Source: Candidatus Geocrenenecus huangii (lineage in GTDB: Archaea; Thermoproteota; Nitrososphaeria_A; Caldarchaeales; Wolframiiraptoraceae). Taken from it: a DNA stretch of 45,259 nt. The stretch is taken from the NCBI GenBank assembly GCA_023268155.1, contig JALNKM010000010.1, positions 1 to 45,259 on the forward strand. The letters are read 5' to 3'. The notes below the pieces were generated by a model, which was not told the DNA's origin, did no database searches, and worked only from the letters and a program-made list of their open reading frames with translations. The position numbers and the translations under genes were made by a program. Below are positions 1 through 45,259 of the stretch, piece by piece; the stretch's first letter is position 1, and each line of letters opens with the position of its first letter.

Positions 1-633
1 GGAGGTTTTAAGGCTGGGCAACTTTACTTTCTTTACGGTGAAGAGAAGACCGGTAAAACTAGCTTGGTCCTAACTGTGTGTGCTTCTGCGATAAGAGAAG
101 GATTGAAGCCATTCTTTATAGATTGTTCTGAGAGGCTCCATCCAGGAAGGGTTTCACAAGTCTTACAATCTTGGCTGGTAGACTTATCCAGACTTTCGGT
201 GAAAGCTGTCCATAGCTTTCTAGAGCAGACTCGACTAATCTTAAATCTTTATAATCTTCAGAAAATATTCGATGTAATCGTTCTCGACGACTTCACTTAC
301 CAGCATAGGTTAGAGTTATCTAGAAATGTGAAAATGGACTTATCAATATACAAGAAGCTTGCTCTACAGGCAGCAATGCTATCTGAGATAGCTGCTAGTA
401 GAAAAGCCGTAGTCATAATAGTGGGCCAAGTACATGATATGCCTGAGCAGGAAGAAGGTAGACCAGTAGCATATAGGATCTTAAGTTACTGGGCCAAATG
501 GGTACTCAAACTTCAGGCAGGGTCAAGACAGTATAGGGAGTTAGTAGTTGAGAAGCCAGAGAAGAAGGGGCCTGGATACTTTAATTTAAGCGAGTATGGG
601 GTAAGTGAGCCTGATAGGCTTAAGGTGAAGTAA
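1..633 (+). CDS. RecA-superfamily ATPase, RadB-like (5' partial)
   Basis: The reading frame is open from base 1, so the gene starts outside the window. The visible 210 residues carry a Walker A motif GEEKTGKTS right at the left edge, a Walker B strand FDVIVLDDF, and near the C terminus a segment VVIIVGQVHDMPE followed by YWAKWVLKLQ. This resembles the end of the RecA/RadB/RadA-paralogue core, where the L2 region is followed by a strand reading 'K-x-x-L-x-L'. Such paralogues assist RadA in recombination or repair. No N-terminal helix-hairpin-helix can be judged because it would lie upstream. The stop overlaps the convergent gene by 14 bp. RadB-like is my best label; a KaiC-like ATPase is the alternative. 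Confidence 0.75.
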   Translation, partial: GGFKAGQLYFLYGEEKTGKTSLVLTVCASAIREGLKPFFIDCSERLHPGRVSQVLQSWLVDLSRLSVKAVHSFLEQTRLILNLYNLQKIFDVIVLDDFTYQHRLELSRNVKMDLSIYKKLALQAAMLSEIAASRKAVVIIVGQVHDMPEQEEGRPVAYRILSYWAKWVLKLQAGSRQYRELVVEKPEKKGPGYFNLSEYGVSEPDRLKVK

Positions 634-1036
634 ACTTGGAGACGTATCCTGAGTATATGCCTATCCCGGCAAGCAGTATCAGTAAGAAACTGAAGAATAG
701 CATATACTTCGCTGTTCTAGGATTGTGTGGTCTGTATATAGCGTTCAGGTATAGTAGTACGCCTCCCGCACCCATAAGATAGTATAATGCTATGACTATC
801 GTCTCAGCATGGCTTTGAGCATTAATACTCCAGAGAAATACTCTGACAGCTCCAGTCTGTAAGAAAGCTATGGGTATGGGGTTCTCGGTTACAATAACGT
901 AGGTAAACCCGCTCAAGAACATTATTACGATGAGCATCAGCGCTATCGATATTATTGTCATAGTGGTCTCAGACTTGAAAGAGACAAGCTTCTTTTGTAG
1001 ATGCTCGACTATAGACGTCTTCTTATTTCTCCGCAT
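620..1036 (-). CDS. Small multi-pass membrane protein, unknown function
   Basis: This 138-residue protein has a basic N terminus (RRNKK) and three clear hydrophobic spans near residues 26-48, 79-101 and 111-132. A weaker span lies near 54-70. I recognise no family motif. It stands alone on the minus strand, converging on the RecA-like gene with a 14-bp overlap. The short downstream overlap and clean hydrophobic pattern support a real gene. A role cannot be inferred from the neighbours. Confidence 0.6.
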   Translation of the reverse strand: MRRNKKTSIVEHLQKKLVSFKSETTMTIISIALMLIVIMFLSGFTYVIVTENPIPIAFLQTGAVRVFLWSINAQSHAETIVIALYYLMGAGGVLLYLNAIYRPHNPRTAKYMLFFSFLLILLAGIGIYSGYVSKFTSP

Positions 1037-1135
1037 CTCCTATCATCAACGATGATGAATAAAGTATCTTAAAAACTTAACAATGCTTTGATAGGGGTGG
1101 ATCGAGGGGACCATAAAGATAGGGTGTGAAGCATG

Positions 1136-2953
1136 TCAATCTTCAAGGTAAAGTTTGATGTCGACGTCCCTACTGATTGCCTCCATAATCTTTCTCCCAT
1201 TCTCAGAGTTTTTCAAGAATCTTATTCTTCCATTCTTACCAACGGTTACGGTTGAGAAGTACTCTCTCCCCAGGTAGATGGTAATCTTCGCTCCCGAATA
1301 TTTGCCTGGAACTATGAATTCTACCGCTCTACCTGTCTCAACATACTCGTATTCGACTTCCTCACCGTGCTTGGGTATACTTGGCACCAATTCTATAGAG
1401 ATTCCTAGTTCACGTTCAATCTTATTGATCGTTTCACCTCTTCTACCCACTATCCTCGGAATAAGGGACTTGTCAACTTTCACTATAGATTTGCCTGGCG
1501 ATAAAACCTCAACTTCAACGTTCGGATCGTACATTTTAAATCTCTCAACTAGTTTCTCTTTTACAATCTCCATAGACTCTTCGAGGTATCTTTCTACTTC
1601 AGATACAGGGACTATTACATTCTCTTCTCCATAGGTATATATTTCGTATTCTAGGTTACCTGTCTCGAAGTCTCTAACTTCAATTACTGGTCTAGCTAGA
1701 TCGACTGAGGTCATTCCGGAAGGGACTTTGACGACTAGATTTAACTCGTAGACTTTCTTTACTTCTCCATCTTTTAAGAATATGACTGTGTCGATTACGC
1801 TAGGTATCATCCCTAGTTCTAGTCTACCAATGAATCTCTGTATTGCGTCAACCGGATCACTTGCGTGAACGACGCCAACCATCCCTACACCCGCTAACCT
1901 CATATCCGCGAAGATCTGGAAATCCTTAGATTTCCTAATCTCGTCGAAGATAGTATAGTCTGGCCTAACGAGAAGTAGGAGTTCAGCTGTCTTCTCGAAA
2001 TCCCCTTCTAGTGGACCGTACTGAGTAATCTCTGGGCCTACCTGGAGATCTCTAGGAGATTCAAGGGTCTTGATGATTTTCCCTTGAGACGAGTAGAACT
2101 CCGCGAGGCTGCTTGCAAATGTTGTTTTCCCCGAGCCGGGGGGTCCAGCGATCAAGATACCTTCAGCCTTATTCTTCAATCTCTCCATCAACTTCTCAGA
2201 TAACCTGTAGTCTTCTAGAGTCAATTTGACGATCGGTCTAACTATGGTCACTTCTAGTCCATCAGAGAATGGGGGTTTCGCAGTGGCGATCCTATATTCT
2301 CCAAGCTGTATAACCATAGCGTGGCTTCTTACGAGCTCTATACTTCCCTCCTCACTAATCCTCGCCGTCTCAACGATCTCGTTTATAATATACTCTAGTT
2401 CATCTTCCGTGCATGGTTGATCTCTAACTTTAACTAATACGAAGTTTCCAGGTTTCCCTCTCTTAGCCATAGGAGGGACACCTGATTTAAGGTGGAGGCT
2501 CAAAGTATCTGGTGTGAAATATTCCTCAAAAGTTAGTTTAGGCTTCTTCTCATAAGCTTGGATGTATCTGACAGGGATGCCTTCAGCTTCGGCTACCAAT
2601 GCTTGAACATAGTCTGAAGTGTATAGCGTTGCTCCTTCATTTTTCGCGATATCTCTTATGATCGCGTCTATTCTTCCACTCTTCGCCAGCTTAATATCTT
2701 CCAGCGTCGGCCTCTCACCAGAGAATCTAACGAGGTATCCTCTCTTCTCAGCGGCTTCTCTTATCTTCTTTACTTGCTCCAATCCCTTAAACCCGACTTC
2801 TCTACCTTTAGATGCTTGGGCTTGAAGCTCATCGATTACAGCTGCGGGAATAACAACCTCACATAGACCTAGTTCTTCATTTTCGAGTATCTCTGCCAAT
2901 TTTCCATTAATGATTATGCTTGTATCCGGCACTATCCTGATACCGTTAGACAT
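1136..2953 (-). CDS. PIN domain - PilT-type ATPase - KH domain protein
   Basis: The protein has 605 residues in three parts. Residues about 1-135 form a PIN domain (VPDTS with acidic D10, later acidic D42/E43, D96 and D114). Residues about 240-430 form a VirB11/PilT-like P-loop ATPase, with Walker A GPPGSGKT at 270-277, Walker B YTIFDEIR near 333-340 and VVHASDP near 361-367. Residues about 485-525 form a KH domain with GRRG at 503-506. This is the archaeal 'PilT family ATPase with PIN and KH domains' (COG1855 type), thought to act on RNA; its substrate is not established. The whole length matches the family. It appears monocistronic, with 236 bp of gene-free sequence upstream. Confidence 0.9.
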   Translation of the reverse strand: MSNGIRIVPDTSIIINGKLAEILENEELGLCEVVIPAAVIDELQAQASKGREVGFKGLEQVKKIREAAEKRGYLVRFSGERPTLEDIKLAKSGRIDAIIRDIAKNEGATLYTSDYVQALVAEAEGIPVRYIQAYEKKPKLTFEEYFTPDTLSLHLKSGVPPMAKRGKPGNFVLVKVRDQPCTEDELEYIINEIVETARISEEGSIELVRSHAMVIQLGEYRIATAKPPFSDGLEVTIVRPIVKLTLEDYRLSEKLMERLKNKAEGILIAGPPGSGKTTFASSLAEFYSSQGKIIKTLESPRDLQVGPEITQYGPLEGDFEKTAELLLLVRPDYTIFDEIRKSKDFQIFADMRLAGVGMVGVVHASDPVDAIQRFIGRLELGMIPSVIDTVIFLKDGEVKKVYELNLVVKVPSGMTSVDLARPVIEVRDFETGNLEYEIYTYGEENVIVPVSEVERYLEESMEIVKEKLVERFKMYDPNVEVEVLSPGKSIVKVDKSLIPRIVGRRGETINKIERELGISIELVPSIPKHGEEVEYEYVETGRAVEFIVPGKYSGAKITIYLGREYFSTVTVGKNGRIRFLKNSENGRKIMEAISRDVDIKLYLED

Positions 2954-3189
2954 TCTCTACAAACTAGGATTCTCTTAAATGATATAAAATGTTTAAGGTG
3001 CATTAAAGCATCTCAGTCGGACGTAAGGAAACAGTAGATAATGACTATACATGACTTTTTAGTTGTATAAATCTTCCTTTTATACCATTATTTTCTTGAT
3101 ACCTTAAATGTAGTAGTAACAAAAACATTACTGTAAGAATGACGGAGATTAGCATTCCTTTACATCAGCACTAGAATGCGGGTTCTAAA

Positions 3190-4755
3190 TTAATGTCGGC
3201 GTCTTAACCTTATTATTAAGATGGAAATAAAGGCTAGAATCGTGGATTCTAGTACAGCGATAATTCTCAGAATATCTATAACTCTAAGATGTCTGGTAAG
3301 GTCGATTCTTAGATACGTGTCTTCATGAAGCTGGATCGTGGCTCTTCCGAACCATTCGTTGAGACTAAACTCAATAGAATAAATTCCTGTTGGCAGCAAA
3401 TACGATGCTGAGCCATTAACGAAATCTTTTTTGAGACCGTTTATCTTTAGTTCTCCATACTGAGCTAAGCTACCGTTTGGAAAGAATAAGTTTATTATAA
3501 GATTATGTAAATCTACTGGGATAGAATGTGTTTCTCCTCTGTTAACTTGAATTCTTCCACTGTATGTTTTGAAGCCGTTTACGTAGGCGTGTACGATTAA
3601 AGTAGTGCCAGTTGCCTTAACAGGTACCATAAGAGTAGATTCACTATTAGCCAGCAATATGTATGCTTTATCATTCTTTACAGTTACTTGACTTCCCTCA
3701 ACTATCAACGAAAGATTACCGATTGTTCTACCTAGTCTAGATTCACAGAAGACGATCGAGGTTAGAGGTATGAGAGCATAGTATGTTTTCACTTCCCCAC
3801 TAGAAGAAGCGATTATCCTCAAAGTCTTATTCAAAGCTTCCTCTACGTTTAGTGAAAGCTTCTTAGCAGCTTTTTCACCAACCCATTCATTGAAGACGTC
3901 GTTAACAACATATATCTCTATCTGCTTCTCCGTCAAGGCGGAGTCTTCAACTACATACGAGCTGTTGATGAATCCTGTTGAGACGTATCTGATCTTAAGT
4001 ATTGCCTCTCCTTTCCTTACGGGAACTATACCTCCTGGACCAACCTTATGTAAGTCTGGAGTAACTAGAGTTAAAGTACTTCCATTAAGCTTGCCCACTA
4101 TCCTCGCAGCTATCGGTTCCATCGTTATAGAGTATGGTCTATCGGCTAGTTCACCCTGATAGGTAAACTCTCTTGGATAGACCAGATCCATGACCACGTC
4201 ACTGTAGTTTTGATTATTTCTTGCCCAGGGTCTCGGGAGATCTATGCTTACTTCTACTCCAGCTGGGATGAGAAATCTTCCGTCTTCCACATCTATGATG
4301 AAGGCCTCCTGTTCTTTGTCAGCGATCTCAGTAATCAGTTTGTCTGCATCTAACCTGTAATTTAGACGTACAGGTTCTTCTGATAATTTCTTCACCGAAA
4401 ACTGGATTGTCAGATTATACATCTTAGTCTTCAGTAGCCATTGACCTCCTACATCGTTTTCGGTAAATTTCTTGATTAATACTTGTTTAAGAGGTTCTAG
4501 ATAATATCCTGCTTCTTCTCCAGTCGGAGATATTAATGTTAAATATGTTGGTTTATCGATAGCCATGGCCCACAATTCTTCTTCATCCTCGAAATGCAAT
4601 ATCCCTCCATCTAGGAGTGGAAACATATAGTTTCTGCTGTACCCGACCATTACAGGTGCTTCTTCGTCTAGCTGAGAATTAGCAGAAAATATTGAGGATG
4701 GTAACAGTATTATGAGCAAAAATGTCAAGTAAGCTTTCGACACCCGGTCATTCAT
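3190..4755 (-). CDS. Secreted or membrane-anchored protein at the end of the MoxR/DUF58 operon
   Basis: The protein has 521 residues. The N terminus reads as a signal peptide (hydrophobic residues about 8-24, then SANSQ). The C terminus has one transmembrane span (about 493-514) followed by RLRRRH, giving a type I topology with a large external domain and a short basic cytoplasmic tail. The middle is rich in beta-strand and NxS/T sites, and residues about 395-480 look like Ig-like or carboxypeptidase-regulatory repeats. No enzymatic motif is visible. It is the last gene of a seven-gene minus-strand operon, 1 bp after its upstream neighbour, and probably acts at the cell surface with the MoxR/DUF58 system. 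Confidence 0.7.
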   Translation of the reverse strand: MNDRVSKAYLTFLLIILLPSSIFSANSQLDEEAPVMVGYSRNYMFPLLDGGILHFEDEEELWAMAIDKPTYLTLISPTGEEAGYYLEPLKQVLIKKFTENDVGGQWLLKTKMYNLTIQFSVKKLSEEPVRLNYRLDADKLITEIADKEQEAFIIDVEDGRFLIPAGVEVSIDLPRPWARNNQNYSDVVMDLVYPREFTYQGELADRPYSITMEPIAARIVGKLNGSTLTLVTPDLHKVGPGGIVPVRKGEAILKIRYVSTGFINSSYVVEDSALTEKQIEIYVVNDVFNEWVGEKAAKKLSLNVEEALNKTLRIIASSSGEVKTYYALIPLTSIVFCESRLGRTIGNLSLIVEGSQVTVKNDKAYILLANSESTLMVPVKATGTTLIVHAYVNGFKTYSGRIQVNRGETHSIPVDLHNLIINLFFPNGSLAQYGELKINGLKKDFVNGSASYLLPTGIYSIEFSLNEWFGRATIQLHEDTYLRIDLTRHLRVIDILRIIAVLESTILAFISILIIRLRRRH

Positions 4756-4756
4756 T

Positions 4757-5467
4757 TTACTTCACTATTCTCAGAATGATGGATAACCCTAAGATTATCA
4801 ATAATACGGATAGAGAGGAAAAAATGTTATTGTAAGTCCATACTCGAGTCATAAACGCTAAGAGTAGGACGATGATGGAAGAAATTATTAGAGGGGTCAA
4901 ATCTCTAACCTCTCTAGGGAAATCTGGGTTGCACCTCCTACAGATGATTAAGAATAAGGAAATACATGACGCCGCTGTAAGAAACGTGAATATAGTATTG
5001 ACTGTCTGAGAAAGAGTATATTGTTCTCCAGAGAAAAGTTTTCCTGGAACCCTAATTATCAGGTTTACAAAGAAGTCTTGAGAAGTCAATGATGCTTTGT
5101 CTGAAGAGGCCAAGACCCACAAGTTGAACGTGAGAGTGAAGAAATATGTTAAGACTAGATCTTCAATGTTCTGCCGATACGAGCTTAAAAGTATGAAGAT
5201 AGGAAATGCTAATAGATATCCCGCAGCCGACCCTATGAGTGGAAGCGGACTCCCCAGGAAGAACATTAAGAAAGATACTAATGATGGGATCAGCATCAAG
5301 AATAAAAGAATCGTAAAAGAGTAGTTTGATAGGAATAACGCGATCAATGAAAAGAATGAAGCTAGCATGAAGTAATCGAGATTCGTAAACCTAGATAATA
5401 GGTTACATACGGTATAGATATGTGGGGATAACAATAATGATCCAAGCAGGATTTCCGAGAACTTCAT
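4757..5467 (-). CDS. Multi-pass membrane protein of the MoxR/DUF58 operon
   Basis: This 236-residue, strongly hydrophobic protein has about six to seven predicted spans and short polar loops. Its start overlaps the stop of the DUF58 gene by 4 bp, so the two are probably translationally coupled. The gene after it begins 1 bp beyond its stop. In bacterial and archaeal MoxR/DUF58 clusters an unrelated integral membrane partner is common, and this gene fills that place. I see no catalytic or transport signature and cannot name a family. Confidence 0.65.
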   Translation of the reverse strand: MKFSEILLGSLLLSPHIYTVCNLLSRFTNLDYFMLASFFSLIALFLSNYSFTILLFLMLIPSLVSFLMFFLGSPLPLIGSAAGYLLAFPIFILLSSYRQNIEDLVLTYFFTLTFNLWVLASSDKASLTSQDFFVNLIIRVPGKLFSGEQYTLSQTVNTIFTFLTAASCISLFLIICRRCNPDFPREVRDLTPLIISSIIVLLLAFMTRVWTYNNIFSSLSVLLIILGLSIILRIVK

Positions 5468-6678
5468 CTACCCCACCTAGAAGCGAGACATCTCTTGAAG
5501 CTGTTCATGAAGTCTCTAAGTTTAACTATCGTAACAGGATCTTGAATGATGGAAGCCGCTCTTTTCAATCTTTCAGCTTCATAGTTGATTACTCTATCTT
5601 CAACTAGACTAGAAACTTCATCAAGCAAGTCCAGTAAAAGTATGTTCACTCTGAAATTCTCATTTCCAAGATATCTTCTCAGAACGTTTAGCTCCTCAGG
5701 ATCCACCAATCTAGAAATATAAATTAGGTATCCTCCTGAAGGGATAGAATTTTTTCTTAAATTAAATTCTCCATATCTTAATGTCATTTCTGAAATTGCC
5801 GGTTTCCCATCGTTATAGTTTATCAGCCATATCCTCGAGCCTTCCCTCAAGTAGTGTAAAGCATAAGACATTGATATCCCCATTATCCAGTTCAAGATAT
5901 TTCCATATTGAGGCATCTCTAAGTCTAGCCCACTCCCATAGCCAATGAGTATATATGATGATCTCCGCCTATCGTATTCTCTGACGTATACTTCTTCCCC
6001 ATTTGTTCTAGCTGTTCTTCTCCAATCTACATTCCTCAAAGATTGATGTTCACTCCGCAGGCTTTCTCTATATTCTTCTTTAACGCCTATGAATGGGTGC
6101 AGCGAGTATCCCGGATAGTTTAGTCCAGCGGATGATGAGGCTATAACTACGCTTCTAGTTCTCATAGGTTCTTCGAAAGAATATATCATTCCCAATGAAT
6201 CGATAGTGATGGTTTTGCAGACTAATTCAAGGTCATCTTTAACCACGACCTCCACCGGACCGACCTCAAGTAGTCCGCTTCTCTGGACATTCACGGTAAA
6301 TTCTAGTGTGATATTATTTTTTCGGCTTATTACACCGGATCGAGCAGCTTCACCAGACTCTATCTTCAGACCCTCGCTAAGCTGTATGTTAACTTCTGTC
6401 TTAAGCCTACTATCTAATCTGGGCTGCACGTATACTCTAACCCTAGATTTATCGTTTACAGTCAGTATGTTCGGTGAAATCGTTAAGAAAACCTCAAAGT
6501 CTTTTTCGCTTATTCTTCTAAGGGCCCAGATACTTCTAAATACGTACAATGTCAGAGTGAGGAGTATGAATACAGGCGCTAAGAATATGGCCGGGTGATT
6601 AATGAATATGAGAGATACTGTAGAGAAGAAAAAGGCGGTATACTGGTATATTCTTGCAGCTCTACGGGTCAGCCTCAT
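5464..6678 (-). CDS. DUF58 family protein
   Basis: The 404 residues start with two hydrophobic spans (about 10-50). A beta-rich segment (about 60-165) follows, and then the DUF58 core with the typical stretch around residues 205-235: EYRESLRSEHQSLRNVDWRR followed by VYVREYD. DUF58 proteins are membrane-anchored partners of MoxR AAA+ ATPases and often carry a von Willebrand A-like fold. The molecular role is unsettled; stress tolerance and assembly of surface or metal-containing complexes have been proposed. The start overlaps the moxR stop by 4 bp (ATGA type), which supports coupling. Confidence 0.88.
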   Translation of the reverse strand: MRLTRRAARIYQYTAFFFSTVSLIFINHPAIFLAPVFILLTLTLYVFRSIWALRRISEKDFEVFLTISPNILTVNDKSRVRVYVQPRLDSRLKTEVNIQLSEGLKIESGEAARSGVISRKNNITLEFTVNVQRSGLLEVGPVEVVVKDDLELVCKTITIDSLGMIYSFEEPMRTRSVVIASSSAGLNYPGYSLHPFIGVKEEYRESLRSEHQSLRNVDWRRTARTNGEEVYVREYDRRRSSYILIGYGSGLDLEMPQYGNILNWIMGISMSYALHYLREGSRIWLINYNDGKPAISEMTLRYGEFNLRKNSIPSGGYLIYISRLVDPEELNVLRRYLGNENFRVNILLLDLLDEVSSLVEDRVINYEAERLKRAASIIQDPVTIVKLRDFMNSFKRCLASRWGR

Positions 6679-7628
6679 CTAGGGGGTTCTACCTCTTCGA
6701 CGATCTCCTTCAGTAGGTTAATCGTCTCTCTACGAAGCGTAATCGGGTTGCTGCTCCGACTCCTAAGGAGAAGTCTATGATTAAAAACTAAGTTGACAAC
6801 AGATTTAACGTGGTCTGGAGTTACATAAGGTTTGCCTTCAAGAGCCGCTGCAGCTTTCGAAGCATAAAGCAGAGATACCTGACCTCTAGGGCTTACTCCC
6901 AGTAAGATTTCTTCACGTTTTCTAGTCTGCTGACCCAGCTTAACAATGTACTCTAGGACAGACTTATCAACATATACCTTCCTAGTTAGTTCTATGGCTT
7001 TCAAAACATCTTCGAGGTCTGCGACTTTCTCTATTTCAACCTGCTCACCGTAGAGTTGCTTCTTCTCAAGTATCTTGAGCTCGGATGAGGGGTCAAGATA
7101 GTCAACGAATGTTCTGATTAGGAATCTATCGAGTTCGGCTTCGGGTAACGGGTATGTTCCTTCAAGCTCTATAGGGTTCTGGGTAGCGATGATGAGGAAT
7201 GGTCTTGGTAGAGGATATGCAACACCATCTACTGTTACCTGTTTCTCCTGCATACATTCTAGGAGGGCTGACTGAGATCTAGGAGACGCGCGGTTGATCT
7301 CGTCCGCCAATACAACGTTTGCAAATATGGGGCCACGTCTAAACTCTAGCGCTCCAGTAACACGGTTATAAATTATGGACCCGGTTATATCGCTCGGCAT
7401 CAGGTCTGCGGTAAACTGTATCCTTTTGAATTCTAGACCGAGAGAGTTCGAGAAGACTTTTGCTAGATAGGTCTTAGCTGTTCCAGGTGCACCCTCTACG
7501 AGTATGTGTCCTTCTACGAGCAGGCCAATAAGTAGACTTCTAATAACCTCGTCCATTCCGACGATGACCTCATGTATGTTTGAAGTAAGCTTTTCAGCAA
7601 TGTCTTTAACGAAGACATACTCATTCAA
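6675..7628 (-). CDS. MoxR-family AAA+ ATPase
   Basis: The 317-residue protein has Walker A GAPGTAKT at 46-53, Walker B VVLADEINR at 105-113 and sensor 1 FLIIATQNP, plus the MoxR insert (PLPEAELDRF). A C-terminal lid helix carries SPRGQ (sensor 2). MoxR ATPases act as chaperone-like remodelers with DUF58 and vWA partners. It sits in the middle of the operon with 4-bp overlaps on both sides, so stoichiometric co-translation with DUF58 is likely. Length and motifs are complete. The substrate complex is unknown. Confidence 0.95.
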   Translation of the reverse strand: MNEYVFVKDIAEKLTSNIHEVIVGMDEVIRSLLIGLLVEGHILVEGAPGTAKTYLAKVFSNSLGLEFKRIQFTADLMPSDITGSIIYNRVTGALEFRRGPIFANVVLADEINRASPRSQSALLECMQEKQVTVDGVAYPLPRPFLIIATQNPIELEGTYPLPEAELDRFLIRTFVDYLDPSSELKILEKKQLYGEQVEIEKVADLEDVLKAIELTRKVYVDKSVLEYIVKLGQQTRKREEILLGVSPRGQVSLLYASKAAAALEGKPYVTPDHVKSVVNLVFNHRLLLRSRSSNPITLRRETINLLKEIVEEVEPPR

Positions 7629-7807
7629 GTGTTCCTACCACCCTTCCTTAACCTGCTTAATCCATTCATCAACAAGTCAGAGTTTCTATGTCTAGCAAGC
7701 TTGGTGCTTCTTTTATGCTTAGTGGTCTCATGAACATATTCGGGAATAAGTAACGATATGATAATCGTTAGCCCGGCGATAATCATTATAGTCAAGTTAA
7801 GATTCAT
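7625..7807 (-). CDS. Small single-span membrane protein of the MoxR operon
   Basis: The 60-residue product has one N-terminal hydrophobic helix (residues 5-22) and a strongly basic tail. It overlaps the DUF4129-like gene by 11 bp and moxR by 4 bp, an arrangement hard to explain unless it is translated. No family is recognised. It may be a small anchor or assembly factor for the MoxR/DUF58 complex; that is inference from position only. Confidence 0.55.
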   Translation of the reverse strand: MNLNLTIMIIAGLTIIISLLIPEYVHETTKHKRSTKLARHRNSDLLMNGLSRLRKGGRNT

Positions 7808-8279
7808 TTAACCACCTCGATGGATATTCCCGTATAGATAGGTTATCAAGCCTCTCCAATTGTTTGCTGAACTGGTCTATCTCTACTTCGCTAGGCTCGT
7901 ATCCTCCGAATCTAGCAGCTTCGTATAAGCTGTACATTTCATGTAGCAGGTTCTGAATCTCCGCAGCTAGTTTACCGTTTAGAATAGTTAAGATCTCCCT
8001 AGTTGTTAAATTTTTCCTAGCATTAAGCTGTCTAGCTTCTGCTAAACCATCAACAACTTCATTAAAAATCGTTATTACAGCTTGCCTCCCACCCTTCCTC
8101 GATAAATACTCTCTGAATCTATTAGTTAGAATGTGTTGGTCAACTTCTATGCTATTATCAGGTTTCGTTATTCTTCTCTTAAGCTTGATGTACTTGAATA
8201 AGGCGTAGGCTGCCAGTGAAGCTATGATTATATCGATAGTGATCCAGAAAGCAGTTTCAGGATCTATCAGCTGAGCCAT
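7797..8279 (-). CDS. DUF4129-like membrane-anchored protein
   Basis: The 160 residues start with one transmembrane span (about 10-28). A cytoplasmic helical domain of about 100 residues then contains LTTREIL and a following segment LYEAARFGGYEPS. That pattern, 'T-x-R-E-x-L' followed by 'Y-E-x-A-R-Y/F-G', is characteristic of DUF4129, which is often found fused to transglutaminases or encoded beside MoxR/DUF58. The start overlaps the upstream gene by 13 bp. The family assignment rests on this motif and on context. Confidence 0.72.
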   Translation of the reverse strand: MAQLIDPETAFWITIDIIIASLAAYALFKYIKLKRRITKPDNSIEVDQHILTNRFREYLSRKGGRQAVITIFNEVVDGLAEARQLNARKNLTTREILTILNGKLAAEIQNLLHEMYSLYEAARFGGYEPSEVEIDQFSKQLERLDNLSIREYPSRWLNES

Positions 8280-9058
8280 CTCTCTTTAACCTCTACTCTT
8301 TCTATTGGCAAAAAACTAAATCTTGGATGAACATACGTTGGAAAGCCTCTAAGCTCTTCTACGAGCTCAACAGTTTGACCACCTGATTCAATTTTGCTGT
8401 AATCTATTTTCACTAAGCCCCATACGTCCTCGAGAGCTATGCCATCTTGAATCGTTAAGCCGTCAAAGAACACTCTTAGCTGACCCCAGCTAGTATAATA
8501 TGTTATTGTTGGCCTCCCAACATAATATTCTCCATATTGTGGAAGAATGAATTTTATCTTCAATCTAGATAGACCCTCAAAAGGTTCGGGATAGACCTTT
8601 ATACTTGAAGCCTCCATCCTGAAGAGATAAAATCTAATACTTACTTCTCCATCGGAGACCACGTTTATCTGAGTAGTCCAGGCAGTTCTTCCTTGGCCTC
8701 CTCTTAACACTGTGAGTGTATGATTTCCTTTAGGTATGATAAAATAAGCTTTACCTTGATTATCTGTAAGTTTCGATTCTCCACCTACCGTTACATATGT
8801 ATACGCTAGGGGGGCAGATATGGTTGACTCGTTTCCGAGGTATGTCATGGAATGCCCGAGATCAGACTCGGTTAGATGTATTGTGAGTTTTACGTATTCT
8901 AACTCCCCTGTCGAGATTGCTTGTTTAACCTCTTGCAGTAATTGACCGATAAAGTCCTGCATACCAGATAGATTAAATGTGAAGAGTAAGAAAGCAGATG
9001 AAAGGATCAGGATAGCTAGGATCGTCAACGTTATCTTTTTCCACATCCGTTTTCTCAT
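8267..9058 (-). CDS. Membrane-anchored surface protein with Ig-like/carboxypeptidase-regulatory fold, first gene of the MoxR operon
   Basis: The 263 residues begin with a basic stretch (RKRMWKK) and a hydrophobic anchor (about 8-30). The rest is beta-rich. Residues about 85-150 look like a carboxypeptidase-regulatory or prealbumin-like fold (SKLTDNQGKAYFIIPKGNHT has the usual 'T-D-x-x-G-x-a-x-f-x-l-p-x-G' pattern). It opens the seven-gene operon and overlaps its neighbour by 13 bp. Extracellular location is inferred from the anchor; no enzymatic motif is visible. Confidence 0.65.
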   Translation of the reverse strand: MRKRMWKKITLTILAILILSSAFLLFTFNLSGMQDFIGQLLQEVKQAISTGELEYVKLTIHLTESDLGHSMTYLGNESTISAPLAYTYVTVGGESKLTDNQGKAYFIIPKGNHTLTVLRGGQGRTAWTTQINVVSDGEVSIRFYLFRMEASSIKVYPEPFEGLSRLKIKFILPQYGEYYVGRPTITYYTSWGQLRVFFDGLTIQDGIALEDVWGLVKIDYSKIESGGQTVELVEELRGFPTYVHPRFSFLPIERVEVKERWLS

Positions 9059-9110
9059 CCTAAGGAATCCCCTAGATAGATATTAAGATTAAAAATTACG
9101 CTTTAATAGC

Positions 9111-9779
9111 TTATTCAATTACTTGGAGGATCTCTTTAAAACTATTTATTAAGTAGTCAGGGTTTGCTGATTCTAGTAGCTCTCTGGCATGGGCTCCGCC
9201 AACCAACGCTATAGCTCTAACTCCTGCATTTTTTGCAGCAATAATGTCGTATACTGTATCACCTACATGGATAGCTTCTCCGGCTTTTACACCTAATTTC
9301 TCAATTGTCTTCAATATAATTTGACTATTAGGCTTCAGGTCAAAGACGTCATCTCTTGTAACTACAGTATCGAAAAATCCTTCTATCGAAGTATTCTTTA
9401 AAGATAATCGGGTACTCATCCTACTGTTATTCGTAGCTATCGCGAGCTTGATGTTCCGTCTCTTCAATTCTTCTAGAACCTCTATGACGTCTTCTCGAAG
9501 CTCTGCTACTTCTGCGGCCATCATCTCATACGGTTCAAACACCTCACTCATTATCTTGAATGCAGCCATCCTCTCTTCCCCACTCATTTCTTCCAATATA
9601 GAGGCGATAGGAGAATCAGGCGAAAACTCTACAACATTATTAAGCCTCTCTCTTAAATTACGTAAGAATTCTTCTTTAGCTTCGCGGAGCTTAAGTTTAT
9701 GGACTATCAGGGTACCATCTAGATCGAAAATTACAGCTCGAATATTCATCTTCCTTGATAAAGAAGGTGACTTCCACAC
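9111..9779 (-). CDS. HAD-superfamily phosphatase (phosphoglycolate phosphatase-like)
   Basis: Of 222 residues, the HAD motifs are motif I FDLDGTL (nucleophile Asp), motif II IATNN, a lysine in LKPNSQ (motif III) and motif IV HVGDTVYD. A helical cap lies between motifs I and II (about residues 30-100), so this is a subfamily I enzyme. It should hydrolyse a small phosphomonoester, with the true substrate unknown. The first ten residues precede the conserved MNIRAVIFD, so the real start may be the internal ATG at 9749. It lies 36 bp downstream of the carbamate kinase gene's stop-to-start gap on the same strand and could be co-transcribed with it. Confidence 0.85.
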   Translation of the reverse strand: MWKSPSLSRKMNIRAVIFDLDGTLIVHKLKLREAKEEFLRNLRERLNNVVEFSPDSPIASILEEMSGEERMAAFKIMSEVFEPYEMMAAEVAELREDVIEVLEELKRRNIKLAIATNNSRMSTRLSLKNTSIEGFFDTVVTRDDVFDLKPNSQIILKTIEKLGVKAGEAIHVGDTVYDIIAAKNAGVRAIALVGGAHARELLESANPDYLINSFKEILQVIE

Positions 9780-9814
9780 TAAATATGTTTGCCGGCTCAG
9801 TTATTGATCTTCTC

Positions 9815-10777
9815 TTAAGGATATATGTGCGTTCCACTCTTTCCTGAAATTGCTTCCATCAACTGGGTGAGTTCAGCGATAATTGCTTCCCCTCCACCCG
9901 CCTCTATAAACCTTATAGCTGCTTTGACTTTTGGCCCCATGCTTCCAGGAGGGAAGTAGCCTTCATTGTATAGTTTCTTCAATTCTTCGACTTTTATCTT
10001 TGAGATCTTCTTCTGGGTTTGCTTCCCGTAATCAACGTATACTGCATCTACGTCTGTTAAAATTATGAATTTTCCCGCACCTAGAAATGTTGCGAGTCTT
10101 TCTCCAGCTAAGTCTTTATCTATTACCGCTTCAACACCTTTAAGTTTGCCATCTTCCTCTATTACCGGTATACCTCCTCCTCCGCTCGCGATTACCACGG
10201 ACCCTGACTTTACTAGTGATTTAATCGCTGTTCCCTCAACGATGTATTTTGGGTCAGGTGATGGTACAACCCTTCTCCACCCACCTCTTGCTTTATCTTC
10301 TTTGAATATGTATTCCGGATGAATCTTCTTTAGTTTTTCCACTTCTTCTAGACTATAGAATGGCCCGACTGGTTTACTAGGATTCGTGAAGTCGGGATCG
10401 TTCTTGTCTACTACAACTCTTGTAACAATTGTAACTACATTCTTCTCTATACCTCTACTACGTAACTCATTGGTTAATGCTTGCTGTATTATGTATCCTA
10501 TGAATCCCTGGGTTTCAGCTCCACATACATCCATAGGGAACGCTGGAATATTGTATAATTTTTCACCTGCATCATGCCTGAGTATAGTTGCTCCAACTTG
10601 GGGACCGTTACCGTGCGTTATTACAATCTCATATCCAGCCTCAATTATATCCGTTAAGATTTTACATGTTTGCTTGACATTTTCGTACTGTTCATCAAAA
10701 GTCCCTCTCTGACCTCTTCTTAACAGAGCGTTTCCACCGAGAGCGATAACCATCAAGTTTCTATTTCTTTCTATCAT
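9815..10777 (-). CDS. arcC: Carbamate kinase
   Basis: The 320-residue protein shows the carbamate kinase set of motifs: [15 protein letters not shown] at the N terminus, [19 protein letters not shown], a catalytic-lysine segment [20 protein letters not shown] and a C-terminal [10 protein letters not shown]. The enzyme interconverts ATP plus carbamate with ADP plus carbamoyl phosphate, in archaea either for ATP formation in fermentative nitrogen catabolism or for carbamoyl phosphate supply. The start could also be the internal ATG before VIALGG. A divergent or regulated promoter is not obvious in the 259 bp to its right. Nearby is an importer of the nucleoside type, which hints at a catabolic setting. 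Confidence 0.95.
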
Positions 10778-11036
10778 ATTATTTGGCGTTGAACCCTTTA
10801 CTAAAAAACCTTCTTACAACATCATATTCTACTAGCAAGATATTTTATAGTAAAGAGCTACGAAAAGGATCCTTGGTCACTAAAGAAGCCCTGCTAAAAA
10901 TTCTATCAATCGTGAGCTAAAAAGATTCAGAATTTTCGAAATTCTTAATAAAGAATATAGAGATCTCGCGGTCCAGGAAATTAGGATGACTCTAATATTT
11001 AAAGCAATTATTCTAGATTTCATTCTTGGGGTTGCT

Positions 11037-12017
11037 TTATTCTTCTCTCGCGTATGGTATTCCTAGAGATGCTGGAGCCCCTATCCTCTTCTTTATGCTC
11101 TCGGTTGAGATAATTATTAATGTCATAATTGTCAGTATGTATGGAAGCATTGCTAAGAAGTACGGACTTTGGGCACCTAGACCAAATAACTGTAATCTAT
11201 ACTGGAATGTTTCAACTCCTCCAAATAGGTATGCTCCTAGGATTGCTCTCATCGGGCTCCACGTAGCTAGTATAACGAGGGCGAGAGCTATGAATCCTCT
11301 CCCAGCTGTTACTCCTTCTCTCCAGAATGGGTGGAATCCTATGAAGAAGTAAGCTCCTGCTAGGCTGGCGAAGACCCCGCTCAAGATCACTGTCATTCTC
11401 CTAACCATGTAGACATTTACTCCGAGTGAGTCGGCCATAGAGGGGTTCTCTCCAACAGACCTTATGGTTAAGCCTATCCTCGTCTTAAACAGGATAAACC
11501 ACATAGCTATGGATAGAATGAATGAAAAATACACTAGCAGGTTATGGCTGAAGAACATCTTACCTATTACAGGAATATTTGAAAGCAATGGTATCTGGAT
11601 TTCAGGAAGCTTCTGAGCCTGCTGGATCAATAGTACTTCCTCTGGTAAAGAAGGGTTCAGCCTTAATAACAAATTCTTCCTGACCTCGGGAAATGTGAAG
11701 AATCCACTTAAACCTGCTCCCAGCATTGTCATAGCTAAGCCTACTACGACTTGGTTTAACTTCATGTCAACTACTAGAATAGAGAGGATTAATCCCATTA
11801 ATGCGCCTACTATGATAGACGTAAGTATCGCTGATAGATGACCGTACGCTAACGTGAACATAAATGACGTCGCTGCACCCATCAACATCATTCCTTCAAG
11901 ACCGAGGTTCAAAACCCCTGAGCGTTCAGCATAGATCTCGCCTAAAGAAGCTAGGAGATAGACGGTTCCCATCTGGACAGTTAATTGGAGAACTTGCTCG
12001 ATCCATTCAATACTCAT
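11037..12017 (-). CDS. BMP-type ABC importer, permease 2
   Basis: The 326-residue integral membrane protein has about eight to nine spans and the hallmark N-terminal segment ERSGVLNLGLEGMMLMGA. Later comes the cytoplasmic coupling segment TRIGLTIRSVGENPSMADSL, in which GxNP-x-x-A is the branched-chain/ribose-type permease EAA-like motif. It pairs with the permease encoded immediately upstream (4-bp overlap), like the YufQ/NupQ-type permease of bacterial nucleoside importers. It is the last gene of the importer operon. Confidence 0.9.
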   Translation of the reverse strand: MSIEWIEQVLQLTVQMGTVYLLASLGEIYAERSGVLNLGLEGMMLMGAATSFMFTLAYGHLSAILTSIIVGALMGLILSILVVDMKLNQVVVGLAMTMLGAGLSGFFTFPEVRKNLLLRLNPSLPEEVLLIQQAQKLPEIQIPLLSNIPVIGKMFFSHNLLVYFSFILSIAMWFILFKTRIGLTIRSVGENPSMADSLGVNVYMVRRMTVILSGVFASLAGAYFFIGFHPFWREGVTAGRGFIALALVILATWSPMRAILGAYLFGGVETFQYRLQLFGLGAQSPYFLAMLPYILTIMTLIIISTESIKKRIGAPASLGIPYAREE

Positions 12018-13117
12018 CTGACCACCTCTCGAGTTATTGTTATCTTATATCTTTTCAAGAATTCTCCCACTACGATGAAAAGGAAGATTAATGCTTGGTG
12101 CATTTCTACTGCTGCTCCAGGGATCTTCAATGTCGCTTGTAGAATGTCTCCTGCAACAAATATTCCTCCAAAGAATATACTTACAGGTACTACTAGCCAT
12201 GGATTTAAAGCTGAGAGCAAGATCACGATTATAGCCGTGTATCCGTAGCCAGGTGAAGCCCTCGGTCTCAGTCTCCCGATTATACCGCTTACGATTGCTA
12301 AGCCGCCTAAGCCCGCTATTCCTCCAGATAAGATTCCGCCTAGAGTAATAACCTTCGTGATCCTTATCCCGGCGTATCTCGCTATATCTATGCCTTCACC
12401 GACAATCTTAAGCTCAAACCCTAGCTTAGTATATCTCAAGATAACTACTGCTAAAGCGACAGCTATGCATAAAAGTAATAATCCACTATAAGCAAATTCT
12501 CCGAATATCATGGTTAACTTAGCGTATTCTGGGAAAGGTATAGATAGGGGAAACCCATATCCTTTTGGATCTCTCCATGGACCATATATCAAGAAGTCCA
12601 CAAAATACATTGCGACATAGTTCATCATCAAGGTTGTAAGTATTTCGTTTACCCTCATTTTCGCTTTTAGGAATGCGGGTAGACCGCACCATAAACCTCC
12701 TGTAACAAAGGATGCTAAAATCATTAATAGTAGTACAAGGTAATCTGGGATCAAATCATAGTATGCGTGGAGCAGTACTATTCCAGTTGAAGCGAACATG
12801 CCCATATACATCTGGCCTTCTGCTCCAATGTTCCAGAAATTCATCCTGAAAGCGATACTGAGCCCTAGAGCAGCTAACCCTATAGGTATAGCTCTTTCAA
12901 GCGCTTTTAAGAGTAGTGTGGGAGATGTATAGACTCCCACCATGTAGGAGTATACGTCTAGCGGGTTCAAGCCTATCATGGCGAAGAATATGCCTGACAC
13001 CCCGAATGCGAGAACCAACGTGGAAAAAGTTGTCAGTATTGATAGCTTACGGCTGATGTGTAATCTTCTCTTTATCTTAACGCTATGGGGCATGATAATA
13101 GTTTTAGCCAATTTCAA
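12014..13117 (-). CDS. BMP-type ABC importer, permease 1
   Basis: This 367-residue membrane permease has the segment MNFWNIGAEGQMYMG and the cytoplasmic motif FELKIVGEGIDIARYAGI, characteristic of the COG4603 (NupP-like) permease subunit. About nine to ten spans are visible. It lies 8 bp after the ATPase gene and overlaps the second permease gene by 4 bp, so the two permeases probably form a heterodimeric channel through which the ATPase pumps nucleoside-like solutes inward. Confidence 0.9.
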   Translation of the reverse strand: MKLAKTIIMPHSVKIKRRLHISRKLSILTTFSTLVLAFGVSGIFFAMIGLNPLDVYSYMVGVYTSPTLLLKALERAIPIGLAALGLSIAFRMNFWNIGAEGQMYMGMFASTGIVLLHAYYDLIPDYLVLLLMILASFVTGGLWCGLPAFLKAKMRVNEILTTLMMNYVAMYFVDFLIYGPWRDPKGYGFPLSIPFPEYAKLTMIFGEFAYSGLLLLCIAVALAVVILRYTKLGFELKIVGEGIDIARYAGIRITKVITLGGILSGGIAGLGGLAIVSGIIGRLRPRASPGYGYTAIIVILLSALNPWLVVPVSIFFGGIFVAGDILQATLKIPGAAVEMHQALIFLFIVVGEFLKRYKITITREVVR

Positions 13118-13125
13118 CGTCTCCC

Positions 13126-14670
13126 CTACTTAAACGCTATCTCTACGCCAGCCATCATGAGGCCAATCTTGTCTATGTCTACTTCCCCTGGCCGAAAGAC
13201 TCTAACTATTTTTCCATCATGCATTACTGCGACCCTATCACTGATCATTAATGCTTCTTCTATATCTTCTGAAACGAAGAGTATCCCTGAACCCTTCCTA
13301 CTATACTCTATCAATGTTTTGTGTACGAATTCTGTCGCACCCACGTCGAGCCCCTTAGTTGGATAGGCTGCGACGATCAATCTCGGTATCTTTTCTCCGA
13401 TCAATCCCGACAATTCTCTAGCCAAAATTAGTCTTTGAAGATTTCCACCTGAAAGTGATCTAGCCTTAGCGTATGGGTTTTCAGGAACTATCTGGAATTC
13501 TCTGATTAATTCTTCAGCCTTGTTATAGATCTTCTTCCAGTTTACTATTACCCCGTTGGAGTAGGGCTTATACCTGTATGCTTTCATGAAGAGATTATCG
13601 AGGACGGTTAGGTTTGGAGCAATACCGTACCTTAAGGGTTCGGGAGGAATATACGCTATACCCAGCTCGATGATCTTTTCTGGACTACTGTTGATGATAT
13701 TTACACCATCAACAATTAATGAGCCTCCACTAGCTTTTCTCAATCCAGCTATTACTTCTACAAGTTCTTGTTGTCCATTACCGGTCACACCAATTATTCC
13801 AACTATCTCATTTTTCATTACTTTTAGATTTACATCTTTAAGTGCTAGCACTCCTTTATCATTGAAGGCTTTCAAGTTTTTTATCGTTATTGCTTCTCCA
13901 CTAGGCCTAGACTCCTTCTTCTCTATAGTGAATATTACTGGTCTACCAACCATGTACTGAGCAAGCTCAGACATATTTGTCTCACTAGTTTCTTTTGTCA
14001 CTAGTACTCTGCCTTTCCGCATCACCGTAACCCTGTCGCTGATAGCGAATACTTCGTCGAGTTTATGTGTAATGAATATTATCCCTTTTCCTTCTTTAGC
14101 CATTCTTCTAAGAGCCTGTAATAGTATCCTACATTCTTGAGGTGTGAGAACGGATGTAGGCTCATCGAGAATCAATATTTTCGCATCACGGTAGAGTATC
14201 TTCAACAGTTCTACCTGCTGTTTTTCACCCGCCGTAAGCTGCCAAACATAGGCATTAGGATTTATTCTCCAACCATATGATTCTGCAAGCTTCTTAATCT
14301 CTTCACCGATCTTCCTACTCTTTATTACGAGGCCTGACTTCTTTAAGCCAAGGATTATGTTCTCTAGTACTGTGTGGGAAGGTATAAGCTTGAAGTTTTG
14401 ATGAACCATCCCTATCCCAAGCGTTATCGCATCTTTTGGAGAATTTATCTCAACCTTTCTACCTTCAACGTATATCTCTCCAATATCCGGACGGTAGAGA
14501 CCGTAAAGAATATTCATTAGAGTAGTCTTGCCTGCTCCATTCTCCCCAAGTAGAGCATGTATCTCTCCCTTCCTAAGAGTAAAGGAGACATTATCGTTAG
14601 CAATTACTCCTGGAAAATGTTTTATGATCCCTCTAAGAGATACTAGCTCTTCCAAAAATCTTCTCCCCAA
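13126..14670 (-). CDS. BMP-type ABC importer, double ATP-binding protein
   Basis: The 514 residues hold two ABC cassettes. The first is canonical: Walker A GENGAGKTT, signature LTAGEKQQ (variant of LSGGQ) and Walker B ILILDEPTSVL. The second has a degenerate Walker A (GVTGNGQQE lacks the GKT lysine), with signature LSGGNLQR and a Walker B region LIVAAYPTKGLD that lacks the acidic pair. This is the RbsA/YufO-type architecture (COG3845), in which one site is catalytically weak. It is encoded between the substrate-binding protein and the two permeases. Confidence 0.93.
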   Translation of the reverse strand: MGRRFLEELVSLRGIIKHFPGVIANDNVSFTLRKGEIHALLGENGAGKTTLMNILYGLYRPDIGEIYVEGRKVEINSPKDAITLGIGMVHQNFKLIPSHTVLENIILGLKKSGLVIKSRKIGEEIKKLAESYGWRINPNAYVWQLTAGEKQQVELLKILYRDAKILILDEPTSVLTPQECRILLQALRRMAKEGKGIIFITHKLDEVFAISDRVTVMRKGRVLVTKETSETNMSELAQYMVGRPVIFTIEKKESRPSGEAITIKNLKAFNDKGVLALKDVNLKVMKNEIVGIIGVTGNGQQELVEVIAGLRKASGGSLIVDGVNIINSSPEKIIELGIAYIPPEPLRYGIAPNLTVLDNLFMKAYRYKPYSNGVIVNWKKIYNKAEELIREFQIVPENPYAKARSLSGGNLQRLILARELSGLIGEKIPRLIVAAYPTKGLDVGATEFVHKTLIEYSRKGSGILFVSEDIEEALMISDRVAVMHDGKIVRVFRPGEVDIDKIGLMMAGVEIAFK

Positions 14671-14736
14671 TTGATCAATGCTTATCAGTAAATAAAAAAG
14701 ATATGGAAGATATGTGGAAAGATTATCTCTTCTAGA

Positions 14737-16107
14737 TTACCTCGGTAAGGGTTCTTCTATATATTCTACGTGCCAATCCATGTTCCAAAGCGTATCATGA
14801 TCTGCTCTCTCACCATTCTTAATTCTGACTTCTCCATTCTGGTCTCTAATAGGCTCACCTAGATTTCCTTCAACGCTGAAGGGCTCGAAAATCAGTTCCT
14901 TCATTTCTTCATATTTTTTCTTTATCTCAAGCTGCCACTCACTTGGAATTACAGGGTTAAGTGGGGCCAGATATACTGTTCCCTCTGGTTTACCTGCAGT
15001 ACTCTTTTCTGGTGGTAGCCTCCATCTATATGGCATATAGTCCCCTATCCTTGTCCATATATCTGCTGTCTGCCAACTGTTTGTCGCAACCATTCTATAG
15101 AAATCAAGATATATGGGTCCCCAATTAGCTATCTGTCCTGTTAGATGTGCTGTCGGACCGTATTCTCTCATATCGCTGTAGTGGCTAAAGCTCCAAACCT
15201 TTCTTCCCTTCTTCTGATATTCTTCCGCAACCTGCAATACTGCTGGAGTGTCCTCCGTGAAGGCCAGTACATCGCAGTTCTTCTCCTCTACTAAAGCTAT
15301 TGCTGCTGACCGTGCCTTCTCTGGAGCAACCCACTCGAATATCCAGCTTACGTGGGCTTTTATATTCTTTCCCGTCCTTTTCTTGTAAGCATAGTTCGCT
15401 CCTAGAACGAACGCGTTAATATGTCTAACCACTTCCGGTATCGGGTACGCTCCAACATACCCGACAACGCCTGTCTCAGTTACTGCTCCAGCTGCTAAAC
15501 CATTCAGGTAGTACAACTGGTAGAACTCTGCAAAAGCTGCACTCATGTTTTCCGGAGCGTTTCCAGCAGCGCCACTTTTGTAACCACTTATATGAACAAA
15601 ATATCTATCAGGGTATTTTTGAGCTGCTTCCGCTGTAGGGTCCATGAAGCCGAAACTAGTCGTTATTATAAGTTCATACCCTTTTTCCACCAGGCTAGTA
15701 ATTGCTCCAGATACTTCTGCTTCAGGAACACTTTCTATATAGGTACTTTCAACTTGGTTGACTCCGAATCTTTCATCAGCCCATCTCCTACCACGATCAT
15801 GCCCGTACGACCAGCCATAATCACCTACAGGCCCTACATAGATATAGCCGACCCTCAATTTCCTAGCAACTGGAACCGAAGCAGTTGTAGTAACAGTCTT
15901 TGTAACTGGCTGTGTAATTGTGGTAGGCACACCCGGCTGAGTTTTTACGACTGTTGGAGCACTCGTTGAACCAGCTAGATATCCTGCGACTCCTCCTATT
16001 ACTCCTGCGGCTATTACCCCTCCTATAGCTGTAGCCTTCGTTACTCCTAGAAACTTCCTACGAGAAAACTTCTTGTTTAACACGTTACTATCTGTATTTC
16101 CATTCAT
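14737..16107 (-). CDS. BMP family substrate-binding protein with Tat-type signal
   Basis: The 456 residues start with a twin-arginine signal, SRRKFLG, followed by a hydrophobic Gly/Ala-rich segment (about 22-48) without a lipobox cysteine. A Thr/Pro-rich linker follows (about 50-80), as in other archaeal cell-surface binding proteins. The PnrA/BMP fold starts at RKLRVGYIYVGP and includes GDYGWSYGHDRGR, ITTSFGFMDPT and VVGYVGAYPIPEV. Family members bind nucleosides, and this is the first gene of the importer operon. Whether the N-terminal helix stays as an anchor cannot be decided. The protein extends beyond the usual 350-residue fold at both ends. Confidence 0.9.
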   Translation of the reverse strand: MNGNTDSNVLNKKFSRRKFLGVTKATAIGGVIAAGVIGGVAGYLAGSTSAPTVVKTQPGVPTTITQPVTKTVTTTASVPVARKLRVGYIYVGPVGDYGWSYGHDRGRRWADERFGVNQVESTYIESVPEAEVSGAITSLVEKGYELIITTSFGFMDPTAEAAQKYPDRYFVHISGYKSGAAGNAPENMSAAFAEFYQLYYLNGLAAGAVTETGVVGYVGAYPIPEVVRHINAFVLGANYAYKKRTGKNIKAHVSWIFEWVAPEKARSAAIALVEEKNCDVLAFTEDTPAVLQVAEEYQKKGRKVWSFSHYSDMREYGPTAHLTGQIANWGPIYLDFYRMVATNSWQTADIWTRIGDYMPYRWRLPPEKSTAGKPEGTVYLAPLNPVIPSEWQLEIKKKYEEMKELIFEPFSVEGNLGEPIRDQNGEVRIKNGERADHDTLWNMDWHVEYIEEPLPR

Positions 16108-16582
16108 ATTTATGTAAATGCCTAAGCGAATTCATATATTTTCATTACACGATCGAGTAAAGTTAGCATGAATAGGTTATTTTATAAAAGAAGGGAGAAA
16201 CATATGAAAAAAGACGACCAAGTATCCTCTATCCAGAAATCTCTAAACTATTAAGCTACCTGTTAAGCTTCCTTGGCCATCAAACAAGAATTCCCCAGAA
16301 CTTATTTTGTACCCCGATCCTTTGTTCACGTCTATCTATATTATTGCAATAACATTGCTACATCCCAATGATCAACGTTTACTATTCAGTAGATTGTAGC
16401 GGTCTAAGAGCTAGACATTGATCCTCTTTTTCCATATTATGCAATGAATTTTCGAGTCTGCGAGTTTCAAACTTATACATATATCGACCATAGGGACCCC
16501 ATTATTGTATAAAATGGGCAAAGTGGTTCTCATCCTTTAATTAAAATTCTAAAATATAAGATAGAACATTTATCTAAAGAAG
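16108..16582. other. Intergenic region between two outward-facing genes
   Basis: This AT-rich stretch of 475 bp separates the divergent importer operon and the GGCT-like gene, so promoters for both directions must lie here. A box TATAAAAG near 16184-16193 and a TTTAATTAAAATT block near 16537-16550 are candidate core elements. The latter lies about 33-46 nt before the start at 16583. I see no tRNA, C/D box RNA or ORF above 20 codons that is convincing. Confidence 0.4.
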
Positions 16583-17053
16583 ATGTCTTCGCCTGATGTT
16601 TGGTTTTTTGCATATGGTTGGGCTTTGGATAAGAGTTTGTTAAAGAAGGTTATAGGAGAAGTTGATGAACCGAAGAAAGCTGTTCTACGTGGTTATAGAC
16701 TTGTTTTTGATGTTTTCTCTCCAAGCTGGAGAGGGGGCGTAGCCAATATAGTAGAAGATGAAAATAATCTTGTTTATGGCGCCGTCTACAAGATTAATGT
16801 AGGCCAGCTCGAGAGACTAGATGAAGCTGTAGGAGTCCCAAGGATATTCTTTAGACGTAAGGTGGTCGTAGAGGTTGAGGGTATAGGGAGTGTCGAATCT
16901 GTAACCTACCTATCAACGTCTGGGAGGGGGAGATGGGTTAAACCTTCAGAACAATATGTTAGCGTACTGTTAAAAGGTTTAAAGCAATTAAGGTATGACG
17001 ATGATATTATTCAAAAAATAAAGAGGATGGCAACGGAGGGTCAAGTGGAATAG
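16583..17053 (+). CDS. Gamma-glutamylcyclotransferase-like (AIG2/GGCT fold) protein
   Basis: The 156-residue protein begins with WFFAYGWALDKSLL, a variant of the GGCT fold's substrate-binding loop (usually AYGSNL). It continues with LRGYRLVFDVFS and a segment GAVYKINVGQLERLD. In active GGCT enzymes an 'LDxxEG' motif supplies the catalytic glutamate; here the corresponding stretch reads LDEAVGVP, so the glutamate is shifted or lost. The fold assignment is fairly safe and the activity is doubtful. The gene is alone on the plus strand and converges on the methyltransferase/ATP-grasp gene. Confidence 0.75.
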   Translation: MSSPDVWFFAYGWALDKSLLKKVIGEVDEPKKAVLRGYRLVFDVFSPSWRGGVANIVEDENNLVYGAVYKINVGQLERLDEAVGVPRIFFRRKVVVEVEGIGSVESVTYLSTSGRGRWVKPSEQYVSVLLKGLKQLRYDDDIIQKIKRMATEGQVE

Positions 17054-17080
17054 AAAACTATGGTGAATCAACTTTACCGT

Positions 17081-19081
17081 TCACGGTTTTCTACTTATCG
17101 TTGCCTCTTCTATCTTCTCTAAAGAGGTTTTAGTAATCTTCAGTCTTTTCTCCGCTGCTTTCAATATAGCTCTAAGCATCTCGGGATAACTCATACCTAT
17201 GTATGCTGTAGCTTTAGCTAAGTGCCCATCCCAACACCATCCCGGATTCGGGTTTACTTCTAGAAGCCTAGGGTTACCTTCAGAATCAAGCCTCCAATCG
17301 AATCTCGCATAATCTCTACACTCCAGCCTATTAAACAGCTTGACACTACACTCAATTATGTAGTCTTTAACATCTTGCGGTATATTTGCTAGAATAGATC
17401 TAATGTTCCAGTAAGGTGAGCCAGGTATCCATTTCGCCTCATAACTGCATATCGGTGGGAGACCTTCAGGCAGTGTACTGTAATCTTCTTCTGTTATCGG
17501 TAACACTAAATAATCTTCTGGAGGATTACCAATTATTCCTAGAGTCAGATCTCTCCCAGTCAAGAATTCTTCAATCAAAATTTGCTTATTGTAGTTAAAT
17601 TTCTCCCTAAGTTCTATTATTGCATTCAGTAACTGTTCTTCATCGTATACGACGCTTTTACTCGTTATGCCGAAGCTACTATCGCCATAATTTGGTTTAA
17701 CTATTACTGGAAAATCAAATGGTATCTCTATCTTTATATCGCTAGGCTTCAAGAATACCGCATTCGGGACAGGTATACCCATCTCTCTAGCTACCCCTCT
17801 AACTAGGCTTTTATCATAACAGTATGCTAAACACTGCGGCCCCGCACCCGTGTATGGTATTCCAAGCATATCTAACAAGGCAGGAATATGCAGTTCTTTC
17901 TTCGGGTCGTTATAGAACCCTTCATCGCATAGATTGAATACGAAGTCAATTCTATTTCTTAGTTTTAGTAAGTCTTGGAGTAGGGTATCGTGATTCATTA
18001 GGTATATGAACTCATACTCCTTTAGTTCGCTTAACGCTTGTATAAGCTTATTTATCGTGTAGAAATCGTCTTCATCGAATACTCCTCCAGGTTTAGTCAC
18101 GTCTGTTTTCGATGGATCTCCAAGTATTACTGCCACTCTCATCTTTGATCCATTCATCCTCCTCTTTACAGGCGTCCATTCTTTTTTTGCAGCAGCTGTC
18201 ACGATAATCCTCTTCTCCATCATTCCCAAATCTTGGTTTCTTTTAGAATCTGGAGTAAGCTCTCCATGGAAAACAATGTTTGTGAAGCCTGCCTTCTCCA
18301 GTAATTGTCTTAATGTTTCTTTATCGTAGAGTCTTATGGCATAGACCTGGTCTGCTATAACTCCCCTCTTAACGTTAACTATTACTTCTCTTGAGATTAG
18401 TCTATGCCCATCTGACGATAATGCTCGCTCCCTGCATACAAGCATCTGTTTATTAATCCATTCCCATGACCTTTTCTGGTAAGTCTCTTTAAGATAGCTT
18501 CCATCTGCTACGTCTATCAATACCTTTCCCCAAGGTCTTAGTATTCTTCTGACTTCTTTCAAGACCTGTAAATCATCCTTGATAGATTCAAAGTATCCAA
18601 AACTATTTCCTAGGATCATTACTACATCAAAGCTGTCGGGCTGGTATGGCAGTTTTCTCGCATCTCCTTCTCTAAATTTCACCTTTAATCCTTCTTTCTC
18701 AGCTTGTAGTCTAGCTTTCTTGATAAGATAATGAGAGATGTCTAATCCTTCAACATTCTTGAAGCCTCTTCTAGCCAATTCTAGGGAGTGCCTACCATGT
18801 CCGCAGCATAAGTCCAAGATGTCATCCTCAGGTTTTAGCCCAAGGATACGTATGAATAGGTCCACTTCTCTATTAGTTATCTCCTGGTCGTTTACAACGT
18901 CTCCATCTGTTTTAAGGTATAGAGAGTTAAAGAGGTGCTTCCACCAATCTGGTCTAACATATTCTTCGAGGTCTGATACAATTCCTAGAAATTTCTTTGA
19001 TCGTTCATTATTCCTAGATTCTCTCACCTTATTATGCCGTTTCGATGATTCATTATCTGAGGGGCTCTCCCCCATGCTCAC
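17081..19081 (-). CDS. Fusion: SAM-dependent methyltransferase plus D-Ala-D-Ala ligase-like ATP-grasp enzyme
   Basis: The 666-residue protein has a charged N-terminal tail of about 35 residues. A class I methyltransferase domain follows at about 40-300, with motif I ILDLCCGHGRH at 88-98 and acidic GLDIS at 112-116. A C-terminal ATP-grasp domain of the Ddl type occupies about 313-650, with VAVILGD at 316-322, GPQCLAYCYDKSLVR at 414-428, PVIVKPNYGDSSFGIT at 458-473 and LLEVNPNPG near the end, which supplies the metal ligands. Archaea of this kind have no peptidoglycan, so a cell-wall role is unlikely. An amide-forming ligase that also methylates its product is a reasonable guess. The single continuous frame with no stop or gap supports a true fusion. 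Confidence 0.85.
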   Translation of the reverse strand: MSMGESPSDNESSKRHNKVRESRNNERSKKFLGIVSDLEEYVRPDWWKHLFNSLYLKTDGDVVNDQEITNREVDLFIRILGLKPEDDILDLCCGHGRHSLELARRGFKNVEGLDISHYLIKKARLQAEKEGLKVKFREGDARKLPYQPDSFDVVMILGNSFGYFESIKDDLQVLKEVRRILRPWGKVLIDVADGSYLKETYQKRSWEWINKQMLVCRERALSSDGHRLISREVIVNVKRGVIADQVYAIRLYDKETLRQLLEKAGFTNIVFHGELTPDSKRNQDLGMMEKRIIVTAAAKKEWTPVKRRMNGSKMRVAVILGDPSKTDVTKPGGVFDEDDFYTINKLIQALSELKEYEFIYLMNHDTLLQDLLKLRNRIDFVFNLCDEGFYNDPKKELHIPALLDMLGIPYTGAGPQCLAYCYDKSLVRGVAREMGIPVPNAVFLKPSDIKIEIPFDFPVIVKPNYGDSSFGITSKSVVYDEEQLLNAIIELREKFNYNKQILIEEFLTGRDLTLGIIGNPPEDYLVLPITEEDYSTLPEGLPPICSYEAKWIPGSPYWNIRSILANIPQDVKDYIIECSVKLFNRLECRDYARFDWRLDSEGNPRLLEVNPNPGWCWDGHLAKATAYIGMSYPEMLRAILKAAEKRLKITKTSLEKIEEATISRKP

Positions 19082-19244
19082 CTAACCTATCAGTTAATGT
19101 TCACCTCATGCATCAATATAAGCTTTGACCTGCCTAGAAGCTTGAAAACTTCTCCTATAATGTCTTAACCCTGATTGGCCAGATACACTGATACTGAAGA
19201 AAACATTAATACTTTAATTCACGGAGAAGTAGATTAACAAAAGG

Positions 19245-19898
19245 ATGGATTGGTATAGTTTAGTCGACCTCTATAATATCGTTTATTCATACGCTTACGT
19301 AGGTGCATTCTTCATATCTCTCCTAGGCAGCCTTATACCTTTCCTCCCTTTACCTTACCTTATCCCGATAGTCTTGATGGCGGATAAATTTAATCCAGTA
19401 ATCTTGGGAGTGGTCTCTGGATTAGGCGGAGCCGTAGGAAAGATTACATCTTATCTTATCGGTAGAATAAGTAGGAGATTCTTTCAACGGAAGAATAACA
19501 GGTCCAGTATTATTGTCAAAGCGATGAACAAGTATGGGATTTTAGCTGTCTTCTTATTTGCTCTAACCCCGCTTCCCGATGACGTACTGTATATTCCCGT
19601 GGGTTTTGCGAAGATGAACTTCGTAAAATTCATGGTTGCAAATGCATTAGGTAAGATAATCCTCACAATACTTGTAGCATATCTTGGAAGAACATACTTC
19701 GCTCTAATTAGGTTATACATTGGAGGCGAAGCGAGCATATATCCGATAATAGCCTCCATAATATTCATGATTTTCTTAAGCATAGCATTATTCAAGATAG
19801 ATTGGGAGAGTGCTATAGAGAACTATAGAAAACATGGATTGAAAAAAACCATAAAGTTTATTTTGTTCCCCCGAAAAAGCAATCCCAACAATTCTTGA
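19245..19898 (+). CDS. VTT-domain (DedA/SNARE-associated) membrane protein
   Basis: The 217-residue protein has the VTT pattern: re-entrant segments around GSLIPFLPLPYLIPIVLM and LTPLPDDVLYIPVGFAKMNF, a glycine-rich GLGGAVGKITSYLIGR and further transmembrane spans near 122-145 and 158-182. Members of this family are lipid scramblase- or transporter-like membrane proteins. The acidic and proline residues in FALTPLPDD match the functional half-helix motif. It appears monocistronic. A basic C-terminal tail (KKTIKFILFPRKS) probably faces the cytoplasm. Confidence 0.85.
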   Translation: MDWYSLVDLYNIVYSYAYVGAFFISLLGSLIPFLPLPYLIPIVLMADKFNPVILGVVSGLGGAVGKITSYLIGRISRRFFQRKNNRSSIIVKAMNKYGILAVFLFALTPLPDDVLYIPVGFAKMNFVKFMVANALGKIILTILVAYLGRTYFALIRLYIGGEASIYPIIASIIFMIFLSIALFKIDWESAIENYRKHGLKKTIKFILFPRKSNPNNS

Positions 19899-19951
19899 AA
19901 TGCTGATAGATGTAACCCTTCCTCAGCCACACCATAATTAATTCTAAGTTA

Positions 19952-19960
19952 GGTTTAATA
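19952..19960 (+). promoter_or_regulatory. Candidate box A of the tRNA gene
   Basis: The stretch GGTTTAATA lies 25-33 nt before the first base of the tRNA, the usual spacing between an archaeal TATA element and the transcription start. Evidence is only position and A/T content. Confidence 0.4.
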
Positions 19961-19984
19961 CTGAATATTAGTAAGTAAAAATAA

Positions 19985-20075
19985 GGGCCCGTAGCTCAGC
20001 CAGGTAGAGAACATGACCGCCTAAAGCGGCGGGCTCTTAACCCGTTGGTCGGGGGTTCGAATCCCCCCGGGCCCG
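19985..20075 (+). tRNA. tRNA-Lys(CTT) with a 17-nt intron outside the anticodon loop
   Basis: The acceptor stem GGGCCCG (19985-19991) pairs with CGGGCCC (20068-20074), with discriminator G and no encoded CCA. The T arm is GGGGG-TTCGAAT-CCCCC (20051-20067). The anticodon loop CTCTTAA gives anticodon CTT at 20036-20038, with stem GCGGG/CCCGT. The region between the D stem and the anticodon stem is 17 nt too long. Removing bases 20010-20026 restores D stem GCTC/GAGC, one linker G and a complete cloverleaf matching archaeal tRNA-Lys. The exact cut may shift by one or two bases. Confidence 0.9.
20010..20026 (+). other. Predicted tRNA intron in the D-stem/linker (between positions 24 and 25)
   Basis: The 17-nt segment starting AACATG and ending TAAAG interrupts the 3' strand of the D stem. 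CCGC at 20017-20020 can pair with GCGG at 20026-20029, so the precursor forms a local hairpin. Non-canonical intron sites of this kind are known in Thermoproteales and some other TACK archaea and are removed by the bulge-helix-bulge splicing endonuclease. A textbook bulge-helix-bulge is not obvious here; only three of the four central pairs form in my folding. Confidence 0.7.
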
Positions 20076-20324
20076 TAAACATCAATAAAGTGATCTTATA
20101 ATATTTTATATCCCATTGAATTTTGAAGTACTCCACCACAGCCTTACTCTAAAGATAGATTAATCTTAGAAATAAAGTAGATAGAGCCAAACACGTGAAT
20201 TATGGAATCTGCAATAATTTTTGTTGCATAAATTCTTGAGAATCTAAAAGTGTTTGAGGCAGGCTAGTATAGACCTACAATATCTGGTAGTAAAAAAATA
20301 AGGTTTGATTTTATTTGGGGTTTT

Positions 20325-20888
20325 CTAGGAGATCAGTCTTAGAATTGCTGAAGCTATTGGTTCAGAGAGGTATGCTACTCCCTGGCTCGCTATCAGGGAG
20401 ATAGCGAAGAATGTCCCAAATAATACTACCGCCGTAGCTATGTTGCCATCTTTCAAGTCTTTCACTAAGTCGAATTCTTTTAAGTCTACACCTGGAAGTT
20501 TTTCTGCAGCTTTAACAAGCCATCGATATACTCTCGACTGTGCCCAGACTATTATTGCAATAGCTAGCGGAAGTCCAATGAATAATTGTATCAATCCACC
20601 GACTAATGCTGCAATGTTGAATCCTCCTGGTACGACTGCTTTACTTATTCCAGAGACAGCTTGACCGACAACGTTACCGACAGCTATCAAGACTCCCGCT
20701 ATGTAAACAGCGACGGCCAAATTCTTCTTACGTAATTCTTCGAACTCGTTTAATCCTTTCGTAGTTCTATCGAGGACATTCAGAGCAATAGTAATACTGA
20801 AAAGCGCTAAAGCAACGCCGAGGATTAATTGTAGAATACCGATTCCAATATCTATTAGTCCACCAATTAAGCCTTCCATTAGAAACAT
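20325..20888 (-). CDS. Tandem DUF350 membrane protein
   Basis: The 187 residues contain two DUF350-like units (about 5-75 and 85-160). Each has a helix pair and a charged segment: FEELRKKNLAVAVYIAGVLI in the first, FDLVKDLKDGNIATAVVLFG in the second. DUF350 is a small integral membrane domain of unknown role. The annotated ATG at 20888 could instead be the internal ATG at 20879: an A/T box at 20902-20912 is 23-33 nt before the latter, which fits a leaderless start. The insertion-sequence remnant begins 42 bp upstream, so its promoter region is short. Confidence 0.85.
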   Translation of the reverse strand: MFLMEGLIGGLIDIGIGILQLILGVALALFSITIALNVLDRTTKGLNEFEELRKKNLAVAVYIAGVLIAVGNVVGQAVSGISKAVVPGGFNIAALVGGLIQLFIGLPLAIAIIVWAQSRVYRWLVKAAEKLPGVDLKEFDLVKDLKDGNIATAVVLFGTFFAISLIASQGVAYLSEPIASAILRLIS

Positions 20889-20930
20889 GATACGTGAGCT
20901 TGATATTTAAATCTTGATAATTGGAGCCTA

Positions 20931-21481
20931 GGGTACTGTCAACTTTTACTTAAGGTTTTCTCTGTTAGGTCTTTTGACCTAGTTTACCCTCTTCTATTCA
21001 TGCATGTCTTCGATTACTTGATCGGCTTTATGTCTAGGCTTTTCAGGCTCCATAACTATAGTCTCATTGAGAAGGCGTATACAGCTCTATTTGTTTACTG
21101 CTGGATCAAGCCTTAGAGATATATGTGGAAGGTATTGTTTAACATATGCTTCTAGGTGTAGGTCTATGATGAATGCATTGACCTTCATGAGGAGGGTTCT
21201 AAACTCATGTGACGGTAGGCCTGTGGTAGTCGTTGATAGAGGTCCCTGGTATCCATGGACATTAAAGAGGCTTGAAATAGAATACATCCATGAAACATTC
21301 AGGAATAGAAATAAGGTTGAGGGATGGTTTAGGGAGCTTAAAGATAGGACAGGAGATTCTACAAAAACGTAAACTCTAAGAATGTTAAGAGATTGGAAGA
21401 GATAGCGGCAATAACCCTAATACACAACATAAACATAAAAACCAGGATGGAGGGAGGCGTATTACCTGGTTGACAGTACCC
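20931..21481. mobile_element. Decayed insertion sequence with intact 13-bp terminal inverted repeats
   Basis: GGGTACTGTCAAC at 20931-20943 is the exact reverse complement of GTTGACAGTACCC at 21469-21481. The 551-bp interval carries a broken DDE transposase. The element sits in the gap between the divergent DUF350 and tbp genes. The adjoining bases (ggagccta on the left, atcgttcc on the right) do not form a direct repeat, so no target duplication is visible. The transposase resembles the IS6-type elements of thermophilic archaea. The element is non-autonomous because the transposase is frameshifted and shortened. Confidence 0.85.
21000..21473 (+). pseudogene. Remnant of an IS6-like DDE transposase
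   Basis: Three pieces in different frames can be read. The N-terminal piece starts at the ATG at 21000 and ends in a stop near 21115. The central piece holds the catalytic core, VVVVDRGPWYPWTLKRL, with the acidic DRG motif, then HETFRNRNKVEGWFRELKDRT, with the downstream glutamate. The C-terminal piece begins RFYKNVNSK and ends LIHNINIKTRMEGGVLPG. At least two frame breaks separate them (near 21080-21110 and near 21355). The whole is also shorter than a typical 210-240-residue transposase of this type. No functional protein can be made. Confidence 0.85.
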
Positions 21482-21511
21482 ATCGTTCCGATAAAAATAT
21501 TTATAAACCCC

Positions 21512-21528
21512 TTTAAATATCTTATATA
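21512..21528 (+). promoter_or_regulatory. Candidate TATA region of tbp
   Basis: TTTAAATAT and TTATATA at 21512-21528 lie 25-41 nt before the tbp ATG at 21553, consistent with a leaderless or short-leader transcript. The insertion sequence ends only 31 bp further upstream, so any upstream regulatory DNA of tbp has been replaced or displaced. Confidence 0.5.
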
Positions 21529-21552
21529 CGAGTTTAAATAGGGTAGGTAAAT

Positions 21553-22134
21553 ATGTCGAGATACGAAAAGACGCCTGAACCATCGGTGGAGATACAGAAT
21601 GTGGTGGCATCCGTAACGATTAACCAGAGACTAGACCTGGCTCAGATCCAGAAGACGTTCCCAGACGTAGAGTATAAGCCGGCCCAGTTCCCGGGACTAG
21701 TCTTCAGATTGCAGAAGCCGAAGACGGCAACACTCATCTTCTCATCGGGAAAGATGGTGTGCACGGGAGCAAAATCAGAGCAGGAATCAATAAAAGCAGT
21801 ACAAACAGTAGTGAGACTGCTGAAGAAAGAAGGATTCCTAATAGCGCAGGAACCGCAAATCGAGATCCAGAACATAGTTGCATCAATCGACCTGCATGGA
21901 ACCATCAACCTGGAGCAGGCAGCCAACAAGCTCGAGAACGTCATGTATGAACCAGAGCAGTTCCCCGGCTTGATATTTAGGATGTTTGAACCTAAAGTCG
22001 TTATCCTCATGTTCGCCAGCGGCAAGCTCGTGTGTACAGGTGCAAAAACAGAGAAGGAAGTTTACGATGCTGTCTATAAGTTGAAGAAGATACTTGAGGA
22101 GAATCAATTGATAGCCTACGTTACTTCGAGATGA
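21553..22134 (+). CDS. tbp: TATA-box binding protein
   Basis: The 193-residue protein is the typical pair of TBP repeats, about residues 11-95 and 101-190. Each reads IQNVVASVTI or IQNIVASIDL, then FPGLVFRL or FPGLIFRM, then FSSGKMVCTGAKSE or FASGKLVCTGAKTE. Phe pairs that kink DNA are present in both (FPGLVFR/FSSG and FPGLIFR/FASG). It is the general transcription factor that binds promoter TATA elements with TFB. Length is full. Its last 19 bp overlap the convergent TcmP-like remnant. The first half is more GC-rich than the neighbours. Confidence 0.98.
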   Translation: MSRYEKTPEPSVEIQNVVASVTINQRLDLAQIQKTFPDVEYKPAQFPGLVFRLQKPKTATLIFSSGKMVCTGAKSEQESIKAVQTVVRLLKKEGFLIAQEPQIEIQNIVASIDLHGTINLEQAANKLENVMYEPEQFPGLIFRMFEPKVVILMFASGKLVCTGAKTEKEVYDAVYKLKKILEENQLIAYVTSR

Positions 22135-22760
22135 TCTTTGAATTCTAGAAGGCTTTTCACTCCACCGTACGCCTGAAGCCAAAGAGTTTTCAAAGTCTCA
22201 TAATCCTCTGAAGTTTTTGTTCGCAGATATTCAACATCAGAATGAATGTTAGCATCAGTGAATTGAAGCCCATGTTTGCAATATTCAAAGATCTTACTGA
22301 GTGTTCCGCTTCTAGGAGCCTTGTAAAGATCAGCCCATAGCTGCTTTACAGCCTCTATAAAATCCTCATAATCGAGTATTCTTTTCTCTATAAGTCCTCG
22401 AGCCAACATCGAAGCATTAATATTCATGATCAGATCTACTCGAAGACCACGTGTAAATTTAAGAAATGCATCATGCCTAATCTGATTGTCTAATCTTCCA
22501 AATGGATCAATAAACATGAGAATCAAAGTTTTCTCATAATTCTTAATGATCTTTTCTCTCACTTCGTAAAGTTGCTTGTTTGAATCATTACAAAAGATTT
22601 CAACATTATCTAAGTTGCCTCCGTCACCCATAGCGTCAACTAATTGCTTAAGAATAATACATGTCTGTCTATCTTTTTCGATAAAGAATAGTTTGTCAAA
22701 TTCTTTCTCGATCTTTTTAAAAGTCTTGAGACGGTTACCAATTATTGTCGGCCAATACAA
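22116..22760 (-). CDS. Three-Cys-motif partner (TcmP)-like protein, N-terminally truncated
   Basis: The 214 residues match the middle and C-terminal part of TcmP-family proteins: LFFIEKDRQTCIILKQL, then NVEIFCND, then LILMFIDPFGR, then VDLIMNINASMLARGLIE. The usual beginning, a helical part and a 'Y-x-D-G-F-A-G-P-G' cofactor-like loop, is absent. An in-frame stop lies just before the TTG start at 22760. No remnant of the missing part is readable in the 60 bp upstream. TcmP-type proteins are often found in mobile and defence contexts; their molecular role is not established. The partner gene is not seen. Truncation suggests a non-functional remnant, although the frame is open. Confidence 0.6.
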   Translation of the reverse strand: MYWPTIIGNRLKTFKKIEKEFDKLFFIEKDRQTCIILKQLVDAMGDGGNLDNVEIFCNDSNKQLYEVREKIIKNYEKTLILMFIDPFGRLDNQIRHDAFLKFTRGLRVDLIMNINASMLARGLIEKRILDYEDFIEAVKQLWADLYKAPRSGTLSKIFEYCKHGLQFTDANIHSDVEYLRTKTSEDYETLKTLWLQAYGGVKSLLEFKDHLEVT

Positions 22761-22821
22761 AAATTAATTTTCATTTATTCACATTAGTTTTGAATTTCTA
22801 TTTTTCAAAAGCTCTCTTGAT

Positions 22822-23751
22822 CTAAGTTTCTCCGTTTCGATTATTCCATTCTCTATAGAGCATGTTGAATACTTCTCTATATCTTTTGATGTAATCTGCT
22901 AATTGTGTGAGTATTTTTTCATCGTCTTCGTGGTATGATGTGAATAGTAACCCCATAGCTATGGATGGGAGCTCCTGTGATACGAGGATAGCTCTAACCA
23001 ATCCTATCGAATGGATGAATTTAAAGGAGAGGTTATTCCATAAGTCTAATATGTCTTCTACGTTGGCAAAATATTCACGTAGATATTTATCGCAAAACTT
23101 TCTAAAACTCTCTCCATGAATATGTTTCATCGTTCTCTCCAACCTCTCTAATGAATCTGGATATTTTTCTCTAAGTTTTGGGTTGAGGTCTCTAAAAATA
23201 TCCAGCAACTAAAGCTTCCAGAGATGACCTAACTCCAAACGCTATGTAAGGCAACATGCCAGTAAATATCGAGGATATCATCGAATTGAGATTGTAGGAA
23301 ACTATACTCATTAAAGTTATAGCGAAGCTTGAAAACTCCCACACTTGCGATATGTCCATAGTAGCATAGATCCAGTCATTATACAAGACTATAAGCTCAT
23401 GATACAATTTTCTAGCAGGCTCAACAACGTATACGGATTCATATATATCTGGTATCATTTCAAAAATGAATTCATAAATTAATGGGTCTGAGAATGCTGC
23501 TATCTGCGATATTTCTTCAATTCTGAATCTCAGGCCTAGCTCTACTAACGTAAGGTAGCCGATGGATTTTTCTTCCGACGGTATGGCAAGAGTTACGCAC
23601 TCACGGTCATAGACCTTCCCCCTATTCTATAAAATGGAATATTCGTTAGCTTATCGTCACCTACGTCAACTATAACCAAGTACGGGATTATGATGTCAGT
23701 ATCTACACCAAGATTTTCAAGAACCTCTTTCGGTAATCTGGTATACAGCAT
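22822..23751 (-). pseudogene. Twice-frameshifted gene of unknown function (about 300 residues)
   Basis: Three pieces join into one protein when two frame breaks are repaired. The first piece starts at the ATG at 23751 (MLYTRLPKEVLENLG) and runs to IPFYRIGGR near 23613. The second starts VYDRECVTLAIPSEEK in another frame and runs to SLEALVAGYF at 23204. The third starts RDLNPKLREKYPDSLERLE and ends at 22822. The second break coincides with a run of five T, and the first lies near a run of five G, both slippage-prone. The product would be mostly helical. I do not recognise the family. Confidence 0.65.
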
Positions 23752-23917
23752 ACTAGGCTTGAGGAAGAATAGGTCATGAGGCTATATCAAGCATACAAGA
23801 AGCGGGTGGAGATTTTTACGCAATAAGGAATTGTTCGATAAACCTCATCCTGGTACGGATACATTAAAAAGGGACATGAACCAAAAATAAAATCAAGAAT
23901 TAATGAAGATTCTAGGG

Positions 23918-26869
23918 CTATATGCCCATCCAAGCCTTTAGATTCTGGTAAACCAGTCCATAAATATTTGCTAACTCTCTATCATCTATCTTTATTCCTA
24001 ACGCAGAAAGGAAACCTTCGTCTATACTCTTTCTCACGGGATCTATGTTTTGTGGATTGAACTGTTCAGGTAATCTTTTTAATTCCTTTTCGCTATTCTT
24101 TTCAAAAACGTCTACGAGCTTATTGATGGTCTCTATATTGAGCCTAGTTATATCTAACACTGGTTGAAGCCTCCATTTGGTTATAGTGAGCTCTATCCAG
24201 CGGCCCCTCGTTTCAATTCTATTAGCCAGTATTGAGAGAATTCCCCATGTCGTATTGAACCATAATACAAGCGCATTGAGCATATTCTCAGTTAATTTAA
24301 TACCCTTCTTGGGCTTCAGCCCGAAAAACATGTTACAAACAACTTCATCATTGCAGTAAAAAGCTAAGGCATGGGACGTATCAACCCATATCCTGTCTGG
24401 TACTAAGAATTTGCTTGCAGTGTAAAGGTATTTTGGCTTGGTGCATATGACTTGAGCATTAGGCTTTAATGCAATTCTTTTTCGCAATTCTTCTTCCCCT
24501 CCAATTATTGCTGGAACAGCTTCAGGTATGCCTTCACTAACCTGTTTGAAAACTTCATGGAATGTTCCTCTTCTTACAGCTAAACCGACGACATCCGCTA
24601 TTTTTCCTAAAAGTGTTATTGGCAGCTTTTTTCCACAAAGCTTGCCTGTAAAAATCTCCGCTGTAATACTGTTGAGGCTATGGCTTGGAAAGGCGCATAG
24701 CCTTCCCCAATTGTCTAAGTTTTCTACCAGATCGTTTCTTGAGAACTTATAAACATATGCTTTGCTTCCATTAAGTTCGATATAATCAGTTTTTTCGGCT
24801 CCAATTATTTTGAACGCTAAAGCTCTGGACTCCAAGGAAGTTAACGGCTTTCTAAGAAGAACCGTTATCTTCGTTTCCTCGTTTTTGTCCAGTCTCTCCC
24901 TTTTCCTTGCAACTATCAAGGCTTCGCTCAGGCTAGTTGACTCTGAGAAGTTGTAGCCGTTTTCAGCGTCAAAACTTAATACTACATGTTCTAGGTGGAA
25001 TTTCTCTAGTAAAAGGCATCTTGCAAGGAACCAGTTAGTCCCAGAAAGCAGGGACTTTGGAAGGACAAAAGCAATCTTTCCATCGTTTTTCACGAGTTTC
25101 GACGCTAAATAAAGGAAAAGTAGCCCCTCACCGGCCTGTCCTATATCAAAAAGCTCTTTTCCAAGATCTTTAAATATGCGATTATATTTCTTTCCGACAT
25201 TCCGAAGTTCACGGCTAATTTTGCTTCTGATTTCATCATATCGCTTAGTGACAGCTTTCCTAAAAGCTTCGTCAACGATAAATCCAAAAAGTTCCCCTCC
25301 CTTCTTGCCCCCTCTTCCAGTAGCCCTTGTGAAAGGCGGGTTCATAATGATGAGGTCAAATTTAGGTATACTTTCCACCACATCGCCACCAGTTATTGAT
25401 GCACTTTCCGCCCCTTCTATGAATTTTAAGGATGGCTTCTCAGCGAAGAACATAGCTATTGATGGTAAACCTTTGCCCTCAACAAATTCCAATGATCCCA
25501 AAGTAACTTTCTTATTCTCAACACCAAGTGGCACAGTGAAAGTGTTCATGCGACTAACTTGAGTCGTAGGATCTTGAAGGGCAAGATTTGTGGACGCTAT
25601 CTGAACTGCATATCTTAAAGCATCGATCCCCCATAGGCTTTCCTCAAGCATTAAACTATGAAAACCTTTAAGGTCTAGCTCACCCTCTTTGAAAGAGGTG
25701 TAAATATATAGGTCCTTTAATGCGCTATATGCCGCAATAAGCAATGTCCCGCTTCCGCAGGCAAGATCGCCAATTTTGACCTTTTTGAATTTGTTGAAGA
25801 CACCAGTTTTGGTAAAAACAGAGAGATACGCCAGAAGATAGGCCGCTGGAACCGTTGTGAAGTATGTCGCGAAGTTTTTTCTAATCGCCCAATCTCCCAC
25901 AATTTTATGGTATATCTTTCCAGAAAAGTCTCTTCTAAGAAGGGCTCGTTTTGAAGAACATTTTTCCGCTAGTTCAACTAATTTTTTAATGGCATGATTT
26001 AGAGCATCAGGCATAGTTTCAATAACTTGAATAGCTAGGTCATAAACGGGTCGATAGTCAACTTTTAATATTTCTTCAAAAGCGTTTTTCAATCCTAATC
26101 TGTATCCATATTGCTTACATAACCTGCCAGCGCTTTCTAGGCCTATTTCTGTTCTTACTGACTGATAGAAAGTTGTGCTTAATAAAATGATTAGCGCTGC
26201 TTTAGCATATAAAAGTTCATCTATCCTTTCATAGTCGCCAATAGATAACCCGTAAAGTTTATAAAATAAGTTGTAAAGTTTCTCAGCAAGTTTTTTGTTT
26301 ACATCAACACTCTTAGCCTCTAAAACGAAATCATTAATGTTTTGCTCTATCTCTGTTATTGCCTCCTTGATATCCTCTTCACTTATAACAAATTGTAGGG
26401 CCTCATTTATTGTAGAAACAAGATCCTGAATCCTAGCCTCAATCCATCCTGTAGTCCACCTAGGCAAAGTTTTTTGTCGAGTAAAATAGGCCAGTAATGT
26501 GTCAGAGACATCCTCAGGAACTATCACTTTGACTTCAAATGATGAGACCTTGAGTCTTTTTTCTAACTCGGCATCAGTGAGATTCTGAGGAAGGCTTTCC
26601 TTATAATGAAGCGCTATACCTAAATCTCCAAATCCTTCTTGAATCCTCCTTTTTACATCGTCTTCAGCGTCAGCTCTAGAGTATGATCCTTCTAAAACAA
26701 TTTTCATGCCGTTAATATATATCACAACATCAGGCCTGTCTCCACGTGAAACATACTCGCTTACAGCTTTAATTCCTAATTCTCTACTAAGCAAACGTCC
26801 CAGAAGTACATTGAGCTTGGTTTCGAAAGCTCTGCTACTATGCCAAAGGCTCATGTTAATGCAACCCAT
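23918..26869 (-). CDS. N6-adenine DNA methylase with N-terminal nuclease-like region (type IIG-like)
   Basis: The 983-residue protein has a gamma-class adenine methyltransferase core. Motif I is GDLACGSGTLLIAAYSAL near residue 370 and motif IV is FDLIIMNPPFTRATG near residue 510. WGIDALRYAVQIASTNLAL lies between them, and EGLLFLYLASKLVKNDG follows. The N-terminal part has an acidic pattern RPDVVIYINGMKIVLEGSY (D47, E60), resembling the PD-(D/E)XK core but with serine where the lysine is expected. The C-terminal 300 residues probably recognise DNA. No separate specificity, helicase or nuclease subunit is nearby, so it may be a single-chain restriction-modification enzyme or an orphan methylase. 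The gene is intact within a decayed neighbourhood. Confidence 0.8.
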   Translation of the reverse strand: MGCINMSLWHSSRAFETKLNVLLGRLLSRELGIKAVSEYVSRGDRPDVVIYINGMKIVLEGSYSRADAEDDVKRRIQEGFGDLGIALHYKESLPQNLTDAELEKRLKVSSFEVKVIVPEDVSDTLLAYFTRQKTLPRWTTGWIEARIQDLVSTINEALQFVISEEDIKEAITEIEQNINDFVLEAKSVDVNKKLAEKLYNLFYKLYGLSIGDYERIDELLYAKAALIILLSTTFYQSVRTEIGLESAGRLCKQYGYRLGLKNAFEEILKVDYRPVYDLAIQVIETMPDALNHAIKKLVELAEKCSSKRALLRRDFSGKIYHKIVGDWAIRKNFATYFTTVPAAYLLAYLSVFTKTGVFNKFKKVKIGDLACGSGTLLIAAYSALKDLYIYTSFKEGELDLKGFHSLMLEESLWGIDALRYAVQIASTNLALQDPTTQVSRMNTFTVPLGVENKKVTLGSLEFVEGKGLPSIAMFFAEKPSLKFIEGAESASITGGDVVESIPKFDLIIMNPPFTRATGRGGKKGGELFGFIVDEAFRKAVTKRYDEIRSKISRELRNVGKKYNRIFKDLGKELFDIGQAGEGLLFLYLASKLVKNDGKIAFVLPKSLLSGTNWFLARCLLLEKFHLEHVVLSFDAENGYNFSESTSLSEALIVARKRERLDKNEETKITVLLRKPLTSLESRALAFKIIGAEKTDYIELNGSKAYVYKFSRNDLVENLDNWGRLCAFPSHSLNSITAEIFTGKLCGKKLPITLLGKIADVVGLAVRRGTFHEVFKQVSEGIPEAVPAIIGGEEELRKRIALKPNAQVICTKPKYLYTASKFLVPDRIWVDTSHALAFYCNDEVVCNMFFGLKPKKGIKLTENMLNALVLWFNTTWGILSILANRIETRGRWIELTITKWRLQPVLDITRLNIETINKLVDVFEKNSEKELKRLPEQFNPQNIDPVRKSIDEGFLSALGIKIDDRELANIYGLVYQNLKAWMGI

Positions 26870-27296
26870 ATATGCTCATAAAAAATAAAAATAAAAGCTT
26901 AAGCCTTAGTCATACCTGTCGATCCCGAATGTTAGAGAAAAGATTTTAGGCATTTAGGCTCCCGCTTTCCGCCTTAACCCTGTAACATATTGTGCACATC
27001 TTGGATAGCATTAGTCTGAATTGCTTTGCGTTTAAGCTTCACGTAATGCCATGTCTCAACAGTCAACATGATAATAACTGTTAAAGAGAACTAACTAAAA
27101 TGTTCAAGATTTTATCAATGGAATATTATTTCAAAAGGTTTAATTCTACTGTAGAGTCTAATGAATGTTCTCACCTGAACTCGTACGCTAATGTTATCTA
27201 AGAGCCATTAAATCACCACTTTAGATATCCTTGAACCTCAAAGGGCCTAAGAATCCCATTTACGGCATTCTTTATTGTAGTAATGAACCGGGGCGT

Positions 27297-27340
27297 GGTT
27301 TGGGCAAATTTGCCTAAACCGTGGACAACCTTCCCCACGG
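27297..27340. repeat. Two adjacent inverted repeats (stacked hairpins)
   Basis: GGTTTGGGCAAA (27297-27308) is followed directly by TTTGCCTAAACC (27309-27320), a 24-bp palindrome with one mismatched position. It overlaps CCGTGG (27319-27324) with CCACGG (27335-27340), a six-pair stem around a 10-nt loop. Palindromes of this type occur at the ends of IS200/IS605 elements and in structured RNAs; neither is proven here. Confidence 0.6.
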
Positions 27341-27527
27341 TATGGGCTTTAAAATCGAGTGCATGCTCATCCGCTTTTGGAATGCCATGTTCATGGTTGT
27401 TAGAAATGGGAGGTGTAGGCTAGTGGCGAGGGGGATTCGGTTCGCGGGCGATCTGAACATACTCGTGAAGTATTATGTTTGCGAGTTCGAGGAGGGGTGC
27501 CATGAGCGTGCTATCCCAGCTGAGTAG
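27321..27527 (+). other. Open frame of 68 codons, doubtful gene
   Basis: The frame could encode a short Cys-containing peptide (CRLVARGIRFAGDLN in the middle). It is more GC-rich than its surroundings and lies beside the two hairpins. It overlaps a 35-codon frame at 27502-27609 (starting MSVLSQLSRVDSETYERLK) that has a purine-rich ribosome binding site GGAGGGG about 4 nt before ATG. The short coupled frames look like a remnant of a small operon. No homology can be recognised, so I give low confidence to translation. Confidence 0.2.
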
Positions 27528-27702
27528 AGTGGACTCGGAAACCTATGAGAGGCTTAAGTTAATAAACCCCCGAGGTAAAGAGCTTCAGCACTCTGTGAAC
27601 AGAAATTAAGTTTTCAGAAAAATTTACTAACGCCTCGATATAGAGTGCATCGGACAACAATTTAATTAATGACTGGTAATTTTACTTGTATGGGGGGTTA
27701 AA

Positions 27703-28016
27703 ATGCCAACCAGAACGTGGAGTGAAGAATTAGTCGCAGAATGGCTACACTTACAGGATTATTTTGTTGAGGTTTCTGTTCCGATAAGAACTACAGAGCC
27801 AGGGGGGAGATTTGAGGCTGATGTTTTTAGGGGGTTAAGATTGAAAATGGAGTCCTTAAAATAATACATGTAGAAGTTGGTAGTCTATCAAATAGACCGA
27901 AAGTAAACATTAGAAAGGTTCAGAAAAAGTTTAATGATGAAAATCGAAAGGCTATCGAGGATTATTGTAAGAAGAAGCTCGGTTTTGATGGAGAGATAAA
28001 TTATACGCATGCTTAA
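27703..28016 (+). pseudogene. Frameshifted PD-(D/E)XK-nuclease-like gene
   Basis: The first frame starts MPTRTWSEELVAEWLHL and continues to GGRFEADVF. After a T5/G5 stretch (27824-27834) it runs into a stop. In the next frame the protein continues VKIENGVLKIIHVEVGSLS to FDGEINYTHA. Together they give an archaeal nuclease-like domain of about 105 residues with E, D and E positions, although EVG replaces the usual ExK. One lost or gained base in the homopolymer explains the break. A purine-rich TGGGGGG precedes the ATG. The gene ends 7 bp before the stop of the convergent csx3. Confidence 0.7.
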
Positions 28017-28022
28017 GCTAAT

Positions 28023-28673
28023 CTACTTTAATTGTATTTTCAGTTCTACTTGCTGTCCTATCTCTGGAGCATTAAGACTATGTCTAGCTACAGTTACCGA
28101 AGATTCTAGCCTAGGGTCGTAGATGGAGATCCATGGAACAAGATTGCTGAATTCCACGGCAAGTTTCGCAGATACCCATACAGGGGCCATAACGTATATT
28201 ATCATAGGCTTTGAAGGATCTACTGCTCTTTTTATATCCCACCACCGTATCCTCTTTAACTCGGAGGGTTCTGCAAAAGCGCCTTCTAGAAGTTCAGCTC
28301 TAAGAAGCTGGATTGAGCCCAGCTTAATTAAGCCAACATCTATTCTCCCATCAGCACCAAGCTTAACCTCTTTAAGTAAGCCAGCCTCAATATCTACTCC
28401 GAGACCTACATCTTTTTCATTCACGGAAGAGATAACGATTCCCATATTTGCTCTCGGCTCATAGGTCGCCAATATACGTGCAAAATGGTAATGGTGAGCT
28501 AGAAATGCATAGAGCCATTGGGGGCCACGTCCACTGATTATTAAAGGCTTAGATGGATCCACCTCGACAAGCTGGACCCCTCTTAGATCGCTTGGCTCTA
28601 GAAGCCCACTTATAGTGAATTCTAGAATCTGGACTTTCCCAGTCTTCAGAGAGAACCTTATTTTTTCATTCAA
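28023..28673 (-). CDS. csx3: Tandem Csx3 (Crn3-type ring nuclease family), two fused domains
   Basis: The 216-residue protein contains two copies of the roughly 100-residue Csx3 domain. Copy one (about 10-98) has SGRGPQWLY (47-55), the histidine segment AHHYHF (59-64) and then YEPR (71-74). Copy two (about 117-214) has YVMAPVW (160-166) where SGRGP is expected and no histidines after it, but keeps IYDPRL (184-189) and RHS (197-199). Single-domain Csx3 assembles into dimers and tetramers and cleaves cyclic tetra-adenylate, with catalytic residues contributed by different chains. The fusion may combine both half-sites in one chain. The start must be TTG at 28673, because an in-frame stop follows two codons upstream. 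It lies 65 bp from a divergent gene. Confidence 0.82.
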   Translation of the reverse strand: MNEKIRFSLKTGKVQILEFTISGLLEPSDLRGVQLVEVDPSKPLIISGRGPQWLYAFLAHHYHFARILATYEPRANMGIVISSVNEKDVGLGVDIEAGLLKEVKLGADGRIDVGLIKLGSIQLLRAELLEGAFAEPSELKRIRWWDIKRAVDPSKPMIIYVMAPVWVSAKLAVEFSNLVPWISIYDPRLESSVTVARHSLNAPEIGQQVELKIQLK

Positions 28674-28738
28674 ATGCTATCCAATTGTTAAGCAGTCCCG
28701 ATATAGATAAACCTTATCAGCTAGAGAGTTGCTACTAA
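28674..28738. promoter_or_regulatory. Short bidirectional promoter region between csx3 and the unknown gene pair
   Basis: The 65-bp gap contains one A/T-rich box, ATATAGATAAA (28701-28711). It is 28-38 nt from the csx3 start at 28673 and also 28-38 nt from the start at 28739. If both transcripts are leaderless, the same element or overlapping elements could serve both directions, co-regulating the ring-nuclease-like protein with the gene pair. Confidence 0.45.
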
Positions 28739-29872
28739 ATGATGATCTTCAACCTTAAGCCTGAATGGGTGGAGCCAAGCTTTAGCATATATTACCTCGA
28801 TATAGTATACTCCTATCCAGCTATATTGGAGGTGGATTTTCTATCAATCTTTAAGGGAGCTCTCTTATCAGTCGAGGTAGAAAATGAACCAACAAATATC
28901 CCTAGAAAATCTTTAAAATATTTCGTGAACGGTGTCTGTAGATATCCCGTAGTATATTTTAGTATTAACTCTTCTTCCGACAAAGACGAAACAGAAAGTG
29001 ACACAAAATGGGTACGTGAAAGTGGTATTACGATACCGACGTTAGTAGACTGCCAAACTATGAAAGAGCAGCTTAGAAATTTCTTGGAGAATAATAGATC
29101 CACCATCATTCAGAAGAAGAATGAAAGAAGTCAACTATTCACTATCGATAACTTCCTGTGTGCACTTCTAGTCTATAGTTCTCCCTTGATCTGTGATATC
29201 CTTCTAATGAAAAGTAGCATCCTAGAACATGTCCTAAATTCTTTTGAAGTAGCTGGGTTTAGAGCCAGCTTAATAAAGAAAGCAAAACTTTTAGAAAAAA
29301 GAGATGATGGGTGGAGATCCAATAATGGAGGAACTTGTAATCCATCCATCGAGAATCAAGCTAAAGAGAAGTTTCAAAGTATAAGATCTATAATAATGAT
29401 AATCCCAATAGTGAGAAGCATGTACTTTCATACAGAGTTAAAAAGGTTTATAGAGGAAAAAGGTGACATAAAATGTCTATTTCCAAATCTAGAAAAACTA
29501 GTCTTCGTATACACTAAAGAGAGTTGTGAAGACGCAAAGACGATAATATCGGTAGTCATGGGAAAGAATAGAAACGACATCCAGACTGACAAAAGAGAAG
29601 TAAATAAAAATGAAATTGGTGAGATTGTTAAGAATCTTGCAGCATACGAGCTCCCTAAAGACGTATTGATATTAACTATTGGCGAAGTCCCGAAGAGTGA
29701 GCTCATAAAGTTTATAGATCCGATCTTAAACACTAGGCTTGGAATATTATTATGGAGGCTTAATGTATACAAAGAGAAATTAGAAAAGTTTATTGAAGAA
29801 GCTTTGAATTGTAAAAAAGTTTCGGATGTCGGGGGCATCGAGAAGATTGAACTCCAATTGCTCGAGATATGA
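28739..29872 (+). CDS. Unknown CRISPR-linked protein A
   Basis: This 377-residue protein belongs to no family I recognise. Residues about 1-75 are a beta-rich start (SIYYLDIVYSYPAILEVDFL). Then follow a charged linker and a helical region (about 110-200). The C-terminal part, about 215-340, alternates strands and helices as in a Rossmann-like domain (IIMIIPIVRSMYFHTELKRF, LEKLVFVYTKESCEDAKTII, KDVLILTIGEVPKSELIKFI). The sequence RSMYFH fits the loose R-x4-H pattern of HEPN RNases but sits beside a beta strand, so it is weak evidence. It opens a two-gene unit (46-bp overlap with the next gene) divergent from csx3. A role in cyclic-nucleotide signalling is inference. Confidence 0.6.
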   Translation: MMIFNLKPEWVEPSFSIYYLDIVYSYPAILEVDFLSIFKGALLSVEVENEPTNIPRKSLKYFVNGVCRYPVVYFSINSSSDKDETESDTKWVRESGITIPTLVDCQTMKEQLRNFLENNRSTIIQKKNERSQLFTIDNFLCALLVYSSPLICDILLMKSSILEHVLNSFEVAGFRASLIKKAKLLEKRDDGWRSNNGGTCNPSIENQAKEKFQSIRSIIMIIPIVRSMYFHTELKRFIEEKGDIKCLFPNLEKLVFVYTKESCEDAKTIISVVMGKNRNDIQTDKREVNKNEIGEIVKNLAAYELPKDVLILTIGEVPKSELIKFIDPILNTRLGILLWRLNVYKEKLEKFIEEALNCKKVSDVGGIEKIELQLLEI

Positions 29873-31199
29873 ATGTGATCTCTCCCCAAAGAAGATAGGT
29901 TTAAAATTAACCTCAAATAATCCTGAGTCATCTAAGATAAAGTGTCAGGACCGTCTCATCCATGAACTTCTCAAAACAGATCCTGACCGAACCTGGATCT
30001 TCTTGTCAACTCATGGAATGTGGTTAGAAAAAGTTAAAGATAAAGAAGTAGGCTTGTTGATAGATTGCTTAACTGGGATTAGGAGGTTGGTCATTAATCA
30101 TGAAAACTATGAATTAATCTTCGCTATCCTATCTATACCTATGTTTGATATGCATGTCGAAGAGGTTTCATATACAAAGAATACAAAGGAAAAAGTAGAG
30201 AAGACTGAACAACAGTCGACTATTACCTCTAGAGGTATTCACAGCAAGGTTAGAAGAGGTGAGATACTCAACACGGATATCGCTAGTGGAAAGCCGCTGG
30301 AGGTTACACCTCTGACCTTTCATGCGGCGACATGTGGGTATCATAGGCTTGGATATTCCCTTAGACTTGCTGCTCTTCAAAGTGCTCTTTCACGGGAGGT
30401 TGCATGTTTCTTTTTTGAAATAAAACCTCCCCATAAAACATACGCTAGTATGTATGGTCTGAGCTCAGAATCTGAAGCTGCTGGAGCATTAGCATCTTAT
30501 ACTTCAGCCTTAATTAGATATTACAGTGAGATAAATCTTGAAGCAGTAGACGCTGAGATGACTACATCTATAATCAAGGTTAGAGGTGTTTGCAAAGAGA
30601 ACATCGTTAAATCTTCAAGAAAACTACTATATTATATGTCAGAGAATCCCCACGGCATAGAAGCAAGATTTGATAAAGATTCTAGAGACCTCTTATTACG
30701 TCTCCCAGATGAAGAAGCAGATAGAGCTCTTCAAGATATTCAAAAAGAGTTAAAACCTTTTAGAAGATTGGTTTATGTGGAAAAGCTGAAGAAAAAATTT
30801 GAAGAGTGGCAGAAAGAAGATATTGAGAATATTCTCCTCGATTTTTCTGAGCAGATGAATACATGTGATTTATATCTACTCTCTCTACTCGTTAAAACCT
30901 ATTTTCCTGAATCTAAACTAAATTCCACATGGATAATATGCACCCCTCTAACATATCCGATGGCCTCTATAACATCCGCATACGCAACCTGGCTCTCGAA
31001 TCTTGGTAAGATTAGAATCGTGATGTCGAGTGAAGATGTGTTGGTAGCTAAAACCTTAGCCGAGAGTATCTCCGAGGAGATAAAGAAGAGTAAAGTTCTC
31101 TACTTAGCAGCAGGTCCAACTTCCCATGTACTTAGCTTTGGAAAGACTTTGAAAAGTAGGCTAGGAGATAATATGATTTGTGAAGCATTAACACCCTAA
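29826..31199 (+). CDS. Unknown CRISPR-linked protein B
   Basis: The 457-residue product has no clear family match. The last 95 residues show a Rossmann-like alternation reminiscent of CARF domains: WIICTPLTYPMASITSAYAT, then KIRIVMSSEDVLVAKTLAE, then KVLYLAAGPTSHVLSFGKTL, with Thr/Ser-Pro and Gly-Pro-Thr-Ser turns after strands. The central part is helical and rich in acidic residues. The first about 20 residues overlap the previous gene and may not be translated; a later start near 30020 (MWLEKVKD) is possible. It ends 28 bp from the convergent end of the cmr operon. The CARF reading is a guess that needs profile comparison. Confidence 0.6.
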   Translation: MSGASRRLNSNCSRYECDLSPKKIGLKLTSNNPESSKIKCQDRLIHELLKTDPDRTWIFLSTHGMWLEKVKDKEVGLLIDCLTGIRRLVINHENYELIFAILSIPMFDMHVEEVSYTKNTKEKVEKTEQQSTITSRGIHSKVRRGEILNTDIASGKPLEVTPLTFHAATCGYHRLGYSLRLAALQSALSREVACFFFEIKPPHKTYASMYGLSSESEAAGALASYTSALIRYYSEINLEAVDAEMTTSIIKVRGVCKENIVKSSRKLLYYMSENPHGIEARFDKDSRDLLLRLPDEEADRALQDIQKELKPFRRLVYVEKLKKKFEEWQKEDIENILLDFSEQMNTCDLYLLSLLVKTYFPESKLNSTWIICTPLTYPMASITSAYATWLSNLGKIRIVMSSEDVLVAKTLAESISEEIKKSKVLYLAAGPTSHVLSFGKTLKSRLGDNMICEALTP

Positions 31200-31227
31200 A
31201 CAGGATGAAGATGATGTGGTAAAGATT

Positions 31228-31764
31228 TTACGGATCAGCATCTAATACTCGTGTTTCAAGTGTTGCGACATCATTGATACGATTAACTTTGAAGAGAATA
31301 GAGATTACTTTACTTAGAACTTCTTTATCAGTATAGATTTGGAGCGGGTCTTTAATGCTAACTACGTACTCTTTATCATCTAATAAATCTAATAACCATA
31401 ACTCACTATACGTAATCAAATCGAAGAGTAGTTCTTCCAATACTTTCTGAATCTTCTCTGCCGGTCGTACGATGGCAAATATGAATGTTGGTAGCTCGAA
31501 GGGGGAGCCTAGGTTACATATTATAGTGATATCATTGCAATCTTTAACCATTTCAACTAATCTTCTTTCATTGAAAAGTTTCATTACATTTTCCAAAAAC
31601 TCATCTTCATTTTCCAGATCATGTATAAAGTGGATCTCGTGGGTACCACTACTGGACTTCCCAAAATATATAGAATTTGGTTCACTTAGTTCAGCCTTCG
31701 TTTTTAATTCTTCTAAAAGCTTTTCATGGAATTTACAATTTATCTTTTCAGATAACCAGATCAA
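31228..31764 (-). CDS. Unknown third gene of the cmr-attached triad
   Basis: The 178-residue, acidic protein has no motif I recognise. It has a patch IHFIHDLENEDEF near residues 50-60 and strands ITIICNLG and TFIFAIVR in the middle, suggesting an alpha/beta domain with a helical C terminus. It begins 3 bp after the stop of the PD-(D/E)XK-like gene and is the last gene of the long minus-strand run starting with cmr4. By analogy with other ATPase/nuclease defence sets it may be a regulator or inhibitor, but nothing in the sequence shows this. Confidence 0.65.
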   Translation of the reverse strand: MIWLSEKINCKFHEKLLEELKTKAELSEPNSIYFGKSSSGTHEIHFIHDLENEDEFLENVMKLFNERRLVEMVKDCNDITIICNLGSPFELPTFIFAIVRPAEKIQKVLEELLFDLITYSELWLLDLLDDKEYVVSIKDPLQIYTDKEVLSKVISILFKVNRINDVATLETRVLDADP

Positions 31765-31767
31765 CTA

Positions 31768-32505
31768 TTAAGTCACCTCAATACGTGGAGAATTTACATC
31801 CACATAAAATACTATCTTAGGTCTACCCTCATCATCTAAAAATTCAGAACTACATCTAATACTGTGCCTAATTTGCGCTAATTTATTATTTAATTTATAC
31901 TCTAATTCTTCCGCCCACATTTTTATCTTTTTTCTTACCTCTTGAGGATTTTCTATCTCACTACTTTCTATAATTATATGGACGATACACTTTTTCTTTA
32001 CTAGGTAATTGTAATCTCTGTCTAAGAGATTTTTCTTTACTTTAGAGATAAGTTTTGATGATAAGAAACATTCTAATTTAGTAGCTATCTCATCAATATC
32101 ATTTTTAATTATGTCCTCTACAGTTAGATGCTTCTTTGATTTAAACTTTTTGCATTCTACTCCTATTAAGACCTCGTCGTTACTGTCATGTTTTAACAGG
32201 ACTATTCTGTCAACCAGTTTAATGCTGTCTTTATTAGTTTTGTTTTCACTGGCTATCTCTTTTATAAGGTTTGAAAACTTTGGAACCCCGACGGAGGACA
32301 AATCTACAAAGACTAGTTCTTTCAACCGAAGTCCAGAGTTTTCTACGTACTTATTTACAACTTTTAGATAACAAGCACATTCATCAATTAATTTATCAAT
32401 TTTCTTATTTTTACAATTTAGATGATCACTCTCAAGTTTTTGAACCCATTCACGTACAAGTCTTTTATCCCATTCTATGCAATCCGCCATGTAATCACCA
32501 GGCAT
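31768..32505 (-). CDS. PD-(D/E)XK nuclease-like protein of the cmr-attached triad
   Basis: Of 245 residues, the centre reads KLVDRIVLLKHDSNDEVLIG followed by VECKKFKSKK: an aspartate, a beta hairpin and then E-C-K, the classical D-x(n)-E-x-K arrangement of the PD-(D/E)XK fold. Residues about 10-60 are helical and would supply the first acidic helix. The C-terminal part (about 165-245) is a helix and two strands (IVHIIIESSEI, KIVFYVDVNSP). Its ATG overlaps the TAA of the ATPase gene by one base (TAATG), so the two are translationally coupled. A DNA- or RNA-cutting effector driven by the ATPase is a plausible reading. Confidence 0.65.
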   Translation of the reverse strand: MPGDYMADCIEWDKRLVREWVQKLESDHLNCKNKKIDKLIDECACYLKVVNKYVENSGLRLKELVFVDLSSVGVPKFSNLIKEIASENKTNKDSIKLVDRIVLLKHDSNDEVLIGVECKKFKSKKHLTVEDIIKNDIDEIATKLECFLSSKLISKVKKNLLDRDYNYLVKKKCIVHIIIESSEIENPQEVRKKIKMWAEELEYKLNNKLAQIRHSIRCSSEFLDDEGRPKIVFYVDVNSPRIEVT

Positions 32506-33725
32506 TATAAGATATTTTTCACTAGATCTATATCAATCATTGATCTGAGTGTGGTTCTAGCATCAGGGGTTAAGATAAGTCTCCCTTCATTACCAAACTT
32601 AAGATTAATTATCTCAACTTTTCCATCCTCTTTATAGATATAATAGAAGTTGATGTCTTTTGGATTCACTTCTCTTTTTATAATTTTGGATCTGAATGCA
32701 TGGAGCGGTATTGGGCTATGAGTGGATAAAATCAGAATAGAATTTTTCCCTTCAAGCTCTTTTAACATAGAACTTAACAGCTTGTTAAAGTTTATAACAT
32801 GTATTCCTATCTCAGGTTCTTCTATTATAAGAGCCTGATTGTTTTCTACGATAATTGACCCCAAGAGAAGTAGAATTGTATTGCGCTCACCACAGCTTAG
32901 AACTCTAATATCTTTTCCATCGATTCTTATGGAAGAGTCTTCAAAGGTTTCCTGAAGATCCACTTCAATAGATGGTTGCTTACTAATAATCTCTAGACTC
33001 CTCAGACAGCCTTCCAGCTCAGTTAATACCTTTTCCTCCCTCACTCTTTGTACTACTAAGTTGAACAATAAATCTAGTAGATTCTCTCCCATTGACGATA
33101 GCCTTGATGAAGTAATAGATCTAAACTCTCCAAATTTTATTTCACTTGGAGCAGTTCTATGGTGGGAGATGTAAATGAAGTCAGACTTTAATAAACCCTC
33201 AAGATACTTTTTTATGTTTGGTTGTTTTTCTGCATTTTCAATAACATCTTTAATAAACTTCTTCTCTTCTCTTCCATATCTATCTTCTATAAATCTCTTA
33301 CCCTCTAGAACTATTTCCCTGATTTCTTTAGTTATTTCACTTATTTTATCAACAGTTAAATCGTTTATCTCTGCTATCGGGACTTCTCTACCAGTACTTG
33401 ATAACTTGGCTTGAAAAAGTTGGCTATCTTTATTGTATGTGATCGTGAATAGGTAATCTAAGTCTTGTACTCCTATTGACATATATTTTTCAGATAGATT
33501 TACTAAATCGTTAAACCTGATTCCTTGGAGGTGTTTAAGAGAGCTACTGGATATCTTATCTCCCTCAAGCTTTAACCTTCCATTCAATATATCGATGAAT
33601 ATTGCGAGTGATTCAAGTATAGAGCTTTTCCCAGCACCCATCGGTCCCCAGAGAACGTTAACCTTGTTTATATCCATCTTGACTTCTTCTTTAAGGCATT
33701 TGTAACCTTTTACAGTTAAAATCAT
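32505..33725 (-). CDS. RecF/ABC-type AAA ATPase of the cmr-attached triad
   Basis: The 406-residue protein starts ILTVKGYKCLKEEVKMDINK, typical for AAA15/AAA21 ATPases, and has Walker A GPMGAGKSS (27-35). An ABC signature LSCGERNTILLLL follows with Walker B ALIIEEPEIGIH, then D-loop/H-loop LILSTHSP. A helical insert spans roughly 100-230. This is the architecture used by the ATPase parts of Septu, PARIS, Gabija-type and OLD-like defence systems, though the partners differ. No TOPRIM domain follows, so it is not a standalone OLD nuclease. It starts 5 bp after cmr3 in the same direction. Confidence 0.85.
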   Translation of the reverse strand: MILTVKGYKCLKEEVKMDINKVNVLWGPMGAGKSSILESLAIFIDILNGRLKLEGDKISSSSLKHLQGIRFNDLVNLSEKYMSIGVQDLDYLFTITYNKDSQLFQAKLSSTGREVPIAEINDLTVDKISEITKEIREIVLEGKRFIEDRYGREEKKFIKDVIENAEKQPNIKKYLEGLLKSDFIYISHHRTAPSEIKFGEFRSITSSRLSSMGENLLDLLFNLVVQRVREEKVLTELEGCLRSLEIISKQPSIEVDLQETFEDSSIRIDGKDIRVLSCGERNTILLLLGSIIVENNQALIIEEPEIGIHVINFNKLLSSMLKELEGKNSILILSTHSPIPLHAFRSKIIKREVNPKDINFYYIYKEDGKVEIINLKFGNEGRLILTPDARTTLRSMIDIDLVKNIL

Positions 33726-33730
33726 CTGTC

Positions 33731-34807
33731 CTAATACCCCCTATAGTGGGGTATTGCGGTTGAGAGAAGCTTCAGATACCATTCACCGACATTGTGTAAT
33801 GTCTTCTCATTCTTGATCTTCAAGAGTGACCCTGGAATCAGTGCTGGAACATGCTTCTTAAATCTCTTCTCTCTGATAAGCCATCCCCCGATCAATTCTA
33901 TTTTCCCCAAGACCCATTCAACTTCTCCGAGTCCCAAAGCGTAAATCTTTCCATCGGCTTTACTTAAGGCAATATGTGAAACTGCTAAGAGCGTCTTCTC
34001 AGCTTTAGGTTCATGCTTAAGTTGGAAGGCCTTTACCAATGGAACGTCACCCTTCTTAACAGTAGCTTTAGCAACTCCTCCCTCACCTCCAAACCTTAAC
34101 TTCACGTCTCCAAATCCTCTGACATCTATTTTCCTGAAGAGATCTCCAGGCAATCTGACGTCGCATCCAAAAGCTATCTTGGATGCTATCCCGTACCTAT
34201 TGCTGTCAAGAGTATAAGATTCTATCATACTTCTTAAGTAGAGCGTCCCATGCTGAACTACTTTCTTATCTCTATTCATCTCAAAACTAGTTCTCTCACT
34301 TGCTACTTCTTTAAGGACTGCAATTGAATCAGGATTAACGTTCCACCCGAGCTCAGCATCTTTGAATTCTATTTCAGCAAGTAGGAGCCCTTCGGGTTTA
34401 GCACCCCTCCTACCAAATCTAGTTATCCTCGGGAGAGGTAATCCGTCGCTTCTTTCATACATTAGTTTAGGCTTTTTCTCTCCAGCCTCTCCAAATTCTA
34501 GGATTATTCCATGAACTTTATCGAACGGGGCTGGGACAAAATACCTGAAGTTTCCTTCGAATTGGGCTACCAAATAAGGTCCCCTGACCTGTATATCCTC
34601 TCTTTCGACAAGCTCTTCGATATCTTGAAATGTGAGTTGACAGATCTCACTGATTACTCTTAGAGAGGCGCCTCCCAAAGCATAAGATGAGGGGAAGATT
34701 GCGCTTTTAACATACTCAGAGGGTGACAATTCTTGTCGCGGTCCGAAGAATATCGGCGTCAAGGGCTCAAAATGTATAGATAGATACGCCTCACCCATAA
34801 AGCTCAC
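33731..34807 (-). CDS. cmr3: Type III-B Cmr3
   Basis: The 358-residue RAMP protein has the Cmr3 opening (LSIHFEPLTPIFFGPRQEL, then a segment YVKSAIFPSSYALGGASLRV) and the glycine-rich RAMP segment KLRFGGEGGVAKA. It forms the foot of the Cmr complex with Cas10/Cmr2 and binds the 5' handle of the crRNA. Its first 17 bp overlap the end of cas10. It is followed after 5 bp by the ATPase gene, which is unusual because cmr3 is normally bordered by other cmr genes or by the array. Confidence 0.9.
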   Translation of the reverse strand: MSFMGEAYLSIHFEPLTPIFFGPRQELSPSEYVKSAIFPSSYALGGASLRVISEICQLTFQDIEELVEREDIQVRGPYLVAQFEGNFRYFVPAPFDKVHGIILEFGEAGEKKPKLMYERSDGLPLPRITRFGRRGAKPEGLLLAEIEFKDAELGWNVNPDSIAVLKEVASERTSFEMNRDKKVVQHGTLYLRSMIESYTLDSNRYGIASKIAFGCDVRLPGDLFRKIDVRGFGDVKLRFGGEGGVAKATVKKGDVPLVKAFQLKHEPKAEKTLLAVSHIALSKADGKIYALGLGEVEWVLGKIELIGGWLIREKRFKKHVPALIPGSLLKIKNEKTLHNVGEWYLKLLSTAIPHYRGY

Positions 34808-37800
34808 CTAATGCGATTGGGCTGGATTCTCTTATTGCACCAACCTGGCATAAAGCTGCTTTAAGCAGCTCGGCGAGAAGGTTAGTCTGCCCTCTCGGTG
34901 TTAAGAATTTTCTATCAAAAAATTGTTCAAGCTCACGTATCAAACCTTCATCTACACCCCCCCTCACAGCTTTAGACCTGAAGAGCTTTAGGTCTTCATA
35001 CTCTTCTAAACGCTCAAATCTTAAAATCTTCTCACTAAAGCCGTCAACGAACTTGTATCCACCATCTCCCGCTACAAGTCCCTTGTTCTGGCTCTGCAAT
35101 ACAGCTGAAAAAGCTAGAAGTGTTAGAAGTTCAACTAGCTTATCAACCTCTATAAGTTTGAACTGGATGTAAGCTTTAGAGCCGCCTACCCTATAGGAGA
35201 TGACTAGAGAATCTTTTTTCCCAGCTATAGATTCTACCTTTTTTGCCTCCTCAACTAGTACACTGACTTCTTCTACTGTTTTCCTTAATGGGAAGAATGC
35301 GTCGAAGAATATTATTCCAAAGCTCTGTGAGGCTTTAGAACCCAAACCAGGGATCAGGTACTTAACGTTATCCAGTACACGATCTTCTAGTTCTATAAAT
35401 GTTCTTGAGAATTCTTTCCTTAACCTGCCAATTATCCTCAATGCATTCTCTGGTGGAAGCATCGCTAGTATGTCATCGCCGCCTGAGTATATGAGCAATC
35501 CACCATTCTCTTGAATATGCTTAGAAGATTGTATTGAGTTAACGTTGAGTGCTCTGCTGACAGTATATGTATAACTAATTCCAGGCAACCAGGGTAGTTT
35601 GCTTATACTCCTACTTATATCCTTAAGCTTCTTAACCTCTTCCTTATCCAAATTCTTATCGCTAAGCCCTGTGAAGAACTCTAATAATCTTCTTGGAATG
35701 ATTTCAAAGATCTCTCTCTCATATGCTCCACGGCCTGACAATATATCTGACATGGAGTCTCCATCCCCTTTCACCATTGCGAGATAGTCGGAACACCATT
35801 TGACGATCGCGCGGACGGAGCCTTTCTTCATCTCCTTAAGGAGATTGATTAGTACAGAGGAATTCCATACTTGAAGTCTCTCTCTTAAATTCTTAATGCT
35901 TTTATCTAGATACTCTTTCAAATCCTTTATGTTGGCTAAAACATCCTGAGCTGATCTAAACTGAGCTGATGAAGATGGAATTCTTAGGTAATGTTCTTCA
36001 TAAAGCGACGGGAGAAACATTTTAAAAGCTTGAAAAGCATTCTCAAAGTCTTCGTATTCGTCAATACGACAAATTGGCAATTCTCCGAAAAGTGCATTAT
36101 ATTTCTTTATAATAAGATTACACCCTTTCCAGAATATTTCTTTAGCGGTTTCATTCTTGACGAGTGGTGAAGTCGTAATCGCTGCTAAGGTAGAGGCAAA
36201 CGCTGAGCCGGCTATCTCTTCCGTCGATGGATAATGTTTACGTTTTTCTATGCTTTTTCCTCTACGTTTATTAACTAGTTCCATTAAAACATCGTCGACC
36301 ACCGAGTATAAGCTTCTCTTAACAAGACAGTGTAGACATAACCTTTCTCCATCTTTTATCCAGATACCTTCTTTATGAAATTTTTTAATCGTCTCATATA
36401 AATCTTCTAACAAATTCTTATTATCTCTAACCTCATCCGCCTTAATTGCTTCTATAATGGGCTCTCGCCTCCAACACATGTTACAGAGCCGTCTACGTTC
36501 TCGCACATCTACCCATTTAAGATCTGTGACCGACTTAGTAATTGAATAAGTGTAGTGGAAGGATGTTAAGGCTTTTACAAAGACCCCCCACTCATAAAGA
36601 GAGAATTCTTCAGACTCAGGGTCCCCCTCCTTCTCTGACATAGCCTCTGAAGACTTCTTCTCCGATATCTTTTGTAGTTTTTCTAGAACCCCTCTTAGGT
36701 ATACTGCTTGCTCTACTTCTTTATGTTCTATAAGATTTCTAGCTCCAAGCTCTCTAAGTAGGTTAAGTCTCTCAACTTTATTCCAAGGTATCCGAATATA
36801 TGCTATATTTACGTTATATGGCATCTCTTCAGCATTTTCCTCCCATATATCCATATCTCCATACACTTTCACGTAATTGGATCCTTGGATTTTTTCCTTT
36901 ACGTCACTTAATTTTCTCATAACTATACTCGCTACTTTCTTCCAGGCTTCCCGATACCAGTCTGAGATATTTGAAGAGAAGTGATTAACCTTGCTGCCTG
37001 GAAGGATTACCATTACCGCTCCGGGTATGACTGGTAATGTGAGCTCATCATCTTCAATAGATACATTAATGTTTTTTGATGCTAAGTAGGCATCGTATAA
37101 GGGGGTAGCGTGCAGTAGAGGTCGTATGATAGAACAAGGACCTAGTTCATCGGCTAATTTTACTAGAACGTAGAATGTGAGTATAGAGATGAGATAACTT
37201 CCAGACCAAAGATCTCTTGGAAGCTTTGAAATAGATATGAATTCTTGCTTATTCTCGACCTCCCAGTAAAGTAAGCCTATTTCAGTTTCTCCTTCTAACC
37301 ATGATGTGAGCAGTGACGATGTTGCGTAGAGATGGTCGAATATCGTCGAGCTTGGAGATCGTGTATCGGCTGGAAGCAATGTAGCCCATGAAGCATCAAG
37401 GCCGAATGCTTCTCTCAAGGAGCATACGAATGAGGCTGGTAAGACTCTCCAGAGAGCATGATACTCATAACCTTTCTCAGCCTTAATCATCACTTTTGAG
37501 ATTAGTTCGATGAATTTTTCAACAGCCTTCTTGAACTCCTCTCTCCTTAAATGTCCACTTTCATCGTAGAGAAGTCTTCTTACCTCTCTCGTAAGGTCAT
37601 GTTCTGAAAGATCTCCAGGATGCTTGAAGATGATCTTATTAACAAATGTTCCACCTTCCTCTTTAGAAGGAGAGAAGACGTATGTGATGGAGCGGTCGAT
37701 AGAACTTGATGCAACATCACATTTTTTAATAATAGGTCTTCCAATATTTTTAACTGAATATATTTTCGCCGCTAAATCATCTTTACCCTCCTCCTGCAAT

Positions 37801-38018
37801 TTCTTTGCAACCTCCTCAATTATGTACAGAGCGAGTCTTTCGTGAATATCTACAGCCCCCTCCTCCTCGTATCTCTTCATTCTATCTCTACCGATTACGT
37901 ATTCTAGTAGTTCATATACATCGCTACCCTTCTCAGCTGAGAAGAGCAATGGTTTGAAAGGCGGGTCATGTAATAGAGCAATGATCTTCAGCGCAGAGAG
38001 ATCAAGTGAAATACTCAT
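34791..38018 (-). CDS. cmr2: Cas10/Cmr2, large subunit of the type III-B complex
   Basis: The 1075-residue protein begins with a short HD-like motif LLHDPPFKP (H17, D18). A zinc-finger-like region with CNMC and CLHC lies near residues 515-575. The Palm domain carries YSGGDDILAML, GGDD at 846-849. Intact GGDD is the signature of cyclic oligoadenylate synthesis. The HD motif suggests possible single-stranded DNase activity, though the second histidine-rich part of a full HD is not obvious. Size is above the usual 850-1000 residues. It overlaps cmr6 by 4 bp (ATGA type) and cmr3 by 17 bp. Confidence 0.93.
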   Translation of the reverse strand: MSISLDLSALKIIALLHDPPFKPLLFSAEKGSDVYELLEYVIGRDRMKRYEEEGAVDIHERLALYIIEEVAKKLQEEGKDDLAAKIYSVKNIGRPIIKKCDVASSSIDRSITYVFSPSKEEGGTFVNKIIFKHPGDLSEHDLTREVRRLLYDESGHLRREEFKKAVEKFIELISKVMIKAEKGYEYHALWRVLPASFVCSLREAFGLDASWATLLPADTRSPSSTIFDHLYATSSLLTSWLEGETEIGLLYWEVENKQEFISISKLPRDLWSGSYLISILTFYVLVKLADELGPCSIIRPLLHATPLYDAYLASKNINVSIEDDELTLPVIPGAVMVILPGSKVNHFSSNISDWYREAWKKVASIVMRKLSDVKEKIQGSNYVKVYGDMDIWEENAEEMPYNVNIAYIRIPWNKVERLNLLRELGARNLIEHKEVEQAVYLRGVLEKLQKISEKKSSEAMSEKEGDPESEEFSLYEWGVFVKALTSFHYTYSITKSVTDLKWVDVRERRRLCNMCWRREPIIEAIKADEVRDNKNLLEDLYETIKKFHKEGIWIKDGERLCLHCLVKRSLYSVVDDVLMELVNKRRGKSIEKRKHYPSTEEIAGSAFASTLAAITTSPLVKNETAKEIFWKGCNLIIKKYNALFGELPICRIDEYEDFENAFQAFKMFLPSLYEEHYLRIPSSSAQFRSAQDVLANIKDLKEYLDKSIKNLRERLQVWNSSVLINLLKEMKKGSVRAIVKWCSDYLAMVKGDGDSMSDILSGRGAYEREIFEIIPRRLLEFFTGLSDKNLDKEEVKKLKDISRSISKLPWLPGISYTYTVSRALNVNSIQSSKHIQENGGLLIYSGGDDILAMLPPENALRIIGRLRKEFSRTFIELEDRVLDNVKYLIPGLGSKASQSFGIIFFDAFFPLRKTVEEVSVLVEEAKKVESIAGKKDSLVISYRVGGSKAYIQFKLIEVDKLVELLTLLAFSAVLQSQNKGLVAGDGGYKFVDGFSEKILRFERLEEYEDLKLFRSKAVRGGVDEGLIRELEQFFDRKFLTPRGQTNLLAELLKAALCQVGAIRESSPIALGELYG

Positions 38019-38803
38019 CTACCCACCTCCAACTCTCCATATCCTAGCATCGTTTTTGCGCCAACACCCTCCCATATCACAGTCTTGACGTAACCTTTCA
38101 TTTTATCGAAATACTTAACCGCCTCTTTCTTTGCAGCGACAAAGAAGGTAAACTCTACACCTCTTGCAACGGCCGGATAGATTATCGGCGTAGGTTTTGC
38201 TTTATGTTCTTTAATACTCTCTTGATATATTGATGTAGTGACTTCTGGTTCAAGTATTCTTCCCTTTTCCCCTTCTTTACTTGGATACCCGTCTGTGAAG
38301 ACTACCGATGAAGCTTGTCCTAAATTCCCGAGAAGTTCATCTATTGAGTTTAAAGACAGCTCGCTTGGAGGGATGCTCTCAAGATAACTTCTAACTACAC
38401 CTTTCAAACTTGATGCTGGAATATATGGAATGCCGAAAATTGGATGAAGTATTGTTCCATATTCGAAGAGTAAAGCAGAAGTATCATTTCTAGAATGAAT
38501 TATAAGACGGGATACTGCGCGTGCTTTAACCCTGAAGACGGCTCCGCCTAACCTCTGCTCATAGTGTTGCTTAAGTCCCTCCTCCAATGAATCTAGGAAT
38601 CTATTTATGAAAAAAGATGACTGAGAATACTTTTCATTCACTATTTCAATAAGCTTCTTTAAAAGCTCTCTTTTAACATCTTTAGCTTTAATTAACTTGA
38701 ATACGCCCAGTCTACATAATGTTACAGGGTCTTTACAATATTTATCTAATAACTCATTAAATTCATCGAGTTTATAACCGAATATGTTTATAGAATCTAC
38801 CAA
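38015..38803 (-). CDS. cmr6: Type III-B Cmr6
   Basis: The 262-residue RAMP protein has IPYIPASSLKGVVRSYL and the Cmr6 segment SSVVFTDGYPSKEGEKG. A glycine-rich C-terminal GAKTMLGYGELEV is the typical RAMP G-loop. It caps the head of the Cmr complex near the 3' end of crRNA. It overlaps cmr1 by 7 bp and cas10 by 4 bp, so the genes are coupled. Confidence 0.92.
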   Translation of the reverse strand: MVDSINIFGYKLDEFNELLDKYCKDPVTLCRLGVFKLIKAKDVKRELLKKLIEIVNEKYSQSSFFINRFLDSLEEGLKQHYEQRLGGAVFRVKARAVSRLIIHSRNDTSALLFEYGTILHPIFGIPYIPASSLKGVVRSYLESIPPSELSLNSIDELLGNLGQASSVVFTDGYPSKEGEKGRILEPEVTTSIYQESIKEHKAKPTPIIYPAVARGVEFTFFVAAKKEAVKYFDKMKGYVKTVIWEGVGAKTMLGYGELEVGR

Positions 38804-39933
38804 ATTCTCACCTCTTGAACATTGTATCCTTTTTTCCGCATATACCCCAAGAACATTGATTCAAGAGATTTATACGCTGAGTCTAGCTTTTCTTTAATAT
38901 TTATTATATTAAGTTTCCTATCTCTCCCTCTCCATTCTATATTATCTGGCCAGTCACTAGATTTAAAAAGGCAGGCTGTGGCAAAATCTCTATGTACACT
39001 GAATATCAGAGGAGATGCTCTACGTTGAATCTCTCCAGAGATGTATCCTGTACCTTTAACTTGACGTGGGAGACCGAGGATCCATGCTATAAGTTTAAGT
39101 CTAAATGGATCTTCACCATTTTCAGGAATAACCATTCTTCTTTTCGTTCGTAATGTAAATTCTTGGAGGTCTGTCAAAACTCTTCCAACCTCCTTGCCCT
39201 CAAAAGGAATATACCATAGCTTAAAGAAGTCTGGTGCAACTGATGGTATCGGTGGATAATTCTTAATCTCCACCTGTTTCTTTACAGGTAATGCTTCATT
39301 TAGTATGTCTCTTAAGGCATCTGGGAAGATCCATCTCTTCAAGCTTTCTGGAAGCCCCACTCTATCTTCAACGATCTTAAAATCTATGCATCCTAGACCT
39401 CTTCTACTACCCTTCCCAATTCCGGATAGTAGAAGCCCAGAGACAAGACTTAAAATAGCGATTCTAACATTTTCATCTTTTACTGTTCTTCTTTCTTCTT
39501 GGAATGAGAATAAGTATACACTTAGGGAGCCTCTAATCGATTCTATATAGTTAAGTATATTCCCTCCAAGTGTTAATAGACTTACTCTAGGAGGTATTCC
39601 TGATTGCTTAGGCTTTATCTGTCTGTATATGGGAGGCTTATCTCTTGTAAATCTTAATGCTAGCCTCGATGATTGAGATCCTCTTCTTCCTGCGAATCCT
39701 AACACCATGCCTACTTCGTCTTTTACTTTTGTTTCGATATCCGTGTAGCCTTGTAATAGATGTCTTCCAGAAAGGATTGCTCTAAACCACCATCTCCATA
39801 AACCTTTAATGCTCTGAGTCCTCAATTCTTCTTCATGAAATTCTGAGTATGCTTGTGTATCATATCCGCCGATGAGTAAAGGCGTAGAGTTTTCTACGTT
39901 CAACTTAAGTACCTCATATATCAAATTGGACAC
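38797..39933 (-). CDS. cmr1: Type III-B Cmr1
   Basis: The 378-residue RAMP protein shows LKLNVENSTPLLIGGYD and the strongly conserved LRTQSIKGLWRWWFRAILSG near residues 35-55. A glycine-rich GKGSRRGLGCI appears later. It forms the head of the Cmr complex with Cmr6 and binds the crRNA 3' region. The gene follows cmr5 without a gap and overlaps cmr6 by 7 bp. Confidence 0.93.
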   Translation of the reverse strand: MSNLIYEVLKLNVENSTPLLIGGYDTQAYSEFHEEELRTQSIKGLWRWWFRAILSGRHLLQGYTDIETKVKDEVGMVLGFAGRRGSQSSRLALRFTRDKPPIYRQIKPKQSGIPPRVSLLTLGGNILNYIESIRGSLSVYLFSFQEERRTVKDENVRIAILSLVSGLLLSGIGKGSRRGLGCIDFKIVEDRVGLPESLKRWIFPDALRDILNEALPVKKQVEIKNYPPIPSVAPDFFKLWYIPFEGKEVGRVLTDLQEFTLRTKRRMVIPENGEDPFRLKLIAWILGLPRQVKGTGYISGEIQRRASPLIFSVHRDFATACLFKSSDWPDNIEWRGRDRKLNIINIKEKLDSAYKSLESMFLGYMRKKGYNVQEVRIW

Positions 39934-40395
39934 CTATTGCACTTTTGTAATTAGCGCTTCTGCAAATTTCTTCAACCATCCAGCAAACCTTAAGGCCTGG
40001 TCTTCTATAACCATTAAGTTCTCAGGACTTGAAGTAAGACTTTCGATGAGTTTTCCTAGTGAGGCATCATTCTTGGATAGATTGATCTTCTCAAATAGGA
40101 TGCAAAACGAAGCACCATATATGGCATATCCAGCATCTTCTCTACCTTCTGGAGGCATTTTAGAAAGCCCTGTCAACCATCTGAAAGCATTCTTCACTAA
40201 AACTTCTTCCGCTTTAGCGTAGATGTAGGAGATTGTTGATAGTATGCCTGCCTTAAACAAGTAGCTATAGAGTTCTCTACATCTACTCCTAACAGATTCT
40301 TTAACATCATCTGAGCACTCTTCACTAACTTTTTCTATTATTTTATAAGCTTCTTTTGCTAGTTCCGTAGATGTAAGAATTTTCACCATTACCAC
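39934..40395 (-). CDS. cmr5: Type III-B Cmr5 (small subunit)
   Basis: The 153-residue all-helical protein has the Cmr5 pattern of long amphipathic helices, including RCRELYSYLFKAGILSTISY and a helix GYAIYGASFCILFEKI. It lines the inner face of the Cmr filament beside Cmr4. It overlaps cmr4 by 7 bp. GTG at 40395 or ATG at 40389 could be the start; the latter would leave only a one-base overlap. Confidence 0.88.
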   Translation of the reverse strand: MVMVKILTSTELAKEAYKIIEKVSEECSDDVKESVRSRCRELYSYLFKAGILSTISYIYAKAEEVLVKNAFRWLTGLSKMPPEGREDAGYAIYGASFCILFEKINLSKNDASLGKLIESLTSSPENLMVIEDQALRFAGWLKKFAEALITKVQ

Positions 40396-41336
40396 CCACA
40401 GAATCTTACAACACCTTTACCTATTGTTTCATGTCCTCCTAAAACTACGTAGAAATCTCTTTCATTTACAGACTTAAGGCCCTCCAACAGTTCTTTGAAT
40501 AATGTTTCTGCATTTTTGCTTTCTATGCCTTCTCCACCTTTAGGCTCCGACATCATTATGGCCGTCGTAAACATCGTGGATTCCGGAACGTATTCTTCAT
40601 CCCATAAAGCTCCGCTTACAACTGTCTTCTTACGATAATCTAATCTCACTCTTGTGATCGAGAATGTAGAACGGCTTAATATTTGCAGGCCGTACTTATC
40701 TGGAAGTATTACGACGCGGTCAGTTATCATTTCGGATGCAACGGGTATAACTACATTTTTTAAGATTTTTTCGAATGACGTTCTCACCAAGTCTGTTTTA
40801 GTGGAATCGCAGTCGAAGACCTTATCAACTACCCATATCTTATTGTCTAAAATTAATTCATTATTACTTACTAATGCTTTATCACTTTGATATGAAGCTT
40901 CCATTAGCTCACTAAGTGTTTGAACGTAGTCTGATTTTCCTGATAATTCGAAAAGTGTTTTTGTCCTCTCTAATAATAGATTGGTGGTGATGTATACGAA
41001 GCCGAATTTCAAAGAAATAGTTGGAGTTAAGAATAATCGGGCATCAAGCATATTTAACGCTCCTGCATGCTCATGAGCTCTTTCTCTTTCAGGACCGAAG
41101 ATCAATCTTTCGACATCTTCTTTGTTAGCACCGCTTCTAAATGCTGTTCTTAATGCCCCCTTAATGCTACTACCCCATATACATGGTATTCCCCAGCTAT
41201 CCCTTTGAATAGGTAGATCGACATGCTCTTCGAATCCTTTACCACTACCTGCGTGAACCGGCGTTAAAGCATATATTAAATATGGTCTAACTACATGATA
41301 AACGGGTGCAAGAGACATATAACGTGCCTGAGACAT
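40389..41336 (-). CDS. cmr4: Type III-B Cmr4, backbone RNase subunit
   Basis: The 315-residue RAMP protein has TPVHAGSGKGFEEHVDLPIQ (25-44), where D40 corresponds to the target-RNA-cleaving aspartate of Cmr4. It is followed by IPCIWGSSIKGALRTAFRSG and then AGALNMLDARLFLTPTISL. A C-terminal glycine-rich loop GGHETIGKGVVRF closes the RAMP fold. Repeated copies form the Cmr backbone and cut target RNA at 6-nt steps. This is the first gene of the operon. A probable TATA box, ATTTATAT on the minus strand at 41363-41370, is 27-34 nt before the ATG. Confidence 0.93.
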   Translation of the reverse strand: MSQARYMSLAPVYHVVRPYLIYALTPVHAGSGKGFEEHVDLPIQRDSWGIPCIWGSSIKGALRTAFRSGANKEDVERLIFGPERERAHEHAGALNMLDARLFLTPTISLKFGFVYITTNLLLERTKTLFELSGKSDYVQTLSELMEASYQSDKALVSNNELILDNKIWVVDKVFDCDSTKTDLVRTSFEKILKNVVIPVASEMITDRVVILPDKYGLQILSRSTFSITRVRLDYRKKTVVSGALWDEEYVPESTMFTTAIMMSEPKGGEGIESKNAETLFKELLEGLKSVNERDFYVVLGGHETIGKGVVRFCGW

Positions 41337-41519
41337 GCAATATCTAATGTTGTATTCTCTGGATATAAATTTTATAGAAGCATATATTATATATTTTAAG
41401 ACTCATATATTGTCTAGGATTTATAAAGTAAAGAAGCTAAGTCAATAATACATAAGTAAAATGTCTGACGTAATGCTATCAACGAAGTTTTATTTATCTG
41501 TTTATTATTATATCTTTGG
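41337..41519. promoter_or_regulatory. Divergent promoter region between cmr operon and adaptation genes
   Basis: The 183-bp AT-rich gap separates cmr4 and csa1, which are transcribed outward. On the minus strand ATTTATAT (41363-41370) precedes cmr4 by 27-34 nt. On the plus strand TTTTATTTAT (41488-41497) precedes csa1 by 23-32 nt. Both spacings fit leaderless archaeal transcripts. A central run of alternating A/T (41381-41412) contains repeated ATATAT and CATATATT elements that could bind a regulator. The motifs are seen; promoter activity is inferred. Confidence 0.5.
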
Positions 41520-42449
41520 ATGTTCTTTTTGGATCTCCTTGAGTTGGATCGTGTTTTACGTCAATTGAAATCCATGTATGGTTCTATCGATGAGAGCTTG
41601 AGAGGTTGGAACTGGTCTAATGACGTGCTTTCACCACCTCTTGAAGGAGTTTACCTAGGCGTTTCGGAGCTGGCGAATAGATATTGTTCTACCTATAGAG
41701 ATGTATATCTGAAGAGGGTTCTCTCAAAGCCTGCACCTTTTAGCTATAAGACTGTGAGGGGATGGATTTATCATACAGTATGTAAGAGGGTTGTAGAGAA
41801 GGCTAAATCAATGCTTTACCATGAAGGCATCGTCAATGGTCACAGGCTTTACTCATCTCTCCTCATAGATAGGAGAGACATTATAGACAAGGTCTTGGAA
41901 GAGTACAGGGTGCCGAGCTATCTAAAAGAGTATGAGATTGAGAAGCTGAAGAGAGAGGCTGAGGCTCTCTATAGCTTCTTGGCTCTACAAGCTGCTGCGA
42001 GGCTGGATAGGGTTCTCTCACGCATATCTAGACCAGACCTTGAGAGCGTCATCTCTAAAGTTATCCCAGTAGATGTTGAGAGAATAGTTAATGGTCAGCT
42101 TCTAGGACTATCCAGCGAACTGAAGATAGATATGTTTGCGGATAAGAGGATAGTCATCGAGATAAAGACGGGGGATATAAGAGACTTCCACAAATACGCT
42201 GTTACGGGATACGCGCTAGCAGTAGAATCCGACTTAGACATCCCGATAGATTATGGGATAGTATCATACATATCTCTCAAAGAAGAGAATGTAAAGATTA
42301 GGAATAAGATATACTTTATCGGGGATGAGTTAAGGCGCGAGTTTCTCGAGATACGTGATGAAGCATTCAACGTAATTCGGAGGGGGATAGATCCCGGGAA
42401 ACCCCCAGAATGCCCAGAATACTGTGTATATTATGGAGTGTGTATTTGA
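41520..42449 (+). CDS. csa1: Csa1, Cas4-family adaptation protein
   Basis: The 309-residue protein matches Csa1 of type I-A adaptation modules: RGWNWSNDVLSPPLEGVYLG, then VSELANRYCSTYRDVYLKRV. A nuclease core IVIEIKTGDIRDFHKYAVTG supplies ExK, and a cysteine-rich end PPECPEYCVYYGVCI does the same for an Fe-S cluster together with the cysteine near residue 62. Csa1 works with Cas4, Cas1 and Cas2 in spacer acquisition. It is the first gene of the plus-strand adaptation operon. Its 3' end overlaps cas1 by 26 bp. Confidence 0.93.
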   Translation: MFFLDLLELDRVLRQLKSMYGSIDESLRGWNWSNDVLSPPLEGVYLGVSELANRYCSTYRDVYLKRVLSKPAPFSYKTVRGWIYHTVCKRVVEKAKSMLYHEGIVNGHRLYSSLLIDRRDIIDKVLEEYRVPSYLKEYEIEKLKREAEALYSFLALQAAARLDRVLSRISRPDLESVISKVIPVDVERIVNGQLLGLSSELKIDMFADKRIVIEIKTGDIRDFHKYAVTGYALAVESDLDIPIDYGIVSYISLKEENVKIRNKIYFIGDELRREFLEIRDEAFNVIRRGIDPGKPPECPEYCVYYGVCI

Positions 42450-43464
42450 GTTGCCCCTCAAACTAATACTTTCCGGTCATGGGTACCGTATATCTAAGAA
42501 GGATGGTCTACTCGTTATAGTTAAGCCTGATGGGTTAAAGAAAGAGTTCAGTATAGGGAATGTATCGATGGTCTTGGCGAATGTTAGGGGGTTGAGCATT
42601 AGCGGGGATGCTCTAAGGCTTATGCTTAGACATGGCGTCTCGCTCGTACTTGTATCCAACAATAAACCAATCGGGAAGATTCAGCCAATGATGTTGAAGA
42701 CGAATGTAAAGTTGAAGAAGATGCAGATAAGAGCTCAGGATAGCGAGTTGGGATTAAAGATCGCTAGGAGCATAGTCCTCAACAAGATCTTGAACCAGGT
42801 AAGAGTATTGAAGAAGCTGATTAAGGCTAGGCACATTACACAGCAAAGAATAGCTTTAAAGATCGATGAAAAGATCCAAGAAATCCTGTCGATATATAGG
42901 ACTGTCTCCACAGAAGAAGCTTACGTGAAGAGCTGGCTGATCTCTAAGGAGGCTGAATCCGCTAAACATTACTGGGAGGCTGTATCTGAGATACTACCCA
43001 AAGAATTAGGGTTTAATGGTAGAAAGAAGAAGTATGAGAACCCTGAAGACCCAGTGAACCACTCTCTAAACTATCTCTACACGCTTCTAATGTATCAGGT
43101 CTGGTATGCGATAGAGTTGTCTGGCCTCGACCCATTCATAGGCTATCTTCATGAGGACAGTAATAGGAGACCAAGCCTAGTCATGGACTTGATGGAGGAA
43201 TTCAGGCAGCCCATAGTAGACCTCCCATTAATAACTTATTTTATAAAGTGTAAAGATGTTCGAGCACTACACAATGATAAAAGATTAGCGGATTCTTTCA
43301 GGAAAGAGCTATTACAGCTCTTCTTTAACACTCTTGAGAAGAGGGTGACATTCATGAACAGGGCTGCGCCGGTTAAGACACATATTCGTCTCCAACCAAT
43401 TAGACTGGCGAAATATCTCCTAGGCATCTCGAACAGCTATAAATGTTACGATGTAGTAGTATAG
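42424..43464 (+). CDS. cas1: Cas1 integrase
   Basis: The 346-residue protein has an N-terminal beta domain (LPLKLILSGHGYRI) and a helical catalytic domain. Catalytic positions are E176 (ISKEAESAKHYW), H243 (YLHEDSNRRPSL) and E258 (MDLMEEFRQPIVD). These form the metal-binding site of the integrase that inserts new spacers with Cas2. An internal ATG at residue 4 (MECVFEL) is an equally plausible start and would reduce the overlap with csa1 to 17 bp. Length is normal for crenarchaeal-type Cas1, and it is followed 3 bp later by cas2. Confidence 0.97.
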   Translation: MYIMECVFELPLKLILSGHGYRISKKDGLLVIVKPDGLKKEFSIGNVSMVLANVRGLSISGDALRLMLRHGVSLVLVSNNKPIGKIQPMMLKTNVKLKKMQIRAQDSELGLKIARSIVLNKILNQVRVLKKLIKARHITQQRIALKIDEKIQEILSIYRTVSTEEAYVKSWLISKEAESAKHYWEAVSEILPKELGFNGRKKKYENPEDPVNHSLNYLYTLLMYQVWYAIELSGLDPFIGYLHEDSNRRPSLVMDLMEEFRQPIVDLPLITYFIKCKDVRALHNDKRLADSFRKELLQLFFNTLEKRVTFMNRAAPVKTHIRLQPIRLAKYLLGISNSYKCYDVVV

Positions 43465-43467
43465 GCA

Positions 43468-43746
43468 ATGTACACTCTAGTAATCTACGATATAACTGAT
43501 GATGAGGTTAGATTGAGGATAGCTCAAGCATGTAGAGAAGTAGGCTTGGCTAGAATACAGAAGAGTGCGTTCCTCGGCATAATAGATTCTCAGAAGAGGA
43601 AGAATCTAGTTATCAAGCTTAAGAGAATCCTAGGGTCAAGCAAGGGAAACATACAACTCTTCACTATATGCGAAGCAGATATGGCTACACGGGAGATGAT
43701 AGGCGAAGAGATAGAATATGAGGAAGAAGGTATAGTGTTCCTATAG
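43468..43746 (+). CDS. cas2: Cas2
   Basis: The 92-residue ferredoxin-like protein has YTLVIYDITDDEVRLRIAQA with the conserved aspartate D8 and LARIQKSAFLG. The C-terminal strand FTICEADM supports the fold. It dimerises between two Cas1 dimers during spacer integration. The gene lies directly between cas1 and cas4 with 0-3 bp spacing. Confidence 0.95.
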   Translation: MYTLVIYDITDDEVRLRIAQACREVGLARIQKSAFLGIIDSQKRKNLVIKLKRILGSSKGNIQLFTICEADMATREMIGEEIEYEEEGIVFL

Positions 43747-44328
43747 ATGGAAGAAGAATGGTACATCACCCCGATACAGGTTAGAGACTTCATCTTCTGC
43801 CCAACCATCTTCTACTACAAGTACTTAGTTGGAATAATGGAGCCTAAGACGGAAGCCATGGATGAGGGATTGAGAGAATTCAGTAAAGACCTTGAGAGAT
43901 GGCAGGAGAGAAAGACCCTCCTGAACCAGAGAAGAATACATGTCGATAAAATGCTCTTCGGATACCCTATAACATGTAGGAGATATAGGCTGAGAGGCAT
44001 CGTCGACACAATCTACTGGTCGAACAATAGACTGAATGTGCTGGAGATTAAGTCGAGCGGCTCAACAAAGCTCTATCCAGACCACCTCTACCAGACCGCA
44101 GTATATGGGTTAATGGTGGAAGAAGAGTTTAAGCAGACAGTGTATAAGCTCATCATCTTCTACAAGAAGTCAAATAAATGGTTTGAGAAGAGGTTTACGA
44201 ATCAGCTAAGAGAATACATAGAAAAGACTATTGAGAAAGTACATCGAACATTAGAGAGTGGAGAAGTACCCGAACATAGATGGGGCAAGAAGTGTGTAAG
44301 CTGCTTCTATAACAAGTTCTGCTACTGA
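43747..44328 (+). CDS. cas4: Cas4, Dna2-like nuclease
   Basis: The 193-residue protein has the N-terminal cysteine (C18) in DFIFCPTIFYYKY and the C-terminal cluster C183, C186, C192 (KKCVSCFYNKFCY), enough for a 4Fe-4S centre. The RecB-type nuclease core shows LRGIVDTIYW, LNVLEIKSSG (D and ExK) and a QTAVYGL segment. Cas4 trims prespacer ends and helps define PAM and orientation. It is the last protein gene before the array and follows cas2 without a gap. Confidence 0.95.
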   Translation: MEEEWYITPIQVRDFIFCPTIFYYKYLVGIMEPKTEAMDEGLREFSKDLERWQERKTLLNQRRIHVDKMLFGYPITCRRYRLRGIVDTIYWSNNRLNVLEIKSSGSTKLYPDHLYQTAVYGLMVEEEFKQTVYKLIIFYKKSNKWFEKRFTNQLREYIEKTIEKVHRTLESGEVPEHRWGKKCVSCFYNKFCY

Positions 44329-44481
44329 TTATCTATAGGAGTATTACTCTATTATATCGTATTACGTAATACTTATTAACTCCCAATATGCCCTTAAATA
44401 TGAATTCCCGAAATAGGGACTTTCTAGAGATTAGAATAATGAATGCCTGAATCAAGGCTTAGAAACGAGAAAAGTAGCACG
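44329..44481 (+). promoter_or_regulatory. CRISPR leader with a perfect 14-bp palindrome
   Basis: The 153 bp between cas4 and the first repeat are AT-rich. GTATTACGTAATAC at 44359-44372 is its own reverse complement, and another GTATTAC half lies at 44341-44347. TATATCGTATT in the same region could serve as core promoter. TCCC and GGGA near 44405-44420 form a smaller inverted pair. Leader direction is given by cas4 on the left and by the repeat ending in ATTGAAAG. Regulation through the palindrome is inference. Confidence 0.55.
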
Positions 44482-45259
44482 GAATCTCATAAAGAGAATT
44501 GAAAGGAAGGCAAACTAAGAAGCGACTGCTCAGACCTTAGAATAGTACGGAATCTCATAAAGAGAATTGAAAGATAACACAACTCTTTTTTTTCAAGGTG
44601 AGAAAATGGCCGAATCTCATAAAGAGAATTGAAAGTGTGAATAATTTTTGTATCTCATCTTTAGACGGAAAAGGCTTGGAATCTCATAAAGAGAATTGAA
44701 AGTTGAGGTCCAAATTGAGTAATACCAGAAAAAAAATATGAATCTCATAAAGAGAATTGAAAGTTGGTTTGTTATTTCGCTGGGTTTGTCGGTTCATTGG
44801 CTTGGAATCTCATAAAGAGAATTGAAAGTTTATGGTGATTATACCTCAAACTTTTCCATTAAAGTAAGATGAATCTCATAAAGAGAATTGAAAGGCCAAC
44901 AATTCATACAGACCGAACCTCACCATCCATCTCTGGTCTAGAATCTCATAAAGAGAATTGAAAGTCGAGCAGCTTGTTGTAGCTGAACTCATCTATCTCT
45001 CCTCTCGGAATCTCATAAAGAGAATTGAAAGGTCAGAGGCCTAGGCTCCTCAACCCCGAACTTTCCACGGAATCTCATAAAGAGAATTGAAAGAAGATAA
45101 GGAGCGTAAAGTTTTCGATAAGCTAAAGAACGTGGAATCTCATAAAGAGAATTGAAAGTTTAGATCGTAGTATTTCCGTATCTCAGCCGCAGAATATGAA
45201 TCTCATAAAGAGAATTGAAAGTAGCGTAGAATACCGGCTTTCATTTTTCTCACCTGTCT
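44482..45259 (+). CRISPR. CRISPR array, at least 12 identical 24-bp repeats, continuing past the window
   Basis: Repeats begin GAATCTCATAAAG and end ATTGAAAG. They start at 44482, 44550, 44612, 44679, 44740, 44805, 44871, 44941, 45008, 45070, 45135 and 45198, all without a base change. The eleven complete spacers are 44, 38, 43, 37, 41, 42, 46, 43, 38, 41 and 39 bp; 38 bp of a further spacer reach the window end. TCTC and GAGA inside the repeat can form a 4-bp stem around ATAAA. Transcribed left to right, processing before ATTGAAAG yields the 8-nt crRNA handle used by Cmr complexes. The lack of repeat decay at both ends suggests an active array. Confidence 0.99.

Follow-up and report, generated by a model that had tools for sequence, protein, structure and literature searches.

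The ancillary nuclease Can1 of type III CRISPR systems comprises two CARF domains together with two PD-(D/E)XK domains, of which one is active and the other degenerate, and responds to cA4 (PMC6981274). In archaea, Csx1 is the dominant type III effector (PMC11229360). Many systems have no assigned effector: in one survey, this applies to 133 type III loci that are cyclase-competent (PMC11229360), and another reports 31 loci in which a ring nuclease is present but an effector is missing (PMC12409355). Here, we analyzed two overlapping genes, A and B, on a stretch of 45,259 nucleotides from Candidatus Geocrenenecus huangii (contig JALNKM010000010.1, positions 1 to 45,259; referred to as the window). 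With a probability of roughly 0.6, we propose that A-B is a two-subunit ancillary nuclease of a type III-B (Cmr) system that is activated by cyclic oligoadenylate (cOA). The pair, its conserved linkage, the fold-level resemblance of the B C-terminus to CARF domains and the PD-(D/E)XK motif of the A proteins are computed results, while complex formation, ligand, activation and substrate are what we infer.

By analogy, A-B would work most like Can1. Its resemblance to Can1, Can2 and Card1 (DUF1887) would lie in combining a CARF-like sensor with a PD-(D/E)XK-like nuclease at a type III locus that signals through cOA. In A-B, however, these putative parts are distributed over two genes that overlap, with the nuclease N-terminal and the sensor C-terminal, and neither A nor B matches PF09002 or a CARF family, sequence similarity to Can1 and Card1 being low. 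Split, reordered and without a PF09002 match, the pair is not a member of Can1/Card1 by the tests run on its sequences. By the same kind of evidence, it is not Csx1/Csm6 either: these CARF-HEPN ribonucleases are comparable as ancillary cOA effectors, but A and B have neither a Csx1 family match nor a conserved R-x4-6-H HEPN motif. Among domain-sized structures, the CARF domain of Cam1 comes closest to the C-terminus of B, yet Cam1 is a membrane effector, whereas B is much longer and lacks any obvious transmembrane segment. Proteins comparable to the Crn3/Csx3 and Crn1/CARF ring nucleases are encoded beside the pair, namely Csx3 or a CARF-like protein C whose ring-nuclease activity is a guess; they are partners rather than relatives of A and B. 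A literature search limited to open papers found no heteromeric CARF effector, although a prior description is possible.

The gene pair and its surroundings in the window

Gene A (28739-29872, plus strand; 377 aa) and gene B (29826-31199, plus strand; 457 aa) both start with ATG and overlap by 47 nt. Protein A appears to consist of a PD-(D/E)XK-like N-terminus, a helical middle and a Rossmann-like C-terminus (residues ~215-340). In B, a poorly modelled N-terminal region precedes a predicted CARF-like Rossmann domain (residues ~335-457). Scored for host-like codon use, A and B are positive in the frame that encodes them and negative in the other five. Against profiles built without them (leave-one-out), A and B of the window reach E-values of 8e-38 and 8e-65, respectively. 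As frame and sequence are kept in distant archaea, both are real genes and not chance ORFs. A preliminary description of this DNA had pointed out two large overlapping genes of no recognised family between csx3 and the cmr-linked genes. Both ORFs are indeed found there, with csx3 divergent upstream and the cmr-linked genes convergent downstream; the peptides quoted at the time occur in A and B, and searches of both proteins against Pfam, PADLOC, NCBIfam and PDB sequences yielded no match. The absence of Csx1 and Card1, which had been claimed for the window, extends to the entire genome, in which Csx1 (TIGR01897, PF22230) and the Card1 endonuclease (PF09002) went undetected.

The csx3/crn3 ring nuclease gene (28023-28673, minus strand; 216 aa) lies 65 bp upstream of A and is divergent from it. 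Its product matches PF09620 in two stretches (E = 5.2e-28), corresponding to a tandem Csx3 domain. This Csx3 thus carries a duplicated domain in one chain, of which the second half is divergent. On the other side of the pair, a minus-strand block comprises, promoter side first, cmr4-like, cmr5-like, cmr1, cmr6-like, cas10, cmr3, AAA_15, X and Y. The cmr4-like (40389-41336) and cmr5-like (39934-40395) genes were named by gene order and direct sequence reading, cmr1 (38797-39933) by TIGR01894 (E = 1.1e-10), and the cmr6-like RAMP gene (38015-38803) by its position and direct sequence reading, a gene of this kind occupying the same place in a related locus (L090, see below). The cas10/cmr2 gene (34791-38018; TIGR02577, E = 5.4e-46) encodes an intact GGDD cyclase motif and an N-terminal HD motif, and is the only Cas10 detected in this genome. 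It is followed by cmr3 (33731-34807; PF09700, E = 3.8e-7) and, directly downstream, by an AAA_15 ATPase gene (32505-33725; 406 aa; PF13175, E = 1.1e-13; PADLOC NsnB, E = 2.9e-23). Its partner, gene X (31768-32505; 245 aa), encodes a PD-(D/E)XK-like pattern (D ... G-V-E-C-K-K), and gene Y (31228-31764; 178 aa) is the third gene of this cmr-linked AAA-X-Y module.

Beyond the cmr genes, cas1/cas2/cas4-like adaptation genes, named by eye (41520-44328), precede a CRISPR array (44467-45221) with at least 12 copies of GAATCTCATAAAGAGAATTGAAAG that runs nearly to the end of the window. Elsewhere in the window, the minus strand encodes a 983-aa N6-adenine methyltransferase-like protein (23918-26869) resembling PglX/type IIG enzymes, likely another defence gene, and a protein (22116-22760) that resembles the three-Cys-motif partner protein TcmP, as judged by eye only.

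Relatives of the pair and their genomic linkage

The pair is nearly an orphan and belongs to a small family that was reached by iterative searching only, with members in at least six archaeal genomes and seven loci, the window included. Single-protein searches found no relative of B among phages and plasmids or GTDB contigs, nor of A or B among viral contigs and 150 related genomes; a later search of viral contigs for A-B relatives was equally without result. The first relative came from a search of 398 genomes of the phylum, after which alignments reached Methanodesulfokora and a relative. Further matches from the 398-genome search in two genomes, G381 and G078 (E 0.003-0.004), were left out of the family counts. 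The loci outside the window belong to the Pyrodictiaceae MAG WANQ01 (L078/L086), two Desulfurococcales MAGs (L084/L087 and L085/L089), Candidatus Methanodesulfokora washburnensis, which has two (L090 and L088), and genome G459, found among relatives of the Methanodesulfokora genome (L100). Among the ORFs of around 30 other cmr/csx3 neighbourhoods, A, B, X and Y are absent outside these loci. Leave-one-out E-values are 2e-18 (A) and 4e-43 (B) for L078, and 2e-8 (A) and 8e-48 (B) for L084. For L100, B reaches 3e-19 and A only 0.28, so that A was placed there by position and motif.

At every B locus with enough sequence, A lies directly upstream of B, overlapping or abutting it; L085 is truncated by a contig end, its A falling outside the visible sequence. 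The overlaps amount to 49 nt in L078, 20 nt in both L090 and L088, 62 nt in L100 (where the start codon is uncertain) and 0 nt in L084. Such overlaps would be typical of translationally coupled subunits. In L088, gene A (L088:3809-4892) is split by a frameshift beside an A-rich stretch, which may be a sequencing error, a pseudogene or programmed slippage.

Linkage to cas10/cmr recurs across lineages, as is looked for in a type III accessory gene. The cmr genes adjoin the pair in five of the seven loci, in differing orientations, and Cas10 is encoded in all six genomes. The type III association made in the preliminary description is thereby borne out; an occurrence mostly in genomes without type III, which it had named as speaking against its idea, is the opposite of what was found. 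In L090, a single strand carries cmr1-cmr6-cas10-cmr3-AAA-X-Y-A-B-csx3. The gene content of the window is identical, but A-B and csx3 are oriented differently, so that cmr, the AAA module, A-B and csx3 are all common to both. L088 reads cmr1 (cut)-cmr6-AAA-X-Y-A-B up to the contig end. In L078, A-B-C is located upstream of cmr, the operon being complete, and in L100, A-B is divergent from cmr. In both Desulfurococcales MAGs (L084, L085), A-B-C is located beside a transporter; cmr does not adjoin, and Cas10 is encoded elsewhere in both genomes.

Gene C in the latter arrangements (L078:9548-10102; L084:8864-9406; L085:2925-3485) directly follows B and encodes a CARF-like protein (DISGGTQLVAIA) of around 184 aa with a DISGGTQ motif, the copies being about 48% identical. 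PADLOC matches to it include CARF with E-values of 5e-4 to 6e-3 and Csa3_N with 0.004. The expected co-occurrence of the pair with Csx3 is seen in two loci: a tandem csx3 accompanies it in the window and in L090, where the duplicated Csx3 adjoining A-B is 46% identical to that of the window, whereas the three loci with gene C show no csx3. That C acts as a ring nuclease replacing csx3 is a guess; it is possibly a new ring nuclease or a third subunit.

In three of the seven loci (window, L090, L088), the AAA-X-Y module separates the cmr genes from A-B, always in the same gene order. The AAA_15 ATPase of the window is 31% identical to the gene at the same position in L090. X has no match in Pfam, and neither X nor Y matches a family, but the D and the V-E-C-K of X are invariant in all three loci. 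AAA-X-Y is a candidate for a second type III accessory nuclease module.

Predicted domains of proteins B and A

Protein B was modelled with AlphaFold2 from a six-sequence alignment, as the single-sequence model reached a pLDDT of only 36. The resulting model has a pTM of 0.59, with residues ~320-457 mostly at pLDDT 75-94 and the N-terminal 250 residues poorly modelled; nonetheless, a stretch P-L-x-F-H-A-x-T-x-G-x-H-R-x-G in that N-terminal part is strongly conserved in the window, L088 and L090. In a Foldseek comparison of the model with the PDB, CARF proteins make up 12 of the approximately 19 domain-scale matches (rmsd below ~6.5 Å, counted by hand) among the top 50. Cam1 comes first (8t64, probability 1.00, TMt 0.55), followed by Card1, Can2 and Csm6 of T. 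thermophilus. Other Rossmann folds (FNR, methyltransferase and others) match as well, and a viral fold library returned only generic Rossmann matches. The best CARF match has an E-value of 0.015. At the sequence level, PADLOC models, including those for CARF, did not match any of the seven B members, and an hhalign comparison of B with C, although in register at the GG loop, was not significant (probability 2%).

Rossmann and CARF domains bind their ligand in loops right after the central strands. In B, eight of the eleven residues that are invariant in the domain lie in the four loops following strands 335-341 (E342, Q343), 367-373 (T373, P374, L375), 396-400 (S402, D404) and 424-428 (G430) (p = 8e-5), the other three being D348, Y386 and Y426. 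Based on this model, the C-terminal ~120 residues of B probably form a CARF-like domain with predicted ligand loops. The CARF domain that had been suspected at the C-terminus of B is thus supported by fold and with wider borders (~335-457), but not by any single match with an E-value below 0.001.

The N-terminus of A shows E-P-S-F ... E-[VIL]-D ... E-x-K, in the order of the PD-(D/E)XK core. In the window, the corresponding residues are E12, E31-V-D33 and E46-V-E48, with Glu at the position of the Lys. The equivalents of E12, D33 and E46 are kept in all A members that hold the region. The Lys of E-x-K is present in three of five members (L078, L088, L090), or four of six with L100, and is replaced by Glu (E-x-E) in the window and by Thr in L084. 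NERD profiles match at the motif in two members, weakly (E 0.024 and 0.038). When the A profile was run, leaving one out, against 4112 ORFs, a set enriched in such nucleases by the way it was gathered (Hjc and NERD/Mrr proteins from loci of the Card1 endonuclease profile, the PDDEXK_10 protein from the csx3 search), the best non-members were a DUF3782-PDDEXK_10 protein, an Hjc-type resolvase and a NERD/Mrr-type nuclease. Their E-values are weak, and all three align to A on E-x-D...E-x-K. This motif (residues 12-48), which the preliminary description missed together with the second cmr-linked nuclease candidate AAA-X-Y, appears to be the most promising site for an effector activity. A of the window, with E-x-E in place of E-x-K, may or may not be catalytic itself; an active site of the E-x-E form is known from BamHI (E111/E113).

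Residues ~215-340 of A follow a strand-helix pattern that includes T-K-E-S-C-E-D and G-E-x-P-K and that may correspond to a Rossmann-like or CARF-like C-terminus, as the preliminary description had proposed. Profile comparison with hhalign found nothing between A and C or between A and B. Two other assignments were discarded. A PADLOC match of the middle part of L084 A to Cas8b (E = 1.9e-4) is shared by no other member and was taken as chance. HEPN was rejected for A and B, as the R-x4-H occurrences in the window (RSMYFH, RLVINH) are not conserved across the alignments.

Proposed mechanism and competing explanations

In the proposed mechanism, Cmr would bind foreign RNA, upon which the cyclase domain of Cas10 (GGDD) would make a cyclic oligoadenylate. 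This would most likely be cA4, since Csx3/Crn3 degrades cA4. The ligand may bind the CARF-like domain of B, probably jointly with the Rossmann-like C-terminus of A, and thereby activate the PD-(D/E)XK domain at the N-terminus of A. Activated A would then cut nucleic acid and slow the infection, after which Csx3, or the CARF-like C in other lineages, would clear the signal. The GGDD motif of Cas10 is intact in the window, L090, L078 and L100. The Cas10 of L090 (L090:1961-5131) has its HD motif replaced (LYSSPF for LLHDPPF) and keeps GGDD; due to this loss of the HD motif, L090 should depend on effectors or signalling. In keeping with A-B as the effector, a Csx1 CARF domain went undetected in five of the six pair-bearing genomes; genome G452 carries five Csx1 genes elsewhere.

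These Csx1 genes count against the cOA-activated nuclease, as do the lack of an individually significant CARF match for B, the absence of the Lys in A of the window and of L084, the sharing of three of seven loci with AAA-X-Y and the location of the pair away from cmr in the two Desulfurococcales MAGs. The earlier suspicion that the pair is the missing effector is partly borne out; the AAA-X-Y genes (31228-33725) compete for the same role. In the window, L090 and L088, they separate cmr from A-B, and X, coupled to the AAA_15 ATPase, carries a D...E-x-K motif of its own. This would fit a pair that senses or regulates through cOA without nuclease activity of its own and recruits or regulates an AAA-X nuclease as the real effector. 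The domain of A would then be a DNA/RNA-binding relic, for which the lost Lys in the two A proteins and a precedent in Can1, whose nuclease-like domain without active-site residues probably aids DNA binding (PMC6981274), can be cited. Nonetheless, A-B occurs without AAA-X-Y in L078, L084 and L100, and the A proteins of L078, L088 and L090 retain E-x-K, which makes this explanation unlikely, albeit the strongest of the competing ones.

Somewhat less likely still is an accessory role in type III immunity without cOA sensing, in which the Rossmann domains would bind another ligand such as NAD, SAM or a nucleotide or act as a scaffold, for instance during adaptation or the handling of crRNA. The Rossmann fold is promiscuous, matches of B extend to FNR, methyltransferase and other folds, and the CARF similarity of B is not significant by sequence; yet csx3 or a CARF-like gene adjoins the pair, Cas10 is cyclase-competent and the domain-scale matches are mostly CARF. 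The pair could also be a defence or toxin-like system in its own right that lies beside cmr only because both occupy a defence island. Such independence could account for L084 and L085, where the pair sits beside a transporter, and for the large, defence-like N6-methyltransferase near the pair in the window. It is improbable given that cmr adjoins in five of seven loci in differing orientations, that gene order is kept in L090, L088 and the window, and that Cas10 is present in six of six genomes. Linkage and ring nucleases are thus what render both of these explanations less likely.

Returning to the cOA-activated nuclease, we tentatively suggest, at odds well short of even, that A and B each provide one CARF-like half of a single asymmetric cOA pocket. 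The pair would then be an obligately heteromeric two-gene CARF effector, in essence a Can1 that is split and has its domain order reversed. It would be rare and scattered across Thermoproteota and archaea related to Korarchaeia, and would have escaped notice for want of a match to any CARF or nuclease model. For archaea, in which Csx1 otherwise dominates, A-B offers a concrete candidate to fill part of the missing-effector gap. If the proposal is true, A-B would be a heteromeric CARF effector in which the nuclease is reordered, and a handful of small proteins from named genomes would allow direct tests of the missing-effector question.
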